Assembly (NCBI GenBank): GCA_937120495.1
Contig: CAKZJW010000018.1
Span: 1-64,000 of the forward strand
DNA: 64,000 nt
Reading direction: 5' to 3'
DNA from: an uncultured Oligoflexia bacterium
GTDB taxonomy: Bacteria > Bdellovibrionota > Bacteriovoracia > Bacteriovoracales > Bacteriovoracaceae
This document shows positions 1 through 64,000 of the stretch, one piece after another. The position numbers and the translations under genes were made by a program. Position 1 is the first letter of the stretch; every line of letters begins with the position of its first letter. The notes below the pieces were generated by a model. The model saw only the letters and a program-made list of their open reading frames with translations. It was not told where the DNA came from and ran no database searches.

Positions 1-290
1 AAATTTCTTAAAATCTCTTTTTATATCTTCTCTCCATGAAGCTATCTTCGATTTAAAGTATCTTTTTCTATCTCCTGGCTTTGTAATGTAATCTATCTTA
101 GATACAGTAAGCATCATATTAATGGCGTTACTTGTAGCACTTTTACTCAAGCCTAAAGTCTCTCTAATTTGGTCAAATGAAAGCTCTATATCTGGAGAAA
201 CTAACAACAAGGCGCTTATTCTAGAAGCCGCAGGCTGCATTCCCGATTGCTCGTGCATTACACCAATTTTTTCAATCAGTTGTTTTTGCT
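1..290 (-). CDS. C-terminal part of a GbsR/MarR-type transcriptional regulator (partial, foreign-looking)
   Basis: Translating the minus strand gives a winged-helix segment with the motifs PAASRISALLLVS, SFDQIRETL, LSKSATSNAINMML and ITKPGDRKRYF, the hallmark of GbsR-like MarR regulators, here of the type common in Bacteroidota. The gene runs off the left edge of the window, and its own start is missing. The open frame continues upstream without a stop into NRPS condensation-domain sequence, joining near IEQQKQLIEKIG. A MarR domain fused to half a condensation domain is not a known architecture, so I read this as a chimeric join. The right boundary is approximate (270-320). Confidence 0.6.
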
Positions 291-630
291 GTTCTATTTG
301 AGCTGCTATATCAATGCCCCGAAGGTCTATTTCTGACCAGTCGAGAACCACATTTTTATAAACAACTTGAAAGGGTTCTTCACGTTGCTCCCAGTAAAAA
401 CCGCTACGTAAAATGGAGTGGCGCTGCACTGCGTGCAACCATGCTGCTTTTAGTGTTGTAGCATTAACGCTGCCTTTTAATGTAATAGCAATTTGTGGGG
501 CGTAAAGACCTTGCTTTTCATCAAGTAAAGAATGAAATAAAAAACCCTCCTGTAAAGGAGAGAGCGGATACATATTTTCAATATCCTGACGTTTATTTTT
601 CATTTGGGGTTTGCGTATTTCGTTAGTCAT
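290..630 (-). CDS. Start of a nonribosomal peptide synthetase gene, condensation domain (fragment)
   Basis: The frame starts with ATG at 630 and shows the condensation-domain opening motif YPLSPLQEGFLFHSL (C1) at about residues 19-33, then a QRHSILRSGF-type C2 motif and the sequence EPFQVVYKN. It lies eight bases downstream of the stop of another NRPS fragment, the usual spacing for consecutive NRPS genes. After about 110 residues the similarity breaks off and a GbsR-like regulator follows in frame, before the catalytic HHxxxDG motif. The piece is therefore non-functional as assembled. Base composition is closer to the right-end kinase than to the core. Confidence 0.65.
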
Positions 631-638
631 AGGATCTT

Positions 639-1172
639 TTATAAACTCTCTAACAGGTCATCCATTTCAGTATCTGCCAAGTCCATAAGGCTAAAGTCTG
701 AGGCGATGTGGCCGCCGTCTGCTTGCTCAGATAAGCAGTAATCAATTAACTCGCTCAGACAGTGAATGTAAGTATTGGCCAAGCTGGCAACGGTTTCTTG
801 GCGGTGTAATGCGTTGGAGTACTGCCACTGCACGCGTAATTGGCCGTCTACTATCATCGCGTTTATATCGAATAGCACATCTCTTTGGTTGCCTAAACCT
901 ATCGCCGGGCCGGTGGATTCTTCTGCGGGACCAAACAAGCTGCTGTTGAGTGCCAGCTCTGTTTGGCCTAAGTAATTAAAGCGAACATCGGCATGTGTTA
1001 AGCCGTCGGCTATTACCTTGTCACTGCAATACCGCAGAGCGTTATAACCAATGCCCTCATGGGGAATATTTCGCAATTGCTGTTTGACCGACTTCAGCGT
1101 ATCACCGATTGGCTGCTGGGCATCGGCCTGTAAATATAGTGGAAATAGTGCTGTCAACCAACCTACGGTGGC
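639..1172 (-). CDS. C-terminal end of a nonribosomal peptide synthetase, condensation/epimerisation domain (fragment)
   Basis: About 178 residues on the minus strand carry the late motifs of an NRPS epimerisation or condensation domain: ATVGWLTALFPLYL, then IPHEGIGYNALRY, then VRFNYLGQ, then a typical end with SDFSLMDLADTEMDDLLESL. Domains of this kind sit inside multi-kilobase synthetases, but here the first part of the open frame is a glycosyltransferase, joined at the residues DLS (1173-1181). The sequence is clearly more GC-rich than the genes to its right. Together with 290-630 it is one piece of a gammaproteobacterial-type NRPS locus of about 0.9 kb. Confidence 0.7.
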   Translation of the reverse strand, partial: ATVGWLTALFPLYLQADAQQPIGDTLKSVKQQLRNIPHEGIGYNALRYCSDKVIADGLTHADVRFNYLGQTELALNSSLFGPAEESTGPAIGLGNQRDVLFDINAMIVDGQLRVQWQYSNALHRQETVASLANTYIHCLSELIDYCLSEQADGGHIASDFSLMDLADTEMDDLLESL

Positions 1173-1673
1173 ACTGAGGTCTGTGTCTTCAAAAATATCA
1201 ACTTCAGGAATCAGTCCAATTTGTTCAAATATTTCTTTTCTAATAAACAAGCAGTGATCAAGATAAAAAATATGTCTTAGGTCTCCTCGAACTTTATTGG
1301 ACCACCAAGATGTAAACTTCAATAGAGGGTGATTTAAATCAAACTTATGAGTAAAGGCCCCCCAGTATAAATCTTCTTGGTTATTCTGTAGTTCTGCGAA
1401 TGAATCAACGCTAAGTAGACTTCTTGGATGGTGAAGAAGAAGCATGTCTCCTTTCGCATGTTGAATACCAGTATTTAGTCTCTTTGCTCTAGACGTAGTG
1501 TCTACAGAAATAAGTTTAAAACCACTTTTAATGATGAGCTCTTTTGTGCCATCAGTACTCCCTGAGTCTACACAGATAATTTCAGCTCCTGAGAGATTTT
1601 TAAGAAGATTAAATGTAGTTTGTATATAACCGTTTTTAATTTCATTAAATGTAGGAATGATTACTGACAACAT
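1173..1673 (-). CDS. Family-2 glycosyltransferase, N-terminal half only
   Basis: Residues 1-167 of the open frame 639-1673 form the first half of a GT2 enzyme: SVIIPTFNE at 3-11, CVDSGSTDGT at 34-43 and FEDTDLS at 161-167, which is the acceptor-side ED motif of the family. The pattern resembles the rSAM/selenodomain-associated GT2 group (TIGR04283-like), though the sugar and acceptor cannot be told. The rest of the fold should follow DLS but is replaced by NRPS sequence. Codon use matches the AT-rich core, so this is probably the true left end of the core. It diverges from the DUF167 gene with only 28 bases between the start codons. The start may be ATG 1673 or TTG 1670, because AAGGG lies immediately upstream. 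Confidence 0.65.
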
Positions 1674-1701
1674 ACCCTTAGCTTAGCTAATATGGTGTAT
1701 T

Positions 1702-2013
1702 ATGAAAACAACCTTCGATCAACGAGATGATCATCTAATATTGCGAGTTAGCATAAGAGCTGGAAGTTCGAAAAATGAGTTGGTAGGGAAGTTTGGCGAT
1801 CCGGCGAGACTAAAAATAAAAATTCAGGCTCAAGCAGTAGACGGACAAGCCAACAAGGAGCTTATCAAGTTTCTCTCAAAGACCTTTAACGTGGCCAAAA
1901 GTACAATTGAGATTATTCGAGGCGAAATATCAAAACAAAAAGATCTAAGAATAGAAATTACTGGACATGAGCAATCGGAAATAGTTAGAATAATCAATAA
2001 CTTATCTAAATAA
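1702..2013 (+). CDS. DUF167 family protein (YggU-like)
   Basis: This 103-residue protein shows the DUF167/UPF0235 pattern: a VSIRAGSSKNELVG strand near residue 16, then LKIKIQAQAVDGQANKELIKFLSK (about 36-60) and a closing segment IEIIRGEISKQKDLRIEI. The family is small, widespread and of unknown biochemical role; it often sits beside RNA or cell-division genes. It ends 17 bases before the methyltransferase gene and may be co-transcribed with it. Complete, with no anomaly seen. Confidence 0.85.
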   Translation: MKTTFDQRDDHLILRVSIRAGSSKNELVGKFGDPARLKIKIQAQAVDGQANKELIKFLSKTFNVAKSTIEIIRGEISKQKDLRIEITGHEQSEIVRIINNLSK

Positions 2014-2030
2014 TTAATTTTGAGTATGCG

Positions 2031-3161
2031 ATGCAAAATAAATTTAAATTTATAGACCTCTTCTCTGGCTGTGGTGGATTCTCTAAGGGACTCGAACTTG
2101 CAGGACATGAGTGCGCACTTGGAGTTGATTTTGATAAATCAGCAGTTGATACTTTCGCAAAAAATCATAAAAAAGCACAAGCTATTTGTATTGATATTCA
2201 TAAGCTTTCAAAGAAAAAGTTAGAAGAGCTTATTGATTTTGATTCTATAGATATGGTTGTTGGTGGGCCACCTTGCCAAGGTTTCTCTACTGTAGGAAAG
2301 GGAAATGCTGATGATGATCGAAACTCTCTTTTTAAACAATTTATAAGAATCGTTAGGCTTACAGATCCAAAAATTGTCTTGTTTGAAAATGTAACAGGTA
2401 TACTTGCAAAAAAAAATGAGAAGACACTAGATAATATTTTTAAAAGCTTCGAGCGCTTGGGCTACACGATGGATGCTCGTGTTATGAGTGCTGAGGAGTA
2501 CGGAGTACCAAGTAAAAGAAGAAGAACAATTATTATTGGAACAAAAGGTATTGATCCAAGTTTCCCTCGTATTACTCATGGGCCAAGGGCAAAGAAAAAA
2601 GAAGTAACTGTAGAAGAGGCTTTTGAAAAATTAGCGACACGCAGTGGAAAGCTTCTTAATCACAATATAGAATCTGCTATTTTAAAAAATAAATTAGACG
2701 AAAAAAGACTTAAACATATTCCAAGTGGAAGTGGTATCCGTTACCAAAGAGATGAATTGGCATACTTACCTAAGAAGCTTCGCTTTGATGTTGATTGGGA
2801 AAATATGAATGAGAAGAGGTTTCGCCAAACTAGACTTCAACGTCTTGCTTGGGATAAGCCCGCTCCAACAATTCTGACATCTCGAACAATGTATTATCAT
2901 CCAAAAGAGCCTAGATACTTAACTGTTAGAGAGGCAGCGACTTGTCAAAGCTTTCCGGCAAACTTTGAATTTGTTGGAAGTCAGACTGCTCAATTTAGAC
3001 AAATTGGAAATGCTGTGCCTCCCATTTTAGCTAAAGCAATTGGCTTAGAAATAAAAAAAATGAATTTCAAGCTTAAAAAATCAAAAACAAATTCTAAGAA
3101 AAAGCTTAAAAAAGATTTTATGGAAAAGGCTTTCACATATAAAGAACAAACCTACGCCTGA
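2031..3161 (+). CDS. DNA (cytosine-5-)-methyltransferase, solitary
   Basis: This 376-residue enzyme should transfer a methyl group from S-adenosylmethionine to C5 of cytosine in a specific DNA site. Motif I is DLFSGCGG (9-16), motif IV is PPCQGF (80-85) with the catalytic Cys82, motif VI is ENV (120-122), motif VIII is KRRRTIIIG, and motif X is QIGNAVPP (about 324-331). The target-recognition region between motifs VIII and IX is short, and the recognition sequence cannot be read from it. A lysine-rich tail of about 45 residues follows motif X and may add nonspecific DNA binding. No endonuclease or Vsr gene is adjacent, so it is an orphan methyltransferase here. It is followed 10 bases later by the AmpG-like gene. 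Confidence 0.93.
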   Translation: MQNKFKFIDLFSGCGGFSKGLELAGHECALGVDFDKSAVDTFAKNHKKAQAICIDIHKLSKKKLEELIDFDSIDMVVGGPPCQGFSTVGKGNADDDRNSLFKQFIRIVRLTDPKIVLFENVTGILAKKNEKTLDNIFKSFERLGYTMDARVMSAEEYGVPSKRRRTIIIGTKGIDPSFPRITHGPRAKKKEVTVEEAFEKLATRSGKLLNHNIESAILKNKLDEKRLKHIPSGSGIRYQRDELAYLPKKLRFDVDWENMNEKRFRQTRLQRLAWDKPAPTILTSRTMYYHPKEPRYLTVREAATCQSFPANFEFVGSQTAQFRQIGNAVPPILAKAIGLEIKKMNFKLKKSKTNSKKKLKKDFMEKAFTYKEQTYA

Positions 3162-3171
3162 GGAAAGTTAG

Positions 3172-4482
3172 ATGAATACACAAAAGCAAATGTCCTTAAA
3201 AGAGGCGATTTTAAATAAAAGAATGCTCAACTGTATTTTTAATGGATTCACTGCAGGTCTTCCAATTTATTTTATCATTCAATTAATACCTGCTTGGCTC
3301 AGATCTGAGGGCGTTGATTTAAAGACAATTGGCTTCTTTGGACTTGTCCTTCTTCCGTACTCGTTTAAGTATGTTTGGTCACCACTACTTGATCGCTATG
3401 TCCCACCTTTTTTGGGAAGAAGAAGAGGTTGGATGTTAATAACTCAAGTCGCAATAATGGCTTCGATGATTTTTTTAGCAGCCTTTAATCCTACAGATCA
3501 TATAAATGCTATTTTATATATTGGTTTTGCAATTGCTGTATTTTCAGCAACTCAAGACATAGCCCTTGATGCTTATAGGAGAGAGCTTCTTCCTGATGAA
3601 GAGCTTGGACTTGGAAATTCCTATTATGCGAATGCTTATAGACTGGCCGGATTTATTCCCGGTGGACTTGGGCTCATTCTTGCTGATTACATGCCTTGGA
3701 GAATGGTAATTATTTTTATTGCATTATTTATGGTCGTTGGTGTTCTTTATACTTTAAAGGTTAGTGAAGCCGCTCAAGATATAATTGCACCAGCAAGTCT
3801 AAAAGAGGCTATTGTTGAGCCATTTAAGGAATTCTTTACTCGTGATGGTGGAGTTAAAACAGGGCTTCTAATTTTATCTTTTATCTTTTTCTATAAGTTT
3901 GGAGATACAGTTGCTACATCTTTAATAACCCCTTTTTATATTGATGTTGGTTTTAGCACTTCTCAAATTGGATCCGTTGCAAAAATTGTTGGTGTTTGGT
4001 CAATGATTATTGGTGGTTTTTTAGGTGGGGCAATGATGTTTAAAATAGGGATTAATAAATCTCTTTGGATATTTGGCTTTGTTCAAATGGCATCAATCTT
4101 AGGTTTTGCATTTCTAAATGAAATTGGACCAAACCTTTGGGCTCTTGGTGTTGTTGTTGCCTTTGAGTATCTTGGTGTTGGACTTGGCTCAGCTGCTTTA
4201 ATGGCATTTATAGCAAAGAATAGTAACCGTAATTTCACTGGAACTCAGTACGCACTTCTAACATCGCTTTTTGCAATACCTAAATCTTTCTCAGGTATTA
4301 TTTCTGGCGTTATGGTTGAAGGTGTAAAAACAGATGATGGTCTTTTTTATTCCTTAATGGGAGAGTCTGCTGGTATTGGTTACACGAATTATTTCTATGT
4401 ATGTACCGTATTAGCTGTTCCGGGAATGTTATTGTTATTTAAAGTAGCACCTTGGTCAGAAAAAAAGAGCCTAGCAGTCTAG
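3172..4482 (+). CDS. ampG: AmpG-like muropeptide MFS permease
   Basis: This 436-residue, highly hydrophobic protein of the major facilitator superfamily has about 12 predicted membrane segments. The N-terminal half carries the AmpG-type signature IGFFGLVLLPYSFKYVWSP, LLDRY, and GRRRGWML in the loop after TM2. AmpG imports anhydro-muropeptides from the periplasm for cell-wall recycling. In a predatory bacterium it could also take up prey peptidoglycan fragments, but that is inference. It begins after GAGGAAAGTTAG, a good ribosome site that overlaps the methyltransferase stop, so the two genes are probably one transcript. Its last 12 bases overlap the convergent ankyrin gene. A more distant MFS relative cannot be excluded. 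Confidence 0.82.
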   Translation: MNTQKQMSLKEAILNKRMLNCIFNGFTAGLPIYFIIQLIPAWLRSEGVDLKTIGFFGLVLLPYSFKYVWSPLLDRYVPPFLGRRRGWMLITQVAIMASMIFLAAFNPTDHINAILYIGFAIAVFSATQDIALDAYRRELLPDEELGLGNSYYANAYRLAGFIPGGLGLILADYMPWRMVIIFIALFMVVGVLYTLKVSEAAQDIIAPASLKEAIVEPFKEFFTRDGGVKTGLLILSFIFFYKFGDTVATSLITPFYIDVGFSTSQIGSVAKIVGVWSMIIGGFLGGAMMFKIGINKSLWIFGFVQMASILGFAFLNEIGPNLWALGVVVAFEYLGVGLGSAALMAFIAKNSNRNFTGTQYALLTSLFAIPKSFSGIISGVMVEGVKTDDGLFYSLMGESAGIGYTNYFYVCTVLAVPGMLLLFKVAPWSEKKSLAV

Positions 4483-5622
4483 TTCTTTTTTGATCCTTCT
4501 AATCTTTTGAACAGTTTCTTGATTAACGAGTCTTCTTCCATAGAAGTTCCTAGTATTCGGTATCTTGTTACACACATTAAGTCTTGTTCTAGACTCACTT
4601 GAGTAGGGAGAGTATATTTTATTTGCCCCATTCTTAACTAGCAGCTCTACCATATTTGGAGAAAGTCTTTTTACAGCATAAGCTAGAGCACTCATAGATT
4701 CATTATCAGATTTATCAATATTAATTTTATACTTCAAAAGTAATTTTACTGTATCAAAGTCATCTTGATTTACAGCTCTAATTAGCGGTATGTGATCTTT
4801 ATCTGATCCATCAATATTAAAACCCTTTTGTATTAATTCTTTAATAAAAAGATCCTTAATATATGCACTTTTTTGAGACGTAGCTGTATAAATTATATTT
4901 GAATTAAGTAGTTGTGGATCTATATTGATTTTGCTCATCATATAGTTAAACGAGCTTACTCGAGAATTCTCAACAATGAAATTAAGATGATCAATCGAAA
5001 GCCCTGATTCTTTTACTTTTTTAATATCTTCAATTAGAGCAATACTCTTTTTCACTTTTTTAGATCGAGCGATTTCTAATGCACTTTCACCTTTGCTATT
5101 AATATGGTCGATACGTGCGCCGCTTTGGATAAGAGTGTTTGCAATAAGATAATTTTTTGTTCTTAAGGCATAAGCTAAAGCGGAGTGACCTTCCATATCC
5201 ATTTGATCTAGATTTGCTTTATTTTTTACTAATAGTTTTACTAGGAACCTATGATTGTTAAGAACTGCTTGAATCAGTGGACTCTTTTTAGTTGGGTCAA
5301 AATTATTGGGATCAGCTTTGTTATTTAGTAGAAGATAGGCAACTTTAATATACCCATACCTTGCACAAATTCCTAATGCCGTTTTTCCATTTACTGAAAT
5401 ATGATTTGGATTCGCTCCTGAGTGGAGAGCTTGCTTTACTAAAATCTCATCATTGTTTGCAGTGGCCTCAATCAGGTCCTGTTCACTAGATGACTTTTGA
5501 CTTAATTCAAAGACCTGAGCTTTTGTTTTGGGTTTAGTTTCTTCATCAACGGTTTTCTTTCCACAGCTGATTGAACAGATGGAAATCAAAGACATAGATA
5601 AAAGAATGAGTTTTCTTCTCAA
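4471..5622 (-). CDS. Ankyrin-repeat lipoprotein
   Basis: The 383-residue protein begins with a lipoprotein signal peptide: basic MRRK, a hydrophobic stretch, and a lipobox ending ISC at about residue 20, so it should be anchored in the cytoplasmic or outer membrane. From about residue 45 to 350 it is built of ankyrin repeats, each with G-T/K-ALxxA and LLxxGAxxNxxx patterns (for example HINSKGESALEIA and IDKSDNESMSALAYAV). Such repeats bind other proteins; no partner is visible. It is convergent with the AmpG gene and overlaps it by 12 bases, and is preceded by GAGAGGTTAA. Confidence 0.85.
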   Translation of the reverse strand: MRRKLILLSMSLISICSISCGKKTVDEETKPKTKAQVFELSQKSSSEQDLIEATANNDEILVKQALHSGANPNHISVNGKTALGICARYGYIKVAYLLLNNKADPNNFDPTKKSPLIQAVLNNHRFLVKLLVKNKANLDQMDMEGHSALAYALRTKNYLIANTLIQSGARIDHINSKGESALEIARSKKVKKSIALIEDIKKVKESGLSIDHLNFIVENSRVSSFNYMMSKINIDPQLLNSNIIYTATSQKSAYIKDLFIKELIQKGFNIDGSDKDHIPLIRAVNQDDFDTVKLLLKYKINIDKSDNESMSALAYAVKRLSPNMVELLVKNGANKIYSPYSSESRTRLNVCNKIPNTRNFYGRRLVNQETVQKIRRIKKELDC

Positions 5623-5795
5623 ATTAACCTCTCGTTATTGTATTGAACAATATTACAGTGAGAAGGCATTAGTTTGTTGGAATTTGAAATCTTTACATGA
5701 AATGTCTAAAAAATTATCATTTGTGAAGGCTATAATATTGATAACTTAGAAGGGGTGGGAAGCAATCTATAGATCACTTCCCAGATATCGATACT

Positions 5796-6464
5796 TTAGA
5801 ATAAAACGTTTTTATTTTTCTTTTTCTTAGAGAATTTTAAAAGAGTTTGTAGGTCATCGTTTTCTTGAATCTCTTTAAGAGTAAGCATAACAATTACTCC
5901 CGAACCTTCGCCTTGAGCATTATTGCCCATGACAGTTAATACACCTATGTTTTTTCCATTTATCTTAAGTCTCACACCTGCACCAAGAGTAAATTCACTA
6001 GGTAGCTTTATTGGTAAGAAGAATCCAAAAGCATCTTTTGATCCATAGAAAGTCATATCAAAGGCTTTAGGTATATTGAATGCTAATGCTGGAAGTTCTC
6101 CTCCAATTACAAAAGGAAAACCACGTCCATCTGGAAGTGTTTGAGCAGGAACTGATCTAAAGTGATCACTCTCAACATCTTTTAGATCAAATGCAACTTG
6201 GATCATTGAGCCACCTTCAAGCCTGTTTCCAACAGTAATGGTTGAATTAGGCATTTTAGGTAATGGAACTGTAAGCGCCAGTGGAAGGTCTATTCTTTCA
6301 AGCCCAACACTTAACATAATTTTACCGTCAATAATATTTATTTGAGGACCATCAACACCAGGAATCTTTGGAGTCTTACCTTGCTCAAGACATGCTGTAG
6401 AAGTAAATAATAAAGTGAATAAGAGTGCAAAACGCGTGATAGCGGTAGCATTAAAATATTTCAT
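5796..6464 (-). CDS. Putative lipoprotein of unknown function
   Basis: I place the start at ATG 6464, because AAAAGGAA lies 5 bases upstream and the sequence then begins MKYFNATAITRFALLFTLLF with a lipobox TSTAC at about residues 21-25; an in-frame ATG further upstream lacks these features. The mature part of about 195 residues is rich in beta-strand-like segments, with many proline and glycine residues and a basic tail KKKKNKN. I do not recognise a family. The gene diverges from the cytochrome oxidase operon across a 147-base intergenic region. Confidence 0.75.
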   Translation of the reverse strand: MKYFNATAITRFALLFTLLFTSTACLEQGKTPKIPGVDGPQINIIDGKIMLSVGLERIDLPLALTVPLPKMPNSTITVGNRLEGGSMIQVAFDLKDVESDHFRSVPAQTLPDGRGFPFVIGGELPALAFNIPKAFDMTFYGSKDAFGFFLPIKLPSEFTLGAGVRLKINGKNIGVLTVMGNNAQGEGSGVIVMLTLKEIQENDDLQTLLKFSKKKKNKNVLF

Positions 6465-6611
6465 AAGAATTCCTTTTCGATTATGATTTTTTATTAACGC
6501 ATAGCTTGTCGGCAAATTTTGCCTCACCCTTAAACAAATCTTCGTTTTTCTAATTACAAACTTTTATTACTGGAGTAAAATAGGCGCAGTTATTATAAAA
6601 AAGGGGATACT

Positions 6612-7055
6612 ATGAAATCACTATTATTAGTTTTAGTTATGTCTATTGCTTTCGCTTCAAGCGCGATGGCTTTTGATGCAAAAAAATTCTTTAAAGCCAA
6701 TTGTACAGCTTGTCACTTAATTGGTGGTGGAGATAAAACAGGACCAGATCTTGCTGGTGTTGGAAAAAGAAGAAAAGTTGAGTGGATTGTAAAGTTCATG
6801 AGCTACCCAGATGGAATGATCAACGGTGACTCTGATGAAGAAGACTATCCAGTTAAAAAAGGTAAACTTAACGGAAAAGACATTAGCTATGGTGATAAAG
6901 TAGCTTACTCTTTATTTCAAATGTACAAGCCACAAGTTATGACTGAGCAAGAAATTGATGCTGAACAAGTTAAAGCATTAATTAAATATATTGATTCAGT
7001 ATCAACGACACCTAAAGGTAAAATAACTAAGTTTAAAGTTCTACCAATTAAATAA
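6612..7055 (+). CDS. Secreted monoheme cytochrome c
   Basis: A 147-residue protein with a Sec signal peptide (residues 1-20, ending SSAMA) and one heme site CTACH at 31-35. TGPDLAGVGKR follows, as in class I cytochromes, with Met ligand candidates at YPDGMI or near YKPQVM. It should be periplasmic and carry electrons to the adjacent caa3-type oxidase. The ribosome site AAGGGGAT is 4 bases before the ATG. It is the first gene of the oxidase operon; the next gene follows after 2 bases. Confidence 0.88.
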   Translation: MKSLLLVLVMSIAFASSAMAFDAKKFFKANCTACHLIGGGDKTGPDLAGVGKRRKVEWIVKFMSYPDGMINGDSDEEDYPVKKGKLNGKDISYGDKVAYSLFQMYKPQVMTEQEIDAEQVKALIKYIDSVSTTPKGKITKFKVLPIK

Positions 7056-7057
7056 AA

Positions 7058-8077
7058 ATGAATAAGCAGTACCGTCCAATCATTATCTGGTTAATCATAA
7101 TTTGTATCATGGTTTTTCTCATGGTGATGATTGGCGGTATTACTCGTCTAACTGACTCTGGACTTTCAATCGTTAACTGGAGACCACTAATGGGGAGCAT
7201 TCCTCCTCTAAATGAGACGCAGTGGTTGGAAGTTTTTAATAGCTACAAAGCATTTCCAGAGTATCAAAAAATCAATGCTGGAATGAGCTTGTCTGAGTTT
7301 AAGCAAATTTTCTTTTGGGAATATTTTCACAGACTCTTTGGCCGTCTAATTGGAATGGTTTTCTTTTTCCCTTATCTTTATTTCTTTCTAAAAAAGAAAC
7401 TAGATAAAAAATTAAATTTAAAACTTCTAGTGGCATTTATCCTTGGTGGATCTCAAGGACTACTTGGTTGGTACATGGTTAAGTCCGGTCTTGTCGATAG
7501 GCCAGATGTTAGTCATTTTAGATTGGCCGCACATCTTGGTTTAGCCTTTTTAATAATCGGTTATATTTCTTGGATTATATTTGGGCTAATTCAAACAGAA
7601 AAAATGCAATTAACTAGAAAACCAAAAATTTACAAAATCATTATGATTTTTCTTGGGCTTCTTAGTTTTCAAATAATTTATGGAGCATTTGTCGCGGGCC
7701 TTGATGCTGGAATTGGTTATAATACTTTTCCAAAGATGGGACGCAGCTGGATCCCTAACGTTTTATTTACATACCCAAGTTTAATAAAAGATCTTTTAGA
7801 AAATAACGCAACAGTTCAATTTATTCATAGAATTGGTGGGTGGAGTATTTTGTTATTTTCTTTTGTTTTCATTTATTTAAAAAAGAAACTAACAAATCCT
7901 TTTCAAAGAAAGTCTCTGACTCTACTTACAGGAATGATTCATTTACAATTTATTCTTGGTGTCGTGACAATTATTTTATCTGTTCCTCTTCATGTCGCAC
8001 TACTTCATCAACTAGGTGCATGTATTCTTCTTATTCTTACTGTTAATGCGATGAGAAAATTTAAGCCAATCGAGTAA
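7058..8077 (+). CDS. ctaA: Heme A synthase (COX15/CtaA family)
   Basis: A 339-residue polytopic membrane protein that oxidises heme O to heme A for the cytochrome oxidase. It shows the COX15-type pattern GGITRLTDSGLSIVNWRP in the first periplasmic loop, WEYFHRLFGRLIG with the heme-binding His, LLGWYMVKSGL, LAAHLGLAF, and FIHRIGGW in the C-terminal half. The length of about 340 with about 8 membrane segments fits the proteobacterial form rather than the shorter Bacillus form. It lies between the cytochrome c and SCO genes; heme O synthase (ctaB) is at the other end of the same operon. Confidence 0.92.
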   Translation: MNKQYRPIIIWLIIICIMVFLMVMIGGITRLTDSGLSIVNWRPLMGSIPPLNETQWLEVFNSYKAFPEYQKINAGMSLSEFKQIFFWEYFHRLFGRLIGMVFFFPYLYFFLKKKLDKKLNLKLLVAFILGGSQGLLGWYMVKSGLVDRPDVSHFRLAAHLGLAFLIIGYISWIIFGLIQTEKMQLTRKPKIYKIIMIFLGLLSFQIIYGAFVAGLDAGIGYNTFPKMGRSWIPNVLFTYPSLIKDLLENNATVQFIHRIGGWSILLFSFVFIYLKKKLTNPFQRKSLTLLTGMIHLQFILGVVTIILSVPLHVALLHQLGACILLILTVNAMRKFKPIE

Positions 8078-8213
8078 AATTAATTTAGCTAATTGATAGG
8101 TAAGAGCTTAGAATTTCTGACTAATTCACATAAATTTACTTGCCTAGTCACACAGAAAAGTTGATACTAACGCCTAAGTAAATTTTTAAATAGCCCACCG
8201 CTAGAAGATAACT

Positions 8214-9077
8214 ATGAATGCGTTTGTACTAAAAATGTTTATGCTGTTTGCAGTAATTTTTTCTCATTGTTTAAGTCTAAACAATGCCTTTGCTATTGGT
8301 GGAGCCGGACCTTTAGATCAAGATGAACTTAAAGGTACAAAAAACGAAAGACCTGCATTTATGGACAAGGTCGGAATTGATGAAAACCTTGGTACTCAAC
8401 TCGACTTAGACTTAACATTTACTGATGAAACAAATACTCCTGTAAAATTAGGTAAGTACTTTCATAATAAGCCAGTATTTCTAATGCTTATTTATTATAA
8501 GTGTCCAACTCTTTGTAATACACATTTAAATACTTTGATGAATACCTTTAAAGAGTTAAAACTCAAAATTGGTAAAGACTATGAATTTGTTGCAATCTCT
8601 ATAGATCCAGCTGAAAGTCATCAAGTAGCTAAAATGAAAAAAAGAGCTTACTTGGATCAGTATGGTGATGAAGCCCAGGAGAGTGGGTGGCACTTTCTAA
8701 CTGGTTCTCAAGAAAGCATCGACAAGGTTACAGATCAGATCGGATTCCGTTATGCGTGGAATGCTGAAGAAAAAGAATGGGCCCATGCAGCTGCTGCATA
8801 TATCTCTACACCGACGGGAAAATTATCTTATTACCATTATGGTTTAAATATAAATCCAAAAGTACTTAGACTCTCTTTAGTTGAGGCGAGTGAAGGAAAA
8901 ATTGGAACAGTTATGGATCGAGTTTTACTGTTTTGTTTACAGTACGATCCTAATAAAAAAACTTATGCATTTTACGCTTATAACTTAATGCGAGTAGGTG
9001 CGTTTTTGATCGTTGTAGTTTTAATAATCTTTTTTATTATTTTCTGGCGAAAAGAAAAGCGCTCAAAGCAAAATTAA
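8214..9077 (+). CDS. SCO1/SenC copper chaperone for cytochrome oxidase
   Basis: A 287-residue protein of the SCO1/SenC thioredoxin-fold family, which delivers copper to the CuA site of oxidase subunit II. It has an N-terminal signal peptide, the copper-binding CPTLC at 97-101, the FVAISIDPAES segment typical of the fold, a His in the WAHAAAAY region, and a C-terminal membrane segment (about 257-280) followed by a basic tail. The C-terminal anchor is less usual than the N-terminal anchor of most SCO proteins. It is 11 bases upstream of coxB. Confidence 0.9.
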   Translation: MNAFVLKMFMLFAVIFSHCLSLNNAFAIGGAGPLDQDELKGTKNERPAFMDKVGIDENLGTQLDLDLTFTDETNTPVKLGKYFHNKPVFLMLIYYKCPTLCNTHLNTLMNTFKELKLKIGKDYEFVAISIDPAESHQVAKMKKRAYLDQYGDEAQESGWHFLTGSQESIDKVTDQIGFRYAWNAEEKEWAHAAAAYISTPTGKLSYYHYGLNINPKVLRLSLVEASEGKIGTVMDRVLLFCLQYDPNKKTYAFYAYNLMRVGAFLIVVVLIIFFIIFWRKEKRSKQN

Positions 9078-9088
9078 AGGAATGTGGT

Positions 9089-10060
9089 ATGGAAAAAATT
9101 AGTGCTCTTCTATACAAGCTATTTGGATTCTCTCTACCTGAGCAAGCAAGTTCGCAAGCTCATTTAGTAGATGACCTTTATAGTGTTGTTATGATTTTGA
9201 GTATTTTGGGGTTTGTTGGTGTTGTTGCTGCAATAACATTTTTTGTAATTCGTTTTCACAGATCGAAAAGCGAAAAGTCAGCTTATATTCCTCATAACAC
9301 TCTAGCTGAAACAATTTGGACAGTTGTTCCAACAATTATCTTTTTGGGAATTTCATTTTGGGGTCTTTGGGCTTTCTATAAAATGAATGAAGTACCAGAT
9401 AATGCTTACAAGATTAAAGTTACTGGTAAGCAGTGGATGTGGGAATACACTTACGATAGAGATGGAAAGGAAGCATCTGTAACAGATGTTATGTATGTTC
9501 CAATCGATACTCCGATTGTTTTAGAGATGACTTCTGTTGATGTTCTTCACAGTTTCTTCGTACCTTCTTTTAGAGTTAAAAGAGATACAGTTCCTGGAAT
9601 GAAAACAATGGTTACTTTTACTCCGACAAAGCTTGGTGACTTTAGAATCTACTGTGCTGAGTTCTGTGGTACTTCTCATTCAAAAATGAAAGGAACAGTT
9701 AGAGTTGTAACGAAGAAAAGATTTAACCAGTGGTTAAACTTTGAAATAAAAGAAGCAAATATCACTGATCCAGTTGAGCTTGGTTCAAGACTTTTCAACA
9801 GGAAAGGTTGTACAAGTTGTCACTCAATTGATGGTTCAACAATTGTAGGTCCTTCATTAAAAGGTATTTGGGGAAAAGACTCAAAGTCTACAGATGGTGC
9901 AACTCATAAGGTTGATGCTGATTATATCAGAGAGTCAATTCTTAAACCTCAAGCTAAGATTGTTCAAGGCTTTGATGGCGTAAGAATGAATTCTTTTGCT
10001 GGTCAATTATCTGAAAAAGAAATTGATTATATTATTGAGTATTTAAAAACTGTTAAATAA
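9089..10060 (+). CDS. coxB: Cytochrome c oxidase subunit II with fused cytochrome c domain
   Basis: 323 residues: two N-terminal membrane helices (about 28-52 and 70-95), then the CuA cupredoxin domain with KQWMWEYTY, HSFFVPSFRVK and the copper ligands in CAEFCGTSHSKM, then a C-terminal class I cytochrome c domain with CTSCH at 241-245. The fused cytochrome makes this a caa3-type oxidase subunit, accepting electrons from a soluble or neighbouring cytochrome c. No cleavable signal peptide is obvious. It lies between SCO and coxA in one operon. Confidence 0.95.
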   Translation: MEKISALLYKLFGFSLPEQASSQAHLVDDLYSVVMILSILGFVGVVAAITFFVIRFHRSKSEKSAYIPHNTLAETIWTVVPTIIFLGISFWGLWAFYKMNEVPDNAYKIKVTGKQWMWEYTYDRDGKEASVTDVMYVPIDTPIVLEMTSVDVLHSFFVPSFRVKRDTVPGMKTMVTFTPTKLGDFRIYCAEFCGTSHSKMKGTVRVVTKKRFNQWLNFEIKEANITDPVELGSRLFNRKGCTSCHSIDGSTIVGPSLKGIWGKDSKSTDGATHKVDADYIRESILKPQAKIVQGFDGVRMNSFAGQLSEKEIDYIIEYLKTVK

Positions 10061-10085
10061 AAAACAATTAAAATAGGGAGGGGTT

Positions 10086-11669
10086 GTGTCAACACCTGGA
10101 ACAAACTACATAAATTGTGAAAAGGGAATTTGGTCTTGGCTTACGACAATTGATCATAAGCGAATTTCTTTAATGTACTTTTACACAATACTTGGCTTCT
10201 TTTTATTAGGTGGCCTTTTTGCAATCTTATTAAGAACAGAGCTTCTAACTGCAGAACCGATGTTCATGAATGGTAATCAATACAATAGAGCAATGACTTT
10301 GCACGGATCTTTAATGGTCTTTATGGTTATTGTTCCTGGGATTCCTGCTCTACTTGGAAACTTCTGTTTACCAATTATGGTCGGAGCTAAGGACGTTGCT
10401 TTTCCAAAGTTAAACTTACTTAGTTGGTATCTACTTATTGGTGGTGCTCTAATCGCAATGCTTTCTCTTTTTTGGGGAGGAGTTGATACAGGTTGGACAT
10501 TTTATACACCGTATTCTTCTAAGTCCGCCGACGCGGTAACCATGGTGGTCTTTGGTGCCTTTATTATGGGCCTAAGTTCTATAATGACTGGACTTAACTT
10601 TTTAGTAACAATCCACAAGCTAAGAGCTCCTGGGATGACTATGATGAGAATGCCTCTATTTGTTTGGTCGTTATATGCGACAGCAATTATGCAGGTTCTT
10701 GCAAGTCCAGTTCTTGGGATTACTCTACTTCTTATTGTAGCGGAGAGAGTTTTTGGAATTGGTATCTTCGATCCTAATTTAGGTGGAGATCCGGTTTTAT
10801 TTCAACATTTCTTTTGGTTCTATTCTCACCCTGCTGTTTACATTATGGTTGTACCGGCGATGGGAGTTGTATCTGAAGTTATTTCAACTTTTTCTCAAAA
10901 AACAATTTTTGGTTATAAGGCAATTGCATTTTCTTCACTTGGAATTGCATTCATCTCATTTCTAGTTTGGGGACATCATATGTTTGTTTCTGGTCAATCA
11001 GATTTAGCCGGAACAATCTTTTCAGTTTTAACAATGCTTGTTGGGGTTCCAACTGCAATTAAAATCTTTAACTGGATAGCAACTCTTTATAAAGGAAGAA
11101 TCAAGTTAGATACTCCAATGATTTGGACTCTGAACTTTCTTGCAAATTTCACTATCGGTGGTGTGACTGGACTTTTCCTTGCAGCCGTAGCTGTAGATGT
11201 TCATGTTCATGATACATATTTTGTTGTTGCTCACTTTCATTACACAATGCTTGGTGGTGCTTTAACAGGACTATTCTCAGGACTTTATTACTGGTTCCCT
11301 AAAATGACAGGAAGAATGTATAACGAGACTCAAGGTAGAATTGCTGCAGTTTTAGTTTTCATTGGTTTCAATGCTACTTTTATTCCACAATTCATTATGG
11401 GATCTCAAGGGATGCCAAGAAGATACCATACTTATGATGGTGTATTTGCTCCTTATCATATGGCCAGTACGTTTGGATCTTATATATTAGCGGCAGGATT
11501 TCTTTTCGCTGTTTATATTTTAGTTCGCGATATGTTTAAAGGTGAAAAAATTGAAGATAAAAACCCTTGGGGTGGAACGACTCTTGAGTGGACAACTCAA
11601 ACTCCTCCAATCCATGAGAACTTTGAAGAAATTCCAACAGTAACAGGGAGTCCTTATGAGTACCGTTAA
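10086..11669 (+). CDS. coxA: Cytochrome c oxidase subunit I
   Basis: The 527-residue catalytic heme-copper subunit has the low-spin heme His in MTLHGSLMVF, the CuB His-Tyr pair in WFYSHPAVYIMV, the CuB His pair in WGHHMF, and the heme a3/a ligands in VHDTYFVVAHFHY. It reduces oxygen to water while pumping protons. The start is GTG at 10086, supported by GGGAGG about 5 bases upstream. It overlaps coxC by 14 bases at its 3' end, suggesting coupled translation. Confidence 0.97.
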   Translation: MSTPGTNYINCEKGIWSWLTTIDHKRISLMYFYTILGFFLLGGLFAILLRTELLTAEPMFMNGNQYNRAMTLHGSLMVFMVIVPGIPALLGNFCLPIMVGAKDVAFPKLNLLSWYLLIGGALIAMLSLFWGGVDTGWTFYTPYSSKSADAVTMVVFGAFIMGLSSIMTGLNFLVTIHKLRAPGMTMMRMPLFVWSLYATAIMQVLASPVLGITLLLIVAERVFGIGIFDPNLGGDPVLFQHFFWFYSHPAVYIMVVPAMGVVSEVISTFSQKTIFGYKAIAFSSLGIAFISFLVWGHHMFVSGQSDLAGTIFSVLTMLVGVPTAIKIFNWIATLYKGRIKLDTPMIWTLNFLANFTIGGVTGLFLAAVAVDVHVHDTYFVVAHFHYTMLGGALTGLFSGLYYWFPKMTGRMYNETQGRIAAVLVFIGFNATFIPQFIMGSQGMPRRYHTYDGVFAPYHMASTFGSYILAAGFLFAVYILVRDMFKGEKIEDKNPWGGTTLEWTTQTPPIHENFEEIPTVTGSPYEYR

Positions 11670-12303
11670 AGTTGATAGGAGAGTAGATCACTCTCATCAT
11701 TTTGAAAGTATGCAACAAGAGCACGAATCAGGTAAGCAAGGAACATGGCTTTTCATGGCTACCGAAGTAATGATGTTTGGTGCCTTATTTACAGCTTATT
11801 TTCTTTATAGAGGTAAGTATTTTGAATCTTGGGTTGAAGGTGGAGCTCTTCTTGACTGGAAACTTGGTGCACTAAATACTGTTGTACTTCTTTTTTCTTC
11901 TTTTACTATGGCGCTAGCTGTTCGTGAGACTCAGCTTGGGCATAATAGAAAAGCACTTAAATACGTTATCTTTACTACTGTTTGTGCATTTGCATTCTTA
12001 GTTGTTAAGTACTTTGAGTATACAGGAAAGATTCATCATGGACTTTTCCCAAGTGAAGGAATGTGGAGCTATGATGCTCAAACTCCTCAGCTTAGACTTT
12101 TTATGGTTGTTTATTTCATCATGACTGGTCTTCACGGGATCCATATTCTTATTGGTATAGCTTTGATGTTCTGGCTTATGAAAAGACTTAAGAACGAAGA
12201 GTTTTCAAAGGACTATTATACAGCAGTGGAAGGTGTTGGTTTATACTGGCACATCGTAGATTTAATTTGGATCTACTTATTCCCACTAATGTATTTAATG
12301 TAA
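11656..12303 (+). CDS. coxC: Cytochrome c oxidase subunit III
   Basis: A 215-residue membrane protein with the subunit III features KQGTWLFMATEVMMFGALF near the first helix, LHGIHILIG, and a final YWHIVDLIWIYLFPLMYLM. The ATG lies inside the end of coxA, with AGGGAG 6 bases upstream. The roughly 215-residue form with five helices is normal for caa3-type oxidases. Confidence 0.94.
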   Translation: MSTVKVDRRVDHSHHFESMQQEHESGKQGTWLFMATEVMMFGALFTAYFLYRGKYFESWVEGGALLDWKLGALNTVVLLFSSFTMALAVRETQLGHNRKALKYVIFTTVCAFAFLVVKYFEYTGKIHHGLFPSEGMWSYDAQTPQLRLFMVVYFIMTGLHGIHILIGIALMFWLMKRLKNEEFSKDYYTAVEGVGLYWHIVDLIWIYLFPLMYLM

Positions 12304-12312
12304 GGAGATAAA

Positions 12313-12597
12313 ATGAGTCATAATCATATAATGCCATTTAAGACGAACTTAACAGTATTTTTAAGTCTTGTAAGTTTAACAGCTCTAACTGTTTATACTG
12401 CAAAATTTGTAGATCTTGGAAGTTTCAATATTATTTTAGCGATGATGATCGCATCAGTTAAAGCTAGCCTTGTATTAGGTTGGTTTATGCACCTTAAAGG
12501 TGATAGCAATATGAATAAAGTTATTATCTTTTCTTCATTTTGCTTTGTAGCACTACTTGCGGGTATTTGTTACTCTGATTTATTTTTTAGATATTAA
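12313..12597 (+). CDS. coxD: Cytochrome c oxidase subunit IV (caa3 type)
   Basis: A 94-residue protein with three hydrophobic helices and the family pattern ASVKASLVLGWFMHLKGDS in the second helix and loop, as in prokaryotic COX4 (CtaF/CyoD-like) subunits. It helps assemble or stabilise subunit I. AAGGAGAT precedes the ATG. Its TAA stop shares one base with the start of ctaB. Confidence 0.9.
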   Translation: MSHNHIMPFKTNLTVFLSLVSLTALTVYTAKFVDLGSFNIILAMMIASVKASLVLGWFMHLKGDSNMNKVIIFSSFCFVALLAGICYSDLFFRY

Positions 12598-13481
12598 TGA
12601 TTAAAACATTAAAAAGCTTTTTTAAAATGAGTATCGTAGTTTTCGTCGTAATCAGCGCAATAGCTGGTTACGGCGTAGGCTTTCAAATAGAAGATACATT
12701 TAGCTTTTTAAATTTCTTCTCAATGATTCTTGGTACATTTTTAATTTCAAGTGGATCACTTTCACTAAACCAAGTCCAAGAATCCCATCGTGATGCAAAA
12801 ATGCCACGAACAGAACAAAGACCCATTCCAAGTGGGAAACTTTCAAAAAAAGTCGCTCTATCTATAAGTCTATTTAATATAACAACAGGGTCATTGATAC
12901 TTTTCTTTTTAGTAAGTGAGCTATCTTGTTACATAGGCCTTATAATAATCGTTTTATATAATGTTTTCTATACTATGCACTGGAAGCAAAAGTGGAAGTT
13001 TGCTGCCGTTCCAGGAGCAATCCCAGGTGCACTTCCTTGCACTCTTGGCTATGCAGCTGTTAATCCAAATATCTATTCTTCGGAGAGTATTTATTTATTT
13101 CTTGTTATGTTCCTATGGCAAATGCCACATTTTTGGACTCTAGCAATTAGGTATAAGGATGATTACGCAGCAGCTGATTTTCCAATACTACCTGTAGTTG
13201 TTGGTAATGATAGAACGATCTTTCATATTTCTTTCTATGTTTGGGCTTATGCCTTCCTAGCTATAATGTCTCCATTTTTTGTAGATTTTTATTATGCTTA
13301 CTTTATTATAGTAATACCTTTTGCCATGCTCGTTGTTTGGTTATTTTTTAAATATGTAAAAAATGAAAAGACAAACGATAAGGCTTGGTTACCATTCTTT
13401 TTGGCCACAAACTTTAGTATGTTGGCTTTTTTATTTGCTCCTCTTATAGATAAGTGGACGCCTATTATTATTCATACCTAA
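12597..13481 (+). CDS. ctaB: Protoheme IX farnesyltransferase (heme O synthase)
   Basis: A 294-residue UbiA-family membrane enzyme that attaches farnesyl to heme B. The first Asp-rich motif is in NQVQESHRDAKMPRTEQRP and the second motif region is in HFWTLAIRYKDDYAAADFPILP, both characteristic of CtaB/COX10. It starts on the last base of the coxD stop and ends the oxidase operon; pepN follows 14 bases later and could be read through. Confidence 0.94.
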   Translation: MIKTLKSFFKMSIVVFVVISAIAGYGVGFQIEDTFSFLNFFSMILGTFLISSGSLSLNQVQESHRDAKMPRTEQRPIPSGKLSKKVALSISLFNITTGSLILFFLVSELSCYIGLIIIVLYNVFYTMHWKQKWKFAAVPGAIPGALPCTLGYAAVNPNIYSSESIYLFLVMFLWQMPHFWTLAIRYKDDYAAADFPILPVVVGNDRTIFHISFYVWAYAFLAIMSPFFVDFYYAYFIIVIPFAMLVVWLFFKYVKNEKTNDKAWLPFFLATNFSMLAFLFAPLIDKWTPIIIHT

Positions 13482-13495
13482 ATTAAGAGATTCCT

Positions 13496-16072
13496 ATGCA
13501 AGAAATTAAACTAAGTGACTACCAAAGACCATTCTATTGGATCCGTTCTATTGAACTTGATTTTGATATATTTGAAGATAAAACGATCGTTAAAAGCTCT
13601 TTGCAAATTGAAAGAAATACAGAATTCAATACTCGAGAAGCTCTTGTATTAGATGGAATAGAACTTAATATACAAAGCCTTCAAATTAATAATTCAGAGA
13701 TTACAGATTATACTTATGAAAACGATAAATTAACTTTAAGTCCAAATGAAGATCAATTTGTAATGACTACAATTGTAGAAATTAAGCCTCATGAAAATGA
13801 TGCACTTGAAGGACTATACCAATCAGGTGGGATTTTTTGTACTCAGTGTGAAGCTGAAGGTTTTAGACGAATAACTTTTTATCAAGATAGACCTGATGTT
13901 ATGGCCAAGTTCACCACAAAGATTCGCGCAGATAAGTCAAAGTATCCAAATCTTTTATCGAACGGAAACCTTGTTGAAAATTTTGATCTAGATGATGGGA
14001 GACATTATACTAAATGGGAAGATCCATTTTTAAAGCCAGCTTATCTTTTTGCTCTAGTTGCTGGAGATCTTGCGAAGGTAGAGGATAGCTTTACTACAAA
14101 AAGTGGAAAGAAAGTTGCTCTTGAGATTTTTGTAGATCACGGGAATGAAGACAAGTGTGAACACGCTATGCGCTCTCTTAAAAACTCAATGAAGTGGGAT
14201 GAGGATGTTTTTGGTTTAGAATATGATTTAGATATTTATATGATCGTAGCAGTAGATTCATTTAATATGGGAGCAATGGAGAATAAGGGTCTAAATATTT
14301 TTAACTCTGCTCTTGTTCTGGCAAAAAAAGAAACGGCAACAGATAATGATTTTCAGGCGATTGAAGCCGTAATAGGACATGAGTATTTTCACAATTGGAC
14401 TGGAAATAGAGTAACATGCCGAGATTGGTTTCAGTTGACTTTAAAAGAAGGCCTGACTGTATTTAGAGATCAAGAGTTTTCAAGTGATATGCTTTCACGC
14501 CCGGTTAAAAGAATTGAAGATGTGGCCATGCTAAGAGCTCGCCAGTTTCCTGAGGATGCGGGACCATTAAGTCATCCAATAAAACCCAAGTCATATATTG
14601 AAATTAATAATTTTTATACTTCAACGATCTATGAGAAAGGAGCTGAGGTTATAAGAATGATTCACACTCTTATAGGTGCTGAAAACTTTAGAAAGGGTAT
14701 TGATCTATATTTTGAAAGACATGATAATAGCGCTGTAACGACTGAAGACTTTGTCAAAGCGATGAGTGATGCTTCAGGTATGGATTTAGAACACTTTAAA
14801 GTGTGGTATGACCAAAATGAAACACCAGTTCTCTCTATTGATTCAAATTATGAATCAGATAAAAAAGAATTCTCTTTCACTATTTCTCAAACAGTAAAAA
14901 CAAATAATTCAGACTTCGATTGTCTTTTTATGCCATTCTCATTTGCACTGTATGACTTTGATGGAAAAGAGGTATATAAAGATAAGTTAACTCTCTCTAA
15001 AAAAACGGAAACCTTTACCGTGAAGGGGATTGAATCTAAACCGATTGCTTCTTGGAATACAAATTTTACTGCACCTGTAATAGTTAAAGATAATAGCACC
15101 AAAGAAGATCTGATTATGCGAATGAGCCATGATAAAGATGCATTTAATCAATATGATGCTGCAAAACAGCTGTATTTTGATGAAATTTTATCTCATGTTC
15201 AAAACCTCCAGAAGGGGGGCAAATTAGAATTAAACCCTTCTTTTGTAGAAGCTTTTGGAAACCTTTTGAAAAATAGAGACCTTGAAGATGCTTTTGTTGC
15301 TTATGCGATTTCTCTTCCAAGCCAAATGCAACTAAACCAAAAATTAAAAATATACGATTATGAAAATGTAAAAAAAGCATTCTCTTTTGTAAAAGAAGGC
15401 TTAAGTACAAAATATTATAATGAATTTCTATCTTTATTTAATAAACTTAATGACGATGTATTTGATCTTAGCGCTGCAAGCATGGGAAAAAGAACTTTAA
15501 AGAAGGTATGTTTAAGCTATTTAGCAGCTTCAAAAAATGATGAGGTTTTCAATCTATTAGAGTTGGAATCAAAAAACTTTACTAATATGAACGATGAATT
15601 ATCTGTACTTCAAAATGTAGTTGAGTACTATCAGGATAAGCGAGAGTCGTTTGTTAAAAGTTTCTTTGAAAAATGGAATAATGACACACTTGTTATGCAA
15701 AAATGGCTATCTGTACTATCTAGTGCTTCTTATAACTCTATAGATGATATTGCTAAACTTGAAAATTCCAGTGTTTATAACTCCAAGGTTCCAAATCTAG
15801 TTCGAGCAGTTATGAGAAGTTTTACTCAACAAAACCCTTCATTATTTAATAAAGAAGATGGCAGTGGTTATCGTTATTTAGCGGACAAAATACTCATGAT
15901 TGACAAGTTTAACCCGTCTATGGCTTCTTCATTGGCCAAAATGATGGGACATGGAGATAAGCTTGATGATAAGCGCAGAGGACACCTTAAAGCCGAATTA
16001 GCCCGTGTATTCGAAGCAAAGCTATCTAAAGACACATATGAGGTTATTTCAAAGAATTTAAAGGTTTTTTAG
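13496..16072 (+). CDS. pepN: Aminopeptidase N (M1 family)
   Basis: An 858-residue zinc metallopeptidase that removes N-terminal residues from peptides. It has the exopeptidase motif GAMEN at 259-263, the zinc site HEYFH at 295-299 and the third ligand Glu318 in LTLKEGLT. The length and the C-terminal helical half fit the E. coli PepN type. It has no signal peptide, so it is cytoplasmic, useful for recycling of protein taken from prey or environment (inference). It follows ctaB closely, with a weak ribosome site (AGAGATT). Confidence 0.95.
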   Translation: MQEIKLSDYQRPFYWIRSIELDFDIFEDKTIVKSSLQIERNTEFNTREALVLDGIELNIQSLQINNSEITDYTYENDKLTLSPNEDQFVMTTIVEIKPHENDALEGLYQSGGIFCTQCEAEGFRRITFYQDRPDVMAKFTTKIRADKSKYPNLLSNGNLVENFDLDDGRHYTKWEDPFLKPAYLFALVAGDLAKVEDSFTTKSGKKVALEIFVDHGNEDKCEHAMRSLKNSMKWDEDVFGLEYDLDIYMIVAVDSFNMGAMENKGLNIFNSALVLAKKETATDNDFQAIEAVIGHEYFHNWTGNRVTCRDWFQLTLKEGLTVFRDQEFSSDMLSRPVKRIEDVAMLRARQFPEDAGPLSHPIKPKSYIEINNFYTSTIYEKGAEVIRMIHTLIGAENFRKGIDLYFERHDNSAVTTEDFVKAMSDASGMDLEHFKVWYDQNETPVLSIDSNYESDKKEFSFTISQTVKTNNSDFDCLFMPFSFALYDFDGKEVYKDKLTLSKKTETFTVKGIESKPIASWNTNFTAPVIVKDNSTKEDLIMRMSHDKDAFNQYDAAKQLYFDEILSHVQNLQKGGKLELNPSFVEAFGNLLKNRDLEDAFVAYAISLPSQMQLNQKLKIYDYENVKKAFSFVKEGLSTKYYNEFLSLFNKLNDDVFDLSAASMGKRTLKKVCLSYLAASKNDEVFNLLELESKNFTNMNDELSVLQNVVEYYQDKRESFVKSFFEKWNNDTLVMQKWLSVLSSASYNSIDDIAKLENSSVYNSKVPNLVRAVMRSFTQQNPSLFNKEDGSGYRYLADKILMIDKFNPSMASSLAKMMGHGDKLDDKRRGHLKAELARVFEAKLSKDTYEVISKNLKVF

Positions 16073-16080
16073 AAAAAAGC

Positions 16081-16107
16081 TAAAGTTATTCCTGACCATT
16101 CCGATAA
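16081..16107 (+). promoter_or_regulatory. Probable sigma-28 (FliA) promoter
   Basis: TAAAGTTA (16081-16088), then 11 bases, then TCCGATAA (16100-16107), matches the flagellar sigma-28 consensus TAAAGTTT-N11-GCCGATAA at 14 of 16 positions. The predicted transcript would begin about 18 bases upstream of the lipoprotein ATG at 16132, a sensible leader length. This suggests the downstream gene belongs to a motility- or predation-linked regulon. Confidence 0.75.
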
Positions 16108-16131
16108 GGTAATTGAATCGAGGGTGGTCTT

Positions 16132-16710
16132 ATGAAATATAACAAAATGATATCTTTTACTTTTTGCAACGGCTTATTGCTAATAAGTTTTGCTTCCATG
16201 CTAGCAAGCTGCCAAAAGGCCAATATTAAAATGACTGGTCATTTCTCAAAATTTAAAAGAACGAGATCTATTGCATCTCTTGGTGCTAAAAAATCATTTG
16301 ATCCAAAACAAGTCTATTTATATTGTTCTGTAAATTCAGTTGATATGAAGAACTGTTATTCTAAAAGCTTGGAAAAACATTCAATTAAAACAATTAAATC
16401 TTTTCCAGCTGTAAAGATTGAAGTCGATACTATTACGGATAGAATTATCTCAACTGTTAAAAATGATATCTCTAAAAAAGTAGAAAATAGAAAAGCATTT
16501 TGTATGAAAAATTCTGAATATTACTTTGAGAAATGTTTAACTCAATATGTAGAGAGAGATAGTATGGCCACATTGAATAAATACCAAAAAAGTAACCCCG
16601 GTATAAATGGCTACGAATATATTCATCTAAAAAGATCTATCGCAAGTGTATATAGTGATAAGCTTGAAAATTATAAAAACGATAAAGTTGATGCCGTAAA
16701 AAAAAAATAG
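16132..16710 (+). pseudogene. Putative lipoprotein, 5' part of a gene split by a poly-A frameshift
   Basis: The 192-residue product starts with a signal peptide and a lipobox LASC (about residues 25-28), followed by a mature part rich in Lys and Ser with repeated Cys residues (YLYCSVNSVDMKNCY and FCMKNSEYYFEKCL). No family recognised. It ends at AAAAAAAAAA-TAG (16698-16709). If the A-run had one more base, the frame would continue without a stop straight into the frame of 16734-17117, giving about 328 residues with the same Cys-rich, Lys-rich style. So the gene is probably one unit broken by a homopolymer indel (sequencing error, true mutation or slippage). A sigma-28-like promoter lies just upstream. 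Confidence 0.7.
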
Positions 16711-16733
16711 TAACTAGATTAAAAAATATACGA

Positions 16734-17117
16734 GTGTCAGAGTTTGGCACAAAGTGGATTTCGTCTGTTTACTCAATGAATCAGGCTTACTTAACTTGCC
16801 AAAGCAAAGTATTTGAAAAAATAAAAATTAGTGCAACTTTAAAAAAGAATCAATATCTTGTTGATAAGTATGTATGCTTAGATTATCTGTCTTCAAATCA
16901 AATAATAACATTGCTCAATAAAAGATTAAACTTTGTATTTGAAACTAGTTTATCTCAGTTAACTGATGAGATGGCTAAAGATAATAATACGATTCAAATG
17001 CTTGATAAGTATCTATCAAAGCCGAAATTCTACCATCTTTCGGATAAACATGGCTTAGTGAAAAAAAGGTTGATGCAAAATAGAATTAAAAGAATACCGG
17101 CTTCTATTATCGAGTAG
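16734..17117 (+). pseudogene. 3' part of the frameshifted lipoprotein gene
   Basis: The open frame is 127 residues from a GTG at 16734, but that start has no ribosome site. The same frame is open back to the A-run at 16698-16707 (residues IVTRLKNIR precede the GTG). Its product has the spaced Cys pattern of the upstream part (YLTCQ and YVCLDYL) and ends in a basic region RIKRIPASIIE. I regard it as the continuation of 16132-16710. Its last 11 bases overlap the convergent gene at 17107. Confidence 0.65.
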
Positions 17118-18138
17118 GAAAAAAAACTTTTCCGGATAATTTAAAATACGAATACAAACCTAATAAAAAATCAGGAATTATGCTTCCAAGATGTATAATT
17201 ACCGTCGCAGCAATAAGAGCTGATTCTTCTTGTGCTCTTAATTCTATATTTTCAATATTCAAAATAAGAGTAAAGACAGTAAAAAGTGTATAACTATAAA
17301 TTCCTATATTGGCCGGCGCGCTCGGAAGGGATAGACTTACACCCATAGCTCCTCCTATAAAGATTGAGATTGTAAAAGTTTGAAGTTGTTCAGGAATAGG
17401 ACACGATTTTAAAAGAAAATACATTGTGAGACTTCCAGCCATCCAATAAAGAATAGTATAAAGAACGATCTTTAAAAGGCTTTTTCTATCTTCTAATAAG
17501 CGAAACCCTTCTTGAATTTTTTCAAGGAGTGGTTGAATTATTTTCATTCCTTTAAACTTTAATCGTGTAACTATTTTTGTTAAAAGAGATGTTTTTATAA
17601 TTATTGTAATTACTAATATTATTAAACAAATTGCTAGTGCTAATACGCTAACTCCTTTGTTCATTAATGCGTAGAGCTCAGCTTGTCCAAAATAGTAAGA
17701 ACCTGTGATAACGATTATTACTATGATGATTGCGTCTAATAGACGCTCACTAAAACAAGTTGTTAAAGTTTTCACATAGTTAAGATTATGTAGTTTAGAA
17801 AGATAATACGGTCTAATGATTTCACCAGATTTACTAGGGAGAATAGTATTTAAAAGATGTCCAATTACGACACAGTGATAGAAGTCTTTAAAACGAATGT
17901 TTTCGCTTTTAAAAAAGAGTGACCATCTTTTTGTATGGATAAGATAAGTAACATAGTTGCACATTAAAGCGGCTATAAAGTAAGCTTTATTTGTTTTTGA
18001 AATTGAATCCATAAAAACATCAGTGTTTATATCTTTAAAAAGAAGATAAATAGCGATAGATGAAAACACTATACCTAAGGCGATAGGTATGATTTTAAAC
18101 TTGCTTTTATTTTGTTTCAAATTCACAGGGATGGCCAA
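17107..18138 (-). CDS. Flippase-like membrane protein (lysylphosphatidylglycerol synthase TM-region family)
   Basis: About 340 residues with around 8 membrane segments. The pattern matches pfam03706 (UPF0104, YbhN/AglD-like): TKRWSLFFKSENIRFKDFYHCVVIGHLLNTILPSKSGE, then FSERLLDAIIIV, then SLPSAPANIGIY. Members are proposed lipid or lipid-linked sugar translocators, or the membrane part of MprF. There is no synthase domain here. The start is uncertain: TTG 18138 gives MAIPVN; GTG 18126 is an alternative. Either start lies inside the end of the upstream gene (overlap 20-32 bases), so the two are translated together. Confidence 0.78.
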   Translation of the reverse strand: MAIPVNLKQNKSKFKIIPIALGIVFSSIAIYLLFKDINTDVFMDSISKTNKAYFIAALMCNYVTYLIHTKRWSLFFKSENIRFKDFYHCVVIGHLLNTILPSKSGEIIRPYYLSKLHNLNYVKTLTTCFSERLLDAIIIVIIVITGSYYFGQAELYALMNKGVSVLALAICLIILVITIIIKTSLLTKIVTRLKFKGMKIIQPLLEKIQEGFRLLEDRKSLLKIVLYTILYWMAGSLTMYFLLKSCPIPEQLQTFTISIFIGGAMGVSLSLPSAPANIGIYSYTLFTVFTLILNIENIELRAQEESALIAATVIIHLGSIIPDFLLGLYSYFKLSGKVFFPTR

Positions 18139-19519
18139 AAAGACATTTCTCGTTAATTGTTTTAGAGATTTCTTCAGGTACGTACTTTTCCCAGCCTTTT
18201 TCTCCTGATACGATCATCTTGAGTACCTTACGTGAGTAAATATGGAGAATAGAGTTGTCCACACCTTCAAGATCTTTAACGGATCCAGTCTGTTTAATAT
18301 GATCTAGTAAATGTTGATTCTCAGGCTTAACTTTCATACTTGAAAAGTTTATAAGTTCATCGTTAATACTTTCTTCTCTAAAAGGGTAGAGGTAAATAGA
18401 AACATATGGCTTGATAAGCTGTGCAACAGACTCGAGTGTGCTTTCTGAGTCACTGTATTTTTTATCAAAAATTTGCATGAAGTTATATGCACCTAGGACA
18501 AGAGCAACTTTTTTAGGCTTAAATCTTTTTAAATAATTAGAAAGTTTAAAGTAGTGAGGGAAGTTGGTTATTATTACAGGCTGCTTTATACTGCTTAAAA
18601 GATCAACTCGAGCTAAAAAGTCTTCATGAGTAAATTCGCCTGCCGTACTTAGGTTTGTAATTGTTATTTCCGCTAAATTTTTAATTTCTTCTTCTTTAGC
18701 ACCGATATCTTTTGCAAAGTTTTTAAGACCAGTTTTGAGAATGTCAGAATTTACATATGTTGGCGGGCGATAACTACCTCTTGCGACTAGTATATTCTTT
18801 TTATAGAGCTCATCACTTGCTAGGCGAACTTCTCCGTTCTCATTGAAAAGAACAGCATCGGTCAGGCCAAGTTCTAAAAGCTTAAGATTTAATAGTCGAT
18901 TATCATAATTTTCAAAAGCAGGTCCAGAAACGTCAATCATATCAATTTCAATATTTCCGCGAGATAGATTATTCATGAGAGTTTCTACAAAAGACGTCAT
19001 ATCATCATGGATATAAAAACTTGAGTAAATCATATTTACACCAAGTGTCCCAATAGCTTTTTGTTGTAATAGGTTTGAGTTGTCATGCATTCTTATATGA
19101 AGAATTATTTCACTTGGAGCTGAGCCATCTTGATGTTGAAATCTCATCCCAAGCCATCCATGGGCTTCATTTGTACCGTGGAAATTTCTAGCAGATACGG
19201 TGTTTGCAAAAGCAAAATATTTACCACTTTCTCGAGATTTACTTAGTCTCTGTATAACGAGGTCATATTCATATTGAATCATTGTCTCTAGGCGAGACCT
19301 ACAAACATATCGCCCGCTTTTTTCTTTGCCATAAATACTATCGCTAAAAACCATATCGTATGCAGATATAGATTTTGCTACAGTTCCGCTTGCAGCCCCG
19401 GCTTTAAAGAAATTACCTGCAACATCTTGTCCGGCACCTATTTCAGCAAATGTGCCATAAATTTCTGGGTCTAGGTTGATTTTTAGTGCTTTTTGTCCGG
19501 TAGTTAGGCTATCTGCCAT
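18107..19519 (-). CDS. Conserved protein of unknown function
   Basis: 470 residues starting with MADSLTTGQKALKINLDPEI; ATG 19519 is preferred over 19531 because GGAG lies 7 bases upstream. Distinct conserved-looking blocks are YGTFAEIGAGQDVAGNFFKAG (about 21-41) and SISAYDMVFSDSIYGKE (about 51-67). I know closely similar proteins in Bacteroidota and other phyla; database names such as TonB-dependent receptor or nicotinate-nucleotide adenylyltransferase for them do not fit the sequence, which has no signal peptide or barrel pattern. It appears to be a cytoplasmic protein of two or more domains. A sigma-70 promoter is visible upstream, and it overlaps the flippase-like gene downstream. Confidence 0.7.
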   Translation of the reverse strand: MADSLTTGQKALKINLDPEIYGTFAEIGAGQDVAGNFFKAGAASGTVAKSISAYDMVFSDSIYGKEKSGRYVCRSRLETMIQYEYDLVIQRLSKSRESGKYFAFANTVSARNFHGTNEAHGWLGMRFQHQDGSAPSEIILHIRMHDNSNLLQQKAIGTLGVNMIYSSFYIHDDMTSFVETLMNNLSRGNIEIDMIDVSGPAFENYDNRLLNLKLLELGLTDAVLFNENGEVRLASDELYKKNILVARGSYRPPTYVNSDILKTGLKNFAKDIGAKEEEIKNLAEITITNLSTAGEFTHEDFLARVDLLSSIKQPVIITNFPHYFKLSNYLKRFKPKKVALVLGAYNFMQIFDKKYSDSESTLESVAQLIKPYVSIYLYPFREESINDELINFSSMKVKPENQHLLDHIKQTGSVKDLEGVDNSILHIYSRKVLKMIVSGEKGWEKYVPEEISKTINEKCLFGHPCEFETK

Positions 19520-19556
19520 TTTCTGCTCCATGGTCTAAATATCTGAAAGTAGGTTT

Positions 19557-19585
19557 ATTATAATCAGAATCTGCGTAAATGTCAG
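19557..19585 (-). promoter_or_regulatory. Sigma-70-type promoter for the gene at 18107-19519
   Basis: On the minus strand, CTGACA (19585-19580) is followed by a 17-base spacer and a perfect TATAAT (19562-19557). The predicted start of transcription is near 19550, about 30 bases upstream of the preferred ATG at 19519. Confidence 0.7.
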
Positions 19586-19670
19586 GTAAAGAAATCATTT
19601 CACTCTATATTATTTCTATGAGGTATAATAAAATATATGTATGTACCGAGAAGGTATATAGGAGGGCATC

Positions 19671-19775
19671 ATGACAATGACACTTTTAGCCATAGCAGCA
19701 GTTTTATCTTTAGTTGGGTTTGCAATCGCCAAATCGAAACGACCTAAAAAAGTAAAAATTACTATTCGTAAGTAA
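19671..19775 (+). CDS. Small single-span membrane peptide (34 residues)
   Basis: ATG at 19671 is preceded by GGAGG (19661-19665) with a 5-base gap, the strongest ribosome site in the neighbourhood. The product is MTMTLLAIAAVLSLVGFAIA followed by the basic tail KSKRPKKVKITIRK. One membrane helix (about 4-20) with a positively charged cytoplasmic tail fits a small membrane protein. A TATAAT at 19624-19629 may be its -10 box, though no clear -35 is seen. A hairpin (19775-19793) overlaps the stop. No family recognised. Confidence 0.68.
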   Translation: MTMTLLAIAAVLSLVGFAIAKSKRPKKVKITIRK

Positions 19776-19793
19776 TACTAAGCTCTTTAGTAT
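19775..19793 (+). other. Hairpin at the end of the small membrane-peptide gene
   Basis: ATACTAA (19775-19781) and TTAGTAT (19787-19793) form a perfect 7-base stem with a 5-base loop at the stop codon of the 34-residue gene. There is no U-run immediately after it, so it is at best a weak terminator or a transcript-stabilising hairpin. Nothing else was found in 19794-19888. Confidence 0.35.
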
Positions 19794-19888
19794 TCTAAAG
19801 AATTGTAAAAAAATCAATCAAAGCTACACTGCCTAGTGCTTTGTATTAATATGCGCCAATTCACCTTCCATATAAGTTATTCCTAAGT

Positions 19889-19894
19889 TATAAT
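19889..19894 (+). promoter_or_regulatory. -10 box giving a possible leaderless transcript
   Basis: TATAAT lies six bases before the ATG at 19901, so the expected transcription start coincides with the start codon. The bases between (TTTTTC) contain no Shine-Dalgarno sequence. No good -35 box is seen at 16-18 bases upstream. Confidence 0.45.
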
Positions 19895-19900
19895 TTTTTC

Positions 19901-21433
19901 ATGATAAAGAAGCTTTTAAAGACGTTTAAACTAAATTCAACTTTTAGTATTGCTAGCTTTGTTCTATTTGTAGTTTTATGTTCTGTATGGACTTATCTTG
20001 TTGCCATTCAAAACTTAGCATACAGCTCAGGCACTAATATTTTACCATTGAGAAGCATTGATGATTTTGCCTTTCAATCTTCTTTAAGAACGATTATACA
20101 ACATTTAAGTGAAGGTAACTTTTTAGGTTTTTTTAAAGATTTTTCCTATGGTTACGGAAGTATTTGGTGGAACTCAGTTAGTTTTATTGTTTATCCTTTT
20201 AAGAGTAACGAATTCCTTCATATTGTTTTACCTCGATTCTTGAGTCAAATTTTTAGTTTATTATCTGTTTTGATTATTTATAAAGTTTTATCTAGAAAAT
20301 CTCCAGTGTTTGCTATACTGGCTTCATCTATTCTTCTGATGTCTACAGCTGTTTATCACGTAAGTAGTATGTTTCATAATCACAGCTTTTTGTTTTTCAT
20401 CGGATCGTGCTTGCTATACCTAAGTACTACTAAGTTGAATTTTAAAAAGATGATTTTCGTGTCAGCTATGTGTGGTATAGGTGTCGCAACGAAGATAACC
20501 TTCTTTCCAGTTGCTACTTACTTTTTTGTATACTGTTTTTTTAAAAATGGAAAAATGAGTTGTAAGGAAGTTCTTATCTATATTTTGATTTTTATTGTGT
20601 CAGTTTTGTTTTTTATCTCACCTCTAAATCTTACATTTATATATTCAATGGAGAGTATAGAGTATTTTATATATTCTTTGAAAAACTATACTCCTATTGG
20701 CAATATATACTATGTCCCCAGAGAACTTAACCTTGTAGAATTTTTAAATTTTTTACTTGTTAGTTTTAAAGACTTTTATAATGTTGATGCTTTTGTTTTT
20801 TACTCATCTTTTGTTCTTTTGTTTGGGTTAACATTATTTTTTCTTATAAAAAGAAAATGGCTAGTACTCTTGAGTTGTGTAGCCTGTATATGTATGAGCC
20901 TTGTTTTTTTGTTTCTGTATCTTAGAGGGTTTTCTGGATGGGATGTAACTATGTATTCTATTCCAGGAAGTGTTTTGTTTATAAGTCTTATATATCAACT
21001 TCTAGATTTAAAGAAGATCAAGCCTTTAATTATAGTGCTTTGTTGCTACTACCTCGCCATTGTTTTTTCAAAAGTTGTGATCGATCAGCAACATTCTTTC
21101 AAAGAATTCACAAATACTACACGTATGGAAGAAGATAGCTTGAAGTACGAATTAATTTCTAAAGCTGAAAAATATATACTTTCAAAACCCGAAGGCTATT
21201 ATTCAAATATTTTTTATACACTCTCGTTGCCACTAATCTATAAAATGGATGATCGTATTTATACTCAGGTTTTTGAGTATTTTTCTGAGTTGAACTCAGG
21301 GGAGCAGTGTAACTTTTTAATTCATACTTTGATGATTTCACCTCCTAAGAATGACACGCTTTATCGACCTATATTTTATGATGAAAAAGTCGGAGGGTTT
21401 GTAGAGTATGGATCGGGGTGTCCAGATGAGTAG
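19901..21433 (+). CDS. GT-C type membrane glycosyltransferase (PMT/ArnT-like)
   Basis: A 510-residue protein with about 10-11 membrane segments. Its first periplasmic loop contains SIDDFAFQSSLRTI, an acidic pair after TM1 as in the DD/DE motif of GT-C (GT39/GT83-like) enzymes that use polyprenyl-phosphate sugars; the soluble tail is about 90 residues. The acceptor is unknown. It is the first gene of an operon of eight tightly spaced genes running to 27971; its last 26 bases overlap the next gene. Confidence 0.72.
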   Translation: MIKKLLKTFKLNSTFSIASFVLFVVLCSVWTYLVAIQNLAYSSGTNILPLRSIDDFAFQSSLRTIIQHLSEGNFLGFFKDFSYGYGSIWWNSVSFIVYPFKSNEFLHIVLPRFLSQIFSLLSVLIIYKVLSRKSPVFAILASSILLMSTAVYHVSSMFHNHSFLFFIGSCLLYLSTTKLNFKKMIFVSAMCGIGVATKITFFPVATYFFVYCFFKNGKMSCKEVLIYILIFIVSVLFFISPLNLTFIYSMESIEYFIYSLKNYTPIGNIYYVPRELNLVEFLNFLLVSFKDFYNVDAFVFYSSFVLLFGLTLFFLIKRKWLVLLSCVACICMSLVFLFLYLRGFSGWDVTMYSIPGSVLFISLIYQLLDLKKIKPLIIVLCCYYLAIVFSKVVIDQQHSFKEFTNTTRMEEDSLKYELISKAEKYILSKPEGYYSNIFYTLSLPLIYKMDDRIYTQVFEYFSELNSGEQCNFLIHTLMISPPKNDTLYRPIFYDEKVGGFVEYGSGCPDE

Positions 21434-23447
21434 TCTCACGTATTCACGCTGTCTTATAATACTGGGAATTACTATCAAGGTGATTCTAGGTATAAGTTTT
21501 TCCTCAGGCTTTAGTGATGAGCTATTTGTTCCTTTTGTAAAACTTTTTAATGATATAGGTTTTAAGGCATGGTCCGTATTTGATGGCGGTTTCCCTTACT
21601 CCAGTTTTATGGTTTTGGTTCTCTCTCCAGTTGTTTCATTAATGGAACTTGTTGATAGTATAATGCTGAAGAATCTTATTTTTAAATTACCTCTCTTTTT
21701 CTTTGATTTTCTTATCCTGAGGTACCTTTATTTGTTGAAGCCTCAGGAATTCAAGATAAGTATTTTATTGTATTTCTTGTCTCCCGTTCTTTTGTTTTCA
21801 ACCTTCATTCATTCTCAATTAGATATTATTCCAACAGCAATTGCATTTGCTTCATTCTTTTATCTTGTAAATTCGAGAGAAAAGAAAGCAATCCTTTTTT
21901 TAGGGCTTAGTGTTGCTTTTAAATTTAACTTTTTAATTTTAGCTCCTTTGTTTGCTTTTTATTTATATCGAAAAAATACCGTTAGAAATATTAAAAGTGC
22001 TTTGAATTTATTGTGCCTTTTTCTCCTTCCCGTGATTTTGTCATTCTTACCTCTTTATATCTCCGGTGTAAGCCTCAAAGTAAATGAAGTGTCGTTGTTG
22101 TTTGAAACCTACTTCGAGGTTTTAGATTTGAAAATCTTTATCTTCCCTGTTGTTTTAACATTTATATACTTTAATATATTTAGAATGGGTAAGATCTCGA
22201 TAGGTATTTTAACTTCATTGATATCAATCATTCTTCTTGCATTTGTTGTTACTGTTTATCCAAATCCAGGATGGATGTTATGGCCCTTACCCTTTTTTAC
22301 ATATGGCATTAATCTTACAAAAGAAAAAAGAAGAACTATTTCGTTGTTATATTCTTTTTTATGTGCTCTTTATTTAATCTTTTTTGTTTTTTGTTATACA
22401 CATCCGCTAAATAGTTTTTCAGTGATTAATGTTTTTGGAGATACGTTGTCTCTAGTTGATACGAGTTCAAGTATTAAAAATCTTGTTTTTACCTCATTTA
22501 TTCTTTGCCTTGTGTGCTGTATTTATATTATTTATGACTCAGCAATTATTAAAAGTTTGCACTATAAAAGACTTTATCAATCTTTTCTTGTTGGTATCGC
22601 TGGAGACTCTGGAGCTGGTAAAACTACGCTTTTAAAAGCCATCGTTGATATCATTGGAGATAATAAAACAACAACGCTCGAAGGTGATGGGGACCATAAG
22701 TGGGAAAGGGGAGATGAAAACTGGAATACTTTTACTCATTTGAATCCACGAGCGAATAATTTAAACTTTCAGATGTATACTCTAATGCAGCTTAAAAAAG
22801 GAAATTCAGTAATTCGGTCTGACTACGATCATACTAATGGTGTTTTCAAAAAAGGTGTATCTTATACTTCAAATGATTTTATAATTATTGCAGGTCTCCA
22901 TTCTTTTTATTTGAAAAAAGCGAGAGAGGTAATAGATTTAAAAATTTATCTAGATACGGAAGAGGACTTACGATATTACTGGAAGTCACATCGAGATGCC
23001 AATGAGAGAGATAAGAGTTTTGAAGAAACAAATGAGTTGAGAAAGAGACGAGAGCCCGATGCTCAAAAGTATATACACTCTCAAATGAAATATTCTGATT
23101 TAATTATTCGCTATATTTCTGATCAAAAAAGATCTGATGATAACAATGTGTTTACTGTCGAATATCTTGTGGACATAGATATTGATATGGCGCCATTTGT
23201 TGATCTTCTACCTAAATCCACTGTAAGTCTATTGGATTATGACTTCAATGTACAACTGACTCTGCAGCGACTTAGATTAGAAATAATGCCAGACTTTAAT
23301 CTTAAAAGGTTTGAACCTCTACTAAATGATATTGTTGATATGTTGGAAATTAATCCAATATTTACAAAAACGGGCGTAGATGCATTTAATCAATTGATTG
23401 TTCTTCTTTCAATAAATAATAAATACACGGGAGATGTTAATGATTAA
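21408..23447 (+). CDS. Membrane GT-C-like domain fused to a uridine kinase/phosphoribulokinase-like P-loop domain
   Basis: 679 residues. Residues 1 to about 385 are a polytopic membrane domain with about 9-10 helices, an early periplasmic loop, and an FIHSQLDIIPTAIAFASFFY segment resembling PIG-M/GT-C mannosyltransferases. Residues about 390-600 form a soluble kinase domain with Walker A GDSGAGKTT (399-407), TTLEGDGDHKWER, IRSDYDHTNGVF, and a lid-like HRDANERDKS...RKRREPDAQKYIHSQ, as in uridine kinase/PRK proteins. The fusion is unusual. The kinase substrate cannot be told. Neighbouring aldolase, HAD and nucleotidyltransferase genes suggest a sugar or polyol (inference). It overlaps the next gene by 8-14 bases. 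Confidence 0.75.
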   Translation: MDRGVQMSSLTYSRCLIILGITIKVILGISFSSGFSDELFVPFVKLFNDIGFKAWSVFDGGFPYSSFMVLVLSPVVSLMELVDSIMLKNLIFKLPLFFFDFLILRYLYLLKPQEFKISILLYFLSPVLLFSTFIHSQLDIIPTAIAFASFFYLVNSREKKAILFLGLSVAFKFNFLILAPLFAFYLYRKNTVRNIKSALNLLCLFLLPVILSFLPLYISGVSLKVNEVSLLFETYFEVLDLKIFIFPVVLTFIYFNIFRMGKISIGILTSLISIILLAFVVTVYPNPGWMLWPLPFFTYGINLTKEKRRTISLLYSFLCALYLIFFVFCYTHPLNSFSVINVFGDTLSLVDTSSSIKNLVFTSFILCLVCCIYIIYDSAIIKSLHYKRLYQSFLVGIAGDSGAGKTTLLKAIVDIIGDNKTTTLEGDGDHKWERGDENWNTFTHLNPRANNLNFQMYTLMQLKKGNSVIRSDYDHTNGVFKKGVSYTSNDFIIIAGLHSFYLKKAREVIDLKIYLDTEEDLRYYWKSHRDANERDKSFEETNELRKRREPDAQKYIHSQMKYSDLIIRYISDQKRSDDNNVFTVEYLVDIDIDMAPFVDLLPKSTVSLLDYDFNVQLTLQRLRLEIMPDFNLKRFEPLLNDIVDMLEINPIFTKTGVDAFNQLIVLLSINNKYTGDVND

Positions 23448-24108
23448 AACGAAAGGTATATTTCTAGATCTAGACAACACTCTTTATTCGTATGAAGAAT
23501 GCCATACATTTGGACTAAAATGTGCGTTTGATTTTTTTGTTAACCAAAATGTATTCTCTACATATGATAGTTTTTATAAGTCTTATGAAAATGCCAAAAA
23601 ACAAGTAAAAATTCGTAATAAATCTCTGGCATCTAGCCACAGTAGACTTTTATATTTTAAGGAAGTCCTTGAAGTTCAAAACACGTTCAGTATTAAGTTA
23701 GCAATAGGCTCAACTAAAGCTTATTGGGATGGATATTTTTCTAAGATGAAACTTTTTGATGATGCAGTAGAGTTCCTTGAAAAATATAAAGATAAACTAA
23801 TTTGTATTGTAACTGATCTGACCTGCCAAATACAGCTTGAGAAAATAGAAGCGTTAGGTATAGAAAAATACATAGACTATATTGTTACTAGTGAAGATGC
23901 AGGTATAGAAAAGCCTCATAAGAATATTTTTAAACTAGCGCTTTTAAAAACTGATTTGTCTAATCAAGAGGTTGTTTTTATTGGTGATAGTTATGAGAAG
24001 GACTATTTAGGAGCACAATCTGTGAATATTGACTCTTATCATTTAAATCGTCTAGGCACTAGTTTATCCAAGAATAAAACTATTTCGTCATTATCGGAGT
24101 TACTATGA
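23440..24108 (+). CDS. HAD-superfamily hydrolase
   Basis: A protein of about 222 residues with HAD motif I FLDLDNTLYS near the N terminus, a cap region, motif II VTDLT, motif III Lys in EKPHKNIF, and motif IV FIGDSYEKDYLGA. Members are mostly small-metabolite phosphatases. ATG 23440 is preferred over 23434 because GGGAG stands 6 bases upstream. It overlaps the kinase fusion upstream and the aldolase downstream (ATGA). It probably dephosphorylates an intermediate of the pathway encoded here (inference). Confidence 0.85.
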   Translation: MIKTKGIFLDLDNTLYSYEECHTFGLKCAFDFFVNQNVFSTYDSFYKSYENAKKQVKIRNKSLASSHSRLLYFKEVLEVQNTFSIKLAIGSTKAYWDGYFSKMKLFDDAVEFLEKYKDKLICIVTDLTCQIQLEKIEALGIEKYIDYIVTSEDAGIEKPHKNIFKLALLKTDLSNQEVVFIGDSYEKDYLGAQSVNIDSYHLNRLGTSLSKNKTISSLSELL

Positions 24109-25124
24109 ATGCAGAGGTTGAAGAACTCGTTTATTTGTCTAGGTATTTTGGAACACGATTTGATTGTATACAAGCTTCTGGTGGAAATATATCCGTAAAG
24201 AACTCTTCTGGGAAAGCTTACATAAAGTCATCTGGATGTGCACTTGCTGATCTGACTCTAAGTAGCAATTATTGTATCGTTGATATTGAAAATGTTAATA
24301 AATTATTATCGCAAGATGTACCTCTTGATGAAATTCTCAATTTGTATAAGTCGGATGATTCTGGAAAGCGTCCATCAATGGAAACTCCTCTACATACAAT
24401 ATTACCACAAAAATATGTGGTTCATATTCACCCTGTTTTTATCTTAGCAGTTATAAATAATAAAAATGTTATTCGGTTACCAGAGAAGATATCTCTCGAT
24501 TGTGGCCATTTATTTCTCAATTACCATCGTCCTGGTATTGATTTAGCGAAAATGTTGCTGAATGCAGAAGAAATAGATAAAGATAAAAACTTTTCTGTAT
24601 TTTTGAAAAACCATGGATTTATATTTGCTGGTAACGGCTTAGAAGATGTCGTTGGCTCAATAGAAGCTTGCTTAGAGTCATTTGAAATGTATTTGGGAGC
24701 TGAAAATCCGTATAGATTTACGTCAGAGATCCAAAGGCAGGCGAGTAAAATTTTGGGACAAACAAACTGTGTTATACAAAGAGATTTTCAAAAATTTCAA
24801 AATCACAGGCCAAAATTCTTTTCACCTGATGATGTCGTGTATATGGGAGCAAGTATATATGTATGTAAAGACCAGAACTCAGTTGATCTGGCTAGTTTTT
24901 ATAATGAAAATGGATTTATTCCAAGTTTAATTCGCGTGCAAGATACATACTATGCTTTATCAAGTAATATTCTTGGTTGTTATAAAATTTTAGATCAATT
25001 GGAATCAAATCTGTTTTTACAAGATATGGTTAATGAAAACGAAAAGCTTATAGAACTTGACTCTAAAGAAGTCTCTTTTCTAGCGAATTGGGATGTTGAA
25101 AAATATCGACTGGAGAAGTCATGA
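24105..25124 (+). CDS. Class II aldolase/adducin-like protein, extended
   Basis: The N-terminal about 210 residues match the class II aldolase/adducin fold: QASGGNISVKN, IKSSGCALADL, METPLHTILPQKYVVHIHPVFILA with the zinc His pair, and NHGFIFAGN. About 120 further residues follow without a recognised domain. The family includes fuculose- and rhamnulose-phosphate aldolases and epimerases. Start and stop overlap the neighbouring genes by 4 bases on both sides, so the genes are tightly coupled. The substrate is unknown. Confidence 0.85.
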   Translation: MNAEVEELVYLSRYFGTRFDCIQASGGNISVKNSSGKAYIKSSGCALADLTLSSNYCIVDIENVNKLLSQDVPLDEILNLYKSDDSGKRPSMETPLHTILPQKYVVHIHPVFILAVINNKNVIRLPEKISLDCGHLFLNYHRPGIDLAKMLLNAEEIDKDKNFSVFLKNHGFIFAGNGLEDVVGSIEACLESFEMYLGAENPYRFTSEIQRQASKILGQTNCVIQRDFQKFQNHRPKFFSPDDVVYMGASIYVCKDQNSVDLASFYNENGFIPSLIRVQDTYYALSSNILGCYKILDQLESNLFLQDMVNENEKLIELDSKEVSFLANWDVEKYRLEKS

Positions 25125-26659
25125 AAATTATTGTGCCAATGTCAGGTTTAGGGAGTCGCTTTGTTGAAAAAGGTTACTCTGACCCTAAACCTTTAATCAA
25201 TGTTCAAGGCAAGCCCATTATTGAACATATTATTAACCTCTTTGGCGAAGATTCATCTTTTATATTTATTTGTAACTCTGAACATATTAAAAATACTAAC
25301 ATGAAAGAAATTTTAGAGTCTATTGCTCCAAATTCTATTGTTCTTGAGATACCAAAGCATAAACTTGGCCCTGTCTACGCCTGTACTTTTGCATTTGACT
25401 TAATTAGTGAAAAAGAGGAAGTGATAGTCTCTTATTGTGACTTTGGTACTTATTGGAATTTTAATGATTTTAAATTACAAACAAGTAAACAAAAAGATGA
25501 TGGCGTAATTGTTTGCTATAAAGGTTTTCATCCGCATATGTTACATGATTCAAATTATGCTTTTGTAAAAACTAACGGAACTAAGGCTGTAGATATAAAA
25601 GAGAAAGCCTCTTTTACGGATGATAAAATGAGTGAATACGCTTCTAATGGTATTTATTATTTTAAATCAGGTGAATTAGTAAAAAAATATTTCAATAAAC
25701 TTTTAAAAAGTGACATGAAGGTAAACGGAGAGTTTTATGTCTCGATGATTTATAAACTTATGTTAGATGATAATCTTGATGTCTCTGTTCATGAAATTGA
25801 ACATATGCTTCAATGGGGAACACCGAGGGATTTAGAAGAATACTTATATTGGGTAGATGTTTTTAATTCTCTCGCTAAATTTAATAAAAAAACGATTCAA
25901 GTAGAAATGAACTTATTAGTGCCAATGGCCGGAAAAGGGCAAAGGTTTATTGATGAAGGGTATAAAGTAATAAAGCCTCTGATTGAGCTGTCAGGTGAAC
26001 CAATGATTCACAATGTTTTAAACTTTCTACCTAAGTTTGAGACAAATACATTTGTTGTCCATTCTACATTAAAAAAACAACTTAAAAGCATCCTTGATCT
26101 AAATGATATTGTTTCCATAGAGTCTAATAATGGTGGACAGGCGACAAGTACAATTGCTGGAGTTGCAAATATCAAAAATACACTCCCGATTTTTGTTACA
26201 GCTTGTGACAGTGCTCTTCATATTGATTACAATAAACTAAATAAAGAAATTCAAGAACCCTTCGACCTTATTGTTCTTTGTACTAAAGATTATCCTTATT
26301 CAGTAATCAAGCCTGAACATTATGGATGGGTTAACTTAAAAAATAATAAGATCATCTCAACGGAATTAAAAAAGAAGCCAAGTGCTGGGTTTGAAAATTT
26401 ACTAATAACGGGGTCTTTTATTTTTAAAAACAAAGAGGTCTTATCAACTCTTTATAAAACTCTTGAAGATGAGAACATCCAAATTAATAATGAATATTAT
26501 TTAGATTCAATGATAGATGTAGCTCTAAGTCATGATATGAAAGTAAAATGTTTTTTAGTGGATCAGTATATAAGCTGGGGAACCCCCGACGAGCTAAAGA
26601 CCTTTGAGTATTGGCAACGATTTTTTACTAAAGATAGTAACCATATTTATTCTATGTAA
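25121..26659 (+). CDS. Tandem-duplicated sugar nucleotidyltransferase
   Basis: 512 residues consisting of two homologous NTP-transferase (GT-A fold) domains. Domain 1 starts IIVPMSGLGSRFVEKGYSDP with KPLINVQGKPIIEHI (about 2-35). Domain 2 starts near residue 267 with LLVPMAGKGQRFIDEGYKV and KPLIELSGEPMIHNV. Both retain the GxGxRF nucleotide loop and the KP lysine, and both end in a similar W-GTPxxLxxxxYW segment (LQWGTPRDLEEYLYW and ISWGTPDELKTFEYW). The enzymes activate sugars or polyols as NDP derivatives. Two active-looking copies in one chain is unusual. It shares 4 bases with the aldolase. Confidence 0.85.
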   Translation: MKIIVPMSGLGSRFVEKGYSDPKPLINVQGKPIIEHIINLFGEDSSFIFICNSEHIKNTNMKEILESIAPNSIVLEIPKHKLGPVYACTFAFDLISEKEEVIVSYCDFGTYWNFNDFKLQTSKQKDDGVIVCYKGFHPHMLHDSNYAFVKTNGTKAVDIKEKASFTDDKMSEYASNGIYYFKSGELVKKYFNKLLKSDMKVNGEFYVSMIYKLMLDDNLDVSVHEIEHMLQWGTPRDLEEYLYWVDVFNSLAKFNKKTIQVEMNLLVPMAGKGQRFIDEGYKVIKPLIELSGEPMIHNVLNFLPKFETNTFVVHSTLKKQLKSILDLNDIVSIESNNGGQATSTIAGVANIKNTLPIFVTACDSALHIDYNKLNKEIQEPFDLIVLCTKDYPYSVIKPEHYGWVNLKNNKIISTELKKKPSAGFENLLITGSFIFKNKEVLSTLYKTLEDENIQINNEYYLDSMIDVALSHDMKVKCFLVDQYISWGTPDELKTFEYWQRFFTKDSNHIYSM

Positions 26660-26670
26660 AAAGGAATCTA

Positions 26671-27372
26671 ATTATTAAAGAGAGAAAAATAAAATTTTCA
26701 TTGGTTATTCCTTGTTTTAACGAAGGTGATAATGTTTTAACTCTAATCAATAGGATTAATGAAATATTCATCCCTCTTGATGAATATGAAGTGATATTGG
26801 TTGATAATGGGTCAACAGATGGATCATTCGAGGATGTAAGTTTTGAGTGTGATCGTCTTTTTGTTCATAAAATCAATAAGAATATAGGTTATGGCAATGG
26901 GATAAAGCAAGGGCTTAAGGTCTCTACTGGGGACTTTATTGGTTGGACACATGCTGACTTTCAAACAGATATAAAAGATTTTATTATTGCATCTGAATTA
27001 GTTACGAAAGATTCTTTTGTTAAAGGTAGACGTGTAGAACGTAAACTTGGAGACAAGGTATTTTCTTTTGGTATGGGAATTTTTGAAAGTCTTTTATTTC
27101 AAACATCTTTATATGAAATTAATGCTCAGCCCAATATCCTTCCCAAATCTTTTTTTGAAAAGCTTGAAAGTATTCCTTCGGATTTTTCATTCGACCTATA
27201 TATGTATTATATGGCAAAATTAAATAGTTTAAAGATAAAGCGTTTTGACGTTAAATTTCCTGATAGAGTTCATGGTCACTCTAAATGGAATACGACATGG
27301 AGTAGTCGTTTTAAGTTTATAAAAAGAACGATCCTATATAGTTTTAAGCTTCGTTTTGGGGAAAAAAGATGA
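26671..27372 (+). CDS. Family-2 glycosyltransferase with non-canonical start codon
   Basis: A GT2 enzyme of about 230 residues: FSLVIPCFNEGDN strand, VDNGSTDGS, GNGIKQGLKVSTGDFIGWTHAD (DXD-like region) and DRVHGHSKWN. The first usual start is TTG 26701, but it would cut the first beta strand and has no ribosome site. The frame is open upstream to ATT 26671/26674, which sit 5 and 8 bases after AAGGA (26661-26665), and to ATA 26689, which would give the family-typical M-K-F-S-L-V-I-P. I therefore extend it with an ATT or ATA start. It may glycosylate a lipid or a polyprenyl carrier. Confidence 0.75.
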   Translation: MIKERKIKFSLVIPCFNEGDNVLTLINRINEIFIPLDEYEVILVDNGSTDGSFEDVSFECDRLFVHKINKNIGYGNGIKQGLKVSTGDFIGWTHADFQTDIKDFIIASELVTKDSFVKGRRVERKLGDKVFSFGMGIFESLLFQTSLYEINAQPNILPKSFFEKLESIPSDFSFDLYMYYMAKLNSLKIKRFDVKFPDRVHGHSKWNTTWSSRFKFIKRTILYSFKLRFGEKR

Positions 27373-27971
27373 GAGTTTTTTCACATAGAGTTAATACAGT
27401 TAAAGAGTTATTGTCTACAGATAGAAGTTTTGGGGTTGAAGTTGATTTACGGGCAGGGCCCGAAGGTCGAATCATTTTAGCTCATGATCCATTTGTGGAT
27501 GGAGAAGACTTTTCTGAATATTTAAAAAGCTTTTCCCATAATGGAATAATATTAAATATTAAATGTGACGGTATTGAACGATCTGTAATCGAAATATTGG
27601 AAAAGCATAAAATTACAGATTACCTTTTTTTAGATACAAGTTTGCCAACCTTCTATGACATTTCTTCAAAGGGAAATAACAGGTTCTTTGTTCGATACTC
27701 TAGTATAGAGCCTCTAGAGCTTGCGGTTACGAACAGTCAGTTGGCATCATGGGTTTGGGTTGATTGCTTTGAAGATCTTATACTAACAAAACAAAACGTT
27801 TCAATAATTAAAAAACATGGTCTAAAGATCTGTCTGGTTTCCCCTGAACTACATGGACGAGAAGACTCTGTTAAAGACTTTATCGAAAAACTACAAGCGA
27901 ATAACTTAAAGATTGATGCCGTTTGTACGAAGAGTAAGTTTATTTCTTCTTGGAGTCAATTGTCTTATTGA
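27369..27971 (+). CDS. GDPD/PI-PLC-like TIM-barrel protein
   Basis: A 200-residue protein with the start SHRVNTVKELL, then GVEVDLRAGPEGRIILAHDPF, which parallels the HRG...E-D...HD motif of glycerophosphodiester phosphodiesterases. The usual HRG is SHR, and the chain is short for the family (usually 240-300). It may act on a glycerol-phosphate-like or other phosphodiester, or be a non-catalytic relative. It overlaps the GT2 gene by 4 bases, and its 3' end overlaps the convergent gene by 32 bases. Confidence 0.6.
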   Translation: MRVFSHRVNTVKELLSTDRSFGVEVDLRAGPEGRIILAHDPFVDGEDFSEYLKSFSHNGIILNIKCDGIERSVIEILEKHKITDYLFLDTSLPTFYDISSKGNNRFFVRYSSIEPLELAVTNSQLASWVWVDCFEDLILTKQNVSIIKKHGLKICLVSPELHGREDSVKDFIEKLQANNLKIDAVCTKSKFISSWSQLSY

Positions 27972-29346
27972 GTTTACTCTTTAGTATGTAGACATCGACT
28001 TTGAAATCATTTTCACCATATGAGTACAAAAATTTGTAATCGGTATTAATGTATAACGGAAAGAGCTCTTTTGCTTTTTCTACCCAGTGGTGAGATGTAT
28101 CTACAATAATATCTGGTGTTTTGAAATATTTTCTTTCGTGATGAAAATTTCTTATAAAGTATGCATTTAAATCAGGCAAGTCATGATACCCCATGTATTT
28201 AGACTTAAATGCCGATGATATAACGAAATCAGTTAATAGGTATTTTAGTTCGTATTTTTTTATTGTCTTTAAAACTTTTACAGATGTGTTTTGTATGAAC
28301 TTTTTGTATGATGAGTTCTGTTTCATTTCAATATATAGGTCATAGTTACGATAAGAGGAAAAAATAAGGAAAGCACAAAGTAATATCTTGTAAGCTATCT
28401 TTTTGTAATTGATATATTCTGAACTCATAACTGCTATTGCTGTAAAGATCAAGAAACTAGAATAGTAAGCATCTCTAGAGCTGTGTTCAGTGTAAAACGC
28501 AAAAAACATACTATGAAGAAATGCACCAATCAAACAGCTAGCAATTAATTTGTTTCTTTTTGAAAAATAAAGAGCAAATAATAGTAGGAAACCAATTAGT
28601 AAATTGTTGTAATTAAAAAAAAGATTAGTGTAAAACTCTAAGAAATGCCTAAGCTTAAACGTCATAACTTCTTGTTTAAGATGTAATCTGTATTTAACCT
28701 GATCATTCATCATGATATCATTTTTCATGTAGTAGTAGTAAGAGTAAACACTTACGCATGCTACAAGTTGGTAGATGAAGAAATAACTTCGTTTTAATCC
28801 TTGCTTTATAAAAAGCATAGGTACAGAAACTAATAACGATTCCCTTGTGAAAAAAGCAAAACAACTTAATAGAGTTGTTCTTTTTTTATTTTCTGAAAAA
28901 AGCATTAGTAATAAAAATATACTACCGAGTATTATTGGATGTGCAGCGGAAGAGTTAAGAACAAAGTAATTGTCACCATATAGCAACATGACAAGAATTA
29001 TTCCGCTGAGTAAAGAATTTCTTTTGTGAAATATCCGTAAAATTAAAAACACTAACAAGTATGAAAGTATAAAACTTATAAAATGTAGTATATTTGGTGT
29101 GCTACTTATTATTGAGTAATAAAATGAAGTGAAAAGATGATAGAGGGGAGGGTGACCAAATGAAAAATTTGGCCATAGGTGAAGCTTTGATAGCTCTATT
29201 GGCACTGCATAGTACCACTCGTCAGCAAATAAGGGCGAGAATATTATCTCTTTATTTAAGCTATAGTGATAGATAAAAAAGATAAGTGAAACAAGGTAGA
29301 GTTGTATTGTTGATCTATTCTGCTTTATCCATGAGGTTATGTTCAT
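27940..29346 (-). CDS. Polytopic membrane protein, probable GT-C glycosyltransferase
   Basis: 468 residues with about 10 hydrophobic helices. The first periplasmic loop has SPLFADEWYYAVPIEL and then FSFGHPPLYHLFTSF, the D-E and GHPPLY pattern of GT39/GT83-like (PMT_2) enzymes that use polyprenyl-phosphate sugars. The C-terminal soluble part is small (about 110 residues). Acceptor unknown. It is convergent with the GDPD-like gene and separated by 72 bases from the next minus-strand gene. Confidence 0.68.
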   Translation of the reverse strand: MNITSWIKQNRSTIQLYLVSLIFFIYHYSLNKEIIFSPLFADEWYYAVPIELSKLHLWPNFSFGHPPLYHLFTSFYYSIISSTPNILHFISFILSYLLVFLILRIFHKRNSLLSGIILVMLLYGDNYFVLNSSAAHPIILGSIFLLLMLFSENKKRTTLLSCFAFFTRESLLVSVPMLFIKQGLKRSYFFIYQLVACVSVYSYYYYMKNDIMMNDQVKYRLHLKQEVMTFKLRHFLEFYTNLFFNYNNLLIGFLLLFALYFSKRNKLIASCLIGAFLHSMFFAFYTEHSSRDAYYSSFLIFTAIAVMSSEYINYKKIAYKILLCAFLIFSSYRNYDLYIEMKQNSSYKKFIQNTSVKVLKTIKKYELKYLLTDFVISSAFKSKYMGYHDLPDLNAYFIRNFHHERKYFKTPDIIVDTSHHWVEKAKELFPLYINTDYKFLYSYGENDFKVDVYILKSKLNKTIDSKKK

Positions 29347-29418
29347 ACTCTTACTTCCGTATTTGTTTCGTTTACTCTTTTCTTGAGTCTATTTAATTAA
29401 TTAAAATAACTTTCAAGG

Positions 29419-31362
29419 CTAGTAACCATTTATCCACGCCTCATTTAATAATTTGATTCTCTTCGCTTTTTCGTTTTCCATATTTAAAATATATTCACTC
29501 TTTTCATAATTGCTACCCTCTTTTGGATGTGCCTTTGTTGTAACATATTCTTTCATTAGAAGTTGAAACTCTTGTTCGTTCTTTTCAGAAATAGAGTAAA
29601 ATATAAGAGCCTCTAGTGGAGCAAACCTAAATTCTCGATCAACATTTTTAATAATATCTCTCAGGAAAATTTTCCATTCATTGATTGAACGAATCGTTTT
29701 TTTGAAAATAAAATAATCTTTATTAAAACTTCCTAGGTATTCTAAATTGAGTTTTTTATAAAGGTTTGTGAGCTGGACCTTATTCCAATTCAGTCTTTGA
29801 AGTAAGTAAATACTTGTAGGCTCTTGGCTTCTATTCAAATCGCTTTTCGAAATATAGGGGATCGAGTCGTTACCCAAGCTTTTCTTAAGTAGCTTTGCTG
29901 TTCTTTTTTCTTCTGTGTAATAGATATTTTGTGCAACCCAGTAGTCACCTCTCCACTGTCCCAATAGGGTAAAGTTTAAGAACAAGGCTAGATCATCTTT
30001 TTTAGCATTTTTTGATAGAAACCTATAGATTTTTTCTGTTGGGATTAACTCCTGAAACTTTGAGTACTTTGAATCTATTGTCTGGCCAAGATCAAAAGTA
30101 AGTAGGAGTAGAAATATATAGATGAATTTGTTTGTTGGATTGTTCACTTTGAATTCTCTAAGCAGATAAATTATAGATACAAGTGTTAAAGAACTCATTA
30201 TTATGTAGTACCTATGATAAACACCCCAGTTTATAAAAATAGTCATAAACACTAAAATTGATGTTGGTAGTAGTATGTTAGGTAGTACAATTTGAGCTGT
30301 ATATCTTAATCTATCTTTTGATTTTGTAAAAAGAATAAAAATGATCATGATAAGAAAAAGGTAAGTTATATTAGTAGATATTAAGAAATACCATAATTCC
30401 ACTGTATTAGTTTTGAGATTAGCTATTAGAGAGCTTACCGAGATCTGTTCTCTGAACTGATTCATCTCAACACTCTTTTTATAAATGATAAAGAATATTG
30501 GAGATAGTAAAAAAGCGACTAGAGCATGCTCGCTAAAGATTTTAATGAAGTTCTTTTTTGTCGAGCTGAATATTTGAGGCAAAACGACTACTAACATTAA
30601 CAGTGCAGGCTGAATACTTATTGTTAGAGCTAGCAGTACAGCTGAAGCTATTGTATTTATTCTAGAAGAGGTGTCTAAGAGAGGTGAGACTTTCTCGTTT
30701 CTACTTAATAACTCTATTCTGTTAAAAATACTTATTAGGTAAATGAATCCAAAAAAAGCAGCAAGGATGAAGGGGCGACCTTCGATTGAATAAAAGGTTA
30801 GGTGATAACTTGCTAAGACTAATAGTGAGGAAAGAGCTGAATTAAGTATACTTCCAGTAATTAGAAATGCGAATATTGGAGTAACAAAGCAGAATAAAAG
30901 ATAAAAAACGATAGAAAAAAATCTTGGTGCAATTTTAGTGTTATCAAATGTTTTAAAACTTAAATAGTTAAGGTAATAATGCAGTGGAGGTTGTTGTTCA
31001 ACTGCTGCGTTAATTGTTATATCACTTTCATGAGCTTGAAGGGATGCCCTTTCGAATTGTGATATTTCATCAATCCATATATCCCTTTTTGAGTACTGGT
31101 TGTAAGCATTGAGGGAGCCAGCGAGAAGGCATACAAATGAGATTAGTAGTACTGAAGATAAGTTTTTGTATTTGAAGTCTTTGAGCTTCAACCGAGTAGT
31201 CTTATATGCTAAAATCGTAAAACTTAATAAGGCTAGAATAGATGTATAGCATGTCCATATTGAAGGGGATGACTTATCATCAAAAAACGATAGGCCTAAT
31301 GAGATTGTAAAAAGAGTATACGCAAAAAATAAAACAATCTGTATGTAATAGTTAATTAACAC
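29419..31362 (-). CDS. Polytopic membrane protein, probable PMT_2-type glycosyltransferase
   Basis: 647 residues with about 11 helices, a periplasmic loop with RDIWIDEISQFERASL and then EQQPPLHYYLNYLSF, again the D-E/PPL(H)YY pattern of GT-C enzymes, and a C-terminal region of about 200 residues without membrane segments. It starts right after the stop of the AsnB gene (adjacent bases 31362/31363) and is probably co-translated. The sugar and acceptor are unknown. Confidence 0.7.
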   Translation of the reverse strand: MLINYYIQIVLFFAYTLFTISLGLSFFDDKSSPSIWTCYTSILALLSFTILAYKTTRLKLKDFKYKNLSSVLLISFVCLLAGSLNAYNQYSKRDIWIDEISQFERASLQAHESDITINAAVEQQPPLHYYLNYLSFKTFDNTKIAPRFFSIVFYLLFCFVTPIFAFLITGSILNSALSSLLVLASYHLTFYSIEGRPFILAAFFGFIYLISIFNRIELLSRNEKVSPLLDTSSRINTIASAVLLALTISIQPALLMLVVVLPQIFSSTKKNFIKIFSEHALVAFLLSPIFFIIYKKSVEMNQFREQISVSSLIANLKTNTVELWYFLISTNITYLFLIMIIFILFTKSKDRLRYTAQIVLPNILLPTSILVFMTIFINWGVYHRYYIIMSSLTLVSIIYLLREFKVNNPTNKFIYIFLLLLTFDLGQTIDSKYSKFQELIPTEKIYRFLSKNAKKDDLALFLNFTLLGQWRGDYWVAQNIYYTEEKRTAKLLKKSLGNDSIPYISKSDLNRSQEPTSIYLLQRLNWNKVQLTNLYKKLNLEYLGSFNKDYFIFKKTIRSINEWKIFLRDIIKNVDREFRFAPLEALIFYSISEKNEQEFQLLMKEYVTTKAHPKEGSNYEKSEYILNMENEKAKRIKLLNEAWINGY

Positions 31363-33255
31363 TTAGTGTTCCTCTGATAAAAAATTAGTAAATGACTTTC
31401 TCCATAAAACATAAAGCGCAATATTAAGAATTTTTTTGTTTTCAAGTAAACTCTTACTTTTTTGATCCCTGAGCTTTAGTATCTCATGAGTGTGAAAAAT
31501 TCCATCTTTGTTAAGACTTTCTTGGTTGACAAGACTTTGGATCCATTGGTTGTATTGATCTTTATTAAAGGACTCTTCTGGGGGTAGGAAAAAAGCTTGT
31601 TTCTTTCTATTTGAAATTGCCGATAGAGGAGACTTCTTTTTGATAAATTCTCTTAAAGGAATCTTTTGAGTCGTTCCTCTTTGAATCAATTTTTTTGGCA
31701 TAGAAAGCATTAGTTCTACTAATCTATGATCCAAAAATGGAACTCTTGCCTCTAGGCCATGAGCCATTGTTAATTTGTCTAGTCTCGCAAGTGTGTACTT
31801 CGTATTCCAAAACATCAAATCTGCTTTGGAAATTTTTGTTTTAAAGTTTTCTTGAGATCCTTCAAAGTACTCTTTTATAATGTTTTTTTCAAAGTTCAGT
31901 GAAAAATTTTGCTGGAAATCATGGCTGTAAAGATTTGCCAGGCTATTGTAGCTATTAAAATTATTATCATATTGCGAAAGGTGCATTGCAATTTTATTGG
32001 TACCACTCTTTCCAAGTTTTGAAGGGTAGGGGAATATGGATTCTATTACGGGCTGAGGGAGTCTTTTGAAGACTGAACTTCCGAAATGAATAAGTGAGTT
32101 TGGAATATATTTGAAAAGCGTATCTTCATTAAATAGAGCTAGATGATGAACATATCCATTTAATATTTCATCGGCACCTTCTCCACTCAAAACTACTTTC
32201 TTTGTTTTTGAAACAGACTGTGCAAGTGCATATGTAGGTGAAATAATACTGTCTCCTAGAGGTTCTTCTAGCGCCAATAATGCCTTTTCGTATAGATTGT
32301 AGTCATTTGTATTGATTTTAAAAGTTGTATGACTGGCTCCAATTATATTTGCAATCTCTTTCGCTTTTTTAGATTCATCAAGGTCGGTGTTGAGGTCCAT
32401 TGTGTAAGTGTCGAGAGTGCCAGTTGACTTTATTGCTTCAGATGCAATTGCTGCCGAGTCTATTCCTCCTGATAAGAAAACACCAAGGGGAGCATCTGAG
32501 ATTGTTTGTCTTTGGACACTGTCTGAAAAGAGATCATTGAACTTGTCATAAGCTTCTATCTTTTTCATTTTTACAATTTTAACTGAGTTTAGATCCCAGT
32601 ATTTAATAGTTTCATAACTATTGTCTGGCTTAATAACCATAATGGTTGCTGGAGGTAACATATTAATATTTTTAAATACAGTTTCATCGCCAGGCACATA
32701 GCGATATGAAAAGTAATAAGCGACAGAGTCAGTGTTTAAATCAAATCTATTAGTTTGGCTAAGAATGGGTTTTATTTCTGACGAGAAAATAAATTGTTCA
32801 CTGTCTTTGAAATAGTAAAGAGGTTTTACACCTAATCGATCTCTAATAAGAACTACTCTTTCTTTTACTTTGTCATATATTGCGATGGAGAAAATACCGT
32901 TAAGCTTTTTTACGAAGTCGATTCCGTATTCAATATACATATTCAAGACAACTTCTGTGTCGGATTGTGTCTTGAAGTGATATCCTTTTCTCTCTAGATC
33001 CCTTTTGAGCTCTTTATAATTGTAGCATTCACCATTATAGGTCATGAAGAACTGATCATTAATACTAAAGGGTTGATTGGATTCTGAACTTGGGTCAATT
33101 ATGGCCAATCTCGTATGCCCTAGAGCTACTCCTTGATGAGTATACACTCCTTCGCCGTCTGGACCTCTATGTTTTAAAAGCCTGTTCATTTTTAAGATTG
33201 ATTGGTGATTATCACTTTCAGATTTTAAATTTAGAATTCCATTAATTCCACACAT
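31363..33255 (-). CDS. asnB: Asparagine synthetase B-type glutamine amidotransferase
   Basis: 630 residues. The N-terminal class II glutaminase domain begins MCGINGIL with nucleophile Cys2 and has RGPDGEG and YNGECYNY; the synthetase domain has the PP-loop LSGGIDSAAIAS and SGEGADEILNGY. It resembles the AsnB paralogues of polysaccharide loci, which amidate uronic acids or other carboxylates, as well as true asparagine synthetases. Its location between two glycosyltransferases, beside another AsnB-like gene and an Amt gene, favours a glycan role (inference). It shares one base with the upstream gene. Confidence 0.85.
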   Translation of the reverse strand: MCGINGILNLKSESDNHQSILKMNRLLKHRGPDGEGVYTHQGVALGHTRLAIIDPSSESNQPFSINDQFFMTYNGECYNYKELKRDLERKGYHFKTQSDTEVVLNMYIEYGIDFVKKLNGIFSIAIYDKVKERVVLIRDRLGVKPLYYFKDSEQFIFSSEIKPILSQTNRFDLNTDSVAYYFSYRYVPGDETVFKNINMLPPATIMVIKPDNSYETIKYWDLNSVKIVKMKKIEAYDKFNDLFSDSVQRQTISDAPLGVFLSGGIDSAAIASEAIKSTGTLDTYTMDLNTDLDESKKAKEIANIIGASHTTFKINTNDYNLYEKALLALEEPLGDSIISPTYALAQSVSKTKKVVLSGEGADEILNGYVHHLALFNEDTLFKYIPNSLIHFGSSVFKRLPQPVIESIFPYPSKLGKSGTNKIAMHLSQYDNNFNSYNSLANLYSHDFQQNFSLNFEKNIIKEYFEGSQENFKTKISKADLMFWNTKYTLARLDKLTMAHGLEARVPFLDHRLVELMLSMPKKLIQRGTTQKIPLREFIKKKSPLSAISNRKKQAFFLPPEESFNKDQYNQWIQSLVNQESLNKDGIFHTHEILKLRDQKSKSLLENKKILNIALYVLWRKSFTNFLSEEH

Positions 33256-35108
33256 TAACTCAATAGGTCCTCTAGACTTGTTGAGTCTAATTTAGATGTA
33301 CTGTGACCTTTATCTAGGAATAATATTGACCAAACCTCGAGAGATAAAAGGGTGAAAACTCTATAGCCATGGTGCTTAAGCTCTAGAAGCTCATACTCTT
33401 TTGCTTTTTGATTTTTGAATTCGTTAAATAAATTGTTAATGGTTTCTTCTTTGAACCAACCTCTTTTAATAAGTCTTGCTTCTAAAAGTTCTAAAACTTT
33501 TGTTCTCGGTTTTAATATATTATACCAAGGAATATCGAATGACCTGTTGTAAATCTCATCTTGTCTTAGGTATTTCGAAAGAGCTTTCTTGTGTAAACGT
33601 CTGTTTATTGATTTATGATTTGTTAGTCTGTGAAATGTCGTTCCACCATTAACCCACTTGTTAGGAAGATTTGTGATTAAATCAATTACGTCTTTTTGAA
33701 TCGTTGGAAAGTATAGTGGAAGGCCCTTGCCCTCCATAGATTTATAAGTGTGAAAAGATTGATATGTATAAAAGGCGTTAAATAATTTTCCCTCTATCAA
33801 TGCATCTGAAAAGTTATCTTTAGTGAATTCAATCTCAAGTGCACTTTTTGGCAAGTCTGCATTTGAATAAAATTCATTTGTGAAAAGAGCATTCTGAAAG
33901 TTTTCATCAAAGTGTCTATAGGTACAAAGGTTTCTCATGAAGTCTTTGTAATAATCTTTCTTTATAAAGATTTTAGATACATGTTCTAATTCCCAAAACC
34001 TTTCCCAGTCAGTGAGCTTTACTAATAGCCCCGCAGTTTTGTGAATAAGTTTTCTAATAAAGAGGGGAAGGTTTTTAACGTATTTGTGGTATTCTGCTAC
34101 AGGGTAATATTCTCCCCAGAGAGTATCTCCTCCGTCACCACCAAACATGACATCAACTTCTTCACTCGCTTTAACAGCTATCATATGTAGCGGTAGAGAA
34201 GAGCCAACTACAGGTTCTTCACATGTTTTAATAAGGTCAATTATCAAGTCTAAATCACTAGAGTTAAAAGGGATTGGGTTAAAGTTTGACTTAAATTTAT
34301 CTGATATGTTTTTTGCATAGCTTTCTTCGTTCCAGGCCCAACCAGGAAACGTTGTTGTATATGCATTTATATCTTTTTGAGTCACTTCAGATAAGTTTGC
34401 GAGAACAAAAGACGTATCATTACCTCCACTTAAAAGAGTTCCAACTTTTTTGTGTGGATGAGCCTGAAGAAAATTCTTGATACCTTTTTGATACAGATTT
34501 ATGTATTCATTGATTTTCGAATCTGCATTTATAGATTTTTCTCTTTTAAATGATATCTGTTCATTCCATTTATTATCAAGAGTTACAGTTGAATTTTGCA
34601 CTTTTATTGAAAAGGTAGGAAGTAGCTTTTTTATAGACTGAACTTGGGTTTGATCGCAGAGTGTAAAACCATTTGAGACAAATGATCTTATGCTTCCAAG
34701 ATGTGGTCTTACGTCGTCGACAAAGTTATCCATTAGTTCAGACATGCTTGAAGAGAATGCTAGAAAATCCTCGGATTGATAATAATAGACCTTGTGACAA
34801 GTGTAGCGATTATTAAAAATTTCAAGAGACATTTCATTTTTATTGTACTTTATGAGGGAGTAAATACCTTCAATATCAGAGATATTATCTGAGGACTTTT
34901 CAATCAGTTCATAAACCTTAGTGTCGCTCGGGTTAGATTCATCTGTTGAGATTACTTTGTGAATTTTTCCATCTATTTGAGTAACAAAGTTTCCTATGTC
35001 ATTAAATCGATCAGTCTTTTTAAGGTATAAGTGTTTATCCACTTCTTCTAGTGACAGAGGAACATAATTGCTGCCGTTATTTTCTTTAAAAAAATATATC
35101 CCTAACAT
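33255..35108 (-). CDS. AsnB-like amidotransferase/ligase lacking the glutaminase cysteine
   Basis: 617 residues. The C-terminal half is an asparagine-synthetase-type domain with PP-loop LLSGGNDTSFVLA and MFGGDGGDTLWGEY. The N terminus begins MLGIYFFKENNG instead of MCGI, and no Cys follows the initiator, so glutamine hydrolysis by Cys2 is not possible. Similar degenerate proteins use ammonia or act as amide- or ester-forming ligases. It is the first gene of the minus-strand pair and lies 57 bases from the divergent Amt gene. GAGGAAAT precedes its ATG. Confidence 0.78.
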   Translation of the reverse strand: MLGIYFFKENNGSNYVPLSLEEVDKHLYLKKTDRFNDIGNFVTQIDGKIHKVISTDESNPSDTKVYELIEKSSDNISDIEGIYSLIKYNKNEMSLEIFNNRYTCHKVYYYQSEDFLAFSSSMSELMDNFVDDVRPHLGSIRSFVSNGFTLCDQTQVQSIKKLLPTFSIKVQNSTVTLDNKWNEQISFKREKSINADSKINEYINLYQKGIKNFLQAHPHKKVGTLLSGGNDTSFVLANLSEVTQKDINAYTTTFPGWAWNEESYAKNISDKFKSNFNPIPFNSSDLDLIIDLIKTCEEPVVGSSLPLHMIAVKASEEVDVMFGGDGGDTLWGEYYPVAEYHKYVKNLPLFIRKLIHKTAGLLVKLTDWERFWELEHVSKIFIKKDYYKDFMRNLCTYRHFDENFQNALFTNEFYSNADLPKSALEIEFTKDNFSDALIEGKLFNAFYTYQSFHTYKSMEGKGLPLYFPTIQKDVIDLITNLPNKWVNGGTTFHRLTNHKSINRRLHKKALSKYLRQDEIYNRSFDIPWYNILKPRTKVLELLEARLIKRGWFKEETINNLFNEFKNQKAKEYELLELKHHGYRVFTLLSLEVWSILFLDKGHSTSKLDSTSLEDLLS

Positions 35109-35165
35109 AGATTTCCTCTTATAATTGATTAAATATATGTTAATTAATCGAGGTAGGTTTGAAAA

Positions 35166-36266
35166 GTGTTAAGTAATATTTGGATTCTATTGGCGACGTT
35201 GCTACTTATTTTACTTCTTGCAGGATTAGTTCTTGTTTATTGTGGAGTTTCGCGATCTAAGAATGCAATAATGCCTTTAGTGTCACTCTTTCTTCTACTA
35301 CCTATGACATTTGTGCTCTGGTTTGGTGGTTTTGGAGATTTAGTCTATTCAGATTTATTGACTCTTGTAGTCAGTAAAGAGTTATTCATGCTCTTCAATT
35401 GTTTTTTTGCATGCATTGCTATTATTTTGGTCTGGGGGGGAGTATTAGAACGTATCTCTTATAAGGGGATGCTTTTATTTTCCTTTTTGTGGCTCCTGTT
35501 TGTTTATTTTCCTGTTGCGCATCAAGTAATAAATCATTCTGGCTACTTTCATGGTTTAGGCATTATTGATTTTGCTGGTGGATTTAATGTTCATATGACC
35601 TCTGGTGTCAGTGCTCTTGTTTTAGCAAACTGCTTAGGACGAAGAATTGATTATTTTAATTTAAAAAATAAGTTCTCTCAACAACTCATCTTTATTGGAA
35701 CAATTTTAATTTGGATTGGATGGGTTGGTTTTAATGGAGGATCTAGCCTTCTTTTAAATAAAGAAGGAATACTAGCTGTTCAAAATACTATTATCGCTCC
35801 TATTTTTTCGGTACTTACATGGATGCTTATCGATTACATGTATACTCCGCATAAGGTTACGCTGATTAATATTTCTCTTGCAGTTGTGTCTGGACTTGTG
35901 GCCATAACTCCTGGTGCTGGTTTACTTACATTATGGCAATCAGTTTTAGTTGGCTTGATGGCCGGAGTTATTTGTAACTTTTCAGCTCGCTTGATGCATA
36001 AGCTCTTTAAAGTTGACGACACTCTTGATGTTTTTAGTACGCATGCGATTGGAGGGGCAATTGGCGCTTTTATGACACCAATCTTTTTGGGCGTGAGTAC
36101 TTCAAACAATTTACTCACAACGATTGCTATATTTCTTTATAGTGGCTTTGTAACTTATGTCATAGTTAAACTAGTTGGCCTTTTTGTACCATTACGATTA
36201 AGTAAGGATCTTGAAGAGAAAGGCTTAGATATTGAGTATCATGGTGAAAATATAATTAACTTATAA
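35166..36266 (+). CDS. Ammonium channel (Amt family)
   Basis: 366 residues with about 11 helices. Amt landmarks are GLVLVYCGVSRSKN after TM1, GVLERISYKG, FAGGFNVHMTSGVSALVLA with the first pore His, IGWVGFNGGS, FSTHAIGGAIGAF with the second pore His, and the C-terminal GLDIEYHGE. The usual FGVHGVGG is FSTHAIGG, and the protein is shorter than most Amt (about 400-450), so it is a divergent member. No glnK is adjacent. The start is GTG 35166 with AGG upstream. It is divergent from two AsnB-like genes, a hint that it supplies ammonia for amidation (inference). Confidence 0.85.
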   Translation: MLSNIWILLATLLLILLLAGLVLVYCGVSRSKNAIMPLVSLFLLLPMTFVLWFGGFGDLVYSDLLTLVVSKELFMLFNCFFACIAIILVWGGVLERISYKGMLLFSFLWLLFVYFPVAHQVINHSGYFHGLGIIDFAGGFNVHMTSGVSALVLANCLGRRIDYFNLKNKFSQQLIFIGTILIWIGWVGFNGGSSLLLNKEGILAVQNTIIAPIFSVLTWMLIDYMYTPHKVTLINISLAVVSGLVAITPGAGLLTLWQSVLVGLMAGVICNFSARLMHKLFKVDDTLDVFSTHAIGGAIGAFMTPIFLGVSTSNNLLTTIAIFLYSGFVTYVIVKLVGLFVPLRLSKDLEEKGLDIEYHGENIINL

Positions 36267-37842
36267 TTTCTCTTTTTACAGTTCCATTTTTTAGATTGTA
36301 TTTGATTTCGAAAGAAGCGTCTTGAAAGCATGAAAACTCTTCAGTGGTCTCAATGAGATGGGATAGAGCCTTTGAATTAAATAAGCTAGATTGTGGAACA
36401 TATCGAGAATAAAAGACGTCCCCAAAAATTGCTACAAATTTATGTTTAGATTTGCTTGTAATATTTTTATTTATAGTAATAGTCGATTCATCATAATTAA
36501 AAGAATTTATTTCTTTGAATGGAGCTTCTTTTTTTCCAAAAATCAAAACTTGTTTAATTGAATTTTTTAAATAATATGCAATCTTTCTGTTTCGTGAAAA
36601 TAAAAGAAAGAAAGCTCTAAATAAAATGAAAGTAAGTGGTGTAAAGTACTTTTCTTTGATTTCAAAGTATAATCCAGAATGATTCATCCAAAGGTTTGTG
36701 TAAGTTTTATTTTCAGATTTTATTAAAACTCCGTTGTCAGCAGCAATTAATTCATTTGATTCATGTGAAAAACATTTAAATACAAAGCCTCTATTTCTAT
36801 TTAAAACGATGTAGTGCTTAGAGTCTGAAACGATTTCAATCCCAGCATTTGCTAGTACTTTTGATTGATAGCTCAGAAGAGGAGATTTCGTATCAGCGAA
36901 GGCTTCTCCAGCATCGAAAAGTTCATGGACTCTATAAATAAAATAGTTATCTCCATGGTCGTTTGGGAGAGTGTGTTTGTGAAAATTCGTTTTTATCCAA
37001 GGCGAAATTGAGTCATTTTTTATGTTATTCCAATATTCGACTCCGAAATAAAATATATTCGTCGTATGTCTTGAGCCGATTGACCCAGCAAAACTACCAT
37101 CCGGATAACAAAAGTACTTTATGAACTCAAGCGACTTTAAACAAATGGTCTCAATTCGCGAACAGTTATTTATTTTGTGTATTCTTGATAAAAAACTCAC
37201 CGTAGCACTTTGATAGCCAGGATCTGCACCATCGTATTCTACTGACCAGCCTTCATCGTTGTGAAATAGAGATTCAAGTTGAGTCAGAAGTTGATCGTAC
37301 CTACTTAGTAGCCTGGGATCATTATCAATTGTAGATAAATTAAATATAGCAAGCATCGCTATTGCTATGTGATTTGCGAGTGGATGCTTTTCATCTGATA
37401 AGATTAAATGTTCTTTTGATTTTGAAAAAATATCCTCTAAGATTTCTAAAGTCTCTTTACTCAGATCACTTTTTAAAAGAGCGTACGTTTCAGTTAAAGC
37501 GTAGATTAAGTAACCCGTTGGACCGGCCCAACCTCTTTCGTTAACATACCATTCATCAAATGAGCCATCTTTGTGTTGAATAGACTGACAAAAATGTATT
37601 GAGCCTTCAATTATCGATAATACTTTAGGGCAACCAAATAAATCATTCTCTTCATTTTTGAATAAATATAATTTTGCTAGAGATAGTATGGCTTGTTGTT
37701 TGGCCGCATTAGGGAAGTCACTTGTTTTGAAGTGCCAGTAAGACTTATCAAAACATCCATAACTGCTAGAGAATGAACTCGTATTTACGAGAGATAATAA
37801 GCGGCTTGAACTTTGATTTACGTGTTTGTGGTAGTGATTCAA
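36256..37842 (-). CDS. Alpha/alpha-barrel-like protein, possible polysaccharide-modifying enzyme
   Basis: 528 residues without membrane segments or signal peptide. The N-terminal about 300 residues show helical pairs with repeats such as DGSFDEWYVNERGWAGPTGYLIYALTETY and EGWSVEYDGADPGYQSATVSFL, like the toroid of heparinase/lyase or glycoside hydrolase families. The C-terminal part has beta-rich character, with RNRGFVFKCF, as in heparinase II/III-like proteins. It overlaps the 3' end of amt by 11 bases and its start overlaps the GT2 gene upstream. Function within glycan synthesis is plausible but not shown. Confidence 0.5.
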   Translation of the reverse strand: MNHYHKHVNQSSSRLLSLVNTSSFSSSYGCFDKSYWHFKTSDFPNAAKQQAILSLAKLYLFKNEENDLFGCPKVLSIIEGSIHFCQSIQHKDGSFDEWYVNERGWAGPTGYLIYALTETYALLKSDLSKETLEILEDIFSKSKEHLILSDEKHPLANHIAIAMLAIFNLSTIDNDPRLLSRYDQLLTQLESLFHNDEGWSVEYDGADPGYQSATVSFLSRIHKINNCSRIETICLKSLEFIKYFCYPDGSFAGSIGSRHTTNIFYFGVEYWNNIKNDSISPWIKTNFHKHTLPNDHGDNYFIYRVHELFDAGEAFADTKSPLLSYQSKVLANAGIEIVSDSKHYIVLNRNRGFVFKCFSHESNELIAADNGVLIKSENKTYTNLWMNHSGLYFEIKEKYFTPLTFILFRAFFLLFSRNRKIAYYLKNSIKQVLIFGKKEAPFKEINSFNYDESTITINKNITSKSKHKFVAIFGDVFYSRYVPQSSLFNSKALSHLIETTEEFSCFQDASFEIKYNLKNGTVKREIIS

Positions 37843-38750
37843 TATTTTTTCCCACGTTTAATATTCATGAGAAGTTCAAAAATAAATCCAAAGAAAAATA
37901 AATTGATACCTGTAGTAAATAATAAAAGAAATAAATGAAATGACTGTCTTTCTATCATTTCAAAAAAAGAAAAGTTTGTAATTAAACCTACGGTCAATAA
38001 ATCTATGAAAGAGATGAAAACCATAAAAATACCAATTGGGTAAAGATACTTTATATGTGCACCTGAACGAATAAGAAGAATTGGTAAAGTGTAAAATATA
38101 TATTTAGGAATTGATAAAACAACTCGCGATTGACCGTGTTTTCTTTCAAGCCACCGAGAAGGTATTTCAATGATTTTGAATCCATTTTCATGAGAGTCAA
38201 TAATAGTTTCTTGAACGTAGGTGTGATTTCCAATGATATCTAATTCGTGAATTACTTCTCTTCTCATAACCCTTATTCCACCATGAGAGTCTGTGAGCTT
38301 TAATCCTGTAAGTTTGTTCATGATACCGGATAGAATTCGTGTACCTGTTCTATTGATCCATTTGTATTTGTAGTCAACAAGACCTTCCGTTAAAAATCTT
38401 GATCCTAGTACTAAGTCAGCATTATTTTCGTTAATAGCATTTAAAAATACAGGAATCTCATTCAGGTCAACTTGTCCATCGGCATCAATGGCAAAAATAA
38501 AATCAACATCTTCGCTTGCAGCTTCCTTTAGTCCCTTAAGCATTGCAAGGCCTAAACCTTTACCACCACCAATAACAACTTTTACGCCATTGTTTCTAGC
38601 TATCTGTCTTGTGTCGTCGTGAGAGTCATCGGATATAAATATGTTTTTGATATTAATTTGATTTTTTAGACATATATCGCGTATTTCTTTAATTAGAGAT
38701 TCAAGAACAGCTTGTTCATTTTTTGTGGGTAGTACAATACTGATATTCAT
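37839..38750 (-). CDS. Polyprenyl-phosphate glycosyltransferase (DPM1/GtrB-like GT2)
   Basis: 303 residues. The GT2 domain has VLPTKNEQAVLESLI, FISDDSHDDT, IFAIDADGQVD (DXD) and VLGSRF, and is followed by two C-terminal membrane helices (about 230-250 and 270-295). Enzymes of this kind load mannose or glucose onto a polyprenyl phosphate, which is the donor for GT-C enzymes such as the four encoded nearby. It overlaps both neighbours by 4 bases, so it is translated together with the dehydrogenase gene. Confidence 0.85.
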   Translation of the reverse strand: MNISIVLPTKNEQAVLESLIKEIRDICLKNQINIKNIFISDDSHDDTRQIARNNGVKVVIGGGKGLGLAMLKGLKEAASEDVDFIFAIDADGQVDLNEIPVFLNAINENNADLVLGSRFLTEGLVDYKYKWINRTGTRILSGIMNKLTGLKLTDSHGGIRVMRREVIHELDIIGNHTYVQETIIDSHENGFKIIEIPSRWLERKHGQSRVVLSIPKYIFYTLPILLIRSGAHIKYLYPIGIFMVFISFIDLLTVGLITNFSFFEMIERQSFHLFLLLFTTGINLFFFGFIFELLMNIKRGKKY

Positions 38751-39964
38751 AAAATAAAGCCTAGGTGTAAAATATTTGTATTTTTATATTTTTCAATTAT
38801 TGAATCATTTACTTTGGTACCAAAGATTATTAAGTCATACTCTTCGTCGAGCTGCTCTAGCTTTGACATGATTTTGTAAGGAGCCAGCCTCGAAGAAGAT
38901 CTTAGGGATTCAATTATATTTTCTTCATCAAGGACGTGAACAATCTTCTTGTTGTAGCTAGGTCTTTGGTAATAAAGGCTCATTAGGTCTACTATGGGGC
39001 TATTTCTTATGTCGTTTGTCCCTTTCTTAAAAGTGATACCACAAAATAAAACTTTGGATGCTTTAAAACTCTCAATTTGAGCGATAAACCTCATAAGGTG
39101 TTCATTATTACTTGGTAAAATATTTTGAATTAGGGGAGTTTTAATTCCTTTTTTTAAGCCCATCTCCAAAAAACCTCTAGTATCTTTTGTAAGACAAGGT
39201 CCTCCAAAAGCGAATCCAGGTTTTAAGTATGAAGTGGAGATATTGAGTTTATCATCACCTATAAAGACTTTGTGTAGTGAAGATATATCGACATCGTATT
39301 CTTTCGCTACGGTGGCAATCTCGTTTATAAAAGCAACTTTAAGTGCATGGAATGAATTATTCGCATACTTGATCATCTCGGCAACTTCGTAGTCTACATA
39401 GTTTACATTATCAAAACCTTTGATGATATCTGAACTAATAGATGAAGGATTATCTGTGCTTTCTACCCCTATAATAGTTTGGTTTGGATTGAGAAAATCT
39501 TCAACAGCGGAGCCCTCTCTTAAAAACTCTGGATAGAAGAAAATATTAACCGTTTTGTTATTAACTAGTTTTGTAAGTTTAGTTCTTGTCGTTTTTGGTT
39601 GAACAGTGCTTCTAAAAAATATATTTTTTAAAGTGTTACTTTTTTTGGTTAGGGCAGATATCTCTTCACATACTGAATTTATATGTGAGTAATCAACAGC
39701 TCCGCCAGCAAGACTTGGAGTTCCTACGCATACGATAATCTCTGTGGCAATCTTTGCATCTTGAGAGTTTGTAGAGAATTGAAGTTTTGACTTATTTTTC
39801 TCAAATAATTCCTGAAGACCTTTTTCAAATATATATAATTTAGAGTTTTTAAGACTAGTGATTTTCTCGGCACCTTTGTCGATTCCTATAACTGAAAATC
39901 CTTTTTCGGCAAGACAGATGGCCGTAACAATACCGACATGTCCTAATCCAAACACGGCTATCAT
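38747..39964 (-). CDS. UDP-glucose/GDP-mannose 6-dehydrogenase family protein
   Basis: About 405 residues. ATG 39964 is preferred because AAGGA lies 6 bases upstream and the Rossmann motif follows directly: MIAVFGLGHVGIVTAICLA. The catalytic region FAFGGPCLTKDTRGFL contains the nucleophilic Cys, with the substrate-binding EMIKYANNSFHALKVAFINE earlier. The enzyme oxidises an NDP-hexose twice to an NDP-uronic acid. Which base and hexose cannot be decided. It is first of a three-gene overlapping set with the GT2 and the alpha/alpha-barrel gene. Confidence 0.9.
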   Translation of the reverse strand: MIAVFGLGHVGIVTAICLAEKGFSVIGIDKGAEKITSLKNSKLYIFEKGLQELFEKNKSKLQFSTNSQDAKIATEIIVCVGTPSLAGGAVDYSHINSVCEEISALTKKSNTLKNIFFRSTVQPKTTRTKLTKLVNNKTVNIFFYPEFLREGSAVEDFLNPNQTIIGVESTDNPSSISSDIIKGFDNVNYVDYEVAEMIKYANNSFHALKVAFINEIATVAKEYDVDISSLHKVFIGDDKLNISTSYLKPGFAFGGPCLTKDTRGFLEMGLKKGIKTPLIQNILPSNNEHLMRFIAQIESFKASKVLFCGITFKKGTNDIRNSPIVDLMSLYYQRPSYNKKIVHVLDEENIIESLRSSSRLAPYKIMSKLEQLDEEYDLIIFGTKVNDSIIEKYKNTNILHLGFIL

Positions 39965-40059
39965 TTTTAATCCTTCTTTTTTCAATTATTCTACATTATA
40001 ACTATCCGATAAAACAAGAAACTATATAGATTTGCTGCGCTGCTATATAAGGAGATTCA

Positions 40060-41052
40060 ATAAAGCCTTTATTTAAACATACTTTTATATCAACTATTTC
40101 TGATCCATACATTAATCTGGCAATAGAAAATGAGTTATTAGTAGGGGCTCTTGAGAACTCAAGAAAACTCTTTCTCTATATAAACGAACCCTGTGTTGTA
40201 ATGGGACGCTTTCAAAACCCATGGATTGAATGCAACCTAACTGCAATGTTTAAAGATAATATTCAGTTAGTAAGAAGGCAGTCTGGTGGGGGCTGTGTTT
40301 ATCATGATAAAGAAAATGTTAACTTCTCTTTTATTGCAGATAAAGCTCATCACAACATCAATTGGAATCACGAGTTTATTGTCGATGTTTTAAAAGAGCT
40401 GGGTGTTAATTCTGTTTTTTCTAAAAGAGGTGACATGCGGCTAGATGAGAGTCAAAAAAGAAAAATCTCTGGTAGCGCTTATAAAGAAAAAAAAGATACA
40501 GCTTTTCATCACGGAACAATGCTTGTTAACTCTGATCTTGAGAAATTAAATCATTATATTCATTCCAATAAGTCCGATCTTGAATCTAAAAGCATTCAGT
40601 CTGTCAGAAGCGTAGTCTCAAATCTAAATGATGCCAAAGATGGTATGACCAATAAAATGTTTATAGATACAATGGCAAAAAAGTTTTGTGATATTGAACA
40701 GATTGAATATATAGATGAGAATCATGAACTCTATAAAAGAGCTATTGATAGCGAGTATTTAAAGAAGCTCAAATCACCTCAGTGGATTTATGAAGAGACA
40801 CCAAAGTTTATAGTGAGTGAGCGTACAAAAGAATTTGAAATTGAAATGACGATTAAAAAATCGAAAATACTGGAAATTGATATTACTTCTGATCTATTGC
40901 ACCCAATTGTTGTAGCAAATCTATGTGAGACCTTAATAAATACTTCGTTATTTGATGAGAGGGCGGATGATTCGTTTATCGATGAATCTGCACTCATTGT
41001 GACAGAATGGATGAATAAATATTTTGAACTACAAAGCCTTCCAAGTACCTAG
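40060..41052 (+). CDS. lplA: Lipoate-protein ligase A, probable ATA start
   Basis: The core motifs are RRQSGGGCVYHDKENVNFSFI and KISGSAYKEKKDTAFHHGTML, the lipoate-AMP site of LplA, which attaches scavenged lipoate to acyltransferase E2 subunits. The first ATG in frame is 40201, which would delete the conserved N-terminal strand and leave 283 residues. The frame is open upstream to ATA 40060, 5 bases after a perfect AAGGAG (40049-40054), and this adds ISDPYINLAIENELL and KLFLYINEPCVVMGR, typical of the family; 330 residues matches E. coli LplA. So I place the start at ATA. It ends 4 bases into the convergent gene. Confidence 0.85.
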   Translation: MKPLFKHTFISTISDPYINLAIENELLVGALENSRKLFLYINEPCVVMGRFQNPWIECNLTAMFKDNIQLVRRQSGGGCVYHDKENVNFSFIADKAHHNINWNHEFIVDVLKELGVNSVFSKRGDMRLDESQKRKISGSAYKEKKDTAFHHGTMLVNSDLEKLNHYIHSNKSDLESKSIQSVRSVVSNLNDAKDGMTNKMFIDTMAKKFCDIEQIEYIDENHELYKRAIDSEYLKKLKSPQWIYEETPKFIVSERTKEFEIEMTIKKSKILEIDITSDLLHPIVVANLCETLINTSLFDERADDSFIDESALIVTEWMNKYFELQSLPST

Positions 41053-41393
41053 TGAGCAGTACAACTTGAGCAGCCACCAGCGTCTTTTTTAGATGCTCTT
41101 GCATCTATAAAGTCCCAAAGATTAGAGTATTTCTTGTTAAGAAAGCCACAAGCGTCATCAATTGAAGAAAATTCTTCTTGTAATACATCGTTGTGCTCTG
41201 AGTCAGTTACGGTGGCGTAGTAAATAAATTGATCATCTAAAATGTCAGCACTAGCACCAAATGAGATAAAAGCTTTAAGTTCTTTTGCCTTGTAGTGAGA
41301 GTATGTCCAGTTTTCTTGATTTATATTCATATATTTATCCATTAATTTATGATTTTGCTTGTCAAACTTAGCATGAAAATAGTAAGTTACCAA
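41049..41393 (-). CDS. Small protein of unknown function with C-terminal CxxC
   Basis: About 114 residues if started at TTG 41393, or 97 if started at the ATG of MDKYMNINQEN (41342). TTG 41393 follows AGGA with no spacer, so the start is not settled. The central part, KAFISFGASADILDDQFIYYATVTD, looks like an alpha/beta fold; the chain ends KKDAGGCSSCTAH, a CxxC that could bind metal. No family recognised. Its 3' end overlaps lplA by 4 bases. Confidence 0.6.
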   Translation of the reverse strand: MVTYYFHAKFDKQNHKLMDKYMNINQENWTYSHYKAKELKAFISFGASADILDDQFIYYATVTDSEHNDVLQEEFSSIDDACGFLNKKYSNLWDFIDARASKKDAGGCSSCTAH

Positions 41394-41438
41394 TCCTAAT
41401 AGGACAAAATTAAAAAGAATTAAGATATCGGAGGAAAT

Positions 41439-41615
41439 ATGGCAAAGGGGCCAAGAGTTATTATCACATTAGAGTGTACTGAAGCTAGAAAGATAGGTAA
41501 GTCACCTTCTCGTTATACAACTACAAAAAACAAGAAGACGCATCCAGAGAGATTAGAGATTAAAAAATATAATCCATTTCTTAGAAAGCATACTCTTCAT
41601 AAAGAAATTAAATAG
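41439..41615 (+). CDS. rpmG: 50S ribosomal protein L33
   Basis: A short gene of 58 residues ([20 protein letters not shown] then [37 protein letters not shown], given in two parts) that matches L33: the [10 protein letters not shown] strand, the SRYTT-KN--THPERLE-KKYNPF core and the HTLH-E end. The paired CxxC zinc motifs are absent (a single Cys remains), so it is the zinc-independent form. GGAGG stands 5 bases before the ATG at 41439. It is followed by an intrinsic terminator. Confidence 0.93.
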
Positions 41616-41642
41616 TCATTGATTTACAATGAGTTTTTATAG

Positions 41643-41669
41643 GCCACCTTTTTTAGGTGGCTTTTTTTT
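41643..41669 (+). terminator. Rho-independent terminator after rpmG
   Basis: GCCACCT (41643-41649) and AGGTGGC (41655-41661) pair perfectly around a 5-base loop, followed by eight T. It ends three bases before the next ATG (41673), so it directly abuts the methyltransferase gene. Confidence 0.92.
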
Positions 41670-41672
41670 AGT

Positions 41673-42335
41673 ATGAGAGACTATCCATTTAATTTTAACC
41701 AACTTAAAGATTTTTCCGAATCGGTGCCTTACCAAAAATTGAGCACTGAATATAAAGAGCTTTATCAAAGTTTAAAAGAACAAGAATCAAAATTAAATTT
41801 TCCGGCAATTAAAAATGATGTTGGTTCATTTATAAATTTTCTTTTTTTCTGGCATCGCCCCAAAACAATTTTTGAATTCGGATCTGGGTATGGACAGAGT
41901 GCATTTTGGTATTTACTTAACCAGGATCAAATTGAAAAAATAACTTTAACTGAAAAACGAGACGACCTTCAAACTGTATTCAATAGCCTTAATTGGCCAA
42001 ACGATTGGATTAAAAAAATCGATTACAATCAAGCAGATGCTTTTGAAGTATTTGAAGCTCAGGAGGGTTCATTTGATTTTATTCTTATTGATGGAGTTAA
42101 GGCAGATTACTTAAAGTTTTTAGAGCTGTGTTACCCTAAATTAAATAAAGGGGCATTAGTCTTAATTGATAATTCTTATTGGAGAGGAAGCTTTTTAGAT
42201 GAAGAGATTGTGACTAAAAAGAAAACAGCTGCAAATATTAAAAAACTTCATGAATACATTCAAGAATCAGTTCAATTTCAATCTATTTTTATTCCATTTG
42301 AAGACGGTGTTAGCTTACTTAGAAAAATAGATTAA
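41673..42335 (+). CDS. SAM-dependent O-methyltransferase-like protein
   Basis: 220 residues with a Rossmann methyltransferase fold: motif I IFEFGSGYGQSAFW at about 70-83, ITLTEKRDDL (motif II), FDFILIDGVKADYLKFLELCYPKL (motif IV, with Asp), GALVLIDNSYW (motif V). It resembles class I (COMT/tRNA hydroxyuridine TrmR-like) enzymes; the target is unknown. The start codon lies 3 bases after the rpmG terminator, and the only Shine-Dalgarno-like sequence is AGGTGG of the terminator stem, so translation is either from an overlapping leader or leaderless. It ends three bases before the convergent DUF4340 gene. Confidence 0.8.
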   Translation: MRDYPFNFNQLKDFSESVPYQKLSTEYKELYQSLKEQESKLNFPAIKNDVGSFINFLFFWHRPKTIFEFGSGYGQSAFWYLLNQDQIEKITLTEKRDDLQTVFNSLNWPNDWIKKIDYNQADAFEVFEAQEGSFDFILIDGVKADYLKFLELCYPKLNKGALVLIDNSYWRGSFLDEEIVTKKKTAANIKKLHEYIQESVQFQSIFIPFEDGVSLLRKID

Positions 42336-42338
42336 TCG

Positions 42339-43331
42339 CTACTTTAGATCACTATAACGAATATAAAAATCTTTTAAATAATCTTTTTGTAAAACATAGG
42401 TGTACTTTCTATCCGAGGCCGTCATTAAAAAATATTGTCTTTTTTCTAATTTTAATTCAGGAATAGATTTTGTTAGTGAAGATATCTTGTATTTTACCTT
42501 TTTCTGTCCTGTTTTGATAGTAATCTTATAAAGTGGTTTTTCAAGGTAGTTGTTAATCAAGTTTTCCAGATCTTCATTTTTCTTATCAATAATCATGTAA
42601 GTTTTTATATTTAAGATAGATTGAATCTTTTTATCAACGTTCTCTTTCGTAATAGAGTTGTATTTTTTACTTTTCCAATTAGTATTTCTTTTTTGAAGCT
42701 TATTGATGGGGTCTTTGAAGTCACGGCTGTAAAGCTTGAATTCGTTGATATCTTTAAGGGGCATAGAAAAAATGGATGAGTCAATTAGATCACTGATTTT
42801 TACAAATTGAAAAGACCGGTGAAAAACGTTCATTTGGTAAATTTTTTCAACACCACTTACTGTTATGTAAGATGTATCGTTAATAGGATTTATGAGACCA
42901 ATCTGAATTTTAAGCTGCTCATCTAGTTCAGAAAATAAATCGACTCTAAGTGAGGGATTTTCAAGGGCAAAGTTACTTAGATTAATCGGCTCGTTTTCAA
43001 GCTCTGATTTTACAGAAGAATTTTTAAGGGAGTTAATAATTGTATTTATTCTTTTTGAGTTGGCAGGCATAAGTCTTGGTTCAAGTAAAAACCAAGTTTT
43101 ATCGTCTTTAGACAAGGTATAAGTCCCTAGATTGTTCTTGATTTTTATAGTCTTTAAATTTGCTAAAATATCAGCCCTTATTGGATTCTGAATATTATTT
43201 AAATTGGAAAAGTCTTTATTTTTTTGTTTGAATATCTCACTAACTCCACCTAAAAAAAGAACAGTGAAAAAAAAGCAAAATAATAAGATTGTTGAATAGT
43301 TTTTTAAATTGTCGATACTTTTTGATTTCAT
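42339..43331 (-). CDS. DUF4340 domain protein, membrane-anchored
   Basis: 330 residues with one N-terminal membrane segment (about 13-30), then a periplasmic DUF4340 region (YTLSKDDKTWFLLEPRLMPANSKRINTIINSLKN at about 75-110). DUF4340 proteins often sit in gliding or ABC-transport (GldG-like) loci; here no such genes are adjacent. It starts immediately after the stop of the PilZ-like gene (0-base gap), so they form an operon. Confidence 0.75.
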   Translation of the reverse strand: MKSKSIDNLKNYSTILLFCFFFTVLFLGGVSEIFKQKNKDFSNLNNIQNPIRADILANLKTIKIKNNLGTYTLSKDDKTWFLLEPRLMPANSKRINTIINSLKNSSVKSELENEPINLSNFALENPSLRVDLFSELDEQLKIQIGLINPINDTSYITVSGVEKIYQMNVFHRSFQFVKISDLIDSSIFSMPLKDINEFKLYSRDFKDPINKLQKRNTNWKSKKYNSITKENVDKKIQSILNIKTYMIIDKKNEDLENLINNYLEKPLYKITIKTGQKKVKYKISSLTKSIPELKLEKRQYFLMTASDRKYTYVLQKDYLKDFYIRYSDLK

Positions 43332-44138
43332 TTAGAAACCAAGATCTTCAAATTCATCATCTTCATCATCATCCATAGGACGTTTAAGTTTTTTTGGAGA
43401 CGGTGGGATATCTGGTTCAATTGATTTTAAAAATTCTCTAAGATTATCTCTTTCTTGATCAAATAAAAAAGAAAATGTTGTCATTATTCTGTAGTCTAAT
43501 TTACTTTCAGAGATAATTTTAGAATTTCGACCTACATGATTTGAGGCAACTACTTCGCCTGTCATAGTAAAACCATTTGGTATCAAAAATTCGATACATA
43601 CATTTTTACCCATCGTAAAACCTTGGGAGCTAAATGATAATATTTTTACCATATCGATATCAGATAAAAATGCGAACCCCTTAGAAATCTTGCTGGCATC
43701 TGGAAGGATACGTTCTCTTTTGCTAACAGTTGAGTTTTCTTTTGAATTAGGTTCACCTTGATCAATCATTTCTGCAATTTGTGCTGCTTCTGTTTCTTGA
43801 TCTGGAGATGATTCAGTATTATCTGTATGTTCATCTTTTTCTTTGGCTTCAATATCTTCTAGTTTTTCAAGAGCATCTTTTTCGTCTTCAGTGTTTTGTT
43901 CTGAAGACAATACGTCAGACTTATCCTCAGAGTTTTGTGTAGCCGACGAGCTAAAATCTTTTTTAACTTTTGTATAGAATTCTTTGATGTCCGATATATC
44001 AAGCTCAACACCTTTTTCTGCACACTCTTTCATGCGCTCAGAGACAGCTTGTTCAATTTCATCACGTAAGCACCACATTCTTACTGGGATTCTATTTACG
44101 TGAACTGGATGACTACTTTTATTTAATATATTACTCAT
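43332..44138 (-). CDS. PilZ-like domain protein with acidic linker
   Basis: 268 residues. The N-terminal 60 residues begin MSNILNKSSHPVHVNRIPVRMWCLRDEIEQAVSERMKE, given in part only, followed by an acidic, low-complexity linker (about 75-135, rich in E, D and S). The C-terminal 110 residues, with KILSFSSQGFTMGKNVCIEFLIPNGFTMTGEVV and a closing YRIMTTFSFLFDQERDNLREFL, resemble a PilZ-type beta-barrel. The RxxxR c-di-GMP motif is not seen clearly, so cyclic-di-GMP binding is doubtful. The tail is acidic (DDDEDDEFEDLGF). Confidence 0.6.
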   Translation of the reverse strand: MSNILNKSSHPVHVNRIPVRMWCLRDEIEQAVSERMKECAEKGVELDISDIKEFYTKVKKDFSSSATQNSEDKSDVLSSEQNTEDEKDALEKLEDIEAKEKDEHTDNTESSPDQETEAAQIAEMIDQGEPNSKENSTVSKRERILPDASKISKGFAFLSDIDMVKILSFSSQGFTMGKNVCIEFLIPNGFTMTGEVVASNHVGRNSKIISESKLDYRIMTTFSFLFDQERDNLREFLKSIEPDIPPSPKKLKRPMDDDEDDEFEDLGF

Positions 44139-44290
44139 ATGTATATATTCTTATATTTTTAAGTATTTATCTATAAGAAAATAATTCCGAGGATTCCTCT
44201 CTTGAAAAGGCGCGTTAGTCTTTTTTACCCTGACTCTATTTTTTCGACTTCGTAATAAAATAAGGGATACAAAAAATTCTAGGAGAGTTA

Positions 44291-45958
44291 ATGAAAAAAT
44301 CGTTAATAAGTTTATTACTGGTAGGGGCAGCGACAACTGCATACTCTGCATCTAAAAGTTCTGAAGCCGAAAGAGTTCCAGGAGAGATTATTGTAAAACT
44401 AAAGTCTTCAAAGGTTAGAAGCTTCTTATCTAGAAAGTCTAACTACGGTTTAAATGTAAAACGTCTTATGAATTTAAGAGCCGGAAATTTTGTTCTTTTT
44501 AAAACAACGAATAAATCAGCGATGGCCACAATAGAAAAGTTAAATAATGACCCAGCTGTAGAATATGCTGAGCCAAACTTTATCTATAGAGCAATCGGTA
44601 AAAAAGTAAGAAATAAAAGCCAAGATCCAAAGTTTGGAGAATTGTGGGGACTTATTAATACTGGAAATAATGAGCCCGCTGGTACGCGTGGGAACTCATC
44701 TAATAGTGGTAAAGCGGGCATAGATATTAATGTTAAAGAAGCTTGGAAAATTACTAAAGGTGATAAGAAAATTAAAATCGCCGTAATTGATACAGGTGTT
44801 GATTATAATCACCCGGATTTAAAAAATAATATTTGGACCAACGAAGCAGAACTCAATGGTGTCGAGGGTGTAGATGACGATGGTAATGGTTATATCGATG
44901 ATATCCACGGTTATGACTTTGCAAATAATGATGGTGACCCAATGGATGGAAACGGACATGGAACTCACTGTGCAGGAACGATAGCAGCAGAGCATGATAA
45001 TAATATTGGAGTTGCAGGTGTTATGGCCAACGCTTCAATTGTTGGAATTAAATTCTTAACAGATCAAGGTAGTGGTTCTACTGCAGATGCAATTAATGCA
45101 ATCGATTATGCTACAAAAATAAACGTTGATATTATGAGTAACTCTTGGGGCGGAGGCGGAAGCTCTCAAGCTTTGAAAGAGTCAATCGAAAGAGCACGTG
45201 ATGCAGGAATTGTTTTTACAGCAGCTGCGGGTAATTCTTCAACTGATAATGATAGTCAACCTCACTACCCATCAAACTATGATGTAGATAATGTTATCTC
45301 TGTCGCTGCTCATAATTACAATGATGAGCTTGCCTATTTTTCTTGTTATGGATCAAAGACAGTTCATGTATCAGCACCAGGTAGAAATATTTTAAGTACA
45401 GTTCCAAATAATAGCTATGATGTATTTTCGGGTACAAGTATGGCGACACCACATGTATCAGGTGTTATTGGACTTTATATTTCTGAGAACGGAAGAACGA
45501 GTCACAAGGACTTAAGACAAAGACTAATGAGCTCTTCTGTATATGGAAAAGCATACGCTAAAAAGACAGTTTCAAAAGGAAGAGTTGATGCCTATAACTT
45601 TTTAAGTGGTATTGTTGCTCCAAGGCCTTATGAGCCAAAACCAAGTGAATGGGTTTCTCAAGCAGAGTCTCATGAATCGATTCACCCTTATGGTAATGAT
45701 TCAGATAGTTCAAAAGAATTTGTTATTCAAGGTGCAAGATATGTAAGAGTTGTTTTCGAAAAAATTGATATGGAAAATAACTATGACTTTGTAACAATAA
45801 AAAGTGCGAGTGATGAAGTTATTCAAAAAATAACAAGTACTCATGAGGACTATGTATCGGACTATATTGAAGGGGATACAATTAAAGTAGGAGTTCTTTC
45901 AGATGCATCAGTTAATAACTGGGGATTTAAAATTAAAGAAATTCAATACGTAAAATAA
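44291..45958 (+). CDS. Secreted subtilisin-like serine protease (S8)
   Basis: 555 residues: a signal peptide (1-20), an inhibitor I9-type propeptide (about 28-100, VPGEIIVKLKSS to AVEYAEPNFIYRA), and the S8 catalytic domain with Asp167 (VIDTGVDYNHPDL), His223 (GNGHGTHCAGTIA) and Ser383 (FSGTSMATPH). A further domain of about 110 residues (about 450-555) has the pattern ARYVRVVFEKIDMENNYDFV, a CUB-like beta-sandwich seen in other extracellular proteases. Probably secreted through the Sec pathway to degrade prey or environmental protein (inference). AGGAGAG precedes the ATG, and a terminator follows the stop. Confidence 0.93.
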   Translation: MKKSLISLLLVGAATTAYSASKSSEAERVPGEIIVKLKSSKVRSFLSRKSNYGLNVKRLMNLRAGNFVLFKTTNKSAMATIEKLNNDPAVEYAEPNFIYRAIGKKVRNKSQDPKFGELWGLINTGNNEPAGTRGNSSNSGKAGIDINVKEAWKITKGDKKIKIAVIDTGVDYNHPDLKNNIWTNEAELNGVEGVDDDGNGYIDDIHGYDFANNDGDPMDGNGHGTHCAGTIAAEHDNNIGVAGVMANASIVGIKFLTDQGSGSTADAINAIDYATKINVDIMSNSWGGGGSSQALKESIERARDAGIVFTAAAGNSSTDNDSQPHYPSNYDVDNVISVAAHNYNDELAYFSCYGSKTVHVSAPGRNILSTVPNNSYDVFSGTSMATPHVSGVIGLYISENGRTSHKDLRQRLMSSSVYGKAYAKKTVSKGRVDAYNFLSGIVAPRPYEPKPSEWVSQAESHESIHPYGNDSDSSKEFVIQGARYVRVVFEKIDMENNYDFVTIKSASDEVIQKITSTHEDYVSDYIEGDTIKVGVLSDASVNNWGFKIKEIQYVK

Positions 45959-45981
45959 ACTATAATTGAAGTAAAAAATAT

Positions 45982-46011
45982 AAAAAAAGGACTCGAAAGA
46001 GTCCTTTTTTT
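45982..46011 (+). terminator. Bidirectional intrinsic terminator between the subtilase and rpmB
   Basis: A perfect 13-base stem (45982-45994 with 45999-46011; core GGACTC/GAGTCC, flanked by A-run and T-run) with loop GAAA. The A- and T-runs on the two sides make it work on both strands, for the protease gene and the convergent rpmB. Confidence 0.95.
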
Positions 46012-46043
46012 ATATCGTTTTAGAATGAAACTTAAGTTCTTTC

Positions 46044-46277
46044 TTAAACGTATTTATTTGCGTATTTTCTTAAAAACTTAGAAAGAGATCCAACTTTATC
46101 TAAAGTTCTGATCGCTTTAGCAGAAAGTCTTAACTTAACAGTTTTTCCTGTTTCAGGATCAAAAACTCTTTTAGTGTGTAAGTTTACTTGCTTTAAAGTC
46201 TTAGTTTTAATATTTGAGTGAGAAACCTTGTTGTTTACTTGTCTTCTCTTACCAGTTAAATCACATGTACGTGCCAT
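46044..46277 (-). CDS. rpmB: 50S ribosomal protein L28
   Basis: 77 residues starting with MARTCDLTGKRRQVNNKVSH at ATG 46277, the L28 signature, with KRVFDPETGKTVKLRLSAKAIRTLDKVG and a basic end. AAGGA stands 8 bases before this ATG. An earlier in-frame ATG at 46373 would add about 32 unconserved residues and is not used. It is convergent with the subtilase gene across a shared terminator. Confidence 0.95.
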   Translation of the reverse strand: MARTCDLTGKRRQVNNKVSHSNIKTKTLKQVNLHTKRVFDPETGKTVKLRLSAKAIRTLDKVGSLSKFLRKYANKYV

Positions 46278-46329
46278 AATAAATATCCTTTTAATCCGTA
46301 AATTCTTATTTTTAAATTTCGAGCACCAA

Positions 46330-46358
46330 AAAATACTTAAGTTTACATGATAATGCAA
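46330..46358 (-). promoter_or_regulatory. Possible sigma-70 promoter for rpmB
   Basis: On the minus strand, TTGCAT (46358-46353), a 17-base spacer and TATTTT (46335-46330). Each box is a 4-of-6 match to consensus, so support is moderate; it lies about 50 bases before the rpmB start codon. Confidence 0.35.
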
Positions 46359-46447
46359 GCCAATATTAAGCAAAATCGTGATTTTAGCCTTTTAAAAAGA
46401 AGTTTCTAGTGGCAAATTATTAAAAACATTAATTTAAGGATAAATTC

Positions 46448-48421
46448 ATGAGTATAAGCGCACTTAAAATCAAAAACTCTTTACACACTGCACCCAAAAA
46501 CAAACCCAAATATGCCAAGACGATTAAAGGTCTTAAGGGTGATGACGTTGTTTGTGGATGCCCAGACACAACCAGAGGTCTTTTAGCATTAATGGATCTT
46601 GGAGCTGTAAATGGAGGGGCTGCATGTCACTGGGGTGGACCTGCTGGAGCTGCCGAGGCTATGAGTGCTGTTCACGCTCTAATATTTAAAAATGATGACT
46701 GGTTTAACCACTATAACTTTGTAAATGATATTGGACACGGTGAAAATGGTATCTATGCACTAAGAGCAAATCTTGGTTTTGGTGATTTAGACTTTAATGC
46801 ACTTAAGGGATTTAGAAGTATTGAATCTAAGCTTACAGGACATGGAGAGAGTCATTTATATCCAGAAGGTGTTCTTCTATCTAATGGACCACTTGGATCA
46901 TCTGTACCTCAAGCACAGGGCCTTGCTATGGGTGATAAGCTTTCTGGAAATGATCGTGTAACAATTTGTACTATGAGTGATGGAGCCTGTATGGAAGGTG
47001 AGGCAAAGGAATCATTTGCAGCAATTCCGGGTCTTTTTAAAGCCGGTAATTTAAATCCATATATTTTAATGGTTTCAGATAATGATACAAAACTCTCTGG
47101 AAGAATTTCTGAAGATTCATTTTCAATGAACCCATCTCTTGCATCTTTTGAGTCTCTTGGGTGGAATGTTATTAAAATTGAAAATGGAAATGACCTTGAA
47201 GCTTGTTACCACGGGTTTGAAAAAGCAGTTTCCGAGTCTAAAAATGCACCAGTTTGCCTTTGGGTAAAAACTGTAAAAGGTTATGGCGTAAAAGCGACAG
47301 AGGAGGCTAAGTCTGGTGGACATGGTTTTCCTGTTAAAGCTTACTCTGAAGATATAATGGGATTTATTGATGAAATTTTTAAAGGTAATACACCTGAAGA
47401 ATTTATTTCATGGGCAAAAGAATTAACAGTAAAACCTGAATCAAAAACATCCGCAGATTCAACAGTAAAGAAAGAAAAGGCTCAAGCTGGTTTTGCAAGA
47501 GCAATGGTAGCAGCTGTAAAAAATAATAAACCAGTAATATCAATTTCAAGTGATCTTCAAGGATCAACGGGAGTTGCACCTTTTCATAAAGAATTTCCTA
47601 CTCACTCGATTGATATCGGTATTGCTGAGTCTAATATGGTTGGATGTGCTGCTGGAATTTCAAAGGCCGGATTTATTCCTGTTGTTGATACTTTTGCAGC
47701 CTTTGGTATTACAAAAGGAAATCTTCCTCATATAATGGCCGCACTTTCATCGTGTCCAATGATTGCTGTGTATTCTCATACTGGCTTTCAAGATGCAGCG
47801 GATGGAGCAAGTCACCAGTCGACAACATACCTAAGTGCAATGGGATCAATTCCTTATACAAAAACAATTGTTGTTTCTTGTTCTCATGAGGCTGAGGCCT
47901 TAATGAGTAAAGCTATAGACTCAATTGCTAAAGCCAAAGAAGAAGGTAAGCAAGCTTATTCTTATATCTTCTTTGTAGGGAGAGAAAACTTTCCAGAAAA
48001 TTATGGAAATACAAATTTTGACTTTGGAAAAGCTCAAGTTCTCGCTGATGGAACGGACGGTGTTATTGCAGCATGTGGTCCACTTCTATCTAAAGCGCTT
48101 CAAGCAAAAGAAGAGTTAAAATCAAAAGGTAAAAATGTTTCTGTATTAAATGTTTCATCTACAAATGATTTTAATATTGAAGAAATCAAAACTCTTTTAG
48201 CTAAGAGTAATAACAAACTTATAACGATTGAAGATCATCAAGTCTTTGGTGGCTTTGGTGTTAATTTAGTTGCTCAGTTAAAAAATGCAAAAGCAGAATT
48301 TTCAGTAAAGAACCTTGGGATTAATGGTCATTTTGGTCAGTCGGCTTATAAGGCGGATGAGCTCTATAATCAAAACTCACTAGGTGTAAATAATATTGTT
48401 GAAAGTTTCGAAAGTTTATAA
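46448..48421 (+). CDS. tkt: Transketolase
   Basis: 657 residues of the thiamine-diphosphate enzyme that exchanges two-carbon units between sugar phosphates. It has GHGENGIYALRANLG near the N terminus, HGESHLYPEGVLLSNGPLGSSVPQAQGLAMGDK (the substrate and TPP region), CTMSDGACMEGE with the DG Mg/TPP motif, SNDN-like VSDNDTKLSG, and the pyrimidine-domain IAESNMVGCAAGISKAGFIP. The sequence is unlike the most common E. coli type and has a HWGGPAGAAEAM block early on, a divergent clade. AAGGATAA precedes the ATG. Confidence 0.9.
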   Translation: MSISALKIKNSLHTAPKNKPKYAKTIKGLKGDDVVCGCPDTTRGLLALMDLGAVNGGAACHWGGPAGAAEAMSAVHALIFKNDDWFNHYNFVNDIGHGENGIYALRANLGFGDLDFNALKGFRSIESKLTGHGESHLYPEGVLLSNGPLGSSVPQAQGLAMGDKLSGNDRVTICTMSDGACMEGEAKESFAAIPGLFKAGNLNPYILMVSDNDTKLSGRISEDSFSMNPSLASFESLGWNVIKIENGNDLEACYHGFEKAVSESKNAPVCLWVKTVKGYGVKATEEAKSGGHGFPVKAYSEDIMGFIDEIFKGNTPEEFISWAKELTVKPESKTSADSTVKKEKAQAGFARAMVAAVKNNKPVISISSDLQGSTGVAPFHKEFPTHSIDIGIAESNMVGCAAGISKAGFIPVVDTFAAFGITKGNLPHIMAALSSCPMIAVYSHTGFQDAADGASHQSTTYLSAMGSIPYTKTIVVSCSHEAEALMSKAIDSIAKAKEEGKQAYSYIFFVGRENFPENYGNTNFDFGKAQVLADGTDGVIAACGPLLSKALQAKEELKSKGKNVSVLNVSSTNDFNIEEIKTLLAKSNNKLITIEDHQVFGGFGVNLVAQLKNAKAEFSVKNLGINGHFGQSAYKADELYNQNSLGVNNIVESFESL

Positions 48422-48430
48422 GGAATAATA

Positions 48431-48880
48431 ATGAAGACTCAAAGATTAAATGATGTGCCAGGACTAATGTTTTTATGGCAAGTAGATAACTTATTATGTG
48501 CAGGTCAACCAAGCCCGGAATCTTTTGAAGCCATTAAAGAGCGTGGAGTAACGAAAGTATTTAATATGAGAGATAATTCTGAGATGGATTTTTCTTTTGA
48601 AAAAGAAGCTTGTCAAAAATTAGGAATGGAATATATTCAATTTCCTCTAATGGTTGATGGAGTTTTAAATAAAGAGGCTTGCAATAAATTAAGTGAATCG
48701 ATTAACGAAACTGATACTTGGTTTATCCACTGTGGTTCAGCTAATAGAATTGGTGGTTGGCTTATTACTTATTTAGTTCAATATAGAAAAATGGCATTTG
48801 ATGCAGCTTTGGAGATTGCAATGAATAACGGTCTTACAAATCCAGGTTTTATTGAACAGGCACGAGATATTACTGGGTAG
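48431..48880 (+). CDS. Small DSP/DUF442-like phosphatase protein
   Basis: 149 residues. LLCAGQPSPESFEAIKERGVTKVFNMRDN is typical of the beta-lactamase-hydrolase-like/DUF442 dual-specificity phosphatase family, and the catalytic loop is HCGSANRIGG with a Cys and Arg. The protein should be cytosolic; substrate unknown. It starts 9 bases after transketolase, with AAGGAAT in front, so it is probably co-transcribed. The loop has Gly-Ser-Ala-Asn between Cys and Arg, one shorter than CX5R enzymes, as in rhodanese-like relatives. Confidence 0.75.
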   Translation: MKTQRLNDVPGLMFLWQVDNLLCAGQPSPESFEAIKERGVTKVFNMRDNSEMDFSFEKEACQKLGMEYIQFPLMVDGVLNKEACNKLSESINETDTWFIHCGSANRIGGWLITYLVQYRKMAFDAALEIAMNNGLTNPGFIEQARDITG

Positions 48881-48883
48881 TTC

Positions 48884-49387
48884 TTAAGAGCACCAGCCTG
48901 CGATTATAAATCTTTTTCCTAAAGTGACTTGATTGATTTTGTGTTCAAAGCCAGATGTACCTGTTTTAAAAACGACAATTTCACCAAATTCAAATGGAGG
49001 AATTTTTAAAGATTCCAGTTCGTCTTTTTTTCTAATCTCAAGAAGACCACCCTCGATAAGATGCGAGTTTTTTGTTAAGGATAAAGAGAAGGCGAGTTTT
49101 CTTGAACCATCGTCATGCCAAATACCATCTTCTTCCCAGGAGTTTTCTGAATCTCTGAGACTTAAGATAAATTCAATCGATTGAAAGTTTTCAAATTGAG
49201 ACAGATACTTAAATAAGTTTCCCTCTTTGTGGGTAAGTTCTTTAAAGGCAGAATCGATAAATTCGTAGTCACAAGACAAAGTGGCTTTATAGAGGGCATC
49301 TTGAAGAGCCAAAGTGTCCATGAAATGGCCTTTGGTGGCGAGTTGCTCCTTCCAGTTTAGCGGTAAATTTACTGAATAATCAATCAT
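48884..49387 (-). CDS. 2-oxoglutarate/Fe(II) dioxygenase-like protein
   Basis: 167 residues with the HxD...H metal pattern: WHDDGSRKLAFSLSLTKN (His-x-Asp) and GFEHKINQVTLGKRFIIAGW (distal His and Arg). The short length and the GGLLEIRKK segment fit the prolyl-4-hydroxylase-like 2OG-Fe(II) family. The target is unknown. It ends 3 bases from the convergent phosphatase gene. Confidence 0.72.
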   Translation of the reverse strand: MIDYSVNLPLNWKEQLATKGHFMDTLALQDALYKATLSCDYEFIDSAFKELTHKEGNLFKYLSQFENFQSIEFILSLRDSENSWEEDGIWHDDGSRKLAFSLSLTKNSHLIEGGLLEIRKKDELESLKIPPFEFGEIVVFKTGTSGFEHKINQVTLGKRFIIAGWCS

Positions 49388-49461
49388 AACTCATTAATAT
49401 AACGCACAAAACTATATTGAAACAAAATTATTAGAAATTCGGCATAAATTTTGAAACAATA

Positions 49462-49481
49462 GTGAAGTGAAATAACTTCAC
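49462..49481. promoter_or_regulatory. Inverted repeat before the protease gene
   Basis: GTGAAGT (49462-49468) and ACTTCAC (49475-49481) are a perfect 7-base inverted repeat with a 6-base centre, ending immediately before the AAGGA of the trypsin-like gene at 49493. It could be an operator or a hairpin that controls access to the ribosome site. Confidence 0.45.
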
Positions 49482-49492
49482 AAGGATAAAAG

Positions 49493-50140
49493 ATGTTAGA
49501 AAGTACTCACAATTTGGCCATTAATTCACAAAAAAACTTCTTTGATTGGAATCAATTTAGTTCATCTCTACTAATTGAAGTAAATAGAGGTGGTGAGATT
49601 TATACTTCTTCAGCAGTCTTAATTAAAAGAAATGTTCTTTTAACGGCAGCACATTCTGTTGAAAATATCGATGAGGGATATGTTCATTTATCTCATTGTT
49701 ATAAAAACTCAAATACAAAAGTTAAGTTTAAAAAAGTTGTTATTCACAGTGAATACAATAAAGAGCTTTCAAATTTTAAAAACGATTTGGCCCTTATTGT
49801 TCTTGAGCATAATTTACCAAAAGAAATCACTCCTGTTTCAATGGATATTAATACAGCTGAATCTCTAGAGCGTGGTGTTGGTATTGATAGAGTTGGCTTT
49901 GGAGCAAGATCGGGTAAAAATAAAAGAACTTGGACTAATCCCAAATTAAATAGTGTATTAGAGAGGCATCTAGAGTTAGTTGATACTAAGAGTGTCGTTG
50001 GAGACTCAGGTGGGCCTCTTTATTTAGATGGTAAATTAGTTGGAATTCACTCGACAAAAGAGGGTGAGAAAACATTTGCTGTAAATCTTGAATTTTATAA
50101 AAACTGGATTGAGAAGAATCTTCCACTTAAAAGAATTTAA
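49493..50140 (+). CDS. Trypsin-like serine protease without signal peptide
   Basis: 215 residues of the chymotrypsin (S1) fold: catalytic His in LTAAHSVENI, Asp in NDLALIVLE, Ser in GDSGGPLYLDG. There is no N-terminal signal peptide and no propeptide; the beginning is ESTHNLAINSQKN, so it may be cytoplasmic or exported by another route. AAGGA precedes the ATG, right after an inverted repeat. The convergent SPL-like gene starts at the next base (0-base gap, tail to tail). Confidence 0.88.
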   Translation: MLESTHNLAINSQKNFFDWNQFSSSLLIEVNRGGEIYTSSAVLIKRNVLLTAAHSVENIDEGYVHLSHCYKNSNTKVKFKKVVIHSEYNKELSNFKNDLALIVLEHNLPKEITPVSMDINTAESLERGVGIDRVGFGARSGKNKRTWTNPKLNSVLERHLELVDTKSVVGDSGGPLYLDGKLVGIHSTKEGEKTFAVNLEFYKNWIEKNLPLKRI

Positions 50141-51139
50141 TTAATCATTTTCCATACATAAGTAAATAACATTTTCATCAATATTATTCTTTATACAAAT
50201 ATCTTTAACTGTATTTAAAATCCACATTCTCATTGGTGTAGAGTAGCGAACTTTACCATCAAAGCTTTTGATAAAATTTTGATGAAGCATTGAGGAATCC
50301 GAGTAATTTCTTTCTACTTCCCGGTAGACGTCTTTTGTAAAACGAACGACACCAATAGATATATATCCAAGTTTCTCTTTTGGGATAAGCTTTGCGATAA
50401 AGCCAATTATTTCATTATAGCTTTCAATCGTTGATTCTGTATAGATGATCGGATCAAAGTGTATTCCAATTTTAAAACCTTTATTGACAAGTTTTTCAAT
50501 TGTTTTAAGTCTGGCTTTGACACTGGGAGTTTTTAAATCAAACTTCTTTCCCTCTTCAAATCCCGCAAGTGTGAAGCTTACAAAAACATTTTCAAGGGGC
50601 TCAAGATTTATTATTGATTTTATATTTACAGATTTTGTTCTAAGTTCGAGTTTAGCTTGCTTGTTCTTTTTGAAAAAATCCCAATACTCACTCCATTCAT
50701 CAGTAATATGTGAAAGAGCTAAAGAGTCAGAAAATTCACCCGCATGAAACCAAGAATCGGGATTCATATCTACTTTTTTTTGCATCTGCTGAATGATTTC
50801 GTCATGATTAATAAATAAAACAATATCTGGAGAGTTAAAATATCCTTGAAGATAACAGTACTGGCACTCGTAGATGCAGTTATAGGCATGGATAAAATAG
50901 TAATGCTTTTGTTCCCCCATTCCATAGGCGTCGGGAGCTTCTTTTACAAGCTCTCCCATTTTCTTCCCAATAAAGAGGTTTAGGCTCGTTCTTTTTTGAA
51001 GATAGGGCTTTTTTACTCTTCCCCAAACGTCTTCAACCTTATCTAAGTATTGAATAGGGGTGTCTTTGAAGTGTGTGAGAACTTTTTTTGTATAGGTGTT
51101 ATCTTTAATATCTTTTTCAATAAAGATTTTTTCAAACAT
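50141..51139 (-). CDS. SPL-family radical SAM protein without the SPL hydrogen-donor cysteine
   Basis: 332 residues. Starting at ATG 51139 (GGAAG 6-7 bases upstream) gives Cys88, Cys92, Cys95 in CIYECQYCYLQ, the spore photoproduct lyase type CxxxCxxC cluster, followed by radical SAM barrel sequence. SPL needs a further Cys about 45 residues downstream as hydrogen donor. None is seen between Cys95 and the far C-terminal CIKNN/CMEND, so this is an SPL-like protein of other function. It overlaps the upstream nucleosidase-like gene by 8 bases. Confidence 0.75.
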   Translation of the reverse strand: MFEKIFIEKDIKDNTYTKKVLTHFKDTPIQYLDKVEDVWGRVKKPYLQKRTSLNLFIGKKMGELVKEAPDAYGMGEQKHYYFIHAYNCIYECQYCYLQGYFNSPDIVLFINHDEIIQQMQKKVDMNPDSWFHAGEFSDSLALSHITDEWSEYWDFFKKNKQAKLELRTKSVNIKSIINLEPLENVFVSFTLAGFEEGKKFDLKTPSVKARLKTIEKLVNKGFKIGIHFDPIIYTESTIESYNEIIGFIAKLIPKEKLGYISIGVVRFTKDVYREVERNYSDSSMLHQNFIKSFDGKVRYSTPMRMWILNTVKDICIKNNIDENVIYLCMEND

Positions 51140-52133
51140 CAAAGCTTCCATTCCAAATTTGGTTATGCTTTGACATATTAAAGAGATCAATAGAGCGCTT
51201 TAGATTATCTAGGTTTGTTTGAGAATTAATTTCCATAACTAAAGAAAATGATTTGTTCTCAAGGTTTTTATCGTAATTAACTTTTGCACCAATCTTTGTA
51301 AAAATAGAAAAATTTTGATCAAGAGCAAATTTCGCTTTAGTATTTATTGGGTTTATGAATTCTTCAATTCTATTTAATAGAATTGAAACTTTGGCTTTTT
51401 CTCTAATCTTTTCATTAATAATTTCGTGAGTATTTATTTTTTCTAAAATGAGCTCTTCTGTATATTCATATTTATTTACAGCAAGTGTTATGAGTTTTTC
51501 ATAGCGAGCTTTATTAGTAAAACTCATAGAGATTGGAGGCGTGTACTGATAGTTTGGTGTCTCAATATCTTCTAACTTTTGATAAAAAGAGAAGAGCTTC
51601 TCTGAAAAGGATAGAGCTTTATTTTTAATATCAAAGCAATCAGTTTTTCCAGCGTAATCTGATATTAGTTTATAAGATTCAAAAGGAATATTGGCTTGTT
51701 TTGCAGCAAAGCCCACGGCCCAAAGTTCTCGATCAACTATCTTTGCAAAAGAAGAGAGCTTATTTGCGAACTCTAGATTTAAAACTCTTTCGTGAGTTGA
51801 AATACAGTCAATAATTGAATTTGTTTTACTGGTGAAGCTTTTAAACTCAGGTTTATCTCCAAAAGAGTAACTGGTTCTTATTTGATAGATCTCATCAATT
51901 TCAAGCTTAGAATCAAGGGCTCCTGCGATACCAAAGTTTAGAATTTTATCAAACTTAAATTTCCCAAGGCAAAGTGATATTTTTGAAAGGGTATTATAGA
52001 TCCCCTCATCACTTATGAGGACAGCGATTTTCTCACCAAGGTAGAGCCCGTTAATCTCTGAGTGGGCCACAAGGTCTAGGTTCTTTGTAAATTCCTGTGC
52101 TTCACCGCGGTGAGCTAGATGTATTAGTTTCAT
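51132..52133 (-). CDS. Nucleoside phosphorylase/nucleosidase-like protein, extended
   Basis: 333 residues. The N-terminal about 190 residues resemble the MTA/SAH nucleosidase and nucleoside phosphorylase superfamily: ILNFGIAGALDSKL, DRELWAVGFAAKQANIPFESYKLISDYAG with the conserved Glu and SD motifs. The C-terminal 130 residues are unfamiliar. It overlaps the SPL-like gene, so a nucleoside lesion or modified base may link them (inference). The divergent aldo/keto reductase gene starts about 38 bases away. Confidence 0.6.
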   Translation of the reverse strand: MKLIHLAHRGEAQEFTKNLDLVAHSEINGLYLGEKIAVLISDEGIYNTLSKISLCLGKFKFDKILNFGIAGALDSKLEIDEIYQIRTSYSFGDKPEFKSFTSKTNSIIDCISTHERVLNLEFANKLSSFAKIVDRELWAVGFAAKQANIPFESYKLISDYAGKTDCFDIKNKALSFSEKLFSFYQKLEDIETPNYQYTPPISMSFTNKARYEKLITLAVNKYEYTEELILEKINTHEIINEKIREKAKVSILLNRIEEFINPINTKAKFALDQNFSIFTKIGAKVNYDKNLENKSFSLVMEINSQTNLDNLKRSIDLFNMSKHNQIWNGSFDV

Positions 52134-52170
52134 TCTTTTCAGTTTTTATCTTTAATGCTAAGAATTGGCC

Positions 52171-53100
52171 ATGCAATTTTCTAACTTCAAATCGATTAAA
52201 TTATCAAAAATTGGCTTTGGCTGCGCTTCTTTATCAGGTAGCGGCAAAGGCTATGGCTTTGGAGATATAAGTGACAGAGATGCATCTAAGCTTGTTCACG
52301 AAGCAATTGATCTTGGTATCAATCTTTTTGATAATGCTCCAATTTATGGTTTTGGAGAAGCGGAGAGGCGACTAGGACTAGCAATAGAGTCAAGAAGATC
52401 CGATGCTTTTATTGTTTCAAAATGCGGTGTGAATTGGCATGAGAATTCTCGAGTTAATATGACTAATGAGCCTGAGCTTTGTCTCTCTCAGCTTCACAAT
52501 AGCTTAAGAAGACTCAAGAGTGATTATATTGATCTATATATGGTTCACTGGCCAGATAAGCGGGTTGAGATAGAGAAGACTCTTGAAGTGCTCTTTCGGG
52601 CCAAAAAAGAGGGCAAGATTAGATTCATTGGTCTTTGTAATACAAATCCAGAGGATCTAGGTTCCGCTTTAAGTATGGGAGAGATTGATTGTCTCCAATC
52701 GGAGTTTAATCTTTTTAATAATGGATTCGATATAATAGACGAAACTATTAAAAACTCAAAAAAGGATAAACTTTATAAGATGGCGTGGGGGACTTTTGAC
52801 AAGGGGATTCTCACAGGTTCAGTAAAAACAGACTCCGTATTTGATAAAGAGGATTGTCGAAATCATGCTCCTTGGTGGAAAAAAAGTGATTGGAAAAAAA
52901 GAGTTATCAGGTTTGATAAAGCGCTTTCATATTTAAGGGAAAATAATATTGATCCTGCAAAGTTTTGTATGGCTTATAATCTCCAGTTTATGGACTCAAC
53001 TCTTTGTGGGTTTAAATCTAGTAAACATTTAGAAAGTGTTAAAGATATAAGCCTCGACCCAATACATTTTGAAAACGTTTTAAGGCTAGTGGATGTCTAA
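52171..53100 (+). CDS. Aldo/keto reductase
   Basis: About 309 residues. FGCASLSGSGKGYG and NLFDNAPIYGFGEAERRLG with the catalytic Asp/Tyr, SKCGVNW with Lys, DYIDLYMVHWPD with His, and IRFIGLCNTNPEDLG are the AKR landmarks. NAD(P)H-dependent reduction of an aldehyde or sugar is expected. A TTG at 52165 could be used, but ATG 52171 is the more natural start. Its 3' end overlaps the GT2 gene by 8 bases. Confidence 0.9.
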   Translation: MQFSNFKSIKLSKIGFGCASLSGSGKGYGFGDISDRDASKLVHEAIDLGINLFDNAPIYGFGEAERRLGLAIESRRSDAFIVSKCGVNWHENSRVNMTNEPELCLSQLHNSLRRLKSDYIDLYMVHWPDKRVEIEKTLEVLFRAKKEGKIRFIGLCNTNPEDLGSALSMGEIDCLQSEFNLFNNGFDIIDETIKNSKKDKLYKMAWGTFDKGILTGSVKTDSVFDKEDCRNHAPWWKKSDWKKRVIRFDKALSYLRENNIDPAKFCMAYNLQFMDSTLCGFKSSKHLESVKDISLDPIHFENVLRLVDV

Positions 53101-53911
53101 GGTCTCGGTAATCATTCCAACTTTTAATAGGTCTCATATTATTGAAAGGGCAATTCAAAGCGTAGTGGATCAAAATTATAAAAATATAGAACTGATTATT
53201 GTGGATGATGGTTCAGTAGATAATACAAAAGAGATTGTTTCAAAATATGACTGTATTTATATTAAAACTGAAAACCACGGTGTAAGCCATGCTCGAAACC
53301 AGGGTGTGGACAAGGCTTCTGGTGAGTGGATTGCTTTTTTAGATTCCGATGATCAATGGCTTCCTAAAAAATTAGAATCGCAACTAAGCTATTTAAATGA
53401 AAATCCAAACTGTGAATTTATTCATACCAATGAAATTTGGATAAGAAATGGTGTTCGAGTAAACCCAAATAAAAAATATAAAAAAGCCGGCGCAGATCAA
53501 TTTATACCTTCTTTAAAATTATGTGCCATCTCCCCATCCACTGTGCTTATGAGTAAAAAGCTATTTTTTAAACATGGCGGTTTTCGAGAAGATTATCCTT
53601 GTTGCGAGGATTATGACCTTTGGCTAAAAATTACAAGTGAAATAGAGGTTGGATATTTAGAAGAGTTTCATATTAATAAATTTGGAGGGCATGAAGATCA
53701 GCTCTCTCATAAATATAAAGCAATGGACTATTATAGAGTGAAATCTCTTTATTGGATTTTAAAAAACAAAAGTCTTAGTAATATTAAAAAAGAAGCGCTT
53801 CTCAAAGTGTTGAACAAAAAATGTGAAATTCTTATTAAGGGCTTTATAAAGCATAATAACCTAGAGCATCTAGATGAAGTGAAATCAATTCAAGTTGAGA
53901 TTAATATCTAG
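53093..53911 (+). CDS. Family-2 glycosyltransferase
   Basis: 272 residues: SVIIPTFNRSHIIERAIQS, IVDDGSVDNT, and AFLDSDDQWLP (DXD) followed by LCAISPSTVLMSKKLF and CEDYDLWLKI, typical of GT2 enzymes for surface glycans. No membrane helix. Sits in an operon with an aldo/keto reductase, away from the main glycan region. Converges with the 5'-nucleotidase gene with a 4-base overlap. Confidence 0.9.
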   Translation: MSKVSVIIPTFNRSHIIERAIQSVVDQNYKNIELIIVDDGSVDNTKEIVSKYDCIYIKTENHGVSHARNQGVDKASGEWIAFLDSDDQWLPKKLESQLSYLNENPNCEFIHTNEIWIRNGVRVNPNKKYKKAGADQFIPSLKLCAISPSTVLMSKKLFFKHGGFREDYPCCEDYDLWLKITSEIEVGYLEEFHINKFGGHEDQLSHKYKAMDYYRVKSLYWILKNKSLSNIKKEALLKVLNKKCEILIKGFIKHNNLEHLDEVKSIQVEINI

Positions 53912-55272
53912 TGCTCGTGAGAGAGTCTTCTTTTTCCAGGTCTAAAGTACATTCTAGGACTAACAGAATTAAAGTCAGAAATCTTTGTCATATAAATACA
54001 AGCGTATCTTTCAACTTGCTCGGCAAAGAAGCTAGGTTCCGCGCCAGCTCTCATGATCTCTCCCCAGTACGGGTTAAAATGTGACTCATAACTTTTTATA
54101 TGCTTACCAAGATTCTTATCGATTTTTTCAATCTCATCAAACTTTGCGTGAAGAGTATCTTTTTCAACGCTTTGTCCGTGCTCATGCTCTTTTGCATAAA
54201 GTTCATCAATTTCTTTTTCCAGCTGAACTTTTTGATCCATAAGATTGTCAATTTCAACACTAATGCTTTTTGTGCTTTTATAAGCCGTGACTTCTTTATC
54301 TAGCTCTTCAATTACAAGTGCAGTTCTCCACGCACAGGCTTTTTTAAGCTTTAAGATATCACCATAGATATGATCACCTAAATAGAGAATTTCACTCTCT
54401 TCAACGCCCATGTCTTTTTGTAGTTTTACTCCATAACCACCTTGGTATACACCAGGAACTAATTTTTTGTCATGGTTACTCATAAGACCAGTTTCAGTAT
54501 CGACTGATAGGAATGAGAGTTTGTCTGTAAAAAATCTTGGCTTAGAAGATAGGGTTACCGTTATTTCGAAAAGATCACTCCAAGTTTCACCTTCTAGAAA
54601 TGGATTTATACAATAGTCTAGTAGCGCTTTAGTGTAGGCATAACCTGAGTTTGTAACAATCCAAAGTTTCTTCCCATATTTTCTAAAACGCTTAAGAGCG
54701 TCTACAACCTCTTTCTCTTTTATAACATAAGTTTCAAGGTTTGCTTTTACTTCTTCTTTAATCGTCCCATCTCTATGCGCGATATCAACACAATTTAATA
54801 CGTCATTGGCCATCTCGGCGTATTGAGGCAGCTCAAGATTAGGGTTTTTATCTTTTAGATCAACAAGCTGAGCGTAGATTATTACAAAGGCTATACTGAA
54901 AGCTGTATCTACACTTAAGAATCTATCTTCTCTTAAATCAATATTTTCTGATCCATAAAGTTTAAGCTGTTCTTTATAAGAAAGCGGCTTTGACCCATGA
55001 AAAGAATTTTTAATCTTACTGTATAAAGATACTTTTAAAGTGTTTCCATGATCTTTATCTATTACAAGTCCACGAATGGCTTTATCAAAATCAAATTTAA
55101 ACTTTTTAATTTCCTCAGGGTAATTGTGATCTTTTAAAAGTTTATCTATTGTTATATTAAAAACCAATTGCTCAAACTTGTCAGTATTGTATCTTACTAG
55201 TGTGTGATCCATATCAAAACCTATGACTTTGATATGCTTCATATTTAAAACTCTATTTACATAAATTGACAT
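53908..55272 (-). CDS. HAD-superfamily 5'-nucleotidase (cytosolic purine type)
   Basis: 454 residues with the HAD-IG 5'-nucleotidase pattern: KVIGFDMDHTLVRYNT near residues 15-30 (Asp20, Asp22), IVTNSGYAYTKALLDYC, LYLGDHIYGDILKLKK, and a coiled-coil region (about 345-400). Dephosphorylates IMP/GMP-type nucleotides (family knowledge). The start at 55272 is supported by AAGGA 6 bases upstream. Confidence 0.88.
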   Translation of the reverse strand: MSIYVNRVLNMKHIKVIGFDMDHTLVRYNTDKFEQLVFNITIDKLLKDHNYPEEIKKFKFDFDKAIRGLVIDKDHGNTLKVSLYSKIKNSFHGSKPLSYKEQLKLYGSENIDLREDRFLSVDTAFSIAFVIIYAQLVDLKDKNPNLELPQYAEMANDVLNCVDIAHRDGTIKEEVKANLETYVIKEKEVVDALKRFRKYGKKLWIVTNSGYAYTKALLDYCINPFLEGETWSDLFEITVTLSSKPRFFTDKLSFLSVDTETGLMSNHDKKLVPGVYQGGYGVKLQKDMGVEESEILYLGDHIYGDILKLKKACAWRTALVIEELDKEVTAYKSTKSISVEIDNLMDQKVQLEKEIDELYAKEHEHGQSVEKDTLHAKFDEIEKIDKNLGKHIKSYESHFNPYWGEIMRAGAEPSFFAEQVERYACIYMTKISDFNSVSPRMYFRPGKRRLSHEH

Positions 55273-55288
55273 TTATTTCCTTATTTAA

Positions 55289-55645
55289 TTAGCCCTCTAG
55301 GCTTTCTTTTGTTTCTTCCACAAGTTTATCAAGACTTTTTGTGTCTTCAGATTCATCGACAAGATAAATTTTAGCGTGAAAGCCCATTTGTACTGGAAAA
55401 AATGTATTAAAAGGAACCTTTGCTTTTGGTTCTAACTTTTCTTCGTTAATGAATGACCCATTAGTGGCACCAAGATCGACGATAAGATACTCACCATTAT
55501 TTGAATGAATTTCTAAGTGATTTCTAGAGACACCCTCTGCAGTAACTGAGATATCATTAGATGCCCCACGCCCAACTGTAACTTTTTTGTTGTCACTAAA
55601 TTGATAATAATAGTCTTTCTGTCCGTCGTTTACTTTTAAATACAT
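55289..55645 (-). CDS. FHA-domain protein
   Basis: 118 residues, almost wholly one forkhead-associated domain: KKVTVGRGASNDISVTAEGVSRNHLEIHS with Arg and SRNH for phosphothreonine, and DLGATNGSFINEEKL. The end has an acidic tail. It is closely similar to the FHA domain at 58318 (both have an FNTFFP segment after KLEPKA or RLKPKA), so they are paralogues. Binding of phosphothreonine on a partner is expected. It is downstream of the 5'-nucleotidase start in opposite order: this gene is upstream and may be co-transcribed with it. Confidence 0.88.
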   Translation of the reverse strand: MYLKVNDGQKDYYYQFSDNKKVTVGRGASNDISVTAEGVSRNHLEIHSNNGEYLIVDLGATNGSFINEEKLEPKAKVPFNTFFPVQMGFHAKIYLVDESEDTKSLDKLVEETKESLEG

Positions 55646-55696
55646 TTATATTTACCTTTATTTATCTTTATTTATAAAAATGAATGCCTATTTTAA

Positions 55697-56131
55697 CTAA
55701 ATCTTAGAAAAATCACAAATGATAGGATTTACCATGCTTAGATAATCATTCATTTTAAGCTTAACTCTAAAGTCGAGTCGTGCAAGATTAAATACAATAA
55801 ATTCATTAATAAGTAACGACTCATCTAGATAGTGGTCTATATCAATAAAAGGTCGAGTAAACGGGGGGAGAGCTCCACTAACAACTTGTGCAACATCCCA
55901 AAGCTCTTCTTTTGTAGCAAATCTAAGCTTTGAAGAACCAAGTATCTTTCTTATCTTCTTATTATCAACTTCTTTTTGATTACTGATAGTGAACAAGTTG
56001 AAGGAAGTTTTACCTTTAAATAGAATCGATTTGCCACCAAATGCAGTGGGAGTTGGTTCTACTTGTTCGAAATATACATTCTGATTTTCAAAGTAGGAGA
56101 GTAATTCATTATGGTAATTACTTGTTTTCAT
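55697..56131 (-). CDS. YbaK/ProX-like aminoacyl-tRNA deacylase domain protein
   Basis: 144 residues with KLRFATKEELWDVAQVVSGALPPFTRP, in which the SGALPPF loop matches the YbaK/EbsC and ProXp editing domains, and the IKKILGSSKLR-like helix before it. A role in deacylating mischarged tRNA is the usual function of the family. The gene is divergent from the fibre gene; the promoter of the latter lies 20 bases from its ATG. Confidence 0.8.
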   Translation of the reverse strand: MKTSNYHNELLSYFENQNVYFEQVEPTPTAFGGKSILFKGKTSFNLFTISNQKEVDNKKIRKILGSSKLRFATKEELWDVAQVVSGALPPFTRPFIDIDHYLDESLLINEFIVFNLARLDFRVKLKMNDYLSMVNPIICDFSKI

Positions 56132-56151
56132 TAGTTTATTAAATCATTGCT

Positions 56152-56178
56152 TAAAGAATCTGTCATACAAGCCGATAA
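56152..56178 (+). promoter_or_regulatory. Strong sigma-28 (FliA) promoter upstream of the fibre gene
   Basis: TAAAGAAT (56152-56159), 11 bases, and a perfect GCCGATAA (56171-56178) match the sigma-28 consensus TAAAGTTT-N11-GCCGATAA at 14 of 16 positions with the correct spacing. The leader to the ATG at 56335 would be about 150 bases and contains two inverted repeats. FliA-dependent transcription links the fibre gene to motility or attack-phase programmes. Confidence 0.85.
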
Positions 56179-56218
56179 ATCTTTGAAATAACTATATTGC
56201 CAACTTTTTATGTGGTGA

Positions 56219-56263
56219 GCACTAAGCGTTAAGTGAGAATTAAGCTAGTTAGAGAGTAACTAG
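56219..56263. promoter_or_regulatory. Two inverted repeats in the fibre-gene leader
   Basis: CACT...AGTG (56219-56234, imperfect palindrome around AAGCGTTA) is followed by a perfect 7-base inverted repeat CTAGTTA-GAGAG-TAACTAG (56245-56263). They lie in the long leader between the sigma-28 promoter and the ATG at 56335. They could be operators or RNA hairpins. Confidence 0.4.
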
Positions 56264-56334
56264 TGTTAGAATTTCTTATATTTTGTGTTTTGGCTTACAA
56301 TTATTAAAAAGAATATTAATTTGAGGAACTTCTT

Positions 56335-58239
56335 ATGAAGAATTTTAAAAAGATTTTAAGCAACCAATCAGGTATCTCTCTAATTGAGATTACAATGGCC
56401 GCAGCAATGTCGGTAATTATCTCTTTAGGTGTTATGAAAACAAATGAGACCGGACAAAAAGGTATGACCAAGGTTGCAACTGACCTCGATTTAAGAATGT
56501 GGCAACAGCAAGTACTTTTTCCAAGATTAGCGGATAGTGATAATTGTCTCGCTACTTTTAATCCATCAGGAACAGGAAATCCAAACTCTGTAGATACAAG
56601 TCTTACACAGCTAAGAACTGTTTCAACTGTCTTTGCAACTGTTAATCAGTCAATAAGTACAGGTGGAACTGATAGTTGGACTTTGAAATCAATTAGAAGA
56701 GCTGCCTTTGAAAGCGATGGTTCCTCAGGTGGAAACAAAGGTATATGTAAGGTTACATTAACAGTTGAAAGAAATAATAAAAAAAGTTTTGGTCCAAGTA
56801 CAAGAGATATAAGTTTTCCGTTAATCTGTGTTAGAGCAGGAGGACCTCCTGCTAATCAGTGGTCAAGTTGTTCGACTCAAGGAAGTGGTGGTGATTCATT
56901 ATGGACAAAGCACCTTGATACAGAAGGAAATTATATTCACTCAGGTGGAGAATCTGTACGAGTTGGATTAGGTAATGATGCAGTTGATATTGCAGCTCCA
57001 TTTGAGGTTAGGCTTGCTAATGGGTTTGACTTTCCAGCTGGAACTACAGGGGTGCAAACATCAATGCTTATTCCTGCTGCCAATAATGCTCTTCAATTAG
57101 GGGCAAATTCAGCGATTTATGAAGATGCTTCCGGTTGTACTAATATTGTTAATGCTGCTTCTGGGGATCTAAATCCAGGGTTGAGGCACTGTACTTCAGC
57201 GACTGCAAATAATATTAATATTGGTAGTGAAGGCGGTGGAGTTGGAGTTAATAATAACCACTCAATGCTTTTAGGTTCAAGTGACTCTGTTATTAAGACA
57301 AACTTCTCAGTAATTCTTGGTGGATCAAATTCATTAGTTGAAGGGATTAACTCGTTTACCAGAGGAGCAGAAAATAAAATTAAAGGTAGTTTTGTAAATG
57401 CGATGGGTAAAGAATTATACGTTGATGGTAATTACGCCACAGCCCTTGGTTCAAACAGTATTGTAAAAGGTGACTCAGCTGTTGCTATCGGTAATGATAC
57501 CAGAGGTAACGGTCATTACTCAGTAGCAATTGGTCAAGGAGCTCACGCTACTCATAACCATTCAATGGTTCTTGGTTCAGGTAGAGTTACAGAAGATTCA
57601 CATACTCACCAATTTGTAGCGAACTTTAGAAATGGATATAAATTTATAACAACAAGAGGTGGAAATATTACGAATTGGCCACCTGCAACTTCAGGGCAAA
57701 GAACTCAGGCTGCAACTAGTGGTGTATTTATTTCACCAACTGGTAGTGTAGGTATCGGATATGAAGTGCCTTCGTACAAATTACATGTTAATGGTACGGT
57801 TGCTGGTACAGCAGACTTTGTTAACACTTCTGATAGAAGATTTAAAAAGAACTTTACTCCAATCTCTGAGGATGAAGTAAGTGCACTAGAGAAGATACTT
57901 AAAGTTAATGGCTTATACTTTGAGTGGAGACATGATGAGTTCCCTGGCTACAAGTTTAATAAAGGTCAAGATATGGGGGTTATTGCTCAAGAGGTTGAGA
58001 AAGTATTCCCTGAAGCAGTAAAAAGGGATTCAAAAGGTTATAGATCGGTAGCTTACGCTAAATTAGTTGCACCTATCATAGAAGCAATTAAAGATCTATT
58101 TGGAATGGTTTCTGAAAACTCTGAAGAAATCGATACTCTAAATAAGAAAGTTGATCAACTAGAGCAAGAAAACAGAGAAATGAAAGAAGCTCTTTGTGAA
58201 ATCAATCCAAAAGCTAGTTTTTGTAATCAGAAAAAATAA
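56335..58239 (+). CDS. Prepilin-leader, YadA-like head and S74 chaperone fibre protein
   Basis: 634 residues in four parts. Residues 1-33 are a type IV prepilin leader: cleavage after Gly13 before ISLIE, Glu at +5 (E18), then a hydrophobic helix. Residues about 40-300 are a pilin-like or unknown globular region. About 305-410 has YadA-head-like repeats with AxALGxNSxVKGDSAVAIGN-type turns (TALGSNSIVKGD, AVAIGNDTRG, SVAIGQGAHA, SMVLGSG). From about 495, SDRRFKKNF (Ser499/Asp500) opens a peptidase S74 chaperone domain, followed by a coiled coil to the C terminus. A trimeric, self-cleaving fibre is implied. Long GAGG precedes the ATG. Confidence 0.85.
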   Translation: MKNFKKILSNQSGISLIEITMAAAMSVIISLGVMKTNETGQKGMTKVATDLDLRMWQQQVLFPRLADSDNCLATFNPSGTGNPNSVDTSLTQLRTVSTVFATVNQSISTGGTDSWTLKSIRRAAFESDGSSGGNKGICKVTLTVERNNKKSFGPSTRDISFPLICVRAGGPPANQWSSCSTQGSGGDSLWTKHLDTEGNYIHSGGESVRVGLGNDAVDIAAPFEVRLANGFDFPAGTTGVQTSMLIPAANNALQLGANSAIYEDASGCTNIVNAASGDLNPGLRHCTSATANNINIGSEGGGVGVNNNHSMLLGSSDSVIKTNFSVILGGSNSLVEGINSFTRGAENKIKGSFVNAMGKELYVDGNYATALGSNSIVKGDSAVAIGNDTRGNGHYSVAIGQGAHATHNHSMVLGSGRVTEDSHTHQFVANFRNGYKFITTRGGNITNWPPATSGQRTQAATSGVFISPTGSVGIGYEVPSYKLHVNGTVAGTADFVNTSDRRFKKNFTPISEDEVSALEKILKVNGLYFEWRHDEFPGYKFNKGQDMGVIAQEVEKVFPEAVKRDSKGYRSVAYAKLVAPIIEAIKDLFGMVSENSEEIDTLNKKVDQLEQENREMKEALCEINPKASFCNQKK

Positions 58240-58244
58240 TTATA

Positions 58245-58278
58245 AAAGGCAGTAGGAAATAAAAGCCCGACTGCCTTT
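58245..58278 (+). terminator. Probable terminator after the fibre gene
   Basis: AAAGGCAGT (58245-58253) and ACTGCCTTT (58270-58278) pair over nine bases around a 16-base loop, with TTT followed by ATTTATT; the U-run is short, so termination may be imperfect. Confidence 0.7.
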
Positions 58279-58283
58279 ATTTA

Positions 58284-58311
58284 TTGATTAGAATCTAATT
58301 CGTATTATAAT
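58284..58311 (+). promoter_or_regulatory. Sigma-70 promoter for the FHA gene, giving a leaderless transcript
   Basis: TTGATT (58284-58289), 16-base spacer, and perfect TATAAT (58306-58311). The ATG begins at 58318, six bases after the -10 box, so transcription would start at or beside the A of the ATG; no Shine-Dalgarno sequence exists in TATAATAAATCC. Confidence 0.65.
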
Positions 58312-58317
58312 AAATCC

Positions 58318-59634
58318 ATGTACTTAAAACTTGAAATTGATGGTATCGAATCACTTCATCCCTTTGAAGGAATGAAGACTGTTACTGTTGGAAAATCAGA
58401 GCAATGTGATCTGATTATAGATCATCCAAGTATCTCAAGAATTCATGCGAAAGTGATCAGTAAAGGTGGAGAGTTATACTATGTTGATATGGACTCCAAA
58501 GAGGGCTCATTTTTAAATGAAGAGAGACTAAAGCCAAAAGCTGGTAATCCCTTTAATACATTTTTTCCTATAAGACTTGGAACTAATGTTTTTTTGTATC
58601 TCCTTGATGAAGAAATTCCTGTTGAAGATGAAGATGAAAGCGAAGTTGAAGAAATCGAGCAGGTAGCCAAACAAGAAGATGCTACCGAGCCTGAAAAAGT
58701 TAAGTATAAACCAAATATCTATGTTCCTGATTCAGCTGGAACTATTACTGAAGATGCTTCAAAGGTATTGAGCCATGAAGCCTTAACCGACAAAGAAGAT
58801 AGAAGAAAGAAAAGAAACTCCAGAAGACCTATCAAAAAAGAAAAAAAAGCAGATAGAACGCAACAGATGTTAATTGGACTTCTTGTTTTAATTGTAGCTT
58901 CATTTTTTTATTATAAAAGGTACACCAAGGAGCAAGACGAAATCTTACAAGCAAAACTTAAAAGAGAGAAGCTTCTTAAAAAAGAACAACTGGAACAAAG
59001 AAAAATTGAAAATAAAAATAAATTAACAAAAGAAAAATTAGCATCAAATAATATTCATAATAAAGAAATAGAAAAAATTAAATATTCAATTTTGGCAGAT
59101 AAATGTTTAATTGATAGTGAAATTGCTTTATGTGAAGGCTTTAAAAAATTCAAATCAAGAGGACTTCTTGAAGGATACACGAAATCACTGGAAACTGTTA
59201 CGTTAGTCATAGACGTTGCATCAAGCTTTAGGTTTTTAGAAAACATGTCTTCAACTTACACAGAGAAAGAAAAAGAAAAAGTTCTTGAGTTAGCAAAATC
59301 AGAAATGGGAGCTAGATTTCACGCAGGGTTCTTTATAAATAAAATGAAGTATAAAGTTAAGAAAATGTCAGAGATAACGAATAAGGAACGCTATATAAGT
59401 TTCTTAGACTTCTTTATGTCTGGTGGAGTTGAAGCTTTAAAAAAATCTAAAGGAATTGAAACAGTTATTCTGTTAGGTGTTGATGATCTGAAGTATCAAA
59501 GTCATATAAAACTTGATGTAAATAAAATAAAAAAATTAAAAGCAGAAGATTTAAGCTTTACTGTTAAAGCATTCTTCAATAGCTCTATGACTTCTAGTTT
59601 AGAAAAAACTATAAAGTCTTTAGAAATTCAATAA
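58318..59634 (+). CDS. FHA-domain membrane protein with coiled coil
   Basis: 438 residues: an FHA domain (about 1-100; VTVGKSEQCDLIIDHPSISRIHAKVIS with GSFLNEERL), an acidic then basic linker (about 104-180), a membrane helix at 182-199, a charged coiled coil (about 200-260), and a C-terminal domain of about 180 residues of unknown fold. The FHA domain faces the cytoplasm if the C terminus is periplasmic. The related single-domain FHA protein is on the other side of the fibre gene. The 3' end overlaps the cytochrome gene by 26 bases. Confidence 0.85.
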   Translation: MYLKLEIDGIESLHPFEGMKTVTVGKSEQCDLIIDHPSISRIHAKVISKGGELYYVDMDSKEGSFLNEERLKPKAGNPFNTFFPIRLGTNVFLYLLDEEIPVEDEDESEVEEIEQVAKQEDATEPEKVKYKPNIYVPDSAGTITEDASKVLSHEALTDKEDRRKKRNSRRPIKKEKKADRTQQMLIGLLVLIVASFFYYKRYTKEQDEILQAKLKREKLLKKEQLEQRKIENKNKLTKEKLASNNIHNKEIEKIKYSILADKCLIDSEIALCEGFKKFKSRGLLEGYTKSLETVTLVIDVASSFRFLENMSSTYTEKEKEKVLELAKSEMGARFHAGFFINKMKYKVKKMSEITNKERYISFLDFFMSGGVEALKKSKGIETVILLGVDDLKYQSHIKLDVNKIKKLKAEDLSFTVKAFFNSSMTSSLEKTIKSLEIQ

Positions 59635-61327
59635 CTTCATATTTTTGTGTTTCATTCATTTTCTCAGAGCCATCATCATTAACTAACATTCTAGTGTGAC
59701 CTTGATTTGAGAGTCCTTGAAGCTTCGTGTTGTAAAAATATTTTTTCTTACTTCTAAAAGGCTCTCTGATCTTAGAGGGATGCGGATATCCATTTTTATT
59801 GAAATCAAAATCTGTTTTTGGGTCAACACTCTCAACTGCGATATAGTTTTTAACTCTCTTAAAGTCTGGAGTTATGACCTCATATAGTGAAGGCGCAGAA
59901 TTGTTGTGGAAGTATGGCCATCGAGACCAAATACCAACTAGTGGAGGTGGTACGTATCCTTTTTGAGGAGTAACAATTGTTTTAATTGATTTCGAAATTT
60001 TTAATTTATTTAAATCTTTTGCGAAGTACTTCATTCCTTCATAGCGAAGTGGATCAGTTCCAATGTCAATTACAGGAGTCTTCTTGTGATACCAAACTTT
60101 TGTCGTTTCAATAGCTTCTTCATAAGAGACAGTACTATTATCACTCCAGCCTTTTTGATATTCACCATGGCAGCCAGAACAAGTTTTTAAAAATATTTTT
60201 TCTCCACGCTTTGCTTTTGCAATATCAATTCGTCTTGGAAAGAAATCATTATATCTTGGAGCTTCTGTATTAAAAACATAAGCTGTTAGCTCATCAACTT
60301 TGTTTTTATTATCAAGAAGCCAATTTTCAAGTTTCTTTAAGTCTACACCTCGGCCAATTTCATTCCATAAAAAATTTGTATGAATAGGGTTTCCAGATTC
60401 AATTGAACCATCACTCAGCCAACGAGTTTTATATTTTACGTTCCACCATACAGCAGGTTTAGAGTCAGCAGGCTTCTTGTCGAATCCTGATTTTCTAGGA
60501 CGTCTTTGAAACTTTTTAGAAAAGCTTGCGTATTCATCTTCTGCTCTTAGAGACAATGAGAGACCTACTTGAGCCAGTGATGTATCAAGACCCAGGACAA
60601 TTGGTTTTTTTATGCCAATTGATTTAAGAGCATTTTTAGTTCTTTTAAAAATATACATTTCTTCTTTTGAAGCTTTAAAAAAGCTTTTATATAGGGCTGA
60701 TGGAACTTTTGAGACAAGCTTTTTACCAAGATGGAAAAACTCGTTTGCAGTTGGGAATCTATTTGTTAGTCCAATTATTTTTTTGCCAAACAAATTATTG
60801 CTGTGGCAAGCAGCACAGCTGAAAGTTATTCCTCTTGCATTATCTTTTCCAAAAATAGTAACACCCATGGCCTCTTTTTCTAATTCTCCCATAAATGGAA
60901 TTAAGTTTGGACCTCTTTGAGTTTCAAACTCTGGATATTGATGAAGGCCAAGCTTTGAATAAATATCTTGAATACTTTTAAATTTGCTTATGTCTTGAGA
61001 CGCTCTGTAGATAAATCTTCTAAGAGGAGAGCCTTGTTCATTTTTAAAAAAGTTCTCAAGAGATTTAAGAGGTATTTGCATTGGAGTTATTTCTACTGGA
61101 TAAGACATTACATGTCTGGCACCTTCGTTAATGTAGTTGAATACTTGTGATTCAGAGAGCTCATAGATATTTTTTCTATTCCCATCTTTATAACACACTT
61201 TATGTCCGTGAGAGTCCTTACACTTTTCAATTCCGGGAAGTTCAGCTGAACTAGACCAGTCTTGTGCGTAAACAATATTTGTCGAATATAGGGCAAGTGC
61301 TAGAAAAGCGTAAGTAATTGATTTCAT
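59609..61327 (-). CDS. Secreted diheme cytochrome c (CcpA/RoxA-like)
   Basis: About 572 residues from ATG 61327 (GGAG 6 bases upstream), with a signal peptide (MKSITYAFLALALYSTNIVYA). It has two heme sites, CAACHSNN (about 170) and CSGCHGEY (about 390). The C-terminal features YFHNNSAPSLYEVITP, GLSNQGHTR and EFLKTL are those of large diheme peroxidase-like proteins such as RoxA-type. Acts in the periplasm, in peroxide or other oxidation chemistry. The substrate cannot be told. It overlaps the FHA gene by 26 bases. The 285 bases upstream (61328-61612) hold only weak candidate promoter elements. Confidence 0.8.
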   Translation of the reverse strand: MKSITYAFLALALYSTNIVYAQDWSSSAELPGIEKCKDSHGHKVCYKDGNRKNIYELSESQVFNYINEGARHVMSYPVEITPMQIPLKSLENFFKNEQGSPLRRFIYRASQDISKFKSIQDIYSKLGLHQYPEFETQRGPNLIPFMGELEKEAMGVTIFGKDNARGITFSCAACHSNNLFGKKIIGLTNRFPTANEFFHLGKKLVSKVPSALYKSFFKASKEEMYIFKRTKNALKSIGIKKPIVLGLDTSLAQVGLSLSLRAEDEYASFSKKFQRRPRKSGFDKKPADSKPAVWWNVKYKTRWLSDGSIESGNPIHTNFLWNEIGRGVDLKKLENWLLDNKNKVDELTAYVFNTEAPRYNDFFPRRIDIAKAKRGEKIFLKTCSGCHGEYQKGWSDNSTVSYEEAIETTKVWYHKKTPVIDIGTDPLRYEGMKYFAKDLNKLKISKSIKTIVTPQKGYVPPPLVGIWSRWPYFHNNSAPSLYEVITPDFKRVKNYIAVESVDPKTDFDFNKNGYPHPSKIREPFRSKKKYFYNTKLQGLSNQGHTRMLVNDDGSEKMNETQKYEVIEFLKTL

Positions 61328-61612
61328 ATATAACTCCATTTATATACATGAAATCATGTCAATCATGGGGTGGCACTGTCAACTTAAATAAAATGATATT
61401 GCCTAATGTTAACTGGCGAAAATAAGGGCAATTAAGCATTTTGTAAATTTTCTGGATTTATTTAATTTCTGACTCAGAGTACACTCAGACAAGACTAATG
61501 GGGTTTTAGTTGCTTTTGACCCCAGAAGTACCTCCCAGTAATAAGTGGCTTCTCTTTTATTTGTGAATTGCTTTGCAAGTATTGAGAACCATTTATTACT
61601 AAGGATTTTAGC

Positions 61613-62105
61613 CTATATAGATTCGATTACTTCAGTAAATTGTTTAACACTAAATGGAACACTTAAATAAGCGTTTGCACCAGCTTTTGATTTTTGGTGA
61701 GCATCAGCTTTTGCCTTAGATAATCCTTTTGCCACGATGATAGTCTTAGCACTTGGAAACTTAGCTTTGATTTGAGTAGAGAGCTGATTTACGGCCTTTG
61801 GAGCAGCATTGTAGTGAAAGATAACAACTATGCTTTGGCCCGACTGTAGATAGTTATTAAGGTCTTTAAGTTCGCTAATTATATTGAACTCATAGTTATC
61901 CTGGGGAAGTTTAGGCGCAAGTTTAGAGAAGTATTGCGAAGAATAGTCAAAAAAGACGATCTTTGGTTTTTCAGTTCCTAGTAAGTCTACTTCATCTTCA
62001 ATTTCTTCTTCAAGTGAAAGCTCATTTGAAGAGGAGGCTATATTAGGGGATGTCTCGTCGTGGACAGCAAATTCGATATCTTGATCGATAGTATCGACTT
62101 GCTTT
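61613..62105 (-). CDS. Receiver-like domain protein, N terminus truncated at a contig junction
   Basis: The frame ends at 61613 and shows a receiver-like fold: PKIVFFDYSSQYF, with the central Asp replaced or shifted (FHYNAAPKA in the usual phospho-Asp strand), IIVAKGLSKAKADAHQKSKAGANAYLSVPFS with the conserved K-P-like end. The phosphoacceptor is missing or displaced, so it is a pseudo-receiver. An acidic region precedes it. Reading upstream, the open frame runs on to an ATG at 62167, but the last 20 or so codons are antisense to a histidine kinase signal peptide. The true N terminus is lost at about 62095-62112. Confidence 0.6.
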
Positions 62106-64000
62106 TTACTGGCAAGCTCGTGGGCGTTTGCCGATCCAGTTCTGGATATTAATGCCGATAAACGCATTTACTTAAAGGATTCAGCCCAGGTCCTTGTTCC
62201 CTCTTTAAACACTGCCTCTGTTGACGATGTTATAAATCACTATTCCGACCCTAAGTATTGGTCTTCCCAGTCGGTCAGTAGCTCTAGAGGGCTTCAATAC
62301 AATGAGCTATTCTGGAGTCGAATCACAGTGCGCAACAGCACTCAAAAAGCGCTGTCGTTTTATCTCGTTTGCCCTGAGCCAACCACCAATGTATTACACA
62401 TTGGTCTGGTTAAAAATGGTCAGGTGGAACAACAGTGGCTCACTGGCAGTAATTTCCCCTATTCGCAGCGACCAATCGATCACCAACAATTTTTATTTCC
62501 GTTTGAGCTTGCCCCTGGAGAGAGTGCTAGCCTGATTGCCGGAGCACAACATCGCAGTGTGCAAAATATATTGCGGGTAGAAGAGCAGTCTAGTTACTGG
62601 CGGCGTATGCTTTACGCTGAGCTGGGTAATGGTATTTATCTTGGTTCTGCAGGCCTACTATCACTGTTTATTCTGTTTATGACTTTGATTAACGGCAAAA
62701 GTGAGTTCTGGTTTTTCTATGGCTGTGTGCTGAGTAGTGTTGCACATAATTTAGTTACCGGCGGCTACCTTGATAAGTATTTACTGGCAAACATCGGTGG
62801 CATTAGTGGCCCCACAGCAATTATAACGACGAATATTACCTATCTTTTTTATGTTCTGTTCACGATTAGTTTTCTGGAATTTCTGCTACGCAATAAAAAG
62901 TGGTTGGTGGCCTTAGGTCGCCTATATATATTCTTTAATATTGCAACTAGCGTAATGATTATTTTTAGCCCTGCCTTCTTGAAGGTGCCAATGCTTCTGT
63001 CTAGCGTCGGATTAGCGCTTGTTTTATTAATATGTATGTGGATTTATAGTTTGTTTGGCGCATTTACTGGCCATATGCGCTCACGGTATTTTGCCATTGC
63101 CGCGCTATTCTACTTAGTACCTATGCTTATCGGTAGCTATTTCGCCTACTATTTATCAATTCATGAAGTTCCATGGTGGGCAAAGGTAAAAAGCTACGAA
63201 GTGGCAATTGCGATTGGTTTTTACATTGCTCTGCTGAATGAGTTGAGAAAGAGTCGACTGCAAGAAACCTTTGCCCTGCAACAGGCAGAGGCAAAAACTA
63301 ATTTTTTCGCCACCATGAGTCATGAACTGAGAACGCCACTTAACGGTGTTATTGGTATGGCCGAGCTGTTAGAGAAAACAGACCAGACACCTACGCAAAA
63401 AAAATATTCAGATATTATTATCAGTTCTGGCAATGTCCTACTGAAGCTAATTAATGACATTTTAGATTTAACCAAAATGTCAGAGAATAAATTGATCCTT
63501 GAGGAAAGCCCCTATGATCTGGATCAATTGCTATTAGACTGTGTAGCGTCCTTCGTGCCACTAATGTACAAAAAGAACATCCCCTTATATATCAACTTGC
63601 AGCCGGGCATGCCGTTGCACTATATCGGTGACCAACACCGCATGCGCCAGTTAGTTTATAACCTGATTAACAATGCCTTAAAGTTTACGAATGAGGGCAG
63701 TGTGACCGTAAATGTAAGCATCGAAGCGTCGCAGCAGACAGGTAGCGTTTCATTACTTATCGCTATTACCGATACCGGTGCAGGGATTGAACCCGATTTT
63801 CAACAAGCCATTTTTAAACAATTCACTCAGGCGGATGCCGCAACTACACGCAACCATGGCGGTACCGGCTTGGGGCTGGCCATATGCCACTCTATTGTAG
63901 AGGTAATGGGCGGCAGCATTGACCTAGCTAGTGAAGTGGGGGTTGGGAGTACTTTTACAATTGAATTACCGGTACTCGTCGATGAAGCAGGCGACCTGCA
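62100..64000 (+). CDS. 7TMR-DISM hybrid-type sensor histidine kinase (partial at both ends, foreign-looking)
   Basis: An open frame (phase of 62124) runs without stop to the right edge. It begins with the tail of a signal peptide (FLLASSWAFA before ADPVLD), then a 7TMR-DISMED2 sensor domain (about 62130-62580), seven membrane helices (about 62610-63240), a HisKA domain with FFATMSHELRTPLNG (His codon at 63321), and a HATPase with NLINNALKF, DTGAGI and GGTGLGLAI. The start codon is lost in the junction with the gene on the opposite strand at about 62100. The GC content is visibly higher than that of the core, like the NRPS fragment on the left. Gammaproteobacterial relatives are expected. Confidence 0.8.

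Follow-up and report, generated by a model that had tools for sequence, protein, structure and literature searches.

Modular pilins, such as PilB and PilC of Streptococcus sanguinis, consist of a small pilin module onto which a big functional module is grafted (Raynaud 2021, PMC8179133). PilD processes prepilins, and the same survey already lists N_methyl followed by S74 (IPR012902-IPR030392) among the most frequent modular-pilin architectures, reading the S74 region as a peptidase (PMC8179133). In the literature searched, we found no paper on this subject that names S74 or intramolecular chaperones with prepilins; the 2021 survey uses the InterPro number. CofB and TcpB of type IVb pili form a homotrimer atop the pilus in which a flexible linker connects the pilin domains with a C3-symmetric head, and TcpB initiates the pilus (PMC9565799, PMC5207764). 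They have neither S74 nor YadA heads, hold the trimer together through beta-rich domains of their own, and carry a secreted effector. The Kil/Tad pilus of Myxococcus, also a predator pilus, has several interchangeable tips made of modular minor pilins; these tips are heterotrimers of KilL, KilM, and KilN and lack an S74 or YadA module (PMC12075869).

Predation by Bdellovibrio depends on type IV pili (PMC4237445). In the same phylum, S74-terminated trimeric adhesive fibers are represented by the Bdellovibrio MAT fibers, which help the predator to recognize and invade prey and for which a tie to type IV pili has been raised merely as a possibility (PMC10769870). The MAT protein Bd3182 has an S74 domain with the motif SDxxxK that cleaves itself; the substitution S782A blocks this cleavage, which otherwise yields a trimeric tip 40 A across (PMC10769870). 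At their N-terminus, MAT proteins have a signal peptide and then a conserved beta-rich domain of about 130 residues. Phage S74 tail fibers (phrog_5668 and others) likewise pair a fiber tip with an intramolecular chaperone, and have no pilin module.

The window analyzed here is a 64,000-nucleotide stretch of a contig from an uncultured member of the Bacteriovoracaceae. One of its open reading frames, found exactly where the original prediction had placed it, encodes the protein P0001, whose layout is given in Table 1; the gene appears to be monocistronic. Like the modular pilins, P0001 joins a small pilin module to a big graft. Unlike theirs, its graft is a predicted trimeric fiber that has YadA-like heads and brings its own folding chaperone, so that three pilin modules would have to be joined. 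It was rejected as a MAT protein because it has a prepilin leader and pilin module in place of the signal peptide and beta-rich domain. MAT proteins are also longer.

Table 1. Features of the P0001 gene and its immediate surroundings, in window coordinates.
Feature	Position	Strand	Basis or remark
Ribosome-binding motif GAGGA	56323..56327	+	7 nt 5' of ATG; read in sequence
P0001 gene (prepilin / YadA-head / S74, 634 aa)	56335..58239	+	ATG at 56335; stop ends at 58239
Class III prepilin leader, residues 1-13	56335..56373	+	Predicted cut between G13 and I14; E18 is mature +5
Pilin alpha-1 helix, residues 15-66	56377..56532	+	N-terminal half membrane-spanning; AlphaFold2 and TcpA/geopilin profile match
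Pilin-module four-stranded sheet, residues 115-181	56677..56877	+	AlphaFold2, pLDDT about 78-90; A1 and A3 conservation
Gly/Ser-rich linker, residues 182-190 (QGSGGDS)	56878..56904	+	Sequence; pLDDT about 50
Fiber shaft, residues 191-298	56905..57228	+	Beta at low confidence in monomer model
About eight 14-residue YadA-head-like repeats, residues 299-425	57229..57609	+	Pfam YadA_head; BpaC, TAA, YadA matches
GSVGIGYEVPSYKLHVNG element 5' of S74, residues 469-486	57739..57792	+	phmmer-aligned to same element of MyRF (7dc3)
S74/ICA chaperone-protease, residues 499-563	57829..58023	+	Predicted self-cleavage between Ser499 and Asp500; dyad Lys504
C-terminal helix / coiled coil, residues 574-623	58054..58203	+	AlphaFold2, pLDDT >90 over most; predicted departure with S74
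Terminator-like hairpin (z -3.55), then AT-rich stretch	58245..58278	+	

The N-terminus of P0001 reads MKNFKKILSNQSG, followed by ISLIEITMAAA; this is a class III prepilin leader in which mature position 5 is Glu. Against the Pfam N_methyl model, P0001 alone scores 9.7 bits, below the cut-off of 21.2, so its leader taken alone is weak. Its relatives settle the leader as real: in an alignment of 30 prepilin+S74 homologs (alignment A1) the leader glycine, G13, is invariant, and 16 of these sequences match N_methyl at E<0.01. Cys179 is also invariant in these sequences and Cys71 nearly so, and the two probably form a disulfide. A profile of the N-terminal module matches the type IVb pilin TcpA (E 6e-5 over 94 profile positions) as well as geopilin, and AlphaFold2 predicts a long helix (16-66) and four strands (115-181), with a mean pLDDT of 77 for the module. 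No pilin appeared among the listed PDB matches when the predicted module was submitted to Foldseek, which counts against the pilin reading, and assignment of the pilin fold therefore rests on the sequence profile and predicted topology. Judged by its leader, predicted helix and strands, and Cys pair, the N-terminus is probably a type IV pilin module. The prepilin leader of the original prediction (G followed by ISLIE, with Glu at +5) is thus confirmed through the invariant glycine and the pilin profile matches, and a chance resemblance or a misread start codon was rejected on these grounds together with the N_methyl matches.

Two other readings of the N-terminal module can be weighed against this evidence. 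It might be a plain inner-membrane tether, so that the fiber, with no pilus involved, would stay periplasmic or be shed, much as in membrane-bound MyRF. The low leader score of P0001 itself, the lack of adjoining pilus genes, and an S74 fold closest to that of MyRF speak for such a tether. A simple tether, however, would have no need for the leader glycine, the Glu or Gln at +5, and the whole pilin module with its Cys pair, all of which are conserved family-wide, and we regard it as unlikely. The module might instead belong to a minor pseudopilin of the type II secretion system, part of the Gsp pseudopilus and not of a surface pilus. Some family members do match GspH or GspI models, and contig C75 carries a type II secretion operon with its secretin. 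Because the best profile match is to a type IVb pilin, pseudopili are mostly periplasmic, and a trimeric fiber with adhesin-type heads is no known part of a type II system, this assignment seems quite improbable.

At the other end of the protein, Pfam Peptidase_S74 matches with E 1.1e-15, and the full SDxxxK motif is present as S499-D500 and K504. Every one of the 30 homologs matches S74, and Ser499, Asp500, Lys504, Gly548, Gln552, and Pro559 are invariant in the 30 aligned members. The best Foldseek match of the region is the ICA domain of MyRF (7dc3; E 3.9e-6, TM-score 0.76 on the target), a crystallized intramolecular chaperone, and the PDB sequence match to the same domain spans residues 469-615. 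This evidence bears out the S74 chaperone claimed at the outset. By its motif, and by analogy with Bd3182 (PMC10769870), P0001 would cleave itself and trimerize. The family label "peptidase" (PMC8179133) might be taken to mean an enzyme acting on other substrates, yet in Bd3182 a domain with the same motif is an autoproteolytic trimer chaperone (PMC10769870), and an S74 domain placed C-terminally behind trimeric heads would be lost upon cleavage. An enzymatic role is therefore hardly credible.

The YadA-like repeats of the original prediction are likewise supported. Pfam YadA_head matches two stretches of P0001 (E 4.7e-10), the repeats follow the SxAxG-type pattern of YadA heads as read in the sequence, and over the middle of the protein the PDB sequence matches are to BpaC, to YadA, and to one more trimeric autotransporter adhesin. 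The proteins from which this motif is known are obligate trimers, which we count in favor of a trimeric fiber; the low confidence of the AlphaFold2 monomer model over residues 190-460 was counted on the other side. A classical trimeric autotransporter was rejected, as P0001 lacks the defining part, a C-terminal beta-barrel anchor of the YadA type, and has S74 and the coiled coil at its C-terminus. The original prediction had also seen a geometry conflict between a trimeric fiber and pilus-like assembly. This was overstated, given that TcpB and CofB are homotrimeric tip minor pilins with a flexible linker (PMC9565799, PMC8179133).

On balance we think it probable that P0001 is a modular minor type IV pilin bearing a homotrimeric adhesive fiber at the tip of a type IV filament, a reading grounded in its domain anatomy, its homologs, the conservation of the catalytic motif, and the presence of a prepilin peptidase and pilus genes in the same genome. 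The fiber is probably a sticky tip for retractable pili. Trimerization, cleavage, the position at the tip, the order of events, and the ligand (prey) are what we infer in the following scheme. The hydrophobic helix would insert the prepilin into the inner membrane, and PilD would cut between G13 and I14. In the periplasm, the C-terminal S74 domain and coiled coil would bring three chains together and fold head and shaft as a trimer. Self-removal of S74 between Ser499 and Asp500 would then leave a trimeric fiber (residues 14-499) connected by the Gly/Ser linker to three pilin modules. These modules would be incorporated at the tip of a type IV filament, most likely priming it, in the manner of CofB and TcpB, and the fiber would exit with the pilus through the secretin and bind a surface ligand, plausibly on prey. 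At 40 A, the Bd3182 trimer is narrow enough to go through a channel that admits a pilus (8 nm wide, PMC4237445). The capping subunit of tip complexes in T4aP and T2SS is without Glu+5 (PMC10191384), and the Glu+5 of P0001 was counted against a tip role. However, TcpB carries Glu5 and still initiates pili, and Glu5 mutants still assemble them (PMC5207764), so the residue is compatible with a position at the tip.

In the genome, about 91% complete, contig C3 carries a type IVa pilus locus, with PilB, PilT, PilC, PilA, a PilD-type peptidase, and a secretin together. The P0001 gene lies outside any pilus operon, among FHA, tRNA-editing, and 5'-nucleotidase genes, which was counted against the pilus-tip reading. 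A search for PilY1 in 36 genomes gave no match, and control genomes likewise gave none. Instead of the PilBTCA pilus, another type IV filament of the genome, for example a Tad-like one, might take up the module, since two further secretins are encoded on contigs C93 and C69 and modular minor pilins form the Tad-pilus tips with which Myxococcus preys (PMC12075869). The GFxxxE-type leader with a conserved pilin alpha-1, unlike Flp, makes this very unlikely. A prophage origin was rejected in view of the housekeeping neighbors and of a best phage match that covers 40% of P0001 at 29% identity. The two FHA-domain genes that flank P0001, at 55289-55645 (-) and 58318-59634 (+), are related to each other (42% identity over 98 aa); one is short and soluble, the other has a long C-terminal extension.

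No S74 protein other than P0001 was found in its own genome, and S74 was found in 84 of 129 genomes of Bacteriovoracaceae. From these, 115 S74 frames were fetched, with those under 1000 aa favored, and they include 48 prepilin+S74 proteins from 30 genomes. The rest carry a Sec or lipoprotein leader, lack a clear leader, or are truncated at a contig end. P0001 alone as query found no relatives in named genomes, and these were found with alignment A4. Leader-plus-S74 matches occur in five further families of Bdellovibrionota (genomes G173, G176, G203, G239, G357, G267, G262, and G221), and the leaders could be read in all eight genomes except G262. Homologs with this leader thus exist, so that their absence, which the original prediction had named as a refutation, does not hold, and the domain order recurs in related genomes as far as leader and S74 are concerned. 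The remaining element does not recur, a YadA-like head being present in only one of the 30 homologs, P0001 itself. Since prepilin+S74 fusions occur in dozens of related genomes, we view them as a real, exchangeable design and not as an oddity.

Some prepilin+S74 genes stand in tandem arrays. Six, of about 900 aa each and with Gln or Met at +5 instead of Glu, lie at 1871-17998 of locus L032 (G014:C141), and three, of about 525 aa, at 44-4769 of locus L087 (G136:C1), whose genome is a single contig and has 19 S74 matches. In locus L030 (G043:C87), from another family of the phylum, S74 genes in tandem encode proteins of about 300 aa whose leaders appear to be of the Sec type. In a sample of 92 S74 frames from many phyla, picked by similarity to the S74 domain of P0001, two have the pilin module, both from Bdellovibrionota, and no prepilin leader was found outside that phylum; because of the way the sample was picked, rarity of the fusion elsewhere is suggested but unproved. 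The usual leaders of S74 fibers are of the Sec or lipoprotein kind, in line with the original prediction. The 2021 survey lists N_methyl+S74, and its figure shows modular pilin representatives from many other phyla (PMC8179133), so the fusion may occur outside Bdellovibrionota.

A tree of 83 S74 domains, from proteins with prepilin and with Sec or lipoprotein leaders, shows the leader types mixed, with 20 changes by parsimony, at least five of them forced by well-supported branches. A topology that unites every prepilin S74 domain in one clade is rejected (p-AU 0.008). Read from this tree and test, the fiber tips of the family have moved between the surface-fiber chassis and the pilin chassis. 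We assert this exchange for the family alone, because the corresponding test for P0001 is not decisive. Its S74 domain groups with three lipoprotein-leader fibers (97/81), the best of which has 56% identity over 471-634, and its pilin module falls among those of other prepilin+S74 proteins (SH-aLRT 86), but keeping its S74 with the sisters of its pilin module is not rejected (p-AU 0.315). The specific swap was accordingly dropped. In the pilin-module tree, members with and without S74 are partly interspersed, and the module therefore looks like a reusable carrier. The genome of P0001 also encodes two prepilin-like carriers with neither S74 nor a Pfam match, at L148 2395-3975 (C36, 526 aa) and L147 3921-4820 (C149, 299 aa), possibly modular pilins with other tips.

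Of these results, the domain order was already known (PMC8179133). Its reading as a trimeric, chaperone-folded pilus tip is new, as are the occurrence of this order across Bdellovibrionota, the trading of tips with surface fibers, and the combination with YadA-like heads. The S74 region of the modular-pilin survey is suggested to be a trimer chaperone instead of an enzyme. A family of pilin-S74 fusions makes the link between MAT fibers and type IV pili directly testable, and it suggests what displays the fiber, at least in this class. More tentatively, and with considerable doubt, we propose that the S74 step licenses pilus assembly. Only triplets that had trimerized and shed their chaperone would prime pili, so that each tip would be checked and would be exchangeable, drawn from a pool shared with Sec and lipoprotein (MAT-like) fibers. 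If so, the gene arrays in G014:C141 and G136 would be repertoires of prey- or surface-binding tips.

Elsewhere in the window, at the contig end, the frame at 639-1673 (-) combines a family 2 glycosyltransferase with half of an NRPS condensation domain. GC content in it rises to 0.47, compared with about 0.35 alongside, and the frame is likely an assembly chimera.
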